Source of the DNA: Nephrocerus scutellatus
Taxonomy: Eukaryota; Arthropoda; Insecta; Diptera; Pipunculidae
Length of the DNA stretch: 64,000 nucleotides
Reading direction: 5' to 3'
Assembly: GCA_947095585.1 (NCBI GenBank)
Contig: OX352763.1
Span: 48,750,481-48,814,480 of the forward strand
Under the pieces are notes generated by a model that was given only the letters and a program-made list of their open reading frames with translations, had not been told where the DNA came from and did not search any database. Position numbers and translations under genes: made by a program. This document shows, one piece after another, positions 1-64,000 of this stretch (positions within the stretch are counted from its first letter, which is position 1; the number at the start of each line of letters is the position of its first letter).

Positions 1-4
1 ACCT

Positions 5-1325
5 TCATACTTTTCTGCTGGCGATAGCTCTCCTAAAGACTGGGCATTTGCTGCTGCCCGCTACATGCTTCGCATCTTCTGGGTGTTCCTTTCTACAGAA
101 CATGCACGAAGGCTCCTTTGCGCAAGACTTAGCTATGTGGCCCTCATCCCCACATCTTCTACACAGCTTGGAGCGATCTTCTCCGTTTTTACACTGCTTG
201 GCAATGTGCCCAAATTCCAGGCATTTGAAGCACTTTTTGAGGAGTGTCCGTTCGCGGATGCGACACACTACCCACCCGATTTTTATCTTCTTTGCTTCCA
301 GCAGCTTCTTTGCTTTTGCATTTGGAAGGCTGATAGTCGCCGTTTGGGTTCCACTATATGCTTTCCTCAGCGATATAAAGTCTGACGGTGTGACGCCTTC
401 GACTCCGGCTTGGACTTCGATTGATTCACAAATGTCTTTTGTGGTGATCTCATCGATGTCTTTCAGCTCGATGCTAGTGTGTTGGGTGAGGGTTCTTACG
501 TTTGCTTGTTCGCCTAACGCCTCAGTTATGACGCTTTTAAATTCCGCTGTCTTGTCACTTGTCTCCTTCAATTGAATTAAGAGGTCACCTTTTTGTGTCC
601 TTCTGATCCTAGATACTGCTTTTCCAATTGTTTCTAGTTTTGGATCAGCCTTCACGTTGCGCAATATCTGCGCATAGGATATTTCGCCCTTCGCTTCTAT
701 GACTATGGCGTCAGGTCTTGCCTTTCTTATAATTGGCGTCTGACTTCACTTTATTTTTAGTTTTAGCGACGACTTTTGTCCATTCGCCTTCTCCAGTTTT
801 TTTAACATTTTTAATACCCTTTTCCTGGGTTTTTTCTTCCGTCGCTATTACCATAGGCTTACGTGAGGACAGGCGTTGCTCTTGCCTCCGTTTTGGATTC
901 GGCGTTTCGCTGTGGATAGGCTGCTTCCTTTTTTGCTCCATTGAAGCTTTGAGCCATGGAGAGGTTTGAGATGAGGTGTGATTAACCATCTTCTCCTGAG
1001 TCTTCTTGTTATTAATGTAGATAGCCGATAACTCATAGAGGTTTTTAATGCTATCAATCGCATCCCGCATGGCTTGATGGATGGAACGTCTTTTTCCATC
1101 TTCCAACATTTCTATCAGTCCCTTGATCTGCTCTCCTAGTTTATGAAAGTCAGATTTGCCGGGGCTGGCTTCCTTTATCACCTTTCTTGTTTCCGGTGAT
1201 TCGCGCCTTTGTGACGTTTGTGCCACTGGTGATCTCGCCATCTTCGAACTCCTTTTAAAAGAATTCACATTCTTCTCTCCTACAACTCCTTCTACTTCTC
1301 CTCCTCCTAAATTCTGGGAATTCAT
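5..1325 (-). pseudogene. ORF1 (Gag-like, CCHC zinc knuckles) of Waldo-like element W1, frameshifted
   Basis: ORF1 proteins of R1-clade elements bind the element RNA and form the ribonucleoprotein particle. The N-terminal half (711-1325) is basic and low in complexity. Its first ATG is at 1325; an apparent start at 1343 is GTG. The C-terminal half (5 to about 711) carries the conserved core and clustered CX2CX4HX4C-type knuckles, for example CFKCLEFGHIAKQC and CRRCGDEGHIAKSC. The halves lie in different frames. The first ends at a TGA near 711 while the second frame is already open there and contains the stretch PDAIVIEAKGEISYAQILR, so one base has been gained or lost. The final codon is a TGA that overlaps the ATG of ORF2 at the window edge. 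Confidence 0.75.
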
Positions 1326-1910
1326 TGTAAATTGGGTCCCCACTCAAAGCCGTTATCAATGCTCGGGTGTGTAGTCACCTATGGATCCCATTGTTATCTA
1401 TGCAAGCAGTGAGGCCATGCGTGGGTTGACACGAGCCCTTATGGGGTCTTGTGTTCAGAGCCAGATCAGTGTTAGACAGGAATTTTTCATCTGTACCTAC
1501 ACCAATAACTTAATAGCGACGTAACATTGAGCGTACTTTGAGTCCTGCCAGGGTTTTAACGGGACGGGGGCGCCGGTAGCATTAGCCTGAAAGCCATTTA
1601 AGCAAAATTTCACTCTTGCCTACTCAGGTAACAGAATACCACAGACGTCAGCCCAAGAGTTGACAAATCAAAATGATTGCTTCCAGTATACCATAATTAA
1701 GACCTTACTGGGCTCAGTCTTAATACATTCATTGAATGCCGCGCTCCCTCGTTGGCCGCGGCTTTTCCTCCGGACGGGTACCGCCCCTACTCGGTCGTCA
1801 GAGCCTCGGCGAGCAGTGTTTTCCATGCAAGAGAGGTTGACAGTGACTTCTTCTCCGCCGTAAACGTAGGGCCCCTCACATGGTACTATAACCCGGGGCA
1901 GGTGAACCAA
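1326..1910 (-). other. 5' UTR of Waldo-like element W1
   Basis: About 585 bases lie between the ORF1 start and the tandem repeats. No convincing coding potential is seen on either strand. This segment is absent from the two 5'-truncated sister copies, so its conservation cannot be judged here. It would hold the internal promoter expected for a LINE, but I cannot point to a specific promoter motif. Confidence 0.5.
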
Positions 1911-2333
1911 GGTTTGTTGACGTGGTTTGTTGACGTGGTTTGTTGACGTGGTTTGTTGACGTGGTTTGTTGACGTGGTTTGTTGACGTGGTTTGTTGACG
2001 TGGTTTGTTGACGTGGTTTGTTGACGTGGTTTGTTGACGTAGTTTGTTGACGTGGACGTGGTTTGTTGACGTGGTTTGTTGACGTGGTTTGTTGACGTGG
2101 TTTGTTGACGTGGTTTGTTGACGTGGTTTGTTGACGTGGTTTGTTGACGTGGTTTGTTGACGTGGTTTGTTGACGTGGTTTGTTGACGTGGTTTGTTGAC
2201 GTGGTTTGTTGACGTGGTTTGTTGACGTGGTTTGTTGACGTGGTTTGTTGACGTGGTTTGTTGACGTGGTTTGTTGACGTGGTTTGTTGACGTGGTTTGT
2301 TGACGTGGTTTGTTGACGTGGTTTGTTGACGTG

Positions 2334-2335
<2 letters not shown>
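1911..2335 (-). repeat. 13-bp tandem repeat (about 33 copies) at the 5' end of W1
   Basis: The plus-strand unit GTTTGTTGACGTG repeats with almost no variation, with one disturbed unit near 2037-2055. Each unit carries TTGACGTGG, that is CCACGTCAA on the element's sense strand. The array sits between the 5' UTR and the TG microsatellite, so it is either a monomer-type promoter array belonging to the element or a local satellite at the insertion point. Its homogeneity suggests recent expansion. Confidence 0.85.
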
Positions 2336-2422
<87 letters not shown>

Positions 2423-2425
2423 CGA

Positions 2426-2474
<49 letters not shown>

Positions 2475-2526
2475 CGAGTGTGTGTATGTGTGTGTGCGAG
2501 TGTGTGTGTGTGTGTGCGAGTGTGTG
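2336..2526. repeat. (TG)n / TGCGAG microsatellite between W1 and W2
   Basis: This is a nearly pure TG dinucleotide run followed by TG interrupted by CGAG. On the minus strand it is an AC repeat sitting between the poly(A) end of W2 and the 5' end of W1. That is the arrangement expected if both copies inserted into AC-repeat target DNA. Confidence 0.95.
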
Positions 2527-2734
2527 TTTTTTTTTTTTTTTATGGCTGTGCCAGAGGTGGGGAATCTTCTAAAAGATACCAGTAGAGCCCTCCAGGGGTA
2601 CTAGCATGCACGATTCGTAAACCTGAATGTTCGTACCAGGAATTACGCCTACGTACTAAACCCTCCTTACACACTTCAACCACTCTCCCCGCGGGACTGC
2701 CGTTAGGTATTACATCACGGGGCTGGTAAGCAGA
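2527..2734 (-). other. 3' UTR and poly(A) tail of W2
   Basis: On the element's sense strand the ORF2 stop is followed by about 190 bases of non-coding DNA. It ends in 15 consecutive A residues (2541-2527), directly joined to CACACTCGCACAC repeat. Poly(A) joined to an AC repeat is the expected product of target-primed reverse transcription into an AC microsatellite. Confidence 0.75.
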
Positions 2735-3752
<1,018 letters not shown>

Positions 3753-3793
3753 ATTTCTGTGCGCAAAAGAGAAACGAACAAATAATTAAAAAA

Positions 3794-5082
<1,289 letters not shown>

Positions 5083-5088
5083 ACACAT

Positions 5089-7096
5089 TCCTTGTATATC
5101 CTGGTCCTCCAACGTTTGCCAGAATCCGGAATTTGACAACATCCTTTGATCTAATAGTCTGGTTACCAACTCGTATATTTATGTATTCTATATTTTTCCG
5201 GCTGGTAATCAGGACTGCTTCCGTTTTATGGTCGGCTAATTCTAGACCGACGGATACTAGCCATTTTTTGATTTGGCCAACTGCTTCATTCGTGGCTGAC
5301 TCTATTCCATTGATTGTCTTTGACACCGTGACAACGGCGATGTCGTCAGCGAATCCAAATATTTGTACGCCTGGTGGTAATGCTAGTCTTAGAACTCCAT
5401 CGTACATAATATTCCATAGAAGGGGACCCAGCACCGATCCTTGTGGGACTCCTGCGGAGACGTTATAATACTTTGTACCCTCATTGGTTTCGTACCTCAA
5501 CCTTCTATAACTTAAGTAGCTTGACACTATCTTCCATATATAGTGTGGTGCATCCATTCTGGCGAGTGATCTTCTTATTGAGGACCATTTTGCAGAGTTA
5601 AATGCGTTTTTTATGTCCAGTGTCACTACTGCACAATATTCCTTTGTGCCCCACCGCCATCTTTTTCCTTCAATCGCATTCTTTGCTATGTTGACCACCG
5701 CCTTTATGGCGTCGACGGTCGAGCGCGATTTTCGAAACCCGAACTGATGATCTGACAGTGCTCCTTTATTATCCGCTATATTAAGCAATCTGTCATATAT
5801 GATCCGCTCGAGTATCTTTCCCATTGTATCTAGTAGGCATATTGGGCGGTACGATGATGGTTCGCCCGGTGGTTTGTTTCCCTTTGGAAGCAATACCAAA
5901 TGCTGCAGTTTCCAAGGTTCAGGGAAAACTCCTTCATCTAGACACTGTTGCATGCATGTCATGAACATGTCCGGCCTACTTCGGATGGCCGCTTTCAATG
6001 CTTTATTAGGAATGCCGTCGGGTCCAGGAGCTTTGTTGTCTCGTATTCTTTTACTTGCGTTCACGAGTTCATCAACTGTTAGCCTTGGAATACTTTCTGT
6101 GCTAATTTCTCTTATTATGTTGCACATAGTATATGGTCCTTTCGGAAATAGGTGTTCTACGATGGACCTAAGCTTTGTTGGGCATGATATTTGCGGGGTC
6201 CTACAGCCTTTTAGCTTTGCCATAACTATTTTGTATGCTGTGCCCCAGGGATTGATACCCGCCTCGTCACATAGTCGTTTGAAGGACTTCGACTTGCTTT
6301 CTTTAATTGCATTTTTTAAATTTCGTCTAGCTAATCTTAGCATATCAAGACGTTCTTGAATGTCTGATCCCCTTCTTGCGCGCTGCACTCTACGTCTGGC
6401 TTGTAAGCAGGCAGCTCTCAGTGCTTTTATCTGCTCATTCCACCAGTAGCAGTGTACACCTCTCTTGCTAGGTCTTCTCCTGGGCATAGCTGCGTCGCAC
6501 GCTGTAGTGATTATACTGGTAAGTTGTTGCGACAGGATCTCAGATGTTCCGCTTTCGATTAGGAAGCTTGAGTTTATGATTTCCTCAAACATTTCTTTAT
6601 CAAGGAACTTGTCTTTCCATTTAGGTCCCCCTAATTTTTGGCGTTGCACGGCTTTTTTTTCTTTAATTTCAATTACAATCGCCTGGTGGTCGCTGTGCGT
6701 ATAGTCTTCGCTGACGCGCCATTTTATCATCCGCAGGAGGGAACTGCTAGCGAAGGTAATATCGATGATCGATCCCCTTCCTGCTTTGCGATACGTATTT
6801 GCTCGTCCCGTGTTAGCTATGCCTATATTTAATGAGGCGAAAGATTCTAGCAGATAATGTCCTCTGGTATTAGTAAATCTGCTGCCCCAGTCTGTTGCCC
6901 AGGCATTGAAGTCTCCGCCTATAACCACTGGAGCTCTTCCTCGAGCATCGGCCGTTAAATTTTCTATCATTGCTGAGTATTCGCTCATCGTCCAGCTGGG
7001 TCTTGCGTAACAACTATAAAAGTTGATTCCATTTATTTTTGCCCGTACGAAGCCCTCCGCCTGCCCGTCTACATCTTGGAAGGCATGTCTCCCGCA
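5089..7096 (-). pseudogene. ORF2 endonuclease (partial) and reverse transcriptase of W2
   Basis: On the minus strand this encodes the latter two thirds of the apurinic-like endonuclease (GGDFNAWATDWGS, SDHQAIVIE). The whole fingers-palm reverse transcriptase follows, with KAPGPDGIPNK, TLDIKNAF, GVPQGSVLGP and the FADD catalytic box. It lacks the endonuclease N-terminus because of 5' truncation at about 7096, and about 37 residues after the RT thumb. It then runs into AC repeat at about 5089. Apparent in-frame continuity with the AC repeat and the end of W3 upstream is accidental. Confidence 0.85.
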
Positions 7097-7208
7097 TGTT
7101 TGTGTGTGTGTATGTGTGTATGTGTGTGTATGTGTGTGTATGTGTGTGTGGGTGCGTATGTGGGTGTGTGTGTGTGTGTGTGCGTTTATGTGTGTGTGTG
7201 TGTGTGTT
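7097..7208. repeat. (TGTG/TATG)n microsatellite between W2 and W3
   Basis: TG repeats with interspersed TATG read as ACAY-type repeats on the minus strand. The tract joins the truncated 5' end of W2 to a truncated 3' end of W3. The W3 junction cuts inside the last codons of ORF2 (after …RRSAAAE), so W3 lost its 3' UTR here, most likely by repeat-mediated rearrangement. Confidence 0.9.
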
Positions 7209-10171
7209 CTTCTGCTGCTGCTGATCGCCTTATATTTTCTATTCTTCGCAGCTCGTTTTGCACATTCGTTACGAATACACACACTTCTGTCCACTTATCC
7301 TCGGATCATTGCATTTCTTCTAAAAGGACGTGTGGACTTGGCAGGTTGCTTCTCCATTCTCTGAAGCGTCTGCAATGGAAAATCGCATGCTCTGTGTCTT
7401 CTTCTATGTCTGAACAATCTGGGCAAAAAGGTGAGCTATCGTGTCCAAATCGATAAAGATATTTTCGATAGCCGCCATGGCCTGGCAGAAACTGTGTAAA
7501 TTGGTAGTTGCAGTTACCGTGAGATCGGTTTGTCCAATTCTCAATGTTCGGGATCAGTTTGTAGGTCCATCTTCCTTTCAAACTTATGTCCCACCGGTCT
7601 TGCCACACAGCCATTGAGGTGGCCTTTTCTTCCTCTTTGATCATTTCGATTGTTCGTTGGTCCTGTTGTGATAAGGCTCTTCTATTGTAGATCCTAAGCA
7701 TTTCATCTGCGAGGATATCTACTGGAACCATTCCTGCTATAACAAGCATCATCGGAGATCGTTCGGAACCCGCTGATCGTCCTTAGTGCACTGAGTCTGT
7801 ATATAGACGATAAGTTTCTTCTTATTTCTTTAGTCACCAGTATATCCGCCCAAACTGGGGCTGCGTAAAGGAGGACTGAGCTGACTACTCTAGACATTAG
7901 GACCCTCCTTGTATATCCTGGTCCTCCAACGTTTGACAGAATCCGGAATAATGCTGCCTGCATCTGGGAAGCCTTTTTGCTCGAGTAGTTTACGTGTATT
8001 TTAAAACGGAGCCTATTGTCAAGCATTACTCCTAGGTATTTGACAAAATCCTTTGATCTAATAGTCTGGTTACCAACTCGTATATTTATGTATTCTATAT
8101 TTTTCCGGCTGGTAATCAGGACTGCTTCCGTTTTATGGTCGGCTAATTCTAGACCGACGGATACTAGCCATTTTTTGATTTGGCCAACTGCTTCATTCGT
8201 GGCTGACTCTATTCCATTGATTGTCTTTGACACCGTGACAACGGCGATGTCGTCAGCGAATCCAAATATTTGTACGCCTGGTGGTAATGCTAGTCTTAGA
8301 ACTCCATCGTACATAATATTCCATAGAAGGGGACCCAGCACCGATCCTTGTGGGACTCCTGCGGAGACGTTATAATACTTTGTACCCTCATTGGTTTCGT
8401 ACCTCAACCTTCTATAACTTAAGTAGCTTGACACTATCTTCCTTATATAGTGTGGTGCATCCATTCTGGCGAGTGATCTTCTTATTGAGGACCATTTTGC
8501 AGAGTTAAATGCGTTTTTTATGTCCAGTGTCACTACTGCACAATATTCCTTTGTGCCCCACCGCCATCTTTTTCCTTCAATCGCATTCTTTGCTATGTTG
8601 ACCACCGCCTTTATGGCGTCGACGGTCGAGCGCGATTTTCGAAACCCGAACTGATGATCTGACAGTGCTCCTTTATTATCCGCTATATTAAGCAATCTGT
8701 CATATATGATCCGCTCGAGTATCTTTCCCATTGTATCTAGTAGGCATATTGGGCGGTACGATGATGGTTCGCCCGGTGGTTTGTTTCCCTTTGGAAGCAA
8801 TACCAAATGCTGCAGTTTCCAAGGTTCAGGGAAAACTCCTTCATCTAGACACTGTTGCATGCATGTCATGAACATGTCCGGCCTACTTCGGATGGCCGCT
8901 TTCAATGCTTTATTAGGAATGCCGTCGGGTCCAGGAGCTTTGTTGTCTCGTATTCTTTTACTTGCGTTCACGAGTTCATCAACTGTTAGCCTTGGAATAC
9001 TTTCTGTGCTAATTTCTCTTATTATGTTGCACATAGTATATGGTCCTTTCGGAAATAGGTGTTCTACGATGGACCTAAGCTTTGTTGGGCATGATATTTG
9101 CGGGGTCCTACAGCCTTTTAGCTTTGCCATAACTATTTTGTATGCTGTGCCCCAGGGATTGATACCCGCCTCGTCACATAGTCGTTTGAAGGACTTCGAC
9201 TTGCTTTCTTTAATTGCATTTTTTAAATTTCGTCTAGCTAATCTTAGCATATCAAGACGTTCTTGAATGTCTGATCCCCTTCTTGCGCGCTGCACTCTAC
9301 GTCTGGCTTGTAAGCAGGCAGCTCTCAGTGCTTTTATCTGCTCATTCCACCAGTAGCAGTGTACACCTCTCTTGCTAGGTCTTCTCCTGGGCATAGCTGC
9401 GTCGCACGCTGTAGTGATTATACTGGTAAGTTGTTGCGACAGGATCTCAGATGTTCCGCTTTCGATTAGGAAGCTTGAGTTTATGATTTCCTCAAACATT
9501 TCTTTATCAAGGAACTTGTCTTTCCATTTAGGTCCCCCTAATTTTTGGCGTTGCACGGCTTTTTTTTCTTTAATTTCAATTACAATCGCCTGGTGGTCGC
9601 TGTGCGTATAGTCTTCGCTGACGCGCCATTTTATCATCCGCAGGAGGGAACTGCTAGCGAAGGTAATATCGATGATCGATCCCCTTCCTGCTTTGCGATA
9701 CGTATTTGCTCGTCCCGTGTTAGCTATGCCTATATTTAATGAGGCGAACGATTCTAGCAGATAATGTCCTCTGCTATTAGTAAATCTGCTGCCCCAGTCT
9801 GTTGCCCAGGCATTGAAGTCTCCGCCTATAACCACTGGAGCTCTTCCTCGAGCATCGGTCGTTAAATTTTCTATCATTGCTGAGTATTCGCTCATCGTCC
9901 AGCTGGGTCTTGCGTAACAACTATAAAAGTTGATTCCATTTATTTTTGCCCGTACGAAGCCCTCCGCCTGCCCGTCTACATCTTGGAAGGCATGTCTCCC
10001 GCAAATCCATATTGCAGCTTTTTCTGTTTTGTCACATGCCCAAGCGTTGATGTCACGAGATTTGTACGGTTCGCTTATGAAAATTATGTCCGCTCTCTCG
10101 TCTTTAGCCGTCTGTGACAGGATATCCTCTGCTATCTCGCAGTGATTTAGGTTTATCTGGATAACCTTCAT
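7209..10171 (-). pseudogene. ORF2 (endonuclease / reverse transcriptase) of W3, two lesions
   Basis: This multidomain enzyme nicks the target and reverse-transcribes the element RNA from the nick. Residues 1-200 form an exonuclease-endonuclease-phosphatase domain with likely catalytic residues E34, D118, N120, D192 and H193. The reverse transcriptase spans about 405-720, with D550 in TLDIKNAF and the FADD box at 638-641. A CCHC-like motif lies near the C-terminus. A 5-base deletion near 7746 (relative to W2) shifts the frame at about residue 810. A TGA at about 7303-7305 interrupts the last part. The start ATG at 10171 overlaps the ORF1 stop. Clade assignment to R1/Waldo is from domain order and motif style. 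Confidence 0.88.
10168..10171 (-). promoter_or_regulatory. ORF1 stop / ORF2 start overlap (ATGA)
   Basis: On the sense strand the ORF1 TGA and the ORF2 ATG share bases as ATGA. The same arrangement is at the left edge of the window in W1. Overlap of this kind is known to support termination-reinitiation in related R1-clade elements such as SART1, so ORF2 is likely translated by coupling to ORF1. Confidence 0.6.
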
Positions 10172-10603
10172 ACTTTTCTGCTGGCGATAGCTCTCCTAAA
10201 GACTGGGCATTTGCTGCTGCCCGCTACATGCTTCGCATCTTCTGGGTGTTCCTTTCTACAGAACATGCACGAAGGCTCCTTTGCGCAAGACTTAGCTATG
10301 TGGCCCTCATCCCCACATCTTCTACACAGCTTGGAGCGATCTTCTCCGTTTTTACACTGCTTGGCAATGTGCCCAAATTCCAGGCATTTGAAGCACTTTT
10401 TGAGGAGTGTCCGTTCGCGGATGCGACACACTACCCACCCGATTTTTATCTTCTTTGCTTCCAGCAGCTTCTTTGCTTTTGCATTTGGAAGGCTGATAGT
10501 CGCCGTTTGGGTTCCACCATATGCTTTCCTCAGCGATATAAAGTCTGACGGTGTGACGCCTTCGACTCCGGCTTGGACTTCGATTGATTCACAAATGTCT
10601 TCT
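10168..10603 (-). pseudogene. ORF1 C-terminal fragment of W3 with CCHC knuckles
   Basis: It carries the same zinc-knuckle cluster as W1 (CFKCLEFGHIAKQC, CRRCGDEGHIAKSC) and the same terminal sequence into the ORF2 start. It diverges abruptly from W1 at about 10603, where sequence of a different non-LTR family begins. The N-terminal half and 5' UTR are absent. Confidence 0.8.
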
Positions 10604-10945
10604 TTTATAGTTGTATATAGTTGTGCTTATAGCTGTTTGGCACCCTCCAGAGTCCTGTACAGATCCTTAGTACCTTCCTTTCAAGTAGGGAGATCTTCTT
10701 CATCGTTGTTGGTGAGACGGTGAACCATATGGGATAGCCATAGGTTATCACTGGCCTGATGAGCTGCTTGTAGATGAGCAGCCTGGTGTTGTTGGACAGT
10801 CCGTTTCGTCTTTTTAGTAGCGGGTGCACCAAATGAAGAGCGTAGTTCGCTTTTTTCATTGTTTTATCGATGTGAGAGTTAAACTTGAGCCTCTCAGTAA
10901 AGTTGATTCCCAGGTACTTAGTCTCTGACTTGGACTTCGTCCCGA
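10604..10945 (-). pseudogene. Jockey-clade reverse-transcriptase C-terminal fragment
   Basis: The minus-strand translation gives TKYLGINF, then KANYALHLVHPLLKRRNGLS, then YKQLIRPVITYGYPIW. This block follows the catalytic core in Jockey-type reverse transcriptases. About 110 residues remain and no complete domain is present. It joins the broken 5' end of W3 directly, so W3 either inserted into this older fragment or was fused to it by deletion. Confidence 0.75.
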
Positions 10946-11512
10946 TACTGTTCCATGTTTATACACTCTTCGTAATTAATGTTTCGGTTGCATGCATTCG
11001 CTGCTTCAATTTTATCATGTTCATTAACTGCGGACACGAGATTCGTTTCTCGTTTCGTTGAGGTTAAGTTACCTGCTGCGTCTTTTACATTACTCGATTT
11101 TTATTTTTGCTTATTCTTAAATTAATAGAAATACCGGAAATACACATGTGTGCATATTTTAAATAAAATCAGGCTTGGGAAGTGTTTTAAAAATTGATCG
11201 AAAGATTCCACCACCGAACGAACGACAGAACCATGCCGACGCGAAGTTAATATATAGAATTTAAAAACGTTGATGACAGATGCTGTCAGACATTAAGTAC
11301 AGCAATTTCTTGTATGCTTCCTTGTAGCGAGTTAGTGGAAACACTAAATATTATTTTATCAATATTATCTTTTCGCTGCTTAACCATGACAAGTAACTTG
11401 AAACGTACGATAACAGATACTGCAATATAGGAAATCTCATTGAGAATCGAAAGAGCGATTAATATTATGTTAATAGAAATACCATGTATAATTCCAACCT
11501 ATTTTATTTCAG
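10946..11512. other. AT-rich sequence with no recognisable gene
   Basis: I see no ORF, repeat or retroelement motif here. The stretch has the AT-rich, stop-dense character of intron DNA and ends in a TTTTATTTCAG splice acceptor at 11502-11512, so it may be the upstream intron of the Atg9-like exon. Confidence 0.4.
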
Positions 11513-11637
11513 TCCGATCTCGACAACATTACATGGCACGAGATAAAGAAAAAAATTCGTGAAGTGCAAGCGGAACAACACATGTGCATAGATAAAGAAC
11601 AGTTAACTGAACTTGATATTTACCACAGAATTCTACG
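11513..11637 (+). CDS. Internal exon resembling autophagy protein 9 (Atg9)
   Basis: ATG9 is a multispanning membrane scramblase that supplies lipid for autophagosome growth. This 125-base segment lies between TTTTATTTCAG and GTAAGT. In one frame it encodes TWHEIKKKIREVQAEQHMCI and then KEQLTELDIYHRILR. The WHE...Q..HMCI...LTELDIYHRILR pattern is a hallmark of the cytosolic loop of ATG9. The frame has no stop and the splice sites look functional. The rest of the gene is not visible within several kilobases on either side, apart from a weak candidate exon at 12355-12424. It may be part of a gene with large introns, or a duplicated fragment. Confidence 0.7.
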
Positions 11638-12354
11638 GTAAGTTTTAACAAAATGCATTTTTTACATAAAAAATTTCATAAATTCATAAAAAATTATAAT
11701 GTTGTCTTCATTATTACGACAGCTTGCAATTTTTTTTAACTTTTTTTTTATAAACTACACATGATCAAGAGATTTGCCACACAGACCCATTTATGAATTG
11801 ATGAGAAAATTTAATACTGTAGCTACTTGACGATTAGGAAAGTAGGACGGATCTATATAGGACTCGATTGACCAAATATTTTTACTTCTTTTGGGACATT
11901 GAAGCATTTTTTGTCTCAGTTTCTGGTCATAGTCGAATATGAGTCCTGTTAGCTCAATTTAGTCTTGGAATGGATAAATTGTCTCCTATCCTCAATAATT
12001 ACGTTTGTGATCGTATCAGAAAGGGCACCCACACCACTATTAACATCATTTAGCCAGTTAGTAAATTCAGCTTGCGCCATTTTGATACTGCGTTATTTCG
12101 TTAACGAACAGCTGACGTCTCTTTATTACTTAATTTATTTGAAATAATTACATAGTTGCTAGACCTTCCCTTTTAAGTACTCTTAACATTTTTACAAATG
12201 CTGTTACATTTAAAAACAGAGTAAATCTTCAGTTTAAGAAGTCATACAAACTTATAGAACTAATCAGTGAAACGTTACAAATAAGTTTTAAAGTAATAAA
12301 AAAATAAGATCCATTTCTTATTGCGCGGGTACCATCCCTTCTCTTGTTTTTTAG
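11638..12354. other. Probable intron or intergenic DNA
   Basis: This is AT-rich DNA between the two candidate exons. A 43-codon minus-strand frame (12080 to 11949, beginning MAQAEFTNWL) is the only mildly protein-like feature. I do not recognise it and do not call it a gene. Confidence 0.35.
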
Positions 12355-12424
12355 GAAATTCTTTGCTAAACTGCTCTTGATCAATAATCTTTTCCATGTT
12401 CGAGCTAACCAAGGGTTAATTCAG
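12355..12424 (+). CDS. Candidate second exon, possibly diverged Atg9
   Basis: Seventy bases lie between a CTTGTTTTTTAG acceptor and a CAG|GTATAT donor. The phase is compatible with the exon at 11513-11637: CG plus G restores the Arg codon. The frame is open and reads KFFAKLLLINNLFHVRANQG. This resembles only loosely the segment that follows YHRILR in ATG9, which is normally strongly conserved. It could be a decayed exon or a chance open segment. Confidence 0.3.
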
Positions 12425-12639
12425 GTATATTTCTCTTTTCGATCGTTAACAACTAATGTTTTCCTTATTTCTTCATTTAATTAAAATACTTAAAGAGTTG
12501 CCATACATATACAACAGATATAACATCCTCGTTAGACCAATTAAGGGTTATTTGGAAGGTTTTTGAATCCAACCTATAGTATTCAAGTACGAGATTAGTT
12601 CGAAAATATTAAACGCCAAAAATCTTTTAGGTCAGTAAA
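12425..12639. other. AT-rich DNA, no feature seen
   Basis: No ORF, repeat or motif that I could support was found between the candidate exon and the decayed retroelement. Confidence 0.4.
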
Positions 12640-13600
12640 GAATGGGTTGCTTAAAGTGCGGAGTCTAAACCCTGCTAGCGTCGGACAAATGCAAAAGATC
12701 GTGGATGAGAGTTTCTTAATCATTCACCTCTTTACAGCTCCTGCAAAAGATGTTATGTGGAATGCCTAGCTCTGCAACATGTTTGCCCGCCGGTCAATAA
12801 CCCGTAATAATTGCCACAGTTCTGGCAATGTCCTTCCGAGATCGTGATATTAATTTTATTGTAAGAGGGCTATAGCCATATGGTCAAATTAATCCACAAT
12901 AGTTGTGACCTCGTAATAAAAAAAAGAGAGAATTAGTTCCTTGAGTGAGCTTATTGGACAGCTGACTCTTTCCAAAGAGCCGGTGTGCACAGTGACGCCC
13001 TTCTTCCCTATTTTATGCGCCTGCTCATTATACTATATGTGGCTTTGCCGTGGCGCCCATATGATGGTGGTGTTACTAATCGAAACCAGTTCTTCTTGGC
13101 ACTATTAAACAACAAGTTTCGAGTGTTTGACGATAGTAAGAATGGATTTGATTGCAGATATTCTTTCTACAGCAATCCTGGAATTTGTGCGGTACTTTGA
13201 CTTAATGACCGACAATCGCTAGAATCTCTGCCTGAAAATGCTAGTCGAGTCAGGCACCATGTATGACTTTGACAGATTAAGTTTATCTGAGAATACACCT
13301 GCATCGATTACATCCCTCATCTTTGATGAGTTTGTATTGTCGCGCCTAATTGTCTCGTTACATCATTCCAGTTTCCTTTAGTCGGAGTTGAAGTTCAGTT
13401 TGGGGATGCATTAGTCGGTAGAAGACGGTATCATACCACCAGGTACTGTCTGTAGTCCGTTGCAGTGCCCGTACGGTTTGGTGACAAACCACCCAGATTC
13501 TATGGATCGCAATGGATCTGGTGGTATTTAAGACATCTTTCGGACACGACCGTAAAGTTCCTTTGATGCCAGCTGCTACTGATTGATTGTAGTCTGCTAA
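12640..13600 (-). pseudogene. Decayed RNase H-bearing non-LTR retrotransposon fragment
   Basis: Reading the minus strand, three conserved islands appear in the right order. FQAEILAI lies near 13235 (the Glu region of RNase H). WAPRQSHI...NEQAHKIG lies near 13060 (the equivalent of W.PGH...NE.AD). GKHVAELGIPHNIFCRSCKE lies near 12760, the C-terminal zinc-like segment typical of I-group elements. Stops and frame changes lie between the islands, so the copy is old and inactive. The exact left and right limits are uncertain, and 13260-13600 is assigned only by continuity. Confidence 0.6.
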
Positions 13601-13605
13601 GGAGG

Positions 13606-13850
13606 TACATCATCATCATCATATTTGGCTCTACAACCGGGGTCTGGTTCTGGCCTCCCGCAAAAAGTCTCTCCACCGGTCCTGATTATGAGCCTATGTC
13701 ATCCAGTTTTGCATCCCTAATCTCTAGGCGTCCTTGTCTGCGCCATCCTTCCAGCGAAGTCTTGGCCGGTCTCGCTGTCGTGTTCTAGAAATCCTACCGC
13801 AAAGGACTTTCCAAGCAGGATCCTCTTCGCTCATGCGCCGGCCTACCGAG
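13606..13850 (-). pseudogene. RTE-like non-LTR retrotransposon 3' end
   Basis: The minus strand encodes RPRLRWKDGADKDA, a stop, then QDRWRDFLREARTRPRL and a stop. This is the tail of the RTE-like reverse transcriptases that end in W(K/R)D...DR.RWR..L.EA. The stop is followed by an ATG trinucleotide tail at 13607-13618 (plus-strand CAT repeats), which fits the simple-repeat 3' ends of RTE elements. One internal stop shows decay. Confidence 0.6.
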
Positions 13851-14697
13851 CTTAATTTTTTTCACGATGTAGACACTGCGGTAACGCTCGTAGATCTTAT
13901 CATTATAGTCTCCGGAATCGTCCTTCCCCACATACGGGGCCAACAATTCACCGTAAGACTTTTCTCTCGACCGCGGCTAGGGAAGTACATATTGTCACGA
14001 AAAGTAGTAAGAAGCGCATATAATAGAATTCGAATCCTAAGATAAATCGCAATGTACATACTGAATACTAAAAATAAGAACTTTTATGTAGCATACTTTT
14101 AGGCTGTAAGACTATTAGATTATTTGAAATTTGAAATGTAACCGCCTGTAAGTTTGAATTATTACGTACTGGTCAAAAATGTTGTCAAACCGGTTTGTGC
14201 GATTTGCCCGGTTTTTGTAAAAGTACATGATTGAACTATTTTTAGAAGATGACTCATTTTATATAAGTATCGTTAGTTGTAAATAAGGGAATAAGGCTAC
14301 AATTTTCTGGTCTTTGCTCGATATTTCTGTCTATAAGATTGAAAATTTCTGGAAGCTTTTCAATGAGTATAAAAGGTGGCGTTCGCTGCAGAGTAATAAT
14401 AATATGTAATGGGAATTTAACCAGTTTGAAAGCCAGAAAACCAGTTGAAAAGATCTCGCTTGCAGAAATATTGTAAAGTACAAGTAATAAGTGTGTTTGT
14501 GTACATTTAAAGTTATCACCAGTATAAAATTGTGAACTTGTGTTGTTTTTACTGTTTGTTAATTAAAGTAATTATTTGTTAATTAATTAAGTGAAACTCT
14601 ACAAGCCGATAAACAGTAAATTATAAAATGGGAAGTGCAGTGAACGGAGTTAGTGGAGTGAAAATCGTCTACTCCGGAAGAAAAGGGTGTGCCAAAC
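13851..14697 (+). promoter_or_regulatory. Possible LTR/promoter region of a broken gypsy element
   Basis: This region precedes a gypsy-type gag remnant on the same strand. It contains a good TATA box (TATAAAAG, 14368-14375) about 330 bases upstream of the gag ATG, which would suit an LTR promoter and leader. I could not find LTR ends or a convincing primer-binding site, and the left part (13851-14150) shows nothing recognisable. Confidence 0.35.
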
Positions 14698-15180
14698 ATG
14701 GAGGCAATGTTGGAAGTTCTTATACAACAGATCAATAGCAAGTTCGACCATCAAAGTAAACGAAGTGAAGAAATTAAAAGCAACAATCGCAGCAACAGAG
14801 TCAGGAGAACAAACATATAAATTTAGAATTGAGTTCCAAATTAAACGAGAAGTTGGAACAGCAAGCCAAAAGCTGAATCGACAAAATAAACAGCGAACCC
14901 AAGAACTGAACTCCGAATTCGATCAACAAAATAGTGGAGTAAAAATCGTCTACTCCGGAAGAAAAGGGTGTGCCAAACATGGAGGCAATGTTGGAAGTTC
15001 TTATACAACAGATCAATAGCAAGTTCGACCATCAAAGTAAACGAAGTGAAGAAATTAAAAGCAACAATCGCAGCAACAGAGTCAGGAGAACAAACATATA
15101 AATTTAGAATTGAGTTCCAAATTAAACGAGAAGTTGGAACAGCAAGCCAAAAGCTGAATCGACAAAATAAACAGCGAGCC
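14652..15180 (+). repeat. 281-bp direct tandem duplication in a gag remnant
   Basis: The segment starting AGTGGAGTGAAAATCGTCTA at 14652 recurs at 14933 and stays near-identical for about 245 bases. It duplicates the start of a gag gene, including the ATG at 14698. The second copy begins inside the first copy's coiled-coil region, so the duplication disrupts the protein. Confidence 0.8.
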
Positions 15181-16034
15181 AAGAACTGAAGCAGGAATTA
15201 AATTCCAAATTTAATCAACAAAAGCAGGAATTTACTCAGCAAACCCAAGAACTGAACTCCGAATTCGATCAACAAAATCAGAAGCTGGAAAAGCTAAGAG
15301 GTGAAATGAGCGGAATTCCAATAACGCAAAAAGGTGAAATAAATGAAGTTCAAGCAACATTTCAAGAAGAAGTGTAAACCCTCGAGACAAACATTACTGC
15401 AAAAGTGAGTGGCCTGGAAGGAAAAATGAAAGAGTTTGAGACCCGGTTGGATAGTCGTACCCAAGTTGTCACGGAAAGCCCTCAACAAAACAGTCCCAGA
15501 GTCATTCCAGAACCTTCTAGCAACCAGAAAGGAATATTGAAGCCTCCTGCGTTCGATGGGGAGACAGAATTAGAAAATTTCAAGGTCCAGTTTGGAGTTG
15601 CGGTACAACACAATGAATAAGGGCGCTGAAGAGCACCTAAATTCCCTAATTCTAGCAGTGCGGGGCAAGGCGGGTGATGTATTGCAAATGATTCCAAATG
15701 CCGAGATGAGTTCCGGAAGAATCTTGAAAGAGTTGGACTTGCGTTATGGTCAGTCTCACACACAGGAGCTAAGAAAAATACAGCTCCAGAAGAAGAAACA
15801 AGAGGAGAATGACTTCAAGAATTAGAGCGGGAAATAACAGCTCGCACGACAAGCCTATTGGAGTGGAGTTCCGGCTGGTATCTTGGACGTACTGGCAGTG
15901 GATGCGTTCAACAATGCTACCCGAGATGAGCAATTAAAACTTATTTTGAGGACAACAGCCAGAGGAAAGTCAATGAATGAAGTATTGGCATCGGCCTTGA
16001 AATACGAAGCAGCTAGAGCCAGTTTGAACACTGA
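14698..16034 (+). pseudogene. Gypsy-type gag remnant, heavily broken
   Basis: Reading starts at ATG 14698 with a Gln/Lys-rich coiled-coil segment (MEAMLEVLIQQINSK). Farther on come PPAFDGETELENFKVQF, which matches the F-DG.....W..Y..QF entry motif of gypsy Gag, and DAFNNATRDEQLKLILRT with an ALKYEAAR-like motif. Stops at about 14818, 15375, 15617 and 15823, frame changes and a tandem duplication separate these islands. The family is distinct from F1, F2 and U. Confidence 0.65.
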
Positions 16035-16113
16035 TTTAGTTAGATCTTGCCGAAGATTATTCACGTGCTCATTGAATGTACGTCCAAAAACAATGATGTC
16101 ATCCAAATAGACT
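16035..16113 (-). pseudogene. Inverted gypsy reverse-transcriptase scrap (YLDD box)
   Basis: On the minus strand these bases encode VYLDDIIVFGRTFNEHVNNL, the catalytic palm motif of a Ty3/gypsy reverse transcriptase. It abuts the plus-strand gag remnant in opposite orientation, so two pieces of a gypsy-type element have been inverted relative to each other. It ends just before the first F1 LTR. Confidence 0.7.
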
Positions 16114-16450
16114 ATACATGTTGTATCGAGGTTTTCCCAGCCGTAGTAAAACTCAGTGTGACCAGGGTGCTTCGTTTATTAGGTCGTTACAATAAAAAGA
16201 ATTTATTTGTTTGGGGAATGGTATTTGATCTTTTATTTTCTTCTTTCAGTTAACAATGATTTATTTGTGTAAATTAAAGTGTAATGGTTATGATATCCGG
16301 TCGTATCCTCGGCGGCGGTGCGCATATGCTGGCGAAGCGTAGTACCGGGGCGTTGTGTATTGACTATGTGGATGGTGAGCGCGGTGTCGTTGTACTAGCG
16401 GTGAGGCCGTTGTACCCCTTTGGCTGTAATATCAATGTTCGCTAAGGCTT

Positions 16451-16868
16451 AGCGTGAAGCGTTTGGACTTAACGGCAAGGGTATCTCTCTTAAACCGTTA
16501 ATGCGACGAATGTGATAGTCTAGCTAGACTCTAGCGTGAAGCGTTTGGACGTAATGACAAGGGTATCTCTCTTAAACCATTAATGCGACGAATGTGATAG
16601 TCTAGCGTGAAGCGTTTGAACGTAACGGAAAGGGTATCTCTCTTAAACCGTTAATGCGACGAATGTGAAAGTCTAGCGCGAAGCGTTTGGACGTAACTGC
16701 AAGGGTATCTCTCTTAATCCGTTAATGCGACGAATGTGATAGTCTAGCGTGAAGCGTTTGGACGTAATGGCAAGGGCATCTCTCTTAAACCATTAATGCG
16801 ACGAATGTGATAGTCTAGCGTGAAGCGTTTGGACGTAACGGCAAGGGTATTTCTCTTAAACCATTAAT
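16451..16868 (-). repeat. 71-bp tandem repeat in F1 LTR1 (six copies)
   Basis: Each unit runs from AGCGTGAAGCGTTTGGAC through TCTCTCTTAAACC(A/G)TTAATGCGACGAATGTGATAGTCT-type sequence. LTR2-LTR5 have three related units each (29661-29866, 51114-51316, 55636-55835, 60037-60236). The repeat lies downstream of the TATA box in sense orientation, hence in the transcribed R/U5 part. Confidence 0.85.
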
Positions 16869-17325
16869 GAGAGGAAATACTAGACGAGTTGCTAGTAGTA
16901 GAAATCACGGAGAATCCCACGGTCGGTCCGAGATCCCGTTGTTGCTATGCTCATTGTGTTTTGTGGTTCCGTTAAATCATCCGATTTTGTGTTGGCTTGT
17001 CCAGCTCTGTACATGTTTTTTGTTGTATTCCTGCGTTGCAGAAATCAAAACATACTTTGGGTTATTTGTTGTTGTTGTGTCTTGGTACGAAAATATTTTG
17101 CAATATGCAAATTCATTTGGTTTGATTTGTTTTGGCTCAGCTCTGTGTGTTGGTTTTGTTGTTATTCGGCAGCGTTTTCGGGTTGTTGTTGCTGTGTTGT
17201 TCGGTATGTCGCTCCTTTGTTGTTGGTACTTTTCGGGTGTTGTAATAGGCATGCTCGTTTGGTTGGTTTTGCTTGGCTTCTATGATTTTGATGTTGTTCG
17301 GCTGCGTGTTTCGGGTTGTTGTTCT

Positions 17326-17915
17326 TTATGTCCTGTATCCCCTTGTGGGTCCTAGGGCCTCTACAACGCCTACGCGCCATCGCGTGCCGTTCCTGGCAAT
17401 AAGCTTCAGCTCTCTCCAACTCTTCCCCAATTGCCGTGCCTCCTCTTCAACTGTTCTGCGCCATGTATTTCTCGGACGACCCGTTCTTCTACCATCCTGA
17501 GATAACGGGTTCCATTGCATTGCGTAGTTTGCTATGGAACTGTCGCCTTTTCGGAGTGTATGACCAATCCACTGCCACTTCCGTCGTTGGATGGTTGTGC
17601 CTGTTGGTTCCTGACCCGTTCTCTGGTAAAGATGTTCGTTAGAGATACGATTAGGCCAGAAAACCCTTAAGATGTTCCGTAGGCACCTATTTACGAATGT
17701 TTGTAATCTTTTTGTGATAGTAGCGGTCACCTTCCAAGTGCTGCACCCATACAACAGCACAGATTCAACATTTGAGCGGAACAGTCGCAGCTTGGTGTTT
17801 AAGCTGATCGCATTGCTTCGCCATATCATGGACATCATTCCAAAAACCGATTTTGCATTGCCGATTCGGTTGACAATGTCCTGTTCGGTTCCACCTTCGG
17901 TCGAGACAATAGGGT
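17326..17915 (-). pseudogene. RTE-like reverse-transcriptase tail captured inside F1 LTR1
   Basis: The sense translation runs from a TEGGTEQDIVNRIGNAKS-like segment (different frame) into an open frame of 170 residues with SVLLYGCSTWKV, RISNEHLYQRTG, KWQWIGHTLRKG and GRPRNTWRR. This is the post-catalytic C-terminal region found in RTE-like non-LTR elements; no catalytic palm motif is present. It is part of the LTR itself, because the equivalent stretch occurs in every F1 LTR at the same place. It was therefore acquired once by the ancestor and copied with the element. Confidence 0.75.
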
Positions 17916-18665
17916 TGTTGTTGCTATGTTGTAATAGGCATGCTCGTTTGCTCGGCTCGTCTATTAGTGTGCTGTTCGCTATGTCGCTCTTTTGTTGTTG
18001 GTGCTTTTTATCAGCGTTCGATCGTGATAGGTTGGGTTTGGTGAACCCTGTCGGCTATGTGTGTGGTGATCTGCTCTTTCTCACACTTGGAGGATAGTGG
18101 TTGGCCGCATTTGCCACTATCTGTATGGTTTGCCGACTTCAGTGACTTAGTTATGACTCCTCCTCAGTGTTCTGCTCTCCCATGCGAGTGCAGAGTCGGT
18201 GGTTCTCCGTCTCTCTCCCCCTCCTAATAGAGGTTTCGTACATTAAGAGTTTTGCGTGGAGAAATGTTTAAAAGTTGCAAAACGAGGGGAAATACACAAA
18301 CGGCGAAATCAAAATTGTTCTCACTCTATTAGTGAGAGCTGGGCGGCAAGTGATCTTTCGCCTGTGACTAATAATAGTCACACTTGCGGCCACAATATTT
18401 GGTACAGGTTGTATAAAAAATGAAAAAAGTTTTAAATTTGTGTGGGAGAAATTCGTCCCACGCTTTGACGAATTTGTTTCTCACACTCCTCCGTTGCTTG
18501 GGTACACATGCACCTTCCTGATAACTGGGACCTGGAAACGAACGCCCTCCTCGAAGTGAACGGACCGAAGCCGTCGCCAATTTTCCGTAGCAACGCGGCT
18601 CCTCTCTATATTGATTCTCTTTGTGACTGGGGTGACTATAGCCGGTGATAAGTGGTTTGGGGTTC

Positions 18666-18918
18666 CAGATGGCTGTGACGTCTGTGACGACTGTGGCGAC
18701 TGTGGCGACTGTGGCGACTGTGGCGACTATGGCGACTGTGACTACTGCGGCGACTGTGATGACTGCGGCGACTGTGATGACTGTGACGACTGTGACGACT
18801 GTGACGACTGTGACGATTGTGACGATTGTGACGACTGCGGTGACTGTGGTTACTGTGACGAAGGTGACGACTGTGACGACTGCGGCGACTGTGATGACTG
18901 TGACGACAGTGACAAGCA
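18666..18918 (-). repeat. 9-bp GACTGTGAC-type minisatellite in F1 unit 1
   Basis: About 28 units of GAC-TGY-GRC lie between the gag-pro stop and the polypurine tract. All six frames are open. In the sense frame homologous to the F2 tail it encodes an Arg-His-Ser-rich stretch. Long Val-Thr or Cys-Asp ORFs seen here are alternative readings of the repeat. Confidence 0.85.
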
Positions 18919-19167
18919 CTGATGGAAGTTCTAACTGGAGTAGGTTCAAACGGATGTGGTAACACTTGAAGGTAGCGATGTATCACGTCAATTTCAGTAC
19001 TGTGCTGGTTTGGGTTAAGGTAACTTTCGTTAACTTTTGTGCTTGTGATAACTTTAGACCGTGGTGTCTCTGCGAATGTAGTGGCTTCTGTGACGTTTGG
19101 TGAGTGCAAATGTTTTTGGTGACATCGACGTCTTCTGCTTGACTAATGACGACTGTGACTTTAGTGG

Positions 19168-20471
19168 CTACTGCATCTTTGAAAATTGTGGTTGCTTTGG
19201 TTCTCGGAGTATGTTGCAAGTCCGAAGTTTAACCGGCCGTGCTGGCCTAGTTTGGAGTGTTATACACTCACCTCCGAAGCTTAAAGTGGCTCTGGACCTT
19301 GTAAGAAAGTCCATTCCCAGTGTGAGATCATCAGTGGTGGTCGGTAATACCAGCAGGCGCATTAAGCATGAGGACTTCCCGAAGCGAACGTTGACGTTCA
19401 ACTCTTCGCGGAATCTCGACTGAATCCCGTTGGCCATTTGAACTGGGATGTGCACAGGGGTTGTGTTGTCCAAATTTCGGAGTCTCTCAGCCAAAAGATC
19501 GCTCACGAAACTGCGGTATGCGCCGGTATCGATGCTGGCCTGAACGGTTTCGCGGCCGATGATGATGCGAGCGAGAAGTCGATTTTGGTCATGGATCAGA
19601 GCTGTCTTCTTGTTGGACTGGAGCGAATGACGCTGCTCAACGTGTGAAATACATTGACGGCAGCAGTCGATTGTCCCGATACTCCGTTGGCCACAATTCC
19701 AACACAAAATCACCCGTGAATTAGCACACTCATGTTGAAAGTGACCTTCCTGTCGGCCCCAACGACAAGTCGTTCGGGGATTGTATAGTGCTTCTTCAGG
19801 CTGACTCACCATGCAATGCCTTTCTTGTGGACTTCTTTGAGATGTCGTCGTTATGCTGTCCTGGTTCTCCTGAATGCTTTCGTAGTCTTCTGCTAGCCCA
19901 ATGAGTTCTTTGAGATTGTGAAAGTCCCTTCTTCGAATATAGAGTTGGTATTCTCGCCGGCAATCCCGAAAAATTCTTTCGATTTGTTGCATCTCTGTGT
20001 AATTTGCATGTCTCATGAGATTCTGCATTACAATTACAAAATCCTTAAAAATTTCCTTTGGTTTTTGGTGGCGTTGGCGAATTTTGTCGTCCAAGTGTTC
20101 CCAGTACCTGGTGGGCAGGAAGAACTGTAAAAAGTCTGTTGTAAACGCTTTCCAACTTTCCCATTTTTGGTTATTGTTGCGGAACCACAGCAAAGCACGG
20201 TCCCAGTTTACGCAGTAGGCGTCAGCGAGTTCTTCCAGCCTTTCAATGAACTGAAGAGGTTCCTTCCCTCCATCGTACCTTACCGACCATTTCCTGACTT
20301 GGTCCACTATCTGGGCGTATGATATAGCTGCCTTATCGGCCCTATTTCGGGTTGGAGCCACTTCGGGTGGTATCGGCATTGCTGCTCTGATGGCTGCCTT
20401 TGGATCGTCGCGTCCTCTAGCTTCCGATGGGTCCAAAGTTAATAGGGGCAATGTCGATGGGCTGCGTCTGT
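19168..20471 (-). CDS. F1 unit 1 Gag-protease, main part (5' end displaced by F2)
   Basis: Gag assembles the particle and the fused aspartic protease matures it. The capsid-like domain is the segment VRKWSVRYDGG to RRDFHNL. A zinc region follows (CRWGRQEGHFQHEC and CWNCGQ), then a retropepsin with DTGAYRSFVS and the DDLTLGMDF flap-side motif. Gag and protease are in one frame, unlike U. The first knuckle has Gly in place of the second Cys. There is no RT, RNase H or integrase. The in-frame ATG lies at 29284 on the far side of F2, followed by a TAG at codon 33. An apparent start at 20451 is TTG, and the first internal ATG begins MPIPPEVAP. Confidence 0.8.
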
Positions 20472-20672
20472 TGTGAGGAACAAAATTCTTGTGGCCGAAT
20501 TTTGTTCACACAAAACATGCAATATACTTTTTACCAAATTCGGGTGCACCCTGTACCCACGCAGTGCAACCACCAAACGCATATGAAAACAAAACAGCCA
20601 AAACAGCATCACGCCACCGGATTGACCAATCACAGCGCAGCACGCTATTTAGAATTTTGCTGCGCAAAAAGG

Positions 20673-20680
20673 TATAAAAG
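20673..20680 (+). promoter_or_regulatory. TATA box of F2 5' LTR
   Basis: TATAAAAG is followed about 20-25 bases later by TGCAGTCAGACGC, a plausible initiator. The same arrangement recurs in the 3' LTR at 25517-25524. It would drive the element's genomic RNA on the plus strand. Confidence 0.7.
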
Positions 20681-20790
20681 GGCGAGCATGCAGTCAGACG
20701 CTCTCTTACTCTTAGTCTGCTTCCTGTGCAGTTCGGATCACGTGGTGGTAAGTCATTTTTAATAATTAATTCCTTTAATTCACTGACTAT

Positions 20791-22040
20791 CGCTGCCGAC
20801 GTCTTTCTCTGCTTTCGCCATTCGTACGACGCAACATCACTGTGTGGCTCCACTACGGGTTGTTGCGCTGGTACATCCAGTATATCGCTGCCGACGTCTT
20901 TCTCTGCTTTCGTCATTCGTACGACGCAACATCACTGTGTGGCTCCCCTACGGGTTGTTGCGCTGGTACATCCAGCATATCGCTGCCGACGTCTTTCTCT
21001 GCTTTCGTCATTCGTACGACGCAACATCACTGTGTGGCTCCCCTACGGGTTGTTGCGCTGGTACATCCAGCAGATCGCTGCCGACGTCTTTCTCTGCTTT
21101 CGTCATTCGTACGACGCAACATCACTGTGTGGCTCCCCTACGGGTTGTTGCGCTGGTACATCCAGCATATCGCTGCCGACGTCTTTCTCTGCTTTCGTCA
21201 TTCGTACGACGCAACATCACTGTGTGGCTCCCCTACGGGTTGTTGCGCTGGTACATCCAGCATATCGCTGCCGACGTCTTTCTCTGCTTTCGTCATTCGT
21301 ACGACGCAACATCACTGTGTGGCTCCCCTACGGGTTGTTGCGCTGGTACATCCAGCATATTGCTGCCGACGTCTTTCTCTGCTTTCGTCATTCGTACGAC
21401 GCAACATCACTGTGTGGCTCCCCTACGGGTTGTTGCGCTGGTACATCCAGCATATCGCTGCCGACGTCTTTCTCTGCTTTCGTCATTCGTACGACGCAAC
21501 ATCACTGTGTGGCTCCCCTACGGGTTGTTGCGCTGGTACATTCAGCAGATCGCTGCCGACGTCTTTCTCTGCTTTCGTCATTCGTACGACGCAACATCAC
21601 TGTGTGGCTCCCCTACGGGTTGTTGCGCTGGTACATCCAGCATATCGCTGCCGACGTCTTTCTCTGCTTTCTTCATTCGTACGACGCAACATCACTGTGT
21701 GGCTCCCCTACGGGTTGTTGCGCTGGTACATCCAGCATATCGCTGCCGACGTCTTTTTCTGCTTTCGTCATTCGTACGACGCAACATCACTGTGTGGCTC
21801 CCCTACGGGTTGTTGCGCTGGTACATCCAGCAGATCGCTGCCGACGTCTTTCTCTGCTTTCGTCATTCGTACGACGCAACATCGCTGTGTGGCTCCCCTA
21901 CGGGTTGTTGCGCTGGTACATCCAGCAGATCGCTGCCGACGTCTTTCTCTGCTTTCGTCATTCGTACGACGCAACATCACTGTGTGGCTCCCCTACGGGC
22001 TGTTGCGCTGGTACATCCAGCAGATCGCTGCCGACGTTCT
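20791..22040 (+). repeat. 95-bp tandem repeat, 13 units plus a partial, F2 5' LTR
   Basis: The period is exactly 95 bases by the spacing of CGCTGCCGACGTCTTTCTCT (20791, 20886, 20981 ... 22026). Units differ by single bases (for example CAGCATATC versus CAGCAGATC). Because 95 is not a multiple of 3 and no unit contains a stop in any forward frame, all three frames stay open for over 1.2 kb. Confidence 0.95.
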
Positions 22041-22950
22041 CTCGCTGCATCCACCCCTGTTGCTTCGTCAAGGCATTACCCACGTCACTTCATCTAAGCT
22101 CTTACGTCACTCACGTCACTTCGTCGCTCAGGAGTCACGCCTCTCACGTCACTTTGTCAAGGCATTACTCAGATCGCTCACGTCTATGCTCGTCGATATT
22201 CACGTCAATTTGTCAAGGCATTACTCACGTTACTAACGTCAAGGCTCGTCACCACTCACGTCACTCGTCGTCACTAACGGCAAGGCTCGTCACCATTCAC
22301 GTCAGTCACGTCACTTCGTTAAGGCATTACCCACGTCACTTCATCGAAGTTCTCACGTCACTCACGTCACTTCGTCGCTCAGGAGTCCCGACTGTCTCAC
22401 GCCTCTCACGTCACTTTGTCAAGGCATTACTCACGTCACTAACGTCAAGGCTCGTCACCATTCACGTCAGTCACGTCACTTCGTCAAGGCCTTTCCCACG
22501 TCACTAACGTCAAGGCTCGTCACCATTCTCGTCGAAACTCACGTCACTTTGTCAAGGCATTACTCAGGACGCTCACGTCTAGGCTCGTCGATACTCACGT
22601 CAATTTGTCAAGGCATTACTCACGTTACTAACGTCAAGGCTCGTCACCACTCACGTCACTCGTCGTCACTAACGGCAAGGCTCGTCACCAGTCACGTCAG
22701 TCACGTCACTTCGTCAAGGCATTACCCACGTCACGTCACTTCGTCGCTCAGGAGTCCCGACTGTCTCACGCCTACACACCGTCCAGAAGTCTCGACTGTC
22801 TCACGCCTACGCACCGCTCAGAAGTCTCGACTGTCTCACGCCTACACACCGTTCAGAAGTCTCGACGGTCTCACGCTAACGCATCGCTCAGGACTTGCGC
22901 TCGTCAAAGTCTAACGTATCGCTTAGGACTCACGATAAATAATAGATTAT
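22041..22950 (+). repeat. Short CACGTCACT-based degenerate repeats, F2 5' LTR
   Basis: Irregular repeats are built from TCACGTCACT, TCGTCAAGGCATTAC and CAAGGCTCGTCACCA, then a (TCTCGACTGTCTCACGCCTA)n-like run near 22780-22870. Many TCACGTCA/TGACGTGA octamers occur, one base away from the palindromic CRE TGACGTCA. Confidence 0.8.
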
Positions 22951-23077
22951 AAGAAAAGTAGAAAAATAAAGAAAATACTTCGAAAAGTCCCAAAATAGAA
23001 ATTTTATTGTAACGACCCCTTGCCTCAGAACCCTGGTCACGCTGAGTTTACCCCGGCTGGGAAAACTCCGTTACAAT

Positions 23078-23095
23078 TGGCGCCCGAGCAGGGAC
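23078..23095 (+). other. F2 primer-binding site
   Basis: TGGCGCCCGAGCAGGGAC lies two bases after the LTR end. It can pair with the 3' end of a Lys(UUU)-type tRNA with a single G-U wobble (family knowledge of Lys3 primers). The same 18-mer is used by F1 and U. Confidence 0.8.
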
Positions 23096-23164
23096 CTTCG
23101 ATAACGTAAAACAAAATATTAATAAGAAAACTTACCTGACTTTTGAGAAAGCAAGAAAGACAAG

Positions 23165-24133
23165 ATGGTCAAGACAAGCTGGATCCTAACACCAGCCGAC
23201 ATACAAAAGGAAAGGAAGACCACCGTTGCGACCGCTCTGACACCACACGGGACAACACCGGCCCATGACACTAAGGAAACCGTAGCGAGCAACACAAGGT
23301 CCTGGGAACCGCAGGTTGCAATGCCGTCCCATCAAGCGAAGGAGACATCTGCGGCATCATACCCAGTGGTTATAGACACGGTACGGAAGTGGTCGGTAAA
23401 GTATGACGGTGGGAAAGACCCCATCGCTTTTGTCGAACGGCTGGAGGAACTGGCCGATGCCTACTCACTTGACAAGGATCTCCTGGCAAAAACTATGCCG
23501 GAATTACTGCGAGACCGAGCTCTGTTGTGGTTCCGAAATAATAACGAGCGGTGGTCGAACTGGGATGCATTTAAGAAGGACTTCCTGAGGTTCTTCTTGC
23601 CAGCCAGATACATGGAGCAACTGGACGATGAGATCCGACAGCGCCATCAGAGAGCTGGAGAGCCCTTTAAGGACTATGTCATAACCATGCAGAGCCTCAT
23701 GCGACATGCCAACTATACGAGGGCCCAGCAGACCGACCGGATCTTCAGGAACTGCCGCATAGAGTACCAGCTGTACATCCGTAGGAGGGACTTCCAGGAC
23801 TTACAGGATCTGATTGGATTAGCAGAAGATCTGGAGGATATAGCTGGCGCGCCAGAACAAATCAGACAGACACCTAGACCCCGACAGATGGAGAGGAACC
23901 TTCTGGTCACAGAGAGTCAGGAGGAGCGCATCAACGTTCGAACGGCATGCCGACGCTGCGGCCAGGACGGCCACACCTGGCGAAGTTGTCAAAAACAACA
24001 ATTGATGTTCTGTTGGGATTGTGGCCAACGAGGAATCAGAACAATAGACTGCTGCCGTCAACTTATTTCACACGTTGAGCAGCGTCATTCTGTCCAGTTC
24101 AACAAAAGGGCAGCTCTGATCCAGGACCGATAG
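23165..24133 (+). CDS. F2 Gag
   Basis: Starts at ATG 23165 with MVKTSW, the same N-terminal hexapeptide as U Gag and the upstream F1 frame, but the SAP-like helix that follows in U has been lost. The capsid-like domain (VRKWSVKYDGGKDPIAF to YIRRRDFQDLQDL) is full length and retains the LLRDRALLWF segment that is shortened in F1. One canonical knuckle CRRCGQDGHTWRSC and a second Cys cluster (CWDCGQ...DCC) follow. It ends in TAG at 24131-24133. The protease continues in the same frame directly after the TAG, so this is either a readthrough junction or a nonsense mutation. Confidence 0.82.
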   Translation: MVKTSWILTPADIQKERKTTVATALTPHGTTPAHDTKETVASNTRSWEPQVAMPSHQAKETSAASYPVVIDTVRKWSVKYDGGKDPIAFVERLEELADAYSLDKDLLAKTMPELLRDRALLWFRNNNERWSNWDAFKKDFLRFFLPARYMEQLDDEIRQRHQRAGEPFKDYVITMQSLMRHANYTRAQQTDRIFRNCRIEYQLYIRRRDFQDLQDLIGLAEDLEDIAGAPEQIRQTPRPRQMERNLLVTESQEERINVRTACRRCGQDGHTWRSCQKQQLMFCWDCGQRGIRTIDCCRQLISHVEQRHSVQFNKRAALIQDR

Positions 24134-25280
24134 CGAATTCTTGCCCGCATCATGATAGGCCGCGAATCCCTCCAAGCCACCATTGATACCGGCGCATCCC
24201 GTAGTTTTGTTAGCGAACGTTTGGCCGATAGTCTTCGAAATTTAGGCAACCCCATTCCCGTGAACATCCCAATTCAAATGGCCAACGGGAGTCGGACAAC
24301 AGTCCGACCAAGGGTTGAATGTCAACGTTCGTTTTGGGGTGTCATCGTATGCACTGCGCCTGCTGGTGCTACCGACCGCCGTTGATGACCTCACACTGGG
24401 GATGGACTTCCTTGCAAGGTCGCGAGCCACTTTAAGCTTCGGAGGTGAGTACCTATCACTCCAAACTGAACCAGCAAGACCGATTAAATGTCCGACTTGC
24501 AACAAACTCCGAAAACCAATGCAGCCACAACTACCAAAGACGCAGCAGCCAACAACGTCCTCTAAAGTTATCACGAGCGCAAGAGTTGATGAAAGTCACC
24601 TCTTTCCAAAGCAGCACTGTACTACAGTTGGCGTGATACAAGTGCTACCAGCTCCGATTGAACCAACTCCAGTGACGACTCCCATCAGAACTTGCCACAA
24701 ACCCCCCAAGAGCCAGCACAGCAAGAAGTCGACAGCAGTAACCCAACCACAAACCCAACAACGGCAGCGAAACGATCACAACAGCGTGTGCAACAACAAA
24801 AGCCAAAATTTAAAAGGTGAAGCCACAACGAGTGCGGCCACAAAGAGCGCAGTAATTAAAACGCAGCGGCGACGACGCAGCATTCGAAAGTCAGCGCATC
24901 AACACAACAACAACGACCGCAGCAACAAAAATCTAAATTTAAAACTTCGACAACAACAACTACAGGTACAACAACAGAGCACAGCCGCAAAATTTGTCCA
25001 ACAACAACCACAGAAACAGCAAAGGCAATGCCAGTTAATCTGGAGAACAACGGAGTGCACTAGAAGAATTATACAACAACGAGCACAGCATCAGAACTCA
25101 ACGCATGAAACGAACAACAATAGCAACAGGCACAGAAACAATAAAGTCGACAGCAGCAGCAAATTCAACAGAAGCAGCGGAGTCAGCATAAGCATTGGCG
25201 ACAGAGGTAGTACCAGCAGCAGACGCAACAATGTAAACTGGGACTACGAAAGTAGACTCCCCGCTATTCAAACTAGTTAG
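24134..25280 (+). pseudogene. F2 protease and glutamine-rich tail, one frameshift
   Basis: Immediately after the Gag TAG the same frame encodes a retropepsin with DTGASRSFVS. Near 24310 an extra base moves the rest, including DDLTLGMDFLARSR, to another frame. That frame then runs unbroken to 25280 through a roughly 210-residue tail rich in Gln, Asn, Arg and Lys. The tail begins SSKVITSARVDES and corresponds in position and opening sequence to the F1 tail. No polymerase or integrase motif is present. The function of the tail is unknown; nucleic-acid binding is a guess from composition. Confidence 0.7.
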
Positions 25281-25305
25281 GGAAGCACAAGTTTTTCGCC
25301 GAAGT

Positions 25306-25315
25306 AACGGGGGAG
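25306..25315 (+). other. F2 polypurine tract
   Basis: AACGGGGGAG abuts the TGTGAG start of the 3' LTR. F1 has AACGGAGGAG and U has TAAGGGGGGAG in the same position, which supports shared reverse-transcription machinery. Confidence 0.75.
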
Positions 25316-25603
25316 TGTGAGGAACAAAATTCTTGTGGCCGAATTTTGTTCACACAAAACATGCAATATACTTTTTACCAAATTCGGGTGCACCCTGTAC
25401 CCACGCAGTGCAACCACCAAACGCATATGAAAACAAAACAGCCAAAACAGCATCACGCCACCGGATTGACCAATCACAGCGCAGTACGCTATTTAGAATT
25501 TTGCTGCGCAAAAAGGTATAAAAGGGCGAGCATGCAGTCAGACGCTCTCTTACTCTTAGTCTGCTTCCTGTGCAGTTCGGATCACGTGGTGGTAAGTCAT
25601 TTT

Positions 25604-26510
25604 TAAATTCTCTATATTAATTTCACTTGCCCGTGGGTCGTCGGTCGGTCGTCGGTCGGTCGTCGGTCGGTCGTCTGTCGTGGATTCTTGCGATCAATTT
25701 TTAACCCACTTCCCATGGCCCGATTTTATTGAAATTTTGCACACATGTGTATTTCCGGAGACAACACTTTCTATTAAATTTTGAGGACCCTCGGGCTGCG
25801 GGGTCGGGGGGCTCCCAAACAAAAATTTTAAAAAATTTACCCGATTTTCTTCAAATTTTACACACATGTGTATACCCAATAAACAATACTTTTTCGAAAA
25901 TTTGGTAGTGATCGGGTCCCGGGTTCGGCCGCAAGGCCCTTATACATTTTTTAAATATCTGTACTGGCATCAGATATTCGTCGCCCTTTATGGACTGTGT
26001 GCGGTGTGTGCTGCGCAGTCGGCTGCGCTGCATGGTTTTGGTGGTGGTGGAGAGAGAGAGAGAAATCTTAGCGCACGCACAAATGAACCCAGCAAATGAA
26101 ACGAGACATACATGTTTTATGCTTACTTCAACTTACATTTTTATTATATACTGAATTGTATTTTTATTGATGTCGTTTTTTTTTGTTGTCGATATCAACT
26201 TACAGATAGAACAACAAGTTTTCACAATATTCTGTCATTTGGCGTTTTCATAAATTAGTTCAGAGCAGTCAAAGAGTTCTCAAGATAAATGTTCGTGTTT
26301 CTTATTTGCTCAGAGTATGAGCGTGCTCTAAGTGCTCAGAATAAAATGATCTGAGCTTTTTCAATTTTAACATCTGATGTCAAATGTTTGTTTCGATGAT
26401 TTTCTTCTACAATAAAAAAAAAATGGCCCAGGATCGAGGGGCTCCCATATCAATTTCTGCGATTAGAGAATTTAGATGAAAAATTTTAATTTTTATGGGT
26501 TGTTTTTTTA
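25604..26510 (+). other. Extra 0.9-kb segment present only in the F2 3' LTR
   Basis: The 5' LTR reads ...CATTTTTAATAATTAATT... where this LTR has the segment bounded by TTTTTAA on both sides. It holds CGGTCGGTCGT repeats (25637-25675) and two diverged copies of a CCCGATTTT(A/C)TT(G/C)AAATTTT(G/A)CACACATGTGTAT-type motif (about 25720 and 25840). The remainder is AT-rich. No gene is visible. Confidence 0.7.
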
Positions 26511-26539
26511 ATAATTAATTCCTTTAATTCACTGACTAT

Positions 26540-28070
26540 CGCTGCCGACGTCTTTCTCTGCTTTCGTCATTCGTACGACGCAACATCACTGTGTGGCTCC
26601 ACTACGGGTTGTTGCGCTGGTACATCCAGTATATCGCTGCCGACGTCTTTCTCTGCTTTCGTCATTCGTACGACGCAACATCACTGTGTGGCTCCACTAC
26701 GGGTTGTTGCGCTGGTACATCCAGTATATCGCTGCCGACGTCTTTCTCTGCTTTCGTCATTCGTACGACGCAACATCACTGTGTGGCTCCCCTACGGGTT
26801 GTTGCGCTGGTACATCCAGCATATCGCTGCCGACGTCTTTCTCTGCTTTCGTCATTCGTACGACGCAACATCACTGTGTGGCTCCCCTACGGGTTGTTGC
26901 GCTGGTACATCCAGCAGATCGCTGCCGACGTCTTTCTCTGCTTTCGTCATTCGTACGACGCAACATCACTGTGTGGCTCCCCTACGGGTTGTTGCGCTGG
27001 TACATCCAGCATATCGCTGCCGACGTCTTTCTCTGCTTTCGTCATTCGTACGACGCAACATCACTGTGTGGCTCCCCTACGGGTTGTTGCGCTGGTACAT
27101 CCAGCATATCGCTGCCGACGTCTTTCTCTGCTTTCGTCATTCGTACGACGCAACATCACTGTGTGGCTCCCCTACGGGTTGTTGCGCTGGTACATCCAGC
27201 AGATCGCTGCCGACGTCTTTCTCTGCTTTCGTCATTCGTACGACGCAACATCACTGTGTGGCTCCCCTACGGGTTGTTGCGCTGGTACATCCAGCATATT
27301 GCTGCCGACGTCTTTCTCTGCTTTCGTCATTCGTACGACGCAACATCACTGTGTGGCTCCCCTACGGGTTGTTGCGCTGGTACATCCAGCATATCGCTGC
27401 CGACGTCTTTCTCTGCTTTCGTCATTCGTACGACGCAACATCACTGTGTGGCTCCCCTACGGGTTGTTGCGCTGGTACATCCAGCATATCGCTGCCGACG
27501 TCTTTCTCTGCTTTCGTCATTCGTACGACGCAACATCACTGTGTGGCTCCCCTACGGGTTGTTGCGCTGGTACATCCAGCATATCGCTGCCGACGTCTTT
27601 TTCTGCTTTCGTCATTCGTACGACGCAACATCACTGTGTGGCTCCCCTACGGGTTGTTGCGCTGGTACATCCAGCATATCGCTGCCGACGTCTTTCTCTG
27701 CTTTCGTCATTCGTACGACGCAACATCACTGTGTGGCTCCCCTACGAATTGTTGCGCTGGTACATCCAGCAGATCGCTGCCGACGTCTTTCTCTGCTTTC
27801 GTCATTCGTACGACGCAACATCACTGTGTGGCTCCCCTACGGGTTGTTGCGCTGGTACATCCAGCAGATCGCTGCCGACGTCTTTCTCTGCTTTCGTCAT
27901 TCGTACGACGCAACATCACTGTGTGGCTCCCCTACGGGTTGTTGCGCTGGTACATCCAGCATATCGCTGCCGACGTCTTTCTCTGCTTTCGTCATTCGTA
28001 CGACGCAACATCACTGTGTGGCTCCCCTACGGGTTGTTGCGCTGGTACATCCAGCAGATCGCTGCCGACG
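26540..28070 (+). repeat. 95-bp tandem repeat, 16 units plus a partial, F2 3' LTR
   Basis: Same unit and phase as the 5' LTR array. The first two units end CCACTACGGG and later ones CCCCTACGGG, so units at the array edge are more diverged. One unit near 27740 has CTACGAATTG. Confidence 0.95.
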
Positions 28071-28970
28071 TTCTCTCGCTGCATCCACCCCTGTTGCTTC
28101 GTCAAGCCATTACCCACGTCACTTCATCGAAGCTCTTACGTCACTCACGTCACTTCGTCGCTCAGGAGTCCCGACTGTCTCACGCCTCTCACGTCACTTT
28201 GTCAAGGCATTACTCAGATCGCTCACGTCTATGCTCGTCGATATTCACGTCAATTTGTCAAGGCATTACTCACGTTACTAACGTCAAGGCTCGTCACCAC
28301 TCACGTCACTCGTCGTCACTAACGGCAAGGCTCGTCACCATTCACGTCAGTCACGTCACTTCGTCAAGGCATTACCCACGTCACTTCATCGAAGCTCTCA
28401 CGTCACTCACGTCACTTCGTCGCTCAGGAGTCCCGACTGTCTCACGCCTCTCACGTCACTTTGTCAAGGCATTACTCACGTCACTAACGTCAAGGCTCGT
28501 CACCATTCACGTCAGTCACGTCACTTCGTCAAGGCCTTTCCCACGTCACTAACGTCAAGGCTCGTCACCATTCTCGTCGAAACTCACGTCACTTTGTCAA
28601 GGCATTACTCAGGACGCTCACGTCTAGGCTCGTCGATACTCACGTCAATTTGTCAAGGCATTACTCACGTTACTAACGTCAAGGCTCGTCACCACTCACG
28701 TCACTCGTCGTCACTATCGGCAAGGCTCGTCACCATTCACGTCAGTCACGTCACTTCGTCAAGGCATTACCTCAGGAGTCCCGACTGTCTCACGCCTACA
28801 CACCGTCCAGAAGTCTCGACTGTCTCACGCCTACGCACCGCTCAGAAGTCTCGACTGTCTCACGCCTACACACCGTTTAGAAGTCTCGACGGTCTCACGC
28901 TAACGCATCGCTCAGGACTTGCGCTCGTCAAAGTCTAACGTATCGCTTAGGACTCACGATAAATAATAGA
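28071..28970 (+). repeat. Short CACGTCACT-based repeats, F2 3' LTR
   Basis: Counterpart of 22041-22950 with small indels, including loss of about 40 bases near 28770. Confidence 0.8.
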
Positions 28971-29103
28971 TTATAAGAAAAGTAGAAAAATAAAGAAAAT
29001 ACTTCGAAAAGTCCCAAAATAGAAATTTTATTGAAACGACCCCTTGCCTCAGAACCCTAGTCACGCTGAGTTTACCCCGGCTGGGAAAACTCCGTTACAC
29101 TGT

Positions 29104-29367
29104 GTTTCTCCTCTAATTCGCTTAGGCGTTTTTCGTCCTCAGACGTGACGTCTCGTCCTGAGACGTAGTTGGAAAATATTTTCCTCTACTCTTCTAGTGT
29201 GCCGCTGTCGTCTAGTCTGAACTCGCCCATGTAATTCTTCAGCTCCTCTTTCGACAACGTATATATCCAGCTGGTCTTAACCATATTGGTTTTGTGCTGG
29301 TATTATTTGATGATTGATATGGTAGTTTATTTTTATTAAATTCCAGGGTCCCTGCTCGGGCGCCAAT
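29104..29367 (-). pseudogene. F1 unit 1 leader: Gag N-terminus, PBS
   Basis: This is the remainder of unit 1 beyond the F2 insertion. The Gag ATG is at 29284 (MVKTSWIYTLSKEELK) and an in-frame TAG lies at 29188-29186, codon 33. The primer-binding site (TGGCGCCCGAGCAGGGAC in sense) occupies 29365-29348, two bases from LTR2. The N-terminus aligns with the SAP-like region of U Gag. Confidence 0.75.
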
Positions 29368-30662
29368 TGTAACGAGGTTTTCCCAGCCGGGGTAAAACTC
29401 AGTGTGACCAGGGTTCTTCGTTTATAAGGTCGTTACAATAAAAAGAATTTATTTGTTTGGTTTTATTTTCTTCTTTCAGTTAACAATGATTTATTTGTGT
29501 AAATTAAAGTGTAATGCTTATGATATCCGGTCGTACCCTCGGTGGCGGTGTGCATGTGCTGGCGAAGCGTAGTACCGGGGCGTTGTGTATTGACTATGTG
29601 GATGGTGAGCGCCCTTTGGTTGTACCCCTTAGGTTGTAATATCAATGTTCGCTGAGACTTAGCGTGAAGCGTTTGGACGTAATGGCAAGGGTATCTCTCT
29701 TAAACCATTAATGCGACGAATGTGAAAGTCTAGCGTGCATCTTTTGTACGTAATGGCAAGGGTATCTCTCTTAAACCATTAATGCGAGGAATATGATAAG
29801 TCTAGCGTGCAGCTTTTGTACGTAATGGCAAGGGTATCTCTCTTAAACCATTAATGCGAGGAAATACTAGACGAGTTGCTAGTAGTAAGAATCACGGGGA
29901 AGGAAAGAGGCAGATTGTCGGAATTTCCTGCCCTTTTATACGTTTTGAATCGGGTGGAAAAGTCCTGTTATCCCTGAACCGTGGGACGATTGATGTTGTT
30001 TGCCTCCCACGGTCGGTCCGAGATCCCGTTGTTGCTATGCTCATTTTGTTTTGTGGTTCCGTTAAATCATCCGATTTTGTGTTGGCTTGTCCAGCTCTGT
30101 ACATGCTTTTTGTTGTATTCCTGCGTTGCAGAAATCAAAACATAATTTGGGTTTTAGCTTTGCTTGTCAGTGTGCTGTTGTTCTGCTCATCGTGTTGTTT
30201 GTTGTTGTTGTGTCTTGGTACGAAAATATTTTGCAATATGCAAATTCATTTGGTTTGAGTTGTTTTGGCTCAGCTCTGTGTGTTGGTTTTGTTGTTATTC
30301 GGCAGCGTTTTCGGGTTGTTGTTGCTGTGTTGTTCGGTATGTCGCTCCTTTTTTGTTGGTACTTTTCGGGTGTTGTAATAGGCATGCTCGTTTGGTTGGT
30401 GTTGCTTGGCTTCTATGATTTTGATGTTGTTCGGCTGCGTGTTTCGGGTTGTTGTTCTTTATGTCCTGTATCCCCTTGTGGGTCCTAGGGCCTCTACTAC
30501 GCCTACGCGCCATCGCGTGCGGTTCCTGGCAATAAGCTTCAGCTCTCTCCAACTCTTCCCCAATTGCCGTGCCTCCTCTTCAACTGTTCTGCGCCATGTA
30601 TTTCTCGGACGACCCGTTCTTCTACCATCCTGAGATAACGGGTTCCATTGCATTGCGTAGTT
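29368..30662 (-). mobile_element. F1 LTR2, first part (interrupted by U)
   Basis: Contains three 71-bp units, a TATA box on the minus strand (29940-29933) and the 3' portion of the RTE-like insert (from 30459). The U dimer enters at AGTT (30659-30662); the LTR resumes at 47572. Confidence 0.85.
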
Positions 30663-32219
30663 TGTAACGAGGTAAATGCCGGGGTACGCTCGCCGGCGTC
30701 CAGGGTCGTTTGCCTATTAACTAATAAGCCGTTGTTTTCGTTACAAAATTTTTCTTTATTGACTCCGTAAAATTTGGTTGAATATTTAGATTATAATGAT
30801 TAAATTGATCTCCTTTTTGATTTGATTTACTTTGTTTTGCCTGGTTTCGCTTTGGGGTTTCTCCTTGTTCTTCTGCCGTCACACCTAGTTTTGCTTCGGG
30901 GTTTCTCCTTGTCGTTCGTTGGCCGCTGACTCGGGTCTCGTAATGACGTGGTACTGGCAAGAACTTTGATTCGCACTTCAGGCGCCTTTAAGGGGAATTG
31001 GTCCCTACGGGATTTAGTCGGAAGGAGCAGGTCTTTCACCACTCGCTTCCCGCTAAATGGGAAAACTAGGCCCTACGAGAGATCGAAACTCAAGATGGAG
31101 TCCTATAAGGCCCGCCAGAGTCCTGAGTTCGAAGGGTTTCTGCCTAGCAGAGGGGAATCTCTCCCTATCGAGGTTTTCCAAAGTCTCGAGATGGAGTCCT
31201 ATAAGGCCCGCCAGAGTCTCAAGACAAAGAAAGGGGTTTCTGAACTAGATTTAATAGGGAGAAGCAGATCTTTCACTGTTCGCTCTCTACTAAATGGGAA
31301 AACTCGGCCCTACGAGAGATCGAAACTCAAGATGGAGTCCTATAAGGCCCGCCAGAGTCCAGAGTTCGAAAGGTTTCTATCTAGCAAAGGGGAATCTCTC
31401 CCTATCGAGGTTTTCAAAGTCTCGAGATGGAGTCCTATAAGGCCCGCCAGAGTCTCAAGACAAAGAAAGGGGATTCTAGACTAGCACTACTATTGGGAAA
31501 TTTGGCTCACCTGATTCCAGCGCCGACCAACGTTAATTGTCCTGTACCACGCCTTTAAAATTCCTCCGTCATTAGCTTCGTGGGTAGTTCTCATTTAATT
31601 ATGTTGTTCGGGTGTCTCGCTTGCGGTAAATGTCCGGTAGTTGTCGATGCGGCTGATATCTCCTCAAGGCGTTTAAATTTTTCACTGTTCACTTACCGTC
31701 TCTGGTGTCCCACTGTTGAAGTGAACAGTCTCACTGATGCAGACAAAAAGAGACCAATTCTTCATGTGTTTCACCTTTTATAACCTTTGCCTCTAGGTTG
31801 GCTTTGCATCTTTGTGGGCTTGTGGCGTTGTAGTTCTCTCATCTCTCTCGTGTTGTTGGTGGTTTTCTCTTGTAACAGACCGCTTGGGTTTTTTCCATTT
31901 GGCATTTGCTCACCTCCGTTACATCGTACATACTTGTTTGCATGCACGTGTTGTGTTGCTACGCTGTGTTTATTTGCATGCAGGCGCTGTGTTGCTATGC
32001 TGTATCGTTTGCATGCATGCTTTGGTTAGCGCTTGTTGATTTTTTCTTCGTGCGTGCGTGCCCTGCTGTACTTGTTTGTACGCACGTGTTGTGTTGCTAC
32101 GCTGGGCTTTTTGCATGTATTTTATCTCCGTGCGTGCACAGTGAGTGTAACGAAATTGTTGTTAGTGCGTGCAGTGGGTTGTTAGACGAAAATTGGTCAT
32201 TAAAATTTTCGTCGTTACA
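30663..32219 (-). mobile_element. U LTR-a (3' LTR of the downstream copy)
   Basis: In sense it runs TGTAACGACG...CCTCGTTACA. A TATA box TATAAAAG lies at 31782-31775. A 237-bp repeated block (AGATCGAAACTCAAGATGG at about 31082 and 31319) lies in the transcribed part. No gene is seen within the LTR apart from the last codon of the protease ORF. Confidence 0.88.
31775..31782 (-). promoter_or_regulatory. TATA box of U LTR-a
   Basis: Sense GGTTATAAAAGGTG; equivalents lie at 39484-39477 (LTR-b) and 47134-47127 (LTR-c). LTR-c is the promoter for the whole dimer and LTR-b could drive the second copy. Confidence 0.65.
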
Positions 32220-33606
32220 CTCCCCCCTTACTACCGGTGAATGTGACCTTTGCTTCTCCTTGGCGACTGAGCTGTATTTTCACCCTTTTTCCACCGATGA
32301 ATCGCTGGAACGACATTGATTTGCCTAGGACATGGTCTCTGCGTGCCTGCTCCACTATGTCTTCGAGTTCCTCCTCCGGTGTTTCCGCTTCTCTGCGCCT
32401 CTTGTGTGCCCTGCACCCTCCGTCGCCTTGTTCGCCATCCTTAGTGTGGCTGAGGTCGTGTTTGTCGCTGGGGTTGATGCCTTGTCCGTGGTTGTTGCTG
32501 AGGTCGTTGCCAGATGGGTTGATGCCTTGTCCGTGGTTGTTGCTGAGGTCGTTGCCAGAGGGGTTGGTGCCTTGTCCGTGGTTGTTGCTGAGGTCGTTGC
32601 CAGAGGGGTTGATACCTTGTCCGTGGTTGTTGCTGAGGTCATTGCCAGAGGGGTTGATGCCTTGTCCGTGGTTGTTGCTGAGGTCGTTGCCAGAGGGGTT
32701 GATGCCTTGTCCGTGGTTGTTGCTGAGGTCGTTGCCAGAGGGGTTGGTGCCTTGTCCGTGGTTGTTGCTGGGGTCGTTGCCAGATGAGTTGTTTTGGGTG
32801 TGTTCGTTTGTCGACAGGAATCGAATGAGTGCCCTTATCTCCTCTCTCTTCTCACTTATAACCTCGTGTTGGAACCAGTCACTTCGGTCATCCGAGTATT
32901 CCCGCATAGGCTGTTCCAAGAAGGATTCCACGAACTGCAGAAGGTACACCCCACAATCTGTAGAATTTGGTTGTTGCGGGGTCCTGACGTGGAATGCAGG
33001 TACCGTTCTTTCGCCGAACTCGACTGGTGCTGCTTCGGGAAATTTTGCCACGAACTCTCGCCTGAGGTAGCCACGAATAATCTCGACCGCGTGGTTGCGC
33101 AGGTTGCTAGCCAACGAGTCGAAAACGAGGATAGCCGGCCGGCCACCTTCTTCCCGTATGGCATCTCCTGGGTTGCAAATGATTATGAGGTACCAGTGTT
33201 TGTTCTCGTTCACCGGCACGATCACATGTGCTTTCCCGAAGATATCCAGCTTCCTTGTCCATAGGCGTACTCCGTCATGTCGTTCGGTCTCGCTTACCCC
33301 TCCACTGGCCAGTCGGGAATAGAAGAAGGTACTAAAAATATGTAGTCGGCTCCTATCCTCCTCTGAAAGTCGAAGATCGGCGACCCATCGAAGGTAGAAG
33401 TCGATGATGGCGTCGTTCAGGAACTTGCCTGGTCCCAACCTTCGGTACTCCTCCTTGCCGATACAGATCCCGCCTTGTCCTTGGGGATACCGCACCGAGA
33501 AATCTTGGGCTTCTACTCTCTCTGGCACTTCCACAACATTTGGGGCCTCATCGATCCTGACTTGGTTGAATGCTGCGCTTACTTCCCAAATTGTTGTTTT
33601 CTCCAT
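32215..33606 (-). CDS. Ulp1/SENP-like (C48) cysteine protease, third ORF of U copy 1
   Basis: Ulp1/SENP enzymes process or remove SUMO from proteins. This 463-residue ORF has the family layout: GPGKFLNDAIIDFYLRWV (58-75), HIFSTFFYSRL, KAHVIVPVNENKHWYLIIIC with His137, ILVFDSLAS with Asp163, and QPNSTDCGVYLLQFVESF with Cys218 and a preceding Gln for the oxyanion hole. The triad looks intact. Residues 270-380 are a 15-residue repeat (SGNDLSNNHGQGINP type, seven copies), followed by a basic tail. It sits downstream of Pol where env would be, and its stop codon lies inside the LTR, read through the polypurine tract. Expression probably needs splicing or reinitiation. Whether it acts on SUMO or another substrate cannot be seen. 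Confidence 0.88.
   Translation of the reverse strand: MEKTTIWEVSAAFNQVRIDEAPNVVEVPERVEAQDFSVRYPQGQGGICIGKEEYRRLGPGKFLNDAIIDFYLRWVADLRLSEEDRSRLHIFSTFFYSRLASGGVSETERHDGVRLWTRKLDIFGKAHVIVPVNENKHWYLIIICNPGDAIREEGGRPAILVFDSLASNLRNHAVEIIRGYLRREFVAKFPEAAPVEFGERTVPAFHVRTPQQPNSTDCGVYLLQFVESFLEQPMREYSDDRSDWFQHEVISEKREEIRALIRFLSTNEHTQNNSSGNDPSNNHGQGTNPSGNDLSNNHGQGINPSGNDLSNNHGQGINPSGNDLSNNHGQGINPSGNDLSNNHGQGTNPSGNDLSNNHGQGINPSGNDLSNNHGQGINPSDKHDLSHTKDGEQGDGGCRAHKRRREAETPEEELEDIVEQARRDHVLGKSMSFQRFIGGKRVKIQLSRQGEAKVTFTGSKGGV
32220..32230 (-). other. U polypurine tract (copy 1)
   Basis: Sense TAAGGGGGGAG directly before the LTR; it also encodes the last residues of the protease ORF. The copy 2 equivalent is at 39923-39933. 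Confidence 0.75.
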
Positions 33607-33867
33607 TTAATTGTTTATTATTATATTTTGTTTAGTTGTTGTTTTCTTTTTTTTCTTTCTTTGTAGTTTTAGTCACCGCACACGTCCGTTCACCACGAGA
33701 CTATTAACTAGAATGATTTGTAATGCCAAATCGCTCGTTTCTTTCTCCTTCTTATATGTTGTGGAACTTCATTTCTGTGATCTTGGTGTGAAAATAGCGG
33801 TTCTCGTGATTCGGTGTGGAAATAGCGGTGCTTGTGGTTTGGTGTAGAAATAGTGGTTCTTTCTTCT
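33607..33867 (-). other. Spacer between U pol and the protease ORF
   Basis: About 260 AT-rich non-coding bases. Several AG dinucleotides after pyrimidine-poor DNA give no convincing splice acceptor. Copy 2 carries an extra 14 bases here (about 41398-41411), so spacer length is not critical or one copy is altered. Confidence 0.5.
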
Positions 33868-36800
33868 TTATTTTTGGTTGCGTGCCTTACTAACCTTTTC
33901 CATGGCTTCGATCATACATTTCTTCTGTTCATGGTGGCTCGGCGGTATATCGTGGTATATCTTCACGTCGCTGACATGAGCGGTTCGCTCCTTTCTTTCT
34001 CCTTCCTTGGTTAGCACTAGGATTACGGGTGATTTGAAGGATTCTATGCGGTATGGTCCTTCATACTTTGGTGCCAGTTTCGCGTTAAAGTTCTCGCTTG
34101 CTTTGGACAAATGATGTTGTCTCACCCAGACCATTTGTCCTATCGATGGGGCCCAGGGGCGTCTTCGCAAGTTATAATGCCTTGCCTGGTCTTGCGCTGC
34201 CCGCTCCATATTATGCCGCACAATTTGGAACACCTCTTGCAGACGTGAAGCCTTGTTTGTCGGTGTCACTGTCGTTTCCATCGTTACTGTAGCGGGGGTT
34301 ACTTCGTCGTACAAGGTTTTTGGGAGCCGTGGCTCGCGTCCTTGTAACAAGAATGCTGGGCTGAACCCGGTTGTTTCAGACTTCGCAGTGTTTATCGCCA
34401 ACATTATTTCTGGAAGCTTCTCGTCCCAAAGCCGCTGATCGGCACCCAGGAGTTGTGCGATGATCATCTTGACTGTCCGGTTGGTCCTTTCTGTTGGGTT
34501 CTCTTGTGGCGTGTATGGTGCCGTGAATTGTTGCCGAATTCCCATCTCGCGCATAAATCGTTGGAAACCTCGAGCTGTGAATTGGGTTCCGTTATCGGTA
34601 ACAAGAACCTTAGGTATGCCAAATCGCGCCAGAATACGTTCCCTGAATGCCTTTTGCACTCCTTCTGCTGTGGCTGTGCGTAGTGGTATCAGCTCTGTCC
34701 ATTTGGAGAACTTGTCGAAGAAAACCAGTAGCATAGTGTTGCCATGTTTTGAACGAGGGAAGGGTCCCATGAAGTCTGCGCACAATATCGACCAAGGTTC
34801 TTCTGGTACTTGCGTCAGCATTTTTCCTGCTGGATGCTGCTGACCCGGCTTAAAGCGTTGGCAGACTTGGCATTTGTTGACGTGTCGCCGGATATCGCGA
34901 AACATCCCTGGCCAATAGTACCTGCCGCATACTCTCTCCGTCGTCTTCCGAACACCCATGTGTCCAGCTGTTGCATCGTCATGGTTCTCACGCATCACCC
35001 TGTCACGGCAATGGGTCGGCACACAGAGCTTCCATGGGGCACAATCGTCGTCGCCCGCTTGTCTGTGTATGTGACGGTACAGCTGTCCATTTTGCATTGC
35101 ATAGTCCGGAAATTTCTCTGGTTTCTCTAGTGCTTCCGCTATCTTCCGCTTGATCCAGCCACATTCCTGTCGTTCGGGCGGAGCATCAGCCACCCGGGCG
35201 AATACTTCTAGGGGTTGTCGCGATAAAGCGTCAGCAATCACGTTAAGCTTGCCTCTGCGGTATTGGATATCGAAGCTGTATTGCTGTAGTTCCAATGCCC
35301 ACCGTGCGATACGTCCTGCGGGGCTTTCGATCGAGTTGAGCCACTTCAGAGAAAGATGGTCCGTAATTACGCTGAACCTGTAACCTTCTAGGTAGGGCCT
35401 CATCTTCCTGATCCCCCATACGATCGCTAGGCATTCCTTCTCTGTTGGGGAGTAGTTGATTTCGGCTTTATTCAGGTGACGGCTGGCGTAGGCGATAACT
35501 TTTTCGTGGCCATTTACCTCTTGCGTAAGTACTGCACCCAAACCATAGTCGCTGGCGTCTGTTTGTAGGGTGAACTTTTGGGTAAAGTCTGGGCATGCCA
35601 GTACCGGTGCCTCTGTGAGCCTCAATTTGAGCTTATCGAAAGCCTCTTGCTCTTGTTCTGTCCACTTCCAATGTTTTCCCTTCTTGAGCAGACGTGTGAG
35701 TGGGTGGACGACATTGGAAAATTCTGGTACGAAACGCCTGTACCACGAAGCGATTCCCAAGCAGCGGCGCAGCTCCCGAACGTTCTTTGGTGGTTGCAGT
35801 TCCCGTATGGCGGCTACTTTCTCCGGGTCTGTGTGAATCCCTTCTTCACTAACGACGTGTCCGAGGTATTTAAGCTCTTTTTTAAAGAATTCACACTTTT
35901 CTAGATTAATCTTGAGGTTTGCTGCTCGCAATCGCCGGAAGACTTCCCTCAGATTCTGCATGTGGTGCTCTAACGTATTTCCAACCACGATAATGTCGTC
36001 CAAATAGGCAAATGCGTGGGGTTCCATTTCAGAGCCAATAACCTGATCTAGCGCTCGTTGAAAGGTGGCGGGCGCTGAGTGTAGGCCAAATGGCATGACC
36101 CTCCATTGAAATAATCCACGACCCGGGACTGTGAACGCTGTGAACTGTTTGCTTCCTTCGTGCATCGGGATTTGCCAGTAACCATTTTTTAGGTCCAGAC
36201 TGCTGATATAGTTTGCGTTCCTCAACTTGTCTAGGATGTGGTTGATTCTGGGTAGCGGGTATGCGTCTGGGACGGACTTGGAATTAAGCTGTCGGTAGTC
36301 GATGCAAAGCCTCCACTTTCCTGTCTTCTTTCGTACTAGCACAATAGGGGCGCTGTAGGGGCTGTGCGATGGCTCAATACATCCTTTACTCAATAGTTCG
36401 TCGACTTCCGCGTTGATTATTCCCTGCATTGCTGGATTCTTGGGAAAATACCGTTGCTTAACGGGGCGATCATCAGACAATATGATTTTGTGGCTGGCTA
36501 TGACTGTCGTTCCTTGTAACCTCTCAAACTTGGGCAATTCCTCATCTAAAAATGACTTGATTAACTCGCCTTCATCCTCTATGTTCCTGACCATGGTAAG
36601 CTTGGTGACTCCTTCCTGAAATCTGCTTCCACTGGTGTTATCTAACGAGAGTGATGAACCTCCGCAGCTCATGACAAGTCCAAGTTGAGCTAGACAGTCC
36701 ATTCCCAGCAGCACGTCGTCTATCGCTCCTGGTAGTACTAGAAAAAAAGTTTGACATCGTGCGGTTCCTAATTTCACTTCGACATCAATGCAGTTGTGAA

Positions 36801-37089
36801 TTTCCCTCGGGGTTCCGTCGGCCATACGTGCAATTATTTTCGTCGATCGTGGTTTGGTCTGGAACTGTCCCCGCTTTTTGATGAAATCCTCACTAGCAAA
36901 ACTTCGTGTTGCCCCCGTGTCTATGGTTGCGATCGCCGGTGTACCGTTGAGGGTTACATGCGCGTATACCCGGCTCGCGTCTTGCTTGAGAAATCCTACT
37001 GTCTTCGAGGCATCGGTGTCCGAGGTCCGGATGTGCCCCGCTCGTTCCGGTCCCCTCTTGCGTTTCCCGCGTTTAACCTGCAACAGTCT
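33868..37089 (-). CDS. Pol polyprotein of U copy 1 (protease, RT, RNase H, integrase)
   Basis: Makes and integrates element DNA. Residue numbers are from the TTG at 37083; there is no ATG because the frame is entered by frameshift from Gag. Aspartic protease DTGATRSFAS is at 55-64 with DDVLLGMD. The RT palm has SLDLKNGYWQ (Asp297) and AYLDDIIV (360-366). RNase H has TDASDYGLGAVL (508-519) and TDHLSLKWL. The integrase zinc HHCC is H701, H708, C738, C741. The catalytic triad is D770, D830, E865 with the D-D35-E spacing, followed by a C-terminal GPYRIE-type module. Domain order RT-RNaseH-IN marks Ty3/gypsy. All catalytic motifs are intact. Confidence 0.95.
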   Translation of the reverse strand, partial: RLLQVKRGKRKRGPERAGHIRTSDTDASKTVGFLKQDASRVYAHVTLNGTPAIATIDTGATRSFASEDFIKKRGQFQTKPRSTKIIARMADGTPREIHNCIDVEVKLGTARCQTFFLVLPGAIDDVLLGMDCLAQLGLVMSCGGSSLSLDNTSGSRFQEGVTKLTMVRNIEDEGELIKSFLDEELPKFERLQGTTVIASHKIILSDDRPVKQRYFPKNPAMQGIINAEVDELLSKGCIEPSHSPYSAPIVLVRKKTGKWRLCIDYRQLNSKSVPDAYPLPRINHILDKLRNANYISSLDLKNGYWQIPMHEGSKQFTAFTVPGRGLFQWRVMPFGLHSAPATFQRALDQVIGSEMEPHAFAYLDDIIVVGNTLEHHMQNLREVFRRLRAANLKINLEKCEFFKKELKYLGHVVSEEGIHTDPEKVAAIRELQPPKNVRELRRCLGIASWYRRFVPEFSNVVHPLTRLLKKGKHWKWTEQEQEAFDKLKLRLTEAPVLACPDFTQKFTLQTDASDYGLGAVLTQEVNGHEKVIAYASRHLNKAEINYSPTEKECLAIVWGIRKMRPYLEGYRFSVITDHLSLKWLNSIESPAGRIARWALELQQYSFDIQYRRGKLNVIADALSRQPLEVFARVADAPPERQECGWIKRKIAEALEKPEKFPDYAMQNGQLYRHIHRQAGDDDCAPWKLCVPTHCRDRVMRENHDDATAGHMGVRKTTERVCGRYYWPGMFRDIRRHVNKCQVCQRFKPGQQHPAGKMLTQVPEEPWSILCADFMGPFPRSKHGNTMLLVFFDKFSKWTELIPLRTATAEGVQKAFRERILARFGIPKVLVTDNGTQFTARGFQRFMREMGIRQQFTAPYTPQENPTERTNRTVKMIIAQLLGADQRLWDEKLPEIMLAINTAKSETTGFSPAFLLQGREPRLPKTLYDEVTPATVTMETTVTPTNKASRLQEVFQIVRHNMERAAQDQARHYNLRRRPWAPSIGQMVWVRQHHLSKASENFNAKLAPKYEGPYRIESFKSPVILVLTKEGERKERTAHVSDVKIYHDIPPSHHEQKKCMIEAMEKVSKARNQK

Positions 37090-38162
37090 TTAGTGCGAAC
37101 ATTTCTCCGGCCACATTCCCAGCAAAAAAGTCGCGTCTCGAATCTGCAACCTCTGTGGAAATGCCCCTGTTGACCACATCGGCGGCATGCCGTTCGTGGG
37201 TCAGTGAGAAACTCGGCGTCTGGTGTAATTCCACAGTGTATCGGCTGTGGGCTGCGTCTGTGTGTGACCGCAACCGGGTCTTTGTTTCCCCGAATCCTCT
37301 CGAAGTCCTCGGCCATTTCTATCAGCTCCTCCAGGTGATGGAAATCTCTACGGCGTATGTATAGCTGGTACTCCTGCAGGGCGTTCTCGAATATGCGATC
37401 TAGCCGTTGTTCCTCGGTGTAGTTGGCGTGACGCATCAGTGTTTGGAGGGCGAGGACGAAGTCTTTGAAACACTCGCGAGGTTTTTGGTGCCGTTGTCGG
37501 ATGTCGTCTTCTAATCGTTCTAGATAACGGTTCGGGAGAAAGAATTTCATAAAGTCCTTTTTGAAATCGCTCCATCGCTGCCACTGTCGGTTGTTGTTCC
37601 TGTACCAAGCAAGCGCACGATCGCGTAACAGCTCAGGCATTGTTCGAGGCAAGAAGTCCTTTTCCAGATTATAAACATCAGCCAGCTCCTCCACGCGTTC
37701 AACAAATGCGAGCGATTCCTTTCCGCCGTCGAATTTTACTGACCACTTTCTCACTTGGTCGATGAGTGCAGGGTATTGGGATGTACGTTCATTCGAAATA
37801 ACTTTTGTTTGACTCTCGCTGGATGGCTTTGGTACTTCTAAGCACGCTGGTCCCGTTAGCGGTGGGATCGGCGATGTACGTTCGTTTGGGGCGATTTTTA
37901 TTTGACTCCCCCTTGATGACTTCGGTATTTCTAGACACGCTGGTCCCGTTATAGGTGAGATCGGCGGAGGGGTTCGCGCGCCACTTACCTCTAGTTCCTT
38001 CAGGCGGGCTATCTGATCTTCTGTAAGGCTTTCGCTGTTGATGAGAGCCGAAAACCGTTTGCGCAATTCCTCAACAGTACCACTTGCTTCCAAGCCGAAT
38101 TCTTCCGCAAGTACCGCAAGTTCTCCCTTTTTCAGCTCGTAGACCCAACTTGTTTTTACCAT
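36996..38162 (-). CDS. Gag of U copy 1, with SAP-like N-terminus
   Basis: Particle protein of 388 residues starting at ATG 38162 (MVKTSW). Residues about 10-41 (ELKKGELAVLAEEFGLEASG...VEELRKRF) follow the SAP pattern of two helices with a GL..SGT turn, a DNA/chromatin-binding motif. Two repeats ending in GPACLE(I/V)PK precede the capsid-like domain (about 130-290). A canonical knuckle CRRCGQQGHFHRGC is at 326-339, with a second Cys cluster (CWEC...DCC). The last 88 bases overlap Pol. The capsid domain is clearly shared with F1 and F2. Confidence 0.9.
   Translation of the reverse strand: MVKTSWVYELKKGELAVLAEEFGLEASGTVEELRKRFSALINSESLTEDQIARLKELEVSGARTPPPISPITGPACLEIPKSSRGSQIKIAPNERTSPIPPLTGPACLEVPKPSSESQTKVISNERTSQYPALIDQVRKWSVKFDGGKESLAFVERVEELADVYNLEKDFLPRTMPELLRDRALAWYRNNNRQWQRWSDFKKDFMKFFLPNRYLERLEDDIRQRHQKPRECFKDFVLALQTLMRHANYTEEQRLDRIFENALQEYQLYIRRRDFHHLEELIEMAEDFERIRGNKDPVAVTHRRSPQPIHCGITPDAEFLTDPRTACRRCGQQGHFHRGCRFETRLFCWECGRRNVRTKDCCRLNAGNARGDRNERGTSGPRTPMPRRQ
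37071..37077 (-). promoter_or_regulatory. Probable -1 ribosomal frameshift site of U gag-pol (copy 1)
   Basis: The sense heptamer GTTAAAC sits in the Gag frame as AGG-TTA-AAC, exactly the register for -1 tandem slippage. The Pol frame is -1 to Gag and is open only from 37089, so the site lies at the start of the overlap. GUUAAAC is a documented viral slippery heptamer (arterivirus). GC-rich sequence follows and could fold. Confidence 0.7.
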
Positions 38163-38324
38163 TTTGGGGTATTCCTTGCCAGATTTTCCTTAAGTTTTAC
38201 ACTCTCTGCCGTCGATTTAGATTATTTTTTTTTTCTTATTATACTGCCTATTATTAAGTTATATGTTATTTTTTTTTTTTTTTTTTTTGTAAAACTTGAC
38301 TTGGGTTTTTTTTTCTTTAACGGA

Positions 38325-38342
38325 GTCCCTGCTCGGGCGCCA
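38325..38342 (-). other. U primer-binding site (copy 1)
   Basis: Sense TGGCGCCCGAGCAGGGAC, two bases inside LTR-b; identical to F1 and F2. Between it and the Gag ATG is a 160-base leader containing long A tracts (T tracts on the plus strand, 38222-38320). Confidence 0.8.
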
Positions 38343-38344
38343 TT

Positions 38345-39922
38345 TGTAACGAGGTAAATGCCGGGGTACGCTCGCCGGCGTCCAGGGTCGTTTGCCTATT
38401 AACTAATAAGCCGTTGTTTTCGTTACAAAATTTTTCTTTATTGACTCCGTAAAATTTGGTTGAATATTTAGATTATAATGATTAAATTGATCTCCTTTTG
38501 ATTTGATTTACTTTGTTTTGCCTTGTTTCGCTTTGGGGTTTCTCCTTGTTCTTCTGCCGTCTTCTCCTTGTTCTTCTGCCGTCACACCTAGTTTTGCTTC
38601 GGGGTTTCTCCTTGTCGTTCGTTGGCCGCTGACTCGGGTCTCGTAATGACGTGGTACTGGCAAGAACTTTGATTCGCACTTCAGGCGCCTTTAAGGGGAA
38701 TTGGTCCCTACGGGATTTAGTCGGAAGGAGCAGGTCTTTCACCACTCGCTTCCTGCTAAATGGGAAAACTAGGCCCTACGAGGGATCGAAACTCAAGATG
38801 GAGTCCTATAAGGCCCGCCAGAGTCCTGAGTTCGAAGGGTTTCTGCCTAGCAGAGGGGAATCTCTCCCTATCGAGGTTTTCAAAGTCTCGAGATGGAGTC
38901 CTATAAGGCCCGCCAGAGTCTCAAGACAAAGAAAGGGGTTTCTGAACTAGATTTAATAGGGAGAAGCAGATCTTTCACTGTTCGCTCTCTACTAAATGGG
39001 AAAACTCGGCCCTACGAGAGATCGAAACTCAAGATGGAGTCCTATAAGGCCCGCCAGAGTCCAGAGTTCGAAAGGTTTCTATCTAGCAAAGGGGAATCTC
39101 TCCCTATCGAGGTTTTCAAAGTCTCGAGATGGAGTCCTATAAGGCCCGCCAGAGTCTCGAGACAAAGAAAGGGGATTCTAGACTAGCACTACTATTGGGA
39201 AATTTGGCTCACCTGATTCCAGCGCCGACCAACGTTAATTGTCCTGTACCACGCCTTTAAAATTCCTCCGTCATTAGCTTCGTGGGTAGTTCTCATTTAA
39301 TTATGTTGTTCGGGTGTCTCGCTTGCGGTGAATGTCCGGTAGTTGTCGATGCGGCTGATATCTCCTCAAGGCGTTTAAATTTTTCACTGTTCACTTACCG
39401 TCTCTGGTGTCCCACTGTTGAAGTGAACAGTCTCACTGATGCAGACAAAAAGAGACCAATTCTTCATGTGTTTCACCTTTTATAACCTTTGCCTCTAGGT
39501 TGGCTTTGCATCTTTGTGGGCTTGTGGCGTTGTAGTTCTCTCATCTCTCTCGTGTTGTTGGTGGTTTTCTCTTGTAACAGACCGCTTGGGTTTTTTCCAT
39601 TTGGCATTTGCTCACCTCCGTTACTTCGTACATACTTGTTTGCATGCACGTGTTGTGTTGCTACGCTGTGTTTATTTGCATGCAGGCGCTGTGTTGCTAT
39701 GCTGTATCGTTTGCATGCATGCTTTGGTTAGCGCTTGTTGATTTTTTCCTTCGTGCGTGCGTGCCCTGCTGTACTTGTTTGTACGCACGTGTTGTGTTGC
39801 TACGCTGGGCTTTTTGCATGTATTTTATCTCCGTGCGTGCACAGTGAGTGTAACGAAATTGTTGTTAGTGCGTGCAGTGGGTTGTTAGACGAAAATTGGT
39901 CATTAAAATTTTCGTCGTTACA
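38345..39922 (-). mobile_element. U LTR-b (shared middle LTR)
   Basis: Serves as 5' LTR of copy 1 and 3' LTR of copy 2. Distinguishing marks versus the outer LTRs are a duplicated TTCTCCTTGTTCTTCTGCCG near 38555-38580, CTTCCTGCTAAAT, GAGGGATCG, CGGTGAATG and an extra C near 39748. Confidence 0.88.
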
Positions 39923-41264
39923 CTCCCCCCTTACTACCGGTGAATGTGACCTTTGCTTCTCCTTGGCGACTGAGCTGTATTTTCACCCTTTTTCCACCGA
40001 TGAATCGCTGGAACGACATTGATTTGCCTAGGACATGGTCTCTGCGTGCCTGCTCCACTATGTCTTCGAGTTCCTCCTCCGGTGTTTCCGCTTCTCTGCG
40101 CCTCTTGTGTGCCCTGCACCCTCCGTCGCCTTGTTCGCCATCCTTAGTGTGGCTGAGGTCGTGTTTGTCGCTGGGGTTGATGCCTTGTCCGTGGTTGTTG
40201 CTGAGGTCGTTGCCAGATGGGTTGATGCCTTGTCCGTGGTTGTTGCTGAGGTCGTTGCCAGAGGGGTTGGTGCCTTGTCCGTGGTTGTTGCTGAGGTCGT
40301 TGCCAGAGGGGTTGATACCTTGTCCGTGGTTGTTGCTGAGGTCATTGCCAGAGGGGTTGATGCCTTGTCCGTGGTTGTTGCTGAGGTCGTTGCCAGAGGG
40401 GTTGGTGCCTTGTCCGTGGTTGTTGCTGGGGTCGTTGCCAGATGGGTTGTTTTGGGTGTGTTCGTTTGTCGACAGGAATCGAATGAGTGCCCTTATCTCC
40501 TCTCTCTTCTCACTTATAACCTCGTGTTGGAACCAGTCACTTCGGTCATCCGAGTATTCCCGCATAGGCTGTTCCAAGAAGGATTCCACGAACTGCAGAA
40601 GGTACACCCCACAATCTGTAGAATTTGGTTGTTGCGGGGTCCTGACGTGGAATGCAGGTACCGTTCTTTCGCCGAACTCGACTGGTGCTGCTTCGGGAAA
40701 TTTTGCCACGAACTCTCGCCTGAGGTAGCCACGAATAATCTCGACCGCGTGGTTGCGCAGGTTGCTAGCCAACGAGTCGAAAACGAGGATAGCCGGCCGG
40801 CCACCTTCTTCCCGTATGGCATCTCCTGGGTTGCAAATGATTATGAGGTACCAGTGTTTGTTCTCGTTCACCGGCACGATCACATGTGCTTTCCCGAAGA
40901 TATCCAGCTTCCTTGTCCATCGGCGTACTCCGTCATGTCGTTCGGTCTCGCTTACCCCTCCACTGGCCAGTCGGGAATAGAAGAAGGTACTAAAAATATG
41001 TAGTCGGCTCCTATCCTCCTCTGAAAGTCGAAGATCGGCGACCCATCGAAGGTAGAAGTCGATGATGGCGTCGTTCAGGAACTTGCCTGGTCCCAACCTT
41101 CGGTACTCCTCCTTGCCGATACAGATCCCGCCTTGTCCTTGGGGATACCGCACCGAGAAATCTTGGGCTTCTACTCTCTCTGGCACTTCCACAACATTTG
41201 GGGCCTCATCGATCCTGACTTGGTTGAATGCTGCGCTTACTTCCCAAATTGTTGTTTTCTCCAT
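39918..41264 (-). CDS. Ulp1/SENP-like cysteine protease, third ORF of U copy 2
   Basis: This 448-residue version of the copy 1 protein has the same catalytic His, Asp and Cys. It carries six rather than seven 15-residue repeats, which accounts for the 15-residue difference in length. Residue differences noticed include VRRWTRK for VRLWTRK and NNPSGN for NNSSGN. The frame is fully open, so two independently sampled copies of this gene are intact. Confidence 0.88.
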   Translation of the reverse strand: MEKTTIWEVSAAFNQVRIDEAPNVVEVPERVEAQDFSVRYPQGQGGICIGKEEYRRLGPGKFLNDAIIDFYLRWVADLRLSEEDRSRLHIFSTFFYSRLASGGVSETERHDGVRRWTRKLDIFGKAHVIVPVNENKHWYLIIICNPGDAIREEGGRPAILVFDSLASNLRNHAVEIIRGYLRREFVAKFPEAAPVEFGERTVPAFHVRTPQQPNSTDCGVYLLQFVESFLEQPMREYSDDRSDWFQHEVISEKREEIRALIRFLSTNEHTQNNPSGNDPSNNHGQGTNPSGNDLSNNHGQGINPSGNDLSNNHGQGINPSGNDLSNNHGQGTNPSGNDLSNNHGQGINPSGNDLSNNHGQGINPSDKHDLSHTKDGEQGDGGCRAHKRRREAETPEEELEDIVEQARRDHVLGKSMSFQRFIGGKRVKIQLSRQGEAKVTFTGSKGGV

Positions 41265-41539
41265 TTAATTGTTTATTATTATATTTTGTTTAGTTGTTGT
41301 TTTCTTTTTTTTCTTTCTTTGTAGTTTTAGTCACCGCACACGTCCGTTCACCACGAGACTATTAACTAGAATGATTTGTAATGCCAAATCGCTCGTTGAC
41401 TAAAGATAGTTTCTTTCTCCTTCTTATATGTTGTGGAACTTCATTTCTGTGATCTTGGTGTGAAAATAGCGGTTCTCGTGATTCGGTGTGGAAATAGCGG
41501 TGCTTGTGGTTTGGTGTAGAAATAGTGGTTCTTTCTTCT

Positions 41540-44500
41540 TTATTTTTGGTTGCGTGCCTTACTAACCTTTTCCATGGCTTCGATCATACATTTCTTCTGT
41601 TCATGGTGGCTCGGCGGTATATCGTGGTATATCTTCACGTCGCTGACATGAGCGGTTCGCTCCTTTCTTTCTCCTTCCTTGGTTAGCACTAGGATTACGG
41701 GTGATTTGAAGGATTCTATGCGGTATGGTCCTTCATACTTTGGTGCCAGTTTCGCGTTAAAGTTCTCGCTTGCTTTGGACAAATGATGTTGTCTCACCCA
41801 GACCATTTGTCCTATCGATGGGGCCCAGGGGCGTCTTCGCAAGTTATAATGCCTTGCCTGGTCTTGCGCTGCCCGCTCCATATTATGCCGCACAATTTGG
41901 AACACCTCTTGCAGACGTGAAGCCTTGTTTGTCGGTGTCACTGTCGTTTCCATCGTTACTGTAGCGGGGGTTACTTCGTCGTACAAGGTTTTTGGGAGCC
42001 GTGGCTCGCGTCCTTGTAACAAGAATGCTGGGCTGAACCCGGTTGTTTCAGACTTCGCAGTGTTTATCGCCAACATTATTTCTGGAAGCTTCTCGTCCCA
42101 AAGCCGCTGATCGGCACCCAGGAGTTGTGCGATGATCATCTTGACTGTCCGGTTGGTCCTTTCTGTTGGGTTCTCTTGTGGCGTGTATGGTGCCGTGAAT
42201 TGTTGCCGAATTCCCATCTCGCGCATAAATCGTTGGAAACCTCGAGCTGTGAATTGGGTTCCGTTATCGGTAACAAGAACCTTAGGTATGCCAAATCGCG
42301 CCAGAATACGTTCCCTGAATGCCTTTTGCACTCCTTCTGCTGTGGCTGTGCGTAGTGGTATCAGCTCTGTCCATTTGGAGAACTTGTCGAAGAAAACCAG
42401 TAGCATAGTGTTGCCATGTTTTGAACGAGGGAAGGGTCCCATGAAGTCTGCGCACAATATCGACCAAGGTTCTTCTGGTACTTGCGTCAGCATTTTTCCT
42501 GCTGGATGCTGCTGACCCGGCTTAAAGCGTTGGCAGACTTGGCATTTGTTGACGTGTCGCCGGATATCGCGAAACATCCCTGGCCAATAGTACCTGCCGC
42601 ATACTCTCTCCGTCGTCTTCCGAACACCCATGTGTCCAGCTGTTGCATCGTCATGGTTCTCACGCATCACCCTGTCACGGCAATGGGTCGGCACACAGAG
42701 CTTCCATGGGGCACAATCGTCGTCGCCCGCTTGTCTGTGTATGTGACGGTACAGCTGTCCATTTTGCATTGCATAGTCCGGAAATTTCTCTGGTTTCTCT
42801 AGTGCTTCCGCTATCTTCCGCTTGATCCAGCCACATTCCTGTCGTTCGGGCGGAGCATCAGCCACCCGGGCGAATACTTCTAGGGGTTGTCGCGATAAAG
42901 CGTCAGCAATCACGTTAAGCTTGCCTCTGCGGTATTGGATATCGAAGCTGTATTGCTGTAGTTCCAATGCCCACCGTGCGATACGTCCTGCGGGGCTTTC
43001 GATCGAGTTGAGCCACTTCAGAGAAAGATGGTCCGTAATTACGCTGAACCTGTAACCTTCTAGGTAGGGCCTCATCTTCCTGATCCCCCATACGATCGCT
43101 AGGCATTCCTTCTCTGTTGGGGAGTAGTTGATTTCGGCTTTATTCAGGTGACGGCTGGCGTAGGCGATAACTTTTTCGTGGCCATTTACCTCTTGCGTAA
43201 GTACTGCACCCAAACCATAGTCGCTGGCGTCTGTTTGTAGGGTGAACTTTTGGGTAAAGTCTGGGCATGCCAGTACCGGTGCCTCTGTGAGCCTCAATTT
43301 GAGCTTATCGAAAGCCTCTTGCTCTTGTTCTGTCCACTTCCAATGTTTTCCCTTCTTGAGCAGACGTGTGAGTGGGTGGACGACATTGGAAAATTCTGGT
43401 ACGAAACGCCTGTACCACGAAGCGATTCCCAAGCAGCGGCGCAGCTCCCGAACGTTCTTTGGTGGTTGCAGTTCCCGTATGGCGGCTACTTTCTCCGGGT
43501 CTGTGTGAATCCCTTCTTCACTAACGACGTGTCCGAGGTATTTAAGCTCTTTTTTAAAGAATTCACACTTTTCTAGATTAATCTTGAGGTTTGCTGCTCG
43601 CAATCGCCGGAAGACTTCCCTCAGATTCTGCATGTGGTGCTCTAACGTATTTCCAACCACGATAATGTCGTCCAAATAGGCAAATGCGTGGGGTTCCATT
43701 TCAGAGCCAATAACCTGATCTAGCGCTCGTTGAAAGGTGGCGGGCGCTGAGTGTAGGCCAAATGGCATGACCCTCCATTGAAATAATCCACGACCCGGGA
43801 CTGCGAACGCTGTGAACTGTTTGCTTCCTTCGTGCATCGGGATTTGCCAGTAACCATTTTTTAGGTCCAGACTGCTGATATAGTTTGCGTTCCTCAACTT
43901 GTCTAGGATGTGGTTGATTCTGGGTAGCGGGTATGCGTCTGGGACGGACTTGGAATTAAGCTGTCGGTAGTCGATGCAAAGCCTCCACTTTCCTGTCTTC
44001 TTTCGTACTAGCACAATAGGGGCGCTGTAGGGGCTGTGCGATGGCTCAATACATCCTTTACTCAATAGTTCGTCGACTTCCGCGTTGATTATTCCCTGCA
44101 TTGCTGGATTCTTGGGAAAATACCGTTGCTTAACGGGGCGATCATCAGACAATATGATTTTGTGGCTGGCTATGACTGTCGTTCCTTGTAACCTCTCAAA
44201 CTTGGGCAATTCCTCATCTAAAAATGACTTGATTAACTCGCCTTCATCCTCTATGATCCTGACCATGGTAAGCTTGGTGACTCCTTCCTGAAATCTGCTT
44301 CCACTGGTGTTATCTAACGAGAGTGATGAACCTCCGCAGCTCATGACAAGTCCAAGTTGAGCTAGACAGTCCATTCCCAGCAGCACGTCGTCTATCGCTC
44401 CTGGTAGTACTAGAAAAAAAGTTTGACATCGTGCGGTTCCTAATTTCACTTCGACATCAATGCAGTTGTGAATTTCCCTCGGGGTTCCGTCGGCCATACG

Positions 44501-44761
44501 TGCAATTATTTTCGTCGATCGTGGTTTGGTCTGGAACTGTCCCCGCTTTTTGATGAAATCCTCACTAGCAAAACTTCGTGTTGCCCCCGTGTCTATGGTT
44601 GCGATCGCCGGTGTACCGTTGAGGGTTACATGCGCGTATACCCGGCTCGCGTCTTGCTTGAGAAATCCTACTGTCTTCGAGGCATCGGTGTCCGAGGTCC
44701 GGATGTGCCCCGCTCGTTCCGGTCCCCTCTTTCGTTTCCCGCGTTTAACCTGCAACAGTCT
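41540..44761 (-). CDS. Pol polyprotein of U copy 2
   Basis: Same length and domains as copy 1 and fully open. Differences seen by eye are few (for example MVRIIEDEG versus MVRNIEDEG and FTAFAVPG versus FTAFTVPG) and do not touch catalytic motifs. The frame opens at 44761 and overlaps Gag by the same distance. Confidence 0.95.
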   Translation of the reverse strand, partial: RLLQVKRGKRKRGPERAGHIRTSDTDASKTVGFLKQDASRVYAHVTLNGTPAIATIDTGATRSFASEDFIKKRGQFQTKPRSTKIIARMADGTPREIHNCIDVEVKLGTARCQTFFLVLPGAIDDVLLGMDCLAQLGLVMSCGGSSLSLDNTSGSRFQEGVTKLTMVRIIEDEGELIKSFLDEELPKFERLQGTTVIASHKIILSDDRPVKQRYFPKNPAMQGIINAEVDELLSKGCIEPSHSPYSAPIVLVRKKTGKWRLCIDYRQLNSKSVPDAYPLPRINHILDKLRNANYISSLDLKNGYWQIPMHEGSKQFTAFAVPGRGLFQWRVMPFGLHSAPATFQRALDQVIGSEMEPHAFAYLDDIIVVGNTLEHHMQNLREVFRRLRAANLKINLEKCEFFKKELKYLGHVVSEEGIHTDPEKVAAIRELQPPKNVRELRRCLGIASWYRRFVPEFSNVVHPLTRLLKKGKHWKWTEQEQEAFDKLKLRLTEAPVLACPDFTQKFTLQTDASDYGLGAVLTQEVNGHEKVIAYASRHLNKAEINYSPTEKECLAIVWGIRKMRPYLEGYRFSVITDHLSLKWLNSIESPAGRIARWALELQQYSFDIQYRRGKLNVIADALSRQPLEVFARVADAPPERQECGWIKRKIAEALEKPEKFPDYAMQNGQLYRHIHRQAGDDDCAPWKLCVPTHCRDRVMRENHDDATAGHMGVRKTTERVCGRYYWPGMFRDIRRHVNKCQVCQRFKPGQQHPAGKMLTQVPEEPWSILCADFMGPFPRSKHGNTMLLVFFDKFSKWTELIPLRTATAEGVQKAFRERILARFGIPKVLVTDNGTQFTARGFQRFMREMGIRQQFTAPYTPQENPTERTNRTVKMIIAQLLGADQRLWDEKLPEIMLAINTAKSETTGFSPAFLLQGREPRLPKTLYDEVTPATVTMETTVTPTNKASRLQEVFQIVRHNMERAAQDQARHYNLRRRPWAPSIGQMVWVRQHHLSKASENFNAKLAPKYEGPYRIESFKSPVILVLTKEGERKERTAHVSDVKIYHDIPPSHHEQKKCMIEAMEKVSKARNQK

Positions 44762-45834
44762 TTAGTGCGAACATTTCTCCGGCCACATTCCCAGCAAAAA
44801 AGTCGCGTCTCGAATCTGCAACCTCTGTGGAAATGCCCCTGTTGACCACATCGGCGGCATGCCGTTCGTGGGTCAGTGAGAAACTCGGCGTCTGGTGTAA
44901 TTCCACAGTGTATCGGCTGTGGGCTGCGTCTGTGTGTGACCGCAACCGGGTCTTTGTTTCCCCGAATCCTCTCGAAGTCCTCGGCCATTTCTATCAGCTC
45001 CTCCAGGTGATGGAAATCTCTACGGCGTATGTATAGCTGGTACTCCTGCAGGGCGTTCTCGAATATGCGATCTAGCCGTTGTTCCTCGGTGTAGTTGGCG
45101 TGACGCATCAGTGTTTGGAGGGCGAGGACGAAGTCTTTGAAACACTCGCGAGGTTTTTGGTGCCGTTGTCGGATGTCGTCTTCTAATCGTTCTAGATAAC
45201 GGTTCGGGAGAAAGAATTTCATAAAGTCCTTTTTGAAATCGCTCCATCGCTGCCACTGTCGGTTGTTGTTCCTGTACCAAGCAAGCGCACGATCGCGTAA
45301 CAGCTCAGGCATTGTTCGAGGCAAGAAGTCCTTTTCCAGATTATAAACGTCAGCCAGCTCCTCCACGCGTTCAACAAATGCGAGCGATTCCTTTCCGCCG
45401 TCGAATTTTACTGACCACTTTCTCACTTGGTCGATGAGTGCAGGGTATTGGGATGTACGTTCATTCGAAATAACTTTTGTTTGACTCTCGCTGGATGGCT
45501 TTGGTACTTCTAAGCACGCTGGTCCCGTTAGCGGTGGGATCGGCGATGTACGTTCGTTTGGGGCGATTTTTATTTGACTCCCCCTTGATGACTTCGGTAT
45601 TTCTAGACACGCTGGTCCCGTTATAGGTGAGATCGGCGGAGGGGTTCGCGCGCCACGTACCTCTAGTTCCTTCAGGCGGGCTATCTGATCTTCTGTAAGG
45701 CTTTCGCTGTTGATGAGAGCCGAAAACCGTTTACGCAATTCCTCAACAGTACCACTTGCTTCCAAGCCGAATTCTTCCGCAAGTACCGCAAGTTCTCCCT
45801 TTTTCAGCTCGTAGACCCAACTTGTTTTTACCAT
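44668..45834 (-). CDS. Gag of U copy 2, with SAP-like N-terminus
   Basis: 388 residues from ATG 45834; differs from copy 1 at a few positions (LEVRGAR for LEVSGAR, NAGNERG for NAGNARG). The SAP-like segment, capsid-like domain and zinc knuckles are intact. Confidence 0.9.
   Translation of the reverse strand: MVKTSWVYELKKGELAVLAEEFGLEASGTVEELRKRFSALINSESLTEDQIARLKELEVRGARTPPPISPITGPACLEIPKSSRGSQIKIAPNERTSPIPPLTGPACLEVPKPSSESQTKVISNERTSQYPALIDQVRKWSVKFDGGKESLAFVERVEELADVYNLEKDFLPRTMPELLRDRALAWYRNNNRQWQRWSDFKKDFMKFFLPNRYLERLEDDIRQRHQKPRECFKDFVLALQTLMRHANYTEEQRLDRIFENALQEYQLYIRRRDFHHLEELIEMAEDFERIRGNKDPVAVTHRRSPQPIHCGITPDAEFLTDPRTACRRCGQQGHFHRGCRFETRLFCWECGRRNVRTKDCCRLNAGNERGDRNERGTSGPRTPMPRRQ
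44743..44749 (-). promoter_or_regulatory. Probable -1 frameshift site of U gag-pol (copy 2)
   Basis: GTTAAAC in the same register as in copy 1. One base differs 20 or so bases downstream (CGAAAGAGGGG versus CGCAAGAGGGG), which would be informative for any stimulatory stem. Confidence 0.7.
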
Positions 45835-45994
45835 TTTGGGGTATTCCTTGCCAGATTTTCCTTAAGTTTTACACTCTCTGCCGTCGATTTAGATTATTTT
45901 TTTTTTCTTATTATACTGCCTATTATTAAGTTATATGTTATTTTTGTTTTTTTTTTTTGTAAAACTTGACTTGGGTTTTTTTTTCTTTAACGGA

Positions 45995-46012
45995 GTCCCT
46001 GCTCGGGCGCCA
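45995..46012 (-). other. U primer-binding site (copy 2)
   Basis: Same 18-mer as copy 1, two bases from LTR-c. This is the site the dimer would use for a full-length transcript from LTR-c. Confidence 0.8.
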
Positions 46013-46014
46013 TT

Positions 46015-47571
46015 TGTAACGAGGTAAATGCCGGGGTACGCTCGCCGGCGTCCAGGGTCGTTTGCCTATTAACTAATAAGCCGTTGTTTTCGTTACAAAA
46101 TTTTTCTTTATTGACTCCGTAAAATTTGGTTGAATATTTAGATTATAATGATTAAATTGATCTCCTTTTTGATTTGATTTACTTTGTTTTGCCTGGTTTC
46201 GCTTTGGGGTTTCTCCTTGTTCTTCTGCCGTCACACCTAGTTTTGCTTCGGGGTTTCTCCTTGTCGTTCGTTGGCCGCTGACTCGGGTCTCGTAATGACG
46301 TGGTACTGGCAAGAACTTTGATTCGCACTTCAGGCGCCTTTAAGGGGAATTGGTCCCTACGGGATTTAGTCGGAAGGAGCAGGTCTTTCACCACTCGCTT
46401 CCCGCTAAATGGGAAAACTAGGCCCTACGAGAGATCGAAACTCAAGATGGAGTCCTATAAGGCCCGCCAGAGTCCTGAGTTCGAAGGGTTTCTGCCTAGC
46501 AGAGGGGAATCTCTCCCTATCGAGGTTTTCCAAAGTCTCGAGATGGAGTCCTATAAGGCCCGCCAGAGTCTCAAGACAAAGAAAGGGGTTTCTGAACTAG
46601 ATTTAATAGGGAGAAGCAGATCTTTCACTGTTCGCTCTCTACTAAATGGGAAAACTCGGCCCTACGAGAGATCGAAACTCAAGATGGAGTCCTATAAGGC
46701 CCGCCAGAGTCCAGAGTTCGAAAGGTTTCTATCTAGCAAAGGGGAATCTCTCCCTATCGAGGTTTTCAAAGTCTCGAGATGGAGTCCTATAAGGCCCGCC
46801 AGAGTCTCAAGACAAAGAAAGGGGATTCTAGACTAGCACTACTATTGGGAAATTTGGCTCACCTGATTCCAGCGCCGACCAACGTTAATTGTCCTGTACC
46901 ACGCCTTTAAAATTCCTCCGTCATTAGCTTCGTGGGTAGTTCTCATTTAATTATGTTGTTCGGGTGTCTCGCTTGCGGTAAATGTCCGGTAGTTGTCGAT
47001 GCGGCTGATATCTCCTCAAGGCGTTTAAATTTTTCACTGTTCACTTACCGTCTCTGGTGTCCCACTGTTGAAGTGAACAGTCTCACTGATGCAGACAAAA
47101 AGAGACCAATTCTTCATGTGTTTCACCTTTTATAACCTTTGCCTCTAGGTTGGCTTTGCATCTTTGTGGGCTTGTGGCGTTGTAGTTCTCTCATCTCTCT
47201 CGTGTTGTTGGTGGTTTTCTCTTGTAACAGACCGCTTGGGTTTTTTCCATTTGGCATTTGCTCACCTCCGTTACTTCGTACATACTTGTTTGCATGCACG
47301 TGTTGTGTTGCTACGCTGTGTTTATTTGCATGCAGGCGCTGTGTTGCTATGCTGTATCGTTTGCATGCATGCTTTGGTTAGCGCTTGTTGATTTTTTCTT
47401 CGTGCGTGCGTGCCCTGCTGTACTTGTTTGTACGCACGTGTTGTGTTGCTACGCTGGGCTTTTTGCATGTATTTTATCTCCGTGCGTGCACAGTGAGTGT
47501 AACGAAATTGTTGTTAGTGCGTGCAGTGGGTTGTTAGACGAAAATTGGTCATTAAAATTTTCGTCGTTACA
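46015..47571 (-). mobile_element. U LTR-c (5' LTR of the dimer)
   Basis: 1557 bases, matching LTR-a. The visible difference is ACTTCGTAC here versus ACATCGTAC at about 31922. The outer target duplication AGTT follows at 47572-47575. Confidence 0.88.
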
Positions 47572-48531
47572 AGTTTGCTATGGAACTGTCGCCTTTTCGG
47601 AGTGTATGATCAATCCACTGCCACTTCCGTCGTTGGATGGTTGTGCCTATTGGTTCCTGACCCGTTCTCTGGTAAAGATGTTCGTTAGAGATACGATTAG
47701 GCCAGAAAACCCTTAAGATGTTCCGTAGGCACCTAGTTACGAATGTTTGTAATCTTTTTGTGATAGTAGCGGTCACCTTCCAAGTGCTGCACCCATACAA
47801 CAGCACAGATTCAACATTTGAGCGGAACAGTCGCAGCTTGTTTTTTAAGCTGATCGCATTGCTTCGCCATATCATGGACATCATTCCAAAAACCGATTTT
47901 GCTTTGCCGATTCGGTTGACAATGTCCTGTTCGGTTCCACCTTCGGTCGAGACAATAGGGTTGTTGTTGCTATGTTGTAATAGGCATGCTCGTTTGCTCG
48001 GCTCGTCTATTAGTGTGCTGTTCGCTATGTCGCTCTTTTGTTGTTGCTGCTTTTTATCAGCGTTCGATCGTGATAGGTTGGGTTTGGTGAACCCTGTCGG
48101 CTATGTGTGTGGTGATCTGCTCTTTCTCACACTTGGAGGATAGTGGTTGGCCGCATTTGCCACTATCTGTATGGTTTGCCGACTTCAGTGACTTAGTTAT
48201 GACTCCTCCTCAGTGTTCTGCTCTCCCATGCGAGTGCAGAGTCGGTGGTTCTCAGTCTCTCTCCCCCTCTTAATAGAGGTTTCGTACATTAAGAGTTTTG
48301 CGTGGAGAAATGTTCGAAAGTTGCAAAACGAAGGGAAATACACAAACGGCGAAATCAAAATTGTTCTCACTCTATTAGTGAGAGCTGGGCGGCAAGTGAT
48401 CTTTCGCCTGTGACTAATAATAGTCACACTTGCGGCCACAATATTTGGTACAGGTTGTATAAAAAATGAAAAAAGTTTTAAATTTGTGTGGGAGAAATTC
48501 GTCCCACGCTTTGACGAATTTGTTCCTCACA
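47572..48531 (-). mobile_element. F1 LTR2, second part
   Basis: Resumes after U with AGTTTGCTATGG and ends CTCACA at 48531, followed by the unit 2 polypurine tract (48532-48541). It contains the rest of the RTE-like insert (to about 47960), which is open in the same frame as in LTR3 once U is ignored. Confidence 0.82.
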
Positions 48532-48718
48532 CTCCTCCGTTGCTTGGGTACACATCCACCTTCCCTTCCTGATAACTGGGACCTGGAAACGAACGCCCTC
48601 CTCGAAGTGAACGGACCGAAGCCGTCGCCAATTTTCCGTAGCAACGCGGCTCCTCTCTATATTGATTCTCTTTGTGACTGGGGTGACAATAGCCGGTGAT
48701 AAGTGGTTTGGGGTTCCA

Positions 48719-48990
48719 GATGGCTGTGACGGCTGTAACGGCTGTGGCGACTGTGACGTCTGTGACGTCTGTGATGACTGTGGCGACTGTGGCGACTGTG
48801 GCGACTATGGCGACTGTGACTACTGCGGCGACTGTGATGACTGCGGCGACTGTGATGACTGTGACGACTGTGATGACTGTGACGACTGTGACGACTGTGA
48901 CGATTGTGACGACTACGGTGACTGTGGTGACTGTGACGAAGGTGACGACTGTGACGACTGCGGCGACTGCGGCGACTGTGATGACTGACG
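48719..48990 (-). repeat. 9-bp minisatellite in F1 unit 2
   Basis: About 30 units of GACTGTGAC type; same composition and unit order as in unit 3. Confidence 0.85.
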
Positions 48991-49252
48991 ACCGTGACAA
49001 GCACGGATGGAAGTTCTAACTGGAGTAGGTTCAAACGGATGTGGTAACACTTGAAGGTAGCGATGTATCACGTCAATTTCAGTATTGTGCTGGTTTGGGT
49101 AAAGGTAACTTTCGTTAACTTTTGTGCTTGTGATAACTTTAGACCGTGGTGTCTCTGCGAATGTAATGGCTTCTGTGACGTTTGGTGAGTGCAAATGTTT
49201 TTGGTGACATCGACGTCTTCTGCTTGACTAATGACGACTGTGACTTTAGTGG

Positions 49253-50737
49253 CTACTGCATCTTTGAAAATTGTGGTTGCTTTGGTTCTCGGAGTATGTT
49301 GCAAGTCCGAAGTTTAACCGGCCGTGCTGGCCTAGTTTGGAGTGTTATACACTCACCTCCGAAGCTTAAAGTGGCTCTGGACCTTGTAAGAAAGTCCATT
49401 CCCAGTGTGAGATCATCAGTGGTGGTCGGTAATACCAGCAGGCGCATTAAGCATGAGGACTTCCCGAAGCGAACGTTGACGTTCAACTCTTCGCGGAATC
49501 TCGACTGACTCCCGTTGGCCATTTGAACTGGGATGTGCACAGGGGTTGTGTTGTCCAAATTTCGGAGTCTCTCAGCCAAAAGATCGCTCACGAAACTGCG
49601 GTATGCGCCGGTATCGATGCTGGCCTGAACGGTTTCGCGGCCGATGATGATGCGAGCGAGAAGTCGATTTTGGTCATGGATCAGAGCTGTCTTCTTGTTG
49701 GACTGGAGCAAATGACGCTGCTCAACGTGTGAAATACATTGACGGCAGCAGTCGATTGTCCCGATACTCCGTTGGCCACAATTCAAACAGAAAATCACAC
49801 GTGAATTAGCACACTCATGTTGAAAGTGACCTTCCTGTCGGCCCCAACGACAAGTCGTTCGGGGATTGTATAGTGCTTCTTCAGGCTGACTCACCATGCA
49901 ATGCCTTTCTTGTGGACTTCTTCGAGATGTCGTCGTTATGCTGTCCTGGTTCTCCTGAATGCTTTCGTAGTCCTCTGCTAGCCCAATGAGTTCTTTGAGA
50001 TTGTGAAAGTCCCTTCTTCGGATATAGAGTTGGTATTCTCGCCGGCAATCCCGAAAAATTCTTTCGATTTGTTGCATCTCTGTGTAATTTGCATGTCTCA
50101 TGAGATTCTGCATTACAATTACCAAATCCTTAAAAATTTCCTTTGGTTTTTGGTGGCGTTGGCGAATTTTGTCGTCCAAGTGTTCCCAGTACCTGGTGGG
50201 CAGGAAGAACTGTAAAAAGTCTGCTGTAAACGCTTTCCAACTTTCCCATTTTTGGTTATTGTTGCGGAACCACAGCAAAGCACGGTCCCTGTTTACGCAG
50301 TAGGCGTCAGCGAGTTCTTCCAGCCTTTCAATGAACTGAAGAGGTTCCTTCCCTCCATCGTACCTTACCGACCATTTCCTGACTTGGTCCACTATCTGGG
50401 CGTATGATATAGCTGCCTTATCGGCCCTATTTCGGGTTGGAGCCACTTCGGGTGGTATCGGCATTGCTGCTCTGATGGCTGCCTTTGGATCGTCGCGTCC
50501 TCTAGCTTCCGATGGGTCCAAAGTTAATAGGGGCAATGTCGATGGGCTGCGTCTGTGTTTCTCCTCTAATTCGCTTAAGCGTGTTTCGTCCTCATACGTG
50601 ACGTCTCGTCCTGAGACGTAGTTGGAAAATATTTTCCTCTACTCTTCTAGTGTGCCGCTGTCGTCTAGTCTGAACTCGCCCATGTAATTCTTCAGCTCCT
50701 CTTTCGACAACGTATATATCCAGCTGGTCTTAACCAT
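49253..50737 (-). CDS. F1 unit 2 Gag-protease
   Basis: The frame runs from ATG 50737 (MVKTSWIYTLSKEELK) to the stop at 49253 with one interruption, a TAG at 50641-50639 (codon 33) inside the SAP-like N-terminus. Downstream it is open for over 420 residues: capsid-like domain, degenerate first knuckle (CRWG), second cluster changed to CLNC, retropepsin DTGAYRSF and LGMDF. Compared with F2 and U the segment before RDRALLWF is about 13 residues shorter. If the TAG is not read through, translation could begin at MPIPPEVAP. Confidence 0.78.
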
Positions 50738-50800
50738 ATTGGTTTTGTGCTGGTATTATTTGATGATTGATATGGTAGTGTATTTTTATTAAATTCCAGG

Positions 50801-50818
50801 GTCCCTGCTCGGGCGCCA
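50801..50818 (-). other. F1 unit 2 primer-binding site
   Basis: Sense TGGCGCCCGAGCAGGGAC two bases from LTR3, identical to U and F2. Confidence 0.8.
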
Positions 50819-50820
50819 AT

Positions 50821-53074
50821 TGTAACGAGGTTTTCCCAGCCGGGGTAAAACTCAGTGTGACCAGGGTTCTTCGTTTATAAGGTCGTTACAATAAAAAGAA
50901 TTTATTTGTTTGGTTTTATTTTCTTCTTTCAGTTAAAAATGATTTATTTGTGTAAATTAAAGTGTAATGCTTATGATATCCGGTCGTACCCTCGGTGGCG
51001 GTGTGCATGTGCTGGCGAAGCGTAGTACCGGGGCGTTCTGTATTGACTATGTGGATGGTGAGCGCCCTTTGGTTGTACCCCTTAGGTTGTAATATCAATG
51101 TTCGCTGAGACTTAGCGTGAAGCGTTTGGACGTAATGGCAAGGGTATCTCTCTTAAACCATTAATGCGACGAATGTGAAAGTCTAGCGTGCATCTTTTGT
51201 ACGTAATGGCAAGGGTATCTCTCTTAAACCATTAATGCGAGGAATATGATAAGTCTAGCGTGCAGCTTTTGTACGTAATGGCAAGGGTATCTCTCTTAAA
51301 CCATTAATGCGAGGAAATACTAGACGAGTTGCTAGTAGTAAGAATCACGGGGAAGGAAAGAGGCAGATTGTCGGAATTTCCTGCCCTTTTATACGTTTTG
51401 AATCGGGTGGAAAAGTCCTGTTATCCCTGAACCGTGGGACGATTGATGTTGTTTGCCTCCCACGGTCGGTCCGAGATCCCGTTGTTGCTATGCTCATTTT
51501 GTTTTGTGGTTCCGTTAAATCATCCGATTTTGTGTTGGCTTGTCCAGCTCTGTACATGTTTTTTGTTGTATTCCTGCGTTGCAGAAATCAAAACATAATT
51601 TGGGTTTTAGCTTTGCTTGTCAGTGTGCTGTTGTTCTGCTCATCGTGTTGTTTGTTGTTGTTGTGTCTTGGTACGAAAATATTTTGCAATATGCAAATTC
51701 ATTTGGTTTGAGTTGTTTTGGCTCAGCTCTGTGTGTTGGTTTTGTTGTTATTCGGCAGCGTTTTCGGGTTGTTGTTGCTGTGTTGTTCGGTATGTCGCTC
51801 CTTTGTTGTTGGTACTTTTCGGGTGTTGTAATAGGCATGCTCGTTTGGTTGGTGTTGCTTGGCTTCTATGATTTTGATGTTGTTCGGCTGCGTGTTTCGG
51901 GTTGTTGTTCTTTATGTCCTGTATCCCCTTGTGGGTCCTAGGGCCTCTACTACGCCTACGCGCCATCGCGTGCGGTTCCTGGCAATAAGCTTCAGCTCTC
52001 TCCAACTCTTCCCCAATTGCCGTGCCTCCTCTTCAACTGTTCTGCGCCATGTATTTCTCGGACGACCCGTTCTTCTACCATCCTGAGATAACGGGTTCCA
52101 TTGCATTGCGTAGTTTGCTATGGAACTGTCGCCTTTTCGGAGTGTATGATCAATCCACTGCCACTTCCGTCGTTGGATGGTTGTGCCTATTGGTTCCTGA
52201 CCCGTTCTCTGGTAAAGATGTTCGTTAGAGATACGATTAGGCCAGAAAACCCTTAAGATGTTCCGTAGGCACCTATTTACGAATGTTTGTAATCTTTTTG
52301 TGATAGTAGCGGTCACCTTCCAAGTGCTGCACCCATACAACAGCACAGATTCAACATTTGAGCGGAACAGTCGCAGCTTGTTTTTTAAGCTGATCGCATT
52401 GCTTCGCCATATCATGGACATCATTCAAAAAACCGATTTTGCTTTGCCGATTCGGTTGACAATGTCCTGTTCGGTTCCACCTTCGGTCGAGACAATAGGG
52501 TTGTTGTTGCTATGTTGTAATAGGCATGCTCGTTTGCTCGGCTCGTCTATTAGTGTGCTGTTCGCTATGTCGCTCTTTTGTTGTTGCTGCTTTTTATCAG
52601 CGTTCGATCGTGATAGGTTGGGTTTGGTGAACCCTGTCGGCTATGTGTGTGGTGATCTGCTCTTTCTCACACTTGGAGGATAGTGGTTGGCCGCATTTGC
52701 CACTATCTGTATGGTTTGCCGACTTCAGTGACTTAGTTATGACTCCTCCTCAGTGTTCTGCTCTCCCATGCGAGTGCAGAGTCGGTGGTTCTCAGTCTCT
52801 CTCCCCCCCCTCTTAATAGAGGTTTCGTACATTAAGAGTTTTGCGTGGAGAAATGTTCGAAAGTTGCAAAACGAAGGGAAATACACAAACGGCGAAATCA
52901 AAATTGTTCTCACTCTATTAGTGAGAGCTGGGCGGCAAGTGATCTTTCGCCTGTGACTAATAATAGTCACACTTGCGGCCACAATATTTGGTACAGGTTG
53001 TATAAAAAATGAAAAAAGTTTTAAATTTGTGTGGGAGAAATTCGTCCCACGCTTTGACGAATTTGTTCCTCACA
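50821..53074 (-). mobile_element. F1 LTR3
   Basis: Complete 2254-base LTR: three 71-bp units, TATA box at 51393-51386, RTE-like insert, U3 end CTCACA at 53074, then the PPT. Compared with LTR2 it carries a longer C run (CTCCCCCCCCTC at about 52801). Confidence 0.87.
51912..52500 (-). pseudogene. RTE-like reverse-transcriptase tail in F1 LTR3
   Basis: 170 open residues (52424-51912) plus an upstream frame-shifted segment. Same motifs as in LTR1; residues differ at a few positions (LKNKLRLF for LNTKLRLF, QWIDHTLRK for QWIGHTLRK). Confidence 0.75.
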
Positions 53075-53261
53075 CTCCTCCGTTGCTTGGGTACACATCC
53101 ACCTTCCCTTCCTGATAACTGGGACCTGGAAACGAACGCCCTCCTCGAAGTGAACGGACCGAAGCCGTCGCCAATTTTCCGTAGCAACGCGGCTCCTCTC
53201 TATATTGATTCTCTTTGTGACTGGGGTGACAATAGCCGGTGATAAGTGGTTTGGGGTTCCA

Positions 53262-53533
53262 GATGGCTGTGACGGCTGTAACGGCTGTGGCGACTGTGAC
53301 GTCTGTGACGTCTGTGATGACTGTGGCGACTGTGGCGACTGTGGCGACTATGGCGACTGTGACTACTGCGGCGACTGTGATGACTGCGGCGACTGTGATG
53401 ACTGTGACGACTGTGATGACTGTGACGACTGTGACGACTGTGACGATTGTGACGACTACGGTGACTGTGGTGACTGTGACGAAGGTGACGACTGTGACGA
53501 CTGCGGCGACTGCGGCGACTGTGATGACTGACG
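53262..53533 (-). repeat. 9-bp minisatellite in F1 unit 3
   Basis: Matches the unit 2 array in length and order, which supports recent duplication of units 2 and 3 from one another. Confidence 0.85.
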
Positions 53534-53795
53534 ACCGTGACAAGCACGGATGGAAGTTCTAACTGGAGTAGGTTCAAACGGATGTGGTAACACTTGAAGG
53601 TAGCGATGTATCACGTCAATTTCAGTATTGTGCTGGTTTGGGTAAAGGTAACTTTCGTTAACTTTTGTGCTTGTGATAACTTTAGACCGTGGTGTCTCTG
53701 CGAATGTAATGGCTTCTGTGACGTTTGGTGAGTGCAAATGTTTTTGGTGACATCGACGTCTTCTGCTTGACTAATGACGACTGTGACTTTAGTGG

Positions 53796-55280
53796 CTACT
53801 GCATCTTTGAAAATTGTGGTTGCTTTGGTTCTCGGAGTATGTTGCAAGTCCGAAGTTTAACCGGCCGTGCTGGCCTAGTTTGGAGTGTTATACACTCACC
53901 TCCGAAGCTTAAAGTGGCTCTGGACCTTGTAAGAAAGTCCATTCCCAGTGTGAGATCATCAGTGGTGGTCGGTAATACCAGCAGGCGCATTAAGCATGAG
54001 GACTTCCCGAAGCGAACGTTGACGTTCAACTCTTCGCGGAATCTCGACTGACTCCCGTTGGCCATTTGAACTGGGATGTGCACAGGGGTTGTGTTGTCCA
54101 AATTTCGGAGTCTCTCAGCCAAAAGATCGCTCACGAAACTGCGGTATGCGCCGGTATCGATGCTGGCCTGAACGGTTTCGCGGCCGATGATGATGCGAGC
54201 GAGAAGTCGATTTTGGTCATGGATCAGAGCTGTCTTCTTGTTGGACTGGAGCAAATGACGCTGCTCAACGTGTGAAATACATTGACGGCAGCAGTCGATT
54301 GTCCCGATACTCCGTTGGCCACAATTCCAACAGAAAATCACACGTGAATTAGCACACTCATGTTGAAAGTGACCTTCCTGTCGGCCCCAACGACAAGTCG
54401 TTCGGGGATTGTATAGTGCTTCTTCAGGCTGACTCACCATGCAATGCCTTTCTTGTGGACTTCTTCGAGATGTCGTCGTTATGCTGTCCTGGTTCTCCTG
54501 AATGCTTTCGTAGTCCTCTGCTAGCCCAATGAGTTCTTTGAGATTGTGAAAGTCCCTTCTTCGGATATAGAGTTGGTTTTCTCGCCGGCAATCCCGAAAA
54601 ATTCTTTCGATTTGTTGCATCTCTGTGTAATTTGCATGTCTCATGAGATTCTGCATTACAATTACCAAATCCTTAAAAATTTCCTTTGGTTTTTGGTGGC
54701 GTTGGCGAATTTTGTCGTCCAAGTGTTCCCAGTACCTGGTGGGCAGGAAGAACTGTAAAAAGTCTGCTGTAAACGCTTTCCAACTTTCCCATTTTTGGTT
54801 ATTGTTGCGGAACCACAGCAAAGCACGGTCCCTGTTTACGCAGTAGGCGTCAGCGAGTTCTTCCAGCCTTTCAATGAACTGAAGAGGTTCCTTCCCTCCA
54901 TCGTACCTTACCGACCATTTCCTGACTTGGTCCACTATCTGGGCGTATGATATAGCTGCCTTATCGGCCCTATTTCGGGCTGGAGCCACTTCGGGTGGTA
55001 TCGGCATTGCTGCTCTGATGGCTGCCTTTGGATCGTCGCGTCCTCTAGCTTCCGATGGGTCCAAAGTTAATAGGGGCAATGTCGATGGGCTGCGTCTGTG
55101 TTTCTCCTCTAATTCGCTTAGGCGTGTTTCGTCCTCATACGTGACGTCTCGTCCTGAGACGTAGTTGGAAAATATTTTCCTCTACTCTTCTAGTGTGCCG
55201 CTGTCGTCTAGTCTGAACTCGCCCATGTAATTCTTCAGCTCCTCTTTCGACAACGTATATATCCAGCTGGTCTTAACCAT
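53796..55280 (-). CDS. F1 unit 3 Gag-protease
   Basis: ATG 55280, in-frame TAG at codon 33 (about 55184-55182), otherwise open to 53796. Distinguishing residues are VAPARNRA and RRENQLYI (VAPTRNRA and RREYQLYI in units 2 and 4). It retains CWNCGQ and the protease DTGAYRSF. Confidence 0.78.
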
Positions 55281-55343
55281 ATTGGTTTTGTGCTGGTATT
55301 ATTTGATGATTGATATGGTAGTGTATTTTTATTAAATTCCAGG

Positions 55344-55361
55344 GTCTCTGCTCGGGCGCCA
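55344..55361 (-). other. F1 unit 3 primer-binding site, one base changed
   Basis: Sense TGGCGCCCGAGCAGAGAC: one G to A change against the shared 18-mer, which should weaken primer pairing in this unit. Confidence 0.7.
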
Positions 55362-55363
55362 AT

Positions 55364-57592
55364 TGTAACGAGGTTTTCCCAGCCGGGGTAAAACTCAGTG
55401 TGACCAGGGTTCTTCGTTTATAAAAGAATTTATTTGTTTGGTTTTATTTTTTTATTTTCTTCTTTCAGTTAACAATGATTTATTTGTGTAAATTAAAGTG
55501 TAATGCTTATGATATCCGGTCGTACCCTCGGTGGCGGTGTGCATGTGCTGGCGAAGCGTAGTACCGGGGCGTTCTGTATTGACTATGTGGATGGTGAGCG
55601 CCCTTTGGTTGTAATATCAATGTTCGCTGAGACTTAGCGTGAAGCGTTTGGACGTAATGGCAAGGGTATCTCTCTTAAACCATTAATGCGACGAATGTGA
55701 AAGTCTAGCGTGCATCTTTTGTACGTAATGGCAAGGGTATCTCTCTTAAACCATTAATGCGAGGAATATGATAAGTCTAGCGTGCAGCTTTTGTACGTAA
55801 TGGCAAGGGTATCTCTCTTAAACCATTAATGCGAGGAAATACTAGACGAGTTGCTAGTAGTAAGAATCACGGGGAAGGAAAGAGGCAGATTGTCGGAATT
55901 TCCTGCCCTTTTATACGTTTTGAATCGGGTGGAAAAGTCCTGTTATCCCTGAACCGTGGGACGATTGATGTTGTTTGGCTCCCACGGTCGGTCCGAGATC
56001 CCGTTGTTGCTATGCTCATTCTGTTTTGTGGTTCCGTTAAATCATCCGATTTTGTGTTGGCTTGTCCAGCTCTGTACATGTTTTTTGTTGTATTCCTGCG
56101 TTGCAGAAATCAAAACATAATTTGGGTTTTAGCTTTGCTTGTCAGTGTGCTGTTGTTCTGCTCATCGTGTTGTTTGTTGTTGTTGTGTCTTGGTACGAAA
56201 ATATTTTGCAATATGCAAATTCATTTGGTTTGAGTTGTTTTGGCTCAGCTCTGTGTGTTGGTTTTGTTGTTATTCGGCAGCGTTTTCGGGTTGTTGTTGC
56301 TGTGTTGTTCGGTATGTCGCTCCTTTGTTGTTGGTACTTTTCGGGTGTTGTAATAGGCATGCTCGTTTGGTTGGTGTTGCTTGGCTTCTATGATTTTGAT
56401 GTTGTTCGGCTGCGTGTTTCGGGTTGTTGTTCTTTATGTCCTGTATCCCCTTGTGGGTCCTAGGGCCTCTACTACGCCTACGCGCCATCGCGTGCGGTTC
56501 CTGGCAATAAGCTTCAGCTCTCTCCAACTCTTCCCCAATTGCCGTGCCTCCTCTTCAACTGTTCTGCGCCATATATTTCTCGGACGACCCGTTCTTCTAC
56601 CATCCTGAGATAACGGGTTCCATTGCATTGCGTAGTTTGCTATGGAACTGTCGCCTTTTCGGAATGTATGACCAATCCACTGCCACTTCCGTCGTTGGAT
56701 GGTTGTGCCTATTGGTTCTGACCCGTTCTCTGGTAAAGATGTTCGTTAGAGATACGATTAGGCCAGAAAACCCTTAAGATGTTCCGTAGGCACCTATTTA
56801 CGAATGTTTGTAATCTTTTTGTGATAGTAGCGGTCACCTTCCAAGTGCTGCACCCATACAACAGCACAGATTCAACATTTGAGCGGAACAGTCGCAGCTT
56901 GGTGTTTAAGCTGATCGCATTGCTTTGCCATATCATGGACATCATTCCAAAAACCGATTTTGCTTTGCCGATTCGGTTGACAATGTCCTGTTCGGTTCCA
57001 CCTTCGGGCGAGACAATAGGGTTGTTGTTGCTATGTTGTAATAGGCATGCTCGTTTGCTCGGCTCGTCTATTAGTGTGCTGTTCGCTATGTCGCTCTTTT
57101 GTTGTTGGTGCTTTTTATCAGCGTTCGATCGTGATAGGTTGGGTTTGGTGAACCCTGTCGGCTATGTGTGTGGTGATCTGCTCTTTCTCACACTTGGAGG
57201 ATAGTGGTTGGCCGCATTTGCCACTATCTGTATGGTTTGCCGACTTCAGTGACTTAGTTATGACTCCTCCTCAGTGTTCTGCTCTCCCATGCGAGTGCAG
57301 AGTCGGTGGTTCTCCGTCTCTCTCCCCCTCCTAATAGAGGTTTCGTACATTAAGAGTTTTGCGTGGAGAAATGTTTAAAAGTTGCAAAACGAGGGGAAAT
57401 ACACAAACGGCGAAATCAAAATTGTTCTCACTCTATTAGTGAGAGCTGGGCGGCAAGTGATCTTTCGCCTGTGACTAATAATAGTCACACTTGCGGCCAC
57501 AATATTTGGTACAGGTTGTATAAAAAATGAAAAAAGTTTTAAATTTGTGTGGGAGAAATTCGTCCCACGCTTTGACGAATTTGTTTCTCACA
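55364..57592 (-). mobile_element. F1 LTR4
   Basis: 2229 bases with three 71-bp units, TATA box at 55915-55908 and the RTE-like insert. It lacks the AGGTCGTTACAATA segment that follows TTCGTTTATA in the other LTRs (about 55420). Confidence 0.86.
56434..57020 (-). pseudogene. RTE-like reverse-transcriptase tail in F1 LTR4, frameshifted
   Basis: Same insert as in LTR3 but one base is missing near 56717 (TTGGTTCTGACCC versus TTGGTTCCTGACCC), which splits the frame in two. Confidence 0.75.
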
Positions 57593-57776
57593 CTCCTCCG
57601 TTGCTTGGGTACACATGCACCTTCCTGATAACTGGGACCTGGAAACGAACGCCCTCCTCGAAGTGAACGGACCGAAGCCGTAGCCAATTTTCCGTAGCAA
57701 CGCGGCTCCTCTCTATATTGATTCTCTTTGTGACTGGGGTGACTATAGCCGGTGATAAGTGGTTTGGGGTTCCAGA

Positions 57777-57925
57777 TGGCTGTGACGGCTGTGGCGACTG
57801 TGACGTCTGTGACGACTGTGACGACTGTGACGATTGTGACGACTGCTGTGACTGTGGTGACTGTGACGAAGGTGACGACTGTGACGACTGCGGCGACTGT
57901 GATAACTGTGACGACCGTGACAAGC
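57777..57925 (-). repeat. 9-bp minisatellite in F1 unit 4
   Basis: About 16 units, half the length seen in units 1-3. Confidence 0.85.
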
Positions 57926-58175
57926 AGTGATGGAAGTTCTAACTGGAGTAGGTTCAAACAGATGTGGTAACACTTGAAGGTAGCGATGTATCACGTCAAT
58001 TTCAGTACTGTGCTGGTTTGGGTAAAGGTAACTTTCGTTAACTTTTGTGCTTGTGATAACTTTAGACCGTGGTGTCTCTGCGAATGTAGTGGCTTCTGTG
58101 ACGTTTGGTGAGTGCAAATGTTTTTGGTGACATCGACGTCTTCTGCTTGACTAATGACGACTGTGACTTTAGTGG

Positions 58176-59660
58176 CTACTGCATCTTTGAAAATTGTGGT
58201 TGCTTTGGTTCTCGGAGTATGTTGCAAGTCCGAAGTTTAACCGGCCGTGCTGGCCTAGTTTGGAGTGTTATACACTCACCTCCGAAGCTTAAAGTGGCTC
58301 TGGACCTTGTAAGAAAGTCCATTCCCAGTGTGAGATCATCAGTGGCGGTCGGTAATACCAGCAGGCGCATTAAGCATGAGGACTTCCCGAAGCGAACGTT
58401 GACGTTCAACTCTTCGCGGACTCTCGACTGACTCCCGTTGGCCATTTGAACTGGGATGTGCACAGGGGTTGTGTTGTCCAAATTTCGCAGTCTCTCAGCC
58501 AAAAGATCGCTAACGAAACTGCGGTATGCGCCGGTATCGATGCTGGCCTGAACGGTTTCGCGGCCGATGATGATGCGAGCGAGAAGTCGATTTTGGTCAT
58601 GGATCAGAGCTGTCTTCTTGTTGGACTGGAGCGAATGACGCTGCTCAACGTGTGAAATACATTGACGGCAGCAGTCGATTGTCCCGATACTCCGTTGGCC
58701 ACAATTCCAACAGAAAATCACCCGTGAATTAGCACACTCATGTTGAAAGTGACCTTCCTGTCGGCCCCAACGACAAGTCGTTCGGGGATTGTATAGTGCT
58801 TCTTCAGGCTGACTCACCATGCAATGCCTTTCTTGTGGACTTCTTCGAGATGTCGTCGTTATGCTGTCCTGGTTCTCCTGAATGCTTTCGTAGTCCTCTG
58901 CTAGCCCAATGAGTTCTTTGAGATTGTGAAAGTCCCTTCTTCGGATATAGAGTTGGTATTCTCGCCGGCAATCCCGAAAAATTCTTTCGATTTGTTGCAT
59001 CTCTGTGTAATTTGCATGTCTCATGAGATTCTGCATTACAATTACCAAATCCTTAAAAATTTCCTTTGGTTTTTGGTGGCGTTGGCGAATTTTGTCGTCC
59101 AAGTGTTCCCAGTACCTGGTGGGCAGGAAGAACTGTAAAAAGTCTGCTGTAAACGCTTTCCAACTTTCCCATTTTTGGTTATTGTTGCGGAACCACAGCA
59201 AAGCACGGTCCCTGTTTACGCAGTAGGCGTCAGCGAGTTCTTCCAGCCTTTCAATGAACTGAAGAGGTTCCTTCCCTCCATCGTACCTTACCGACCATTT
59301 CCTGACTTGGTCCACTATCTGGGCGTATGATATAGCTGCCTTATCGGCCCTATTTCGGGTTGGAGCCACTTCGGGTGGTATCGGCATTGCTGCTCTGATG
59401 GCTGCCTTTGGATCGTCGCGTCCTCTAGCTTCCGATGGGTCCAAAGTTAATAGGGGCAATGTCGATGGGCTGCGTCTGTGTTTCTCCTCTAATTCGCTTA
59501 GGCGTGTTTCGTCCTCATACGTGACGTCTCGTCCTGAGACGTAGTTGGAAAATATTTTCCTCTACTCTTCTAGTGTGCCGCTGTCGTCTAGTCTGAACTC
59601 GCCCATGTAATTCTTCAGCTCCTCTTTCGACAACGTATATATCCAGCTGGTCTTAACCAT
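58176..59660 (-). CDS. F1 unit 4 Gag-protease
   Basis: ATG 59660, TAG at codon 33 (59564-59562), otherwise open to 58176. Protease region reads DTGAYRSFVSDL; QSRVREEL where units 1-3 have QSRFREEL, shared with unit 5. Confidence 0.78.
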
Positions 59661-59723
59661 ATTGGTTTTGTGCTGGTATTATTTGATGAATAATATGGTA
59701 GTGTATTTTTATTAAATTCCAGG

Positions 59724-59741
59724 GTCCCTGCTCGGGCGCCA
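59724..59741 (-). other. F1 unit 4 primer-binding site
   Basis: Unaltered shared 18-mer, two bases from LTR5. Confidence 0.8.
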
Positions 59742-59743
59742 AT

Positions 59744-61788
59744 TGTAACGAGGTTTTCCCAGCCGGGGTAAAACTCAGTGTGACCAGGGTTCTTCGTTTA
59801 TAAGGTCGTTACAATAAAAAGAATTTATTTGTTTGGTTTTATTTTCTTCTTTCAGTTAAAAATGATTTATTTGTGTAAATTAAAGTGTAATGCTTATGAT
59901 ATCCGGTCGTACCCTCGGTGGCGGTGTGCATGTGCTGGCGAAGCGTAGTACCGGGGCGTTCTGTATTGACTATGTGGATGGTGAGCGCCCTTTGGTTGTA
60001 CCCCTTAGGTTGTAATATCAATGTTCGCTGAGACTTAGCGTGAAGCGTTTGGACGTAATGGCAAGGGTATCTCTCTTAAACCATTAATGCGACGAATGTG
60101 AAAGTCTAGCGTGCATCTTTTGTACGTAATGGCAAGGGTATCTCTCTTAAACCATTAATGCGAGGAATATGATAAGTCTAGCGTGCAGCTTTTGTACGTA
60201 ATGGCAAGGGTATCTCTCTTAAACCATTAATGCGAGGAAATACTAGACGAGTTGCTAGTAGTAAGAATCACGGGGAAGGAAAGAGGCAGATTGTCGGAAT
60301 TTCCTGCCCTTTTATACGTTTTGAATCGGGTGGAAAAGTCCTGTTATCCCTGAACCGTGGGACGATTGATGTTGTTTGGCTCCCACGGTCGGTCCGAGAT
60401 CCCGTTGTTGCTATGCTCATTCTGTTTTGTGGTTCCGTTAAATCATCCGATTTTGTGTTGGCTTGTCCAGCTCTGTACATGCTTTTTGTTGTATTCCTGC
60501 GTTGCAGAAATCAAAACATAATTTGGGTTTTAGCTTTGTACTTTTCGGGTGTTGTAATAGGCATGCTCGTTTGGTTGGTGTTGCTTGGCTTCTATGATTT
60601 TGATGTTGTTCGGCTGCGTGTTTCGGGTTGTTGTTCTTTATGTCCTGTATCCCCTTGTGGGTCCTAGGGCCTCTACTACGCCTACGCGCCATCGCGTGCG
60701 GTTCCTGGCAATAAGCTTCAGCTCTCTCCAACTCTTCCCCAATTGCCGTGCCTCCTCTTCAACTGTTCTGCGCTATGTATTTCTCGGACGACCCGTTCTT
60801 CTACCATCCTGAGATAATGGGTTTAGTTTAGTTTGCTATGGAACTGTCGCCTTTTCGGAGTGTATGACCAATCCACTGCCACTTCCGTCGTTGGATGGTT
60901 GTGCCTATTGGTTCTGACCCGTTCTCTGGTAAAGATGTTCGTTAGAGATACGATTAGGCCAGAAAACCCTTTAGATGTTCCGTAGGCACCTATTTACGAA
61001 TGTTTGTAATCTTTTTGTGATAGTAGCGGTCACCTTCCAAGTGCTGCACCCATACAACAGCACAGATTCAACATTTGAGCGGAACAGTCGCAGCTTGGTG
61101 TTTAAGCTGATCGCATTGCTTTGCCATATCATGGACATCATTCCAAAAACCGATTTTGCTTTGCCGATTCGGTTGACAATGTCCTGTTCGGTTCCACCTT
61201 CGGTCGAGACAATAGGGTTGTTGTTGCTATGTTGTAATAGGCATGCTCGTTTGCTCGGCTCGTTTATTAGTGTGCTGTTCGCTATGTCGCTCTTTTGTTG
61301 TTGGTGCTTTTTATCAGCGTTCGATCGTGATAGGTTGGGTTTGGTGAACCCTGCCGGCTATGTGTGTGGTGATCTGCTCTTTCTCACACTTGGAGGATAG
61401 TGGTTGGCCGCATTTGCCACTATCTGTATGGTTTGCCGACTTCAGTGACTTAGTTATGACTCCTCCTCAGTGTTCTGCTCTCCCATGCGAGTGCAGAGTC
61501 GGTGGTTCTCCGTCTCTCTCCCCCTCTTAATAGAGGTTTCGTACATTAAGAGTTTTGCGTGGAGAAATGTTCGAAAGTTGCAAAACGAGGGGAAATACAC
61601 AAACGGCGAAATCAAAATTGTTCTCACTCTATTAGTGAGAGCTGGGCGGCAAGTGATCTTTCGCCTGTGACTAATAATAGTCACACTTGCGGCCACAATA
61701 TCTGGTAGAGGTTGTATAAAAAATTAAAAAAGTTTTAAATTTGTGTGGGAGAAATTCGTCCCACGCTTTGACGAATTTGTTTCTCACA
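59744..61788 (-). mobile_element. F1 LTR5
   Basis: Shortest LTR (2045 bases): about 210 bases are missing near 60537, where TTTTAGCTTTGT joins ACTTTTCGGG. TATA box at 60316-60309 and three 71-bp units remain. Confidence 0.85.
60638..61215 (-). pseudogene. RTE-like reverse-transcriptase tail in F1 LTR5, degraded
   Basis: Carries the same one-base deletion as LTR4 plus a local rearrangement near 60815-60835 (GGGTTTAGTTTAGTTTGC), so the frame is broken twice. Confidence 0.7.
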
Positions 61789-61973
61789 CTCCTCCGTTGC
61801 TTGGGTACACATGCACCTTCCTGATAACTGGGACCTGGAAACGAACGCCCTCCTCGAAGTGAACGGACCAAAGCCGTAGCCAATTTTCCGTAGCAACGCG
61901 GCTCCTCTCTATATTGATTCTCTTTGTGACTGGGGTGACTATAGCCGGTGATAAGTGGTTTGGGGTTCCAGAT

Positions 61974-62120
61974 GGCTGTGACGGCTGTGGCGACTGTGAC
62001 GTCTGTGACGATTGTGACGACTGTGACGATTGTGACGACTGCGGTGACTGTGGTGACTGTGACGAAGGTGACGACTGTGACGACTGCGGCGACTGTGATG
62101 ACTGTGACGACCGTGACAAG
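61974..62120 (-). repeat. 9-bp minisatellite in F1 unit 5
   Basis: About 16 units, similar to unit 4. Confidence 0.85.
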
Positions 62121-62371
62121 CAATGATGGAAGTTCTAACTGGAGTAGGTTCAAACAGATGTGGTAACACTTGAAGGTAGCGATGTATCACGTCAATTTCA
62201 GTACTGTGCTGGTTTGGGTAAAGGTAACTTTCGTTAACTTTTGTGCTTGTGATAACTTTAGACCGTGGTGTCTCTGCGAATGTAGTGGCTTCTGTGACGT
62301 TTGGTGAGTGCAAATGTTTTTGGTGACATCGACGTCTTCTGCTTGACTAATGACGACTGTGACTTTAGTGG

Positions 62372-63856
62372 CTACTGCATCTTTGAAAATTGTGGTTGCT
62401 TTGGTTCTCGGAGTATGTTGCAAGTCCGAAGTTTAACCGGCCGTGCTGGCCTAGTTTGGAGTGTTATACACTCACCTCCGAAGCTTAAAGTGGCTCTGGA
62501 CCTTGTAAGAAAGTCCATTCCCAGTGTGAGATCATCAGTGGCGTTCGGTAATACCAGCAGGCGCATTAAGCATGAGGACTTCCCGAAGCGAACGTTGACG
62601 TTCAACTCTTCGCGGACTCTCGACTGACTCCCGTTGGCCATTTGAACTGGGATGTGCACAGGGGTTGTGTTGTCCAAATTTCGCAGTCTCTCAGCCAAAA
62701 GATCGCTCACGAAACTGCGGTATGCGCCGGTATCGATGCTGGCCTGAACGGTTTCGCGGCCGATGATGATGCGAGCGAGAAGTCGATTTTGGTCATGGAT
62801 CAGAGCTGTCTTCTTGTTGGACTGGAGCGAATGACGCTGCTCAACGTGTGAAATACATTGACGGCAGCAGTCGATTGTCCCGATACTCCCTTGGCCACAA
62901 TTCCAACAAAAAATCACCCGTGAATTAGCACACTCATGTTGAAAGTGACCTTCCTGTCGGCCCCAACGACAAGTCGTTCGGGGATTGTATAGTGCTTCTT
63001 CAGGCTGACTCACCATGCAATGCCTTTCTTGTGGACTTCTTCGAGATGTCGTCGTTATGCTGTCCTGGTTCTCCTGAATGCTTTCGTAGTCCTCTGCTAG
63101 CCCAATGAGTTCTTTGAGATTGTGAAAGTCCCTTCTTCGGATATAGAGTTGGTATTCTCGCCGGCAATCCCGAAAAATTCTTTCGATTTATTGCATCTCT
63201 GTGTAATTTGCATGTCTCATGAGATTCTGCATTACAATTACCAAATCCTTAAAAATTTCCTTTGGTTTTTGGTGGCGTTGGCGAATTTTGTCGTCCAAGT
63301 GTTCCCAGTACCTGGTGGGCAGGAAGAACTGTAAAAAGTCTGCTGTAAACGCTTTCCAACTTTCCCATTTTTGGTTATTGTTGCGGAACCACAGCAAAGC
63401 ACGGTCCCTGTTTACGCAGTAGGCGTCAGCGAGTTCTTCCAGCCTTTCAATGAACTGAAGTGGTTCCTTCCCTTCATCGTACCTTACCGACCATTTCCTG
63501 ACTTGGTCCACTATCTGGGCGTATGATATAGCTGCCTTATCGGCCCTATTTCGGGTTGGAGCCACTTCGGGTGGTATCGGCATTGCTGCTCTGATGGCTG
63601 CCTTTGGATCGTCGCGTCCTCTAGCTTCCGATGGGTCCAAAGTTAATAGGGGCAATGTCGATGGGTTGCGTCTGTGTTTCTCCTCTAATTCGCTTAGGCG
63701 TGTTTCGTCTTCATACGTGACGTCTCGTCCTGAGACGTAGTTGGAAAATATTTTCCTCTACTCTTCTAGTGTGCCGCTGTCGTCTAGTCTGAACTCGCCC
63801 ATGTAATTCTTCAGCTCCTCTTTCGACAACGTATATATCCAGCTGGTCTTAACCAT
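62372..63856 (-). pseudogene. F1 unit 5 Gag-protease, two stops
   Basis: Besides the TAG at codon 33 (63760-63758), a CAA to TAA change at 63190-63188 (after ANYTEMQ) ends the frame in the capsid-like domain. The zinc region and protease (DTGAYRSF) remain open downstream. YDEGKEP replaces the usual YDGGKEP. Confidence 0.8.
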
Positions 63857-63919
63857 ATTGGTTTTGTGCTGGTATTATTTGATGATTGATATGGTAGTGT
63901 ATTTTTATTAAATTCCAGG

Positions 63920-63937
63920 GTCCCTGCTCGGGCGCCA
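63920..63937 (-). other. F1 unit 5 primer-binding site
   Basis: Unaltered shared 18-mer before LTR6. Confidence 0.8.
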
Positions 63938-63939
63938 AT

Positions 63940-64000
63940 TGTAACGAGGTTTTCCCAGCCGGGGTAAAACTCAGTGTGACCAGGGTTTTTCGTTTATAAG
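63940..64000 (-). mobile_element. F1 LTR6, start only
   Basis: TGTAACGAGGTTTTCCCAGC and following bases match the other LTRs up to the window end, so the array continues to the right. Confidence 0.85.

What the first reader, a model, noticed from the sequence alone, without database searches (positions are those of the whole stretch)
32215..33606. A Ty3/gypsy retrotransposon carries a Ulp1/SENP-type protease as its third ORF
Seen: a 463-residue ORF lies between pol and the 3' LTR with the complete C48 motif set (His137 in NKHWYL, Asp163 in VFDSL, Cys218 in STDCGVYLL, with a preceding Gln). Its stop is inside the LTR. A second, slightly different copy at 39918-41264 is also intact. Known: Ulp1/SENP proteases deconjugate SUMO, and captures by DNA transposons (plant MULE-type) are described. 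I know of no established gypsy lineage with such a gene in the env position. Inference: the enzyme may counter SUMO-dependent silencing such as the piRNA/heterochromatin pathway, or protect integrase or Gag from SUMOylation.
Basis: partly seen in the sequence, partly recalled or inferred. Interest (0 to 1): 0.92.

Follow-up and report, generated by a model that had tools for sequence, protein, structure and literature searches.

The report
Retrotransposon carrying a SUMO-protease-like gene
A young, insect-type retrotransposon carries, in the place where some relatives keep an envelope gene, an intact gene resembling the enzymes that strip SUMO tags from proteins, which may help it blunt the host's silencing of jumping genes.

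The parts
32215..33606 (-). ORF3, copy A: 463 aa, SENP7-like C48 protease, repeat linker and C-terminal module
39918..41264 (-). ORF3, copy B: 448 aa, one 15-aa linker repeat fewer
32839..33426 (-). Peptidase_C48 match of copy A (residues 61-256), His137, Asp163, Cys218, Gln212
32470..32791 (-). 45-nt tandem repeat coding the 15-aa linker repeats of copy A (7.2 copies)
   Evidence: disordered in the model
32236..32379 (-). C-terminal module of copy A (residues about 410-457), predicted helix and three strands; similar stretch at the end of related pols without C48
33607..33867 (-). 261-nt gap between pol and ORF3; three in-frame stops after the pol stop, the last directly before the ORF3 ATG
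33868..37083 (-). pol copy A, 1071 aa: aspartic protease, RT, RNase H, H2C2, integrase core
41540..44755 (-). pol copy B, 1071 aa
36996..38162 (-). gag copy A, 388 aa; pol overlaps it in the -1 frame
44668..45834 (-). gag copy B
30663..32219 (-). LTR 1 (3' LTR of copy A), 1557 bp, TGTAACGA..TCGTTACA
38345..39922 (-). LTR 2, shared between the two internal regions
46015..47571 (-). LTR 3 (5' LTR of copy B), 1 substitution from LTR 1
32220..32229 (-). Polypurine tract AAGGGGGGAG, inside the end of ORF3
   Evidence: sequence; function recalled
38325..38342 (-). Primer binding site TGGCGCCCGAGCAGGGAC, tRNA-Lys type by recall
   Evidence: sequence
30659..30662 (.). Target duplication AACT, low-coordinate side
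47572..47575 (.). Target duplication AACT, high-coordinate side
52112..52115 (.). Empty target site (single AACT) in a sibling copy of the surrounding repeat

Best explanation
The window holds a young Ty3/gypsy retrotransposon whose third ORF is a C48 cysteine protease, nearest SENP7 of the Ulp2/SENP6-7 branch, joined by a repetitive disordered linker to a small C-terminal module of the element lineage. An ancestor acquired a SENP6/7-like catalytic domain, in the long run from a cellular gene, between integrase and that module. The protein is most likely made from a separate (spliced or internally started) message here, and as part of Pol in a relative. It acts as a SUMO isopeptidase on nuclear proteins and favours the element by weakening SUMO-dependent (piRNA/heterochromatin) silencing. 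Shown: element anatomy, intact ORF, complete catalytic set, nearest subfamily, presence in a related element. Inferred: enzyme activity, SUMO-chain preference, expression route, anti-silencing role.
Against: No activity, expression or silencing data. Only 1 of the 120 listed pol relatives (of 579 hits) has C48 in the pol ORF; separate ORFs cannot be seen in a protein list. The long His-Asp insert of SENP7 is missing (26 residues in U). For P0034's domain alone, Ulp2 ranks below SENP1 and SENP2. The tree neither shows nor rejects one origin for the three retro C48 domains (AU p 0.15), so separate captures remain possible. The tails of U and P0034 compared directly are not significantly alike.
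Confidence: 0.5

Rival explanations
1. ORF3 is an active SUMO isopeptidase whose useful targets are the element's own proteins or integration partners: it removes SUMO from Gag, integrase or pre-integration-complex factors rather than countering silencing.
For: In P0034 the domain follows integrase in the same ORF and would be made with Pol. In Ginger1 a Ulp1 or OTU domain likewise follows a gypsy-type integrase, and a role in transposition or repair has been proposed (PMC2836005, passages).
Against: In U the protein is a separate ORF, not fused to integrase, behind in-frame stops. No SUMO sites on Gag or integrase were examined.
Confidence: 0.3
2. The domain acts on another ubiquitin-like tag (ubiquitin, NEDD8) or cleaves the element's polyprotein instead of SUMO.
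Against: Nearest relatives by sequence and fold are SUMO proteases, SENP7 and Ulp2, well above the NEDD8 protease. Pol has its own aspartic protease domain.
Confidence: 0.1
3. A recent, selectively neutral capture: a host SENP fragment picked up by this element, intact only because the element is young.
For: The two copies are nearly identical and uninformative about selection; other genomic copies were not seen (genome search did not complete). U is closer to cellular SENP7-like proteins than to P0034.
Against: P0034 keeps a C48 domain with its catalytic residues at the same place although its pol has diverged to 56% and its C48 to 29% identity. The best cellular match among the proteins found is only 44% (partial) or 34% identical, not a recent copy.
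Confidence: 0.07
4. The protein works without catalysis, as a SUMO-binding decoy or scaffold.
For: Nothing specific in these data; non-catalytic roles of such proteases are the subject of a review that I saw only in a search listing (PMC10919355).
Against: His, Asp, Cys and the oxyanion Gln are kept in both window copies and in P0034.
Confidence: 0.03

Closest known systems
Human SENP7 and yeast Ulp2 (Ulp/SENP, C48 family)
   Same: Nearest by sequence, profile and predicted fold; same catalytic residues
   Different: Encoded by a retrotransposon; no long insert between His and Asp (26 residues; about 79 in the SENP7 construct, read from the alignment); different C-terminal part
Ginger1 DNA transposons
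   Same: Gypsy-type integrase with a Ulp1 domain behind it (PMC2836005, passages)
   Different: Cut-and-paste DNA transposons with terminal inverted repeats; here RT, gag and LTRs, and in U a separate ORF. Ginger1 sequences were not compared
NeSL and Utopia non-LTR retrotransposons of nematodes
   Same: Retrotransposons with a Ulp1-like cysteine protease domain (PMC4640811, passages)
   Different: Non-LTR elements with the domain at the N-terminus of the RT protein
Plant MULE KIU / VANC genes with a Ulp1 domain
   Same: TE-borne Ulp1 domain, in elements that escape silencing by hypomethylation (PMC13317346, passages)
   Different: DNA transposons of plants; the review says the role of the Ulp1 domain itself is unknown
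Drosophila and other pol relatives without C48 in the pol ORF (P0019, P0022, P0042, P0048)
   Same: Same gypsy lineage by pol; similar C-terminal module
   Different: No C48 domain between integrase and module in these ORFs
Errantivirus-type gypsy elements with env (recalled)
   Same: Third ORF between pol and the 3' LTR, reaching the LTR
   Different: ORF3 here has a single Pfam match, C48; no env match

Membership tests
Ty3/gypsy LTR retrotransposon (Metaviridae) | pol order protease, RT, RNase H, integrase, with gag upstream | tested here: met
   Pfam matches in that order in pol; Retrotrans_gag in gag
Ty3/gypsy LTR retrotransposon (Metaviridae) | LTRs TG..CA and short target duplication | tested here: met
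   TGTAACGA..TCGTTACA, AACT duplication, empty site
Ty3/gypsy LTR retrotransposon (Metaviridae) | tRNA primer site and polypurine tract | tested here: met
   Sequences seen at the expected places; tRNA-Lys type and function by recall
Peptidase C48 (Ulp/SENP) | Curated profile match | tested here: met
   114.8 and 118.1 bits, cut-off 20.7
Peptidase C48 (Ulp/SENP) | Catalytic His, Asp, Cys and oxyanion Gln | tested here: met
   H137, D163, C218, Q212
Peptidase C48 (Ulp/SENP) | Ulp/SENP catalytic fold | tested here: met
Peptidase C48 (Ulp/SENP) | Cleaves SUMO conjugates or precursors | not testable with these tools
   Needs a biochemical assay
Ulp2/SENP6-7 branch | Closer to SENP6/7 and Ulp2 than to SENP1/2/3/5 | tested here: met
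   tree split 100/99 from SENP1/2/3 (13 rows, SENP6 and fly Velo not included). For P0034's domain, SENP7 is first but Ulp2 below SENP1/2
Ulp2/SENP6-7 branch | Conserved insertions within the catalytic domain (PMC4281951); tested as the long His-Asp insert | tested here: not met
   26 residues in U against 60-108 in P0001, P0002, P0126. So I call it SENP7-like by kinship, not a SENP6/7 orthologue
Ulp2/SENP6-7 branch | Loop-1 insertion near the N-terminus (recalled) | tested here: inconclusive
   U PQGQGG aligns with SENP7 PPTKGG, but function cannot be read from this
Ulp2/SENP6-7 branch | Preference for SUMO chains | not testable with these tools
   Needs an assay
Gypsy element with env (errantivirus-like) | Third ORF encodes an envelope protein | tested here: not met
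   Only C48 found in ORF3
Ginger1 transposon | DNA transposon with terminal inverted repeats, no RT | tested here: not met
   RT, RNase H, gag and LTRs present

The most novel reading that the evidence does not exclude
A lineage of insect gypsy retrotransposons has kept a SENP6/7-like SUMO protease, grafted between integrase and a lineage-specific C-terminal module, as an enzymatic counter-defence against SUMO-dependent piRNA/heterochromatin silencing: an LTR-retrotransposon equivalent of a viral immune antagonist.
Probability: 0.35. Interest if true: 0.9.

Novelty: new variant of a known kind. Interest (0 to 1): 0.7.

Why it matters
SUMOylation of Panx is needed for its transcriptional silencing of transposable elements in fly ovarian somatic cells (PMC13195609, passages), and I know of no LTR-retrotransposon gene aimed at that step (recall). 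A deSUMOylating enzyme carried by a gypsy element would make the arms race between retrotransposons and nuclear silencing testable with one enzyme and its catalytic mutant. It also shows the env slot of a gypsy element filled by a host-type enzyme, and gives an LTR-retrotransposon counterpart to the integrase-Ulp1 arrangement of Ginger1.

Tried and rejected
Tail comparisons. U and P0034 tails compared directly are not significantly alike: 259 of 2000 and 372 of 5000 shuffles score as high. A search with the U tail alone ranks P0022 and P0019 first, but at E 0.91 and 1.4, no better than the best reversed sequence at 0.53; P0034 is not among the rows shown. Only profiles of C48-less tails separate them from shuffles: P0019+P0022 gives U 13.0 bits (0 of 2000; above all 125 other C-termini, two Drosophila ones close at 12.9 and 12.4) and P0034 5.4 (22 of 2000); the two Drosophila tails alone give U 3.5 (63 of 5000) and P0034 8.8 (2 of 5000); the four together 0 and 1 of 5000. 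P0019 and P0022 were picked by eye and the Drosophila pair by the first profile, so these counts are partly post hoc.

One capture or several. The tree neither shows nor rejects one clade for U, P0034 and P0127 (AU p 0.15; U+P0127 59/35; P0034+P0127 p 0.09; long branches). A short His-Asp stretch marks all three (23-27 residues), but by eye in the alignment also P0003, which has no known link to an element, so it is no proof. In the pol tree (63 rows) U pairs with P0006 (SH-aLRT 91); U and P0034 lie in one 40-row clade but are not resolved as sisters.

Glossina P0127. Its N-terminus did not match the U pol protease in a direct comparison; the retropepsin likeness rests on 27 residues against the window's other element (E 0.001) and 32 against P0034 (E 0.006).

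Others. Viral-contig scans with U pol, U ORF3, P0034 and P0022 gave no relative. The alignment search (capped at 8000 candidates) listed 5 proteins, 3 new. Weak C48-profile scores in P0006 lie inside pol and are noise. The C-terminal module alone had no PDB match at E 0.001 or better, best 0.41. Read-through from pol is excluded by in-frame stops. dN/dS between the copies is uninformative. The plus-strand ORFs over the repeat linker (32237-33070, 32332-32787) were set aside as antisense to ORF3 without a search of their own.

Full report
What was checked. The ORF at 32215-33606 on the minus strand is real and intact (463 aa), as is the copy at 39918-41264 (448 aa). Pfam gives one family for each, Peptidase_C48, at 114.8 and 118.1 bits against a cut-off of 20.7, over profile positions 1-212 of 217. 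His137, Asp163 and Cys218 are in place in both copies, and Gln212 is invariant in a 10-row alignment. This is not chance.

The element. Self-comparison shows LTRs at 30663-32219, 38345-39922 and 46015-47571. Between them lie two copies, both on the minus strand, of gag (388 aa), pol (1071 aa: aspartic protease, RT, RNase H, H2C2, integrase core) and ORF3. Pol overlaps gag in the -1 frame. The LTR ends are TGTAACGA..TCGTTACA, followed two bases on by TGGCGCCCGAGCAGGGAC, by recall a tRNA-Lys type primer site. The array has one pair of AACT duplications, and a sibling of the surrounding repeat shows the empty site with a single AACT. So this is one insertion; two internal regions with three LTRs imply later recombination or insertion of a dimer (inference). 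LTR 1 and LTR 3 differ at 1 site; the gag copies at 4 codons, pol at 3, ORF3 at 2 plus one 45-nt unit. The element is young, and its two ORF3 copies are not independent evidence.

Where ORF3 sits. A 261-nt gap separates pol from the ORF3 ATG. Both are in the same frame, but three further in-frame stops follow the pol stop, the last directly before the ATG, so ORF3 needs its own message or initiation. A spliced message, as for env in errantiviruses (recalled), is an inference from position. The last codons are AGT AAG GGG GGA GTG TAA: the polypurine tract codes for the end of the protein and the LTR supplies the stop.

It is not private to this locus. Of the 120 pol relatives listed (579 hits), one, P0034 (1483 aa, ENA contig of 6409 bases), has PF02902 in the same ORF: pol aligns at 56% over 1063 residues, and a C48 domain with the catalytic residues follows integrase (E 5e-21). 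Glossina brevipalpis P0127 (316 aa) has a C48 domain (E 6.2e-11) behind 27 residues resembling the end of a retropepsin (E 0.001 to the window's other element; E 0.006 to P0034; no such match to U pol). That link is short and the gene model has no RT, so it is weaker evidence. The other 119 listed pols have no precomputed PF02902, but a separate ORF3 like U's would not show in a protein list, and 459 hits were not listed.

A lineage module. Behind the linker ORF3 ends in about 50 residues predicted as a helix and three strands, also when folded alone without an alignment (pLDDT 84-89 in that part). Four related pols without C48 (P0019, P0022; Drosophila rhopaloa P0042; D. subpalustris P0048) end in a similar stretch, for example P0022 GGRNYRIVVSRQG against U GGKRVKIQLSRQG. 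A profile of those four scores U at 15.8 bits and P0034 at 11.7, with 0 and 1 of 5000 shuffles reaching these; the best of 123 other C-termini scores 3.9. Weaker and negative forms of this test are told in Tried and rejected. The simplest reading is that a C48 domain entered a 3' coding region that already ended in this module. The module's fold (no PDB match at E 0.001 or better) and role are unknown.

One capture or several. The three C48 domains are 26-33% identical to each other. The tree neither shows nor rejects one clade (AU p 0.15). Between U and P0034 the C48 part (29%) has diverged more than pol (56%), which fits fast evolution or separate captures.

How it may work. SENP6, SENP7 and Ulp2 chiefly edit SUMO chains, and SENP7 is proposed to act on KAP1 and HP1 in chromatin (PMC4281951, passages). 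Panx that cannot be SUMOylated loses transcriptional repression in fly ovarian somatic cells and regains it when SUMO is fused to it (PMC13195609, passages). A SENP7-like enzyme carried by a retrotransposon is thus well suited to weaken silencing; that is my leading reading. The main rival is action on the element's own Gag, integrase or integration complex, which the fused arrangement of P0034 favours. Neither was tested.

Compared with what is known. Ulp1-like domains occur in Mutator elements and in Ginger1 behind a gypsy-type integrase (PMC2836005, passages), in NeSL and Utopia non-LTR retrotransposons (PMC4640811, passages), and in plant KIU genes of elements that escape silencing, the role of the Ulp1 domain being unknown (PMC13317346, passages). 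Giant gypsy elements of planarians carry other host-type domains (PMC6431247, passages). Searches pairing Ulp1, SENP, SUMO, Peptidase C48, SUMO protease or ubiquitin-like protease with gypsy, Metaviridae or retrotransposon terms showed me no gypsy element with such a gene; I saw listings, and passages only of the papers named. Repbase Reports and most subscription journals are not held. I call it a new variant of a known kind: TE-borne Ulp domains are known; this carrier, position and nearest subfamily are new to me.

Host. The window has no named source. The named pol relatives among the 120 listed are flies (Drosophila, Eurosta), bees (Osmia, Lasioglossum) and an ant (Cataglyphis), so an insect, perhaps a fly, is likely (inference).

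Scores. The structural reading is strong; the 0.5 confidence is held down by the untested function. 

Noticed in passing
49253-50638, 53796-55181, 58176-59561, 62372-63187 and 19168-20505 (-): Several near-identical repeats encode gag plus aspartic protease; U pol matches only their protease part and the U C48 not at all by tblastn, gag is about 47% identical to U gag, and CTCGTTACA, the end of the U LTR, recurs beside them. They look like non-autonomous relatives that might use the U machinery.
   Followed up: partly
23147-25280 (+): Another related gag and protease fragment on the plus strand, about 53% identical to U gag; its protease end is what the Glossina protein P0127 resembles.
   Followed up: partly
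20788-22037 and 26537-28071: Two 95-bp tandem arrays, 13 and 16 copies at 98% matches, open in several frames.
   Followed up: no
7703-10195 and 5081-7294 (-): Non-LTR retrotransposon ORF (endonuclease plus RT, 830 aa) and a 99.7% identical partial copy.
   Followed up: no
17326-18054 (-): ORF with a DUF6451 (PF20049) match, E 3.7e-12.
   Followed up: no
32470-32791 and 40173-40449: 45-bp repeat inside ORF3, 7.2 against 6.2 copies, the only length difference between the two ORF3 copies; in-frame repeat changes tolerated in the linker.
   Followed up: partly
1911-2527 and 3794-5081: Long 13-bp and GT-rich arrays.
   Followed up: no
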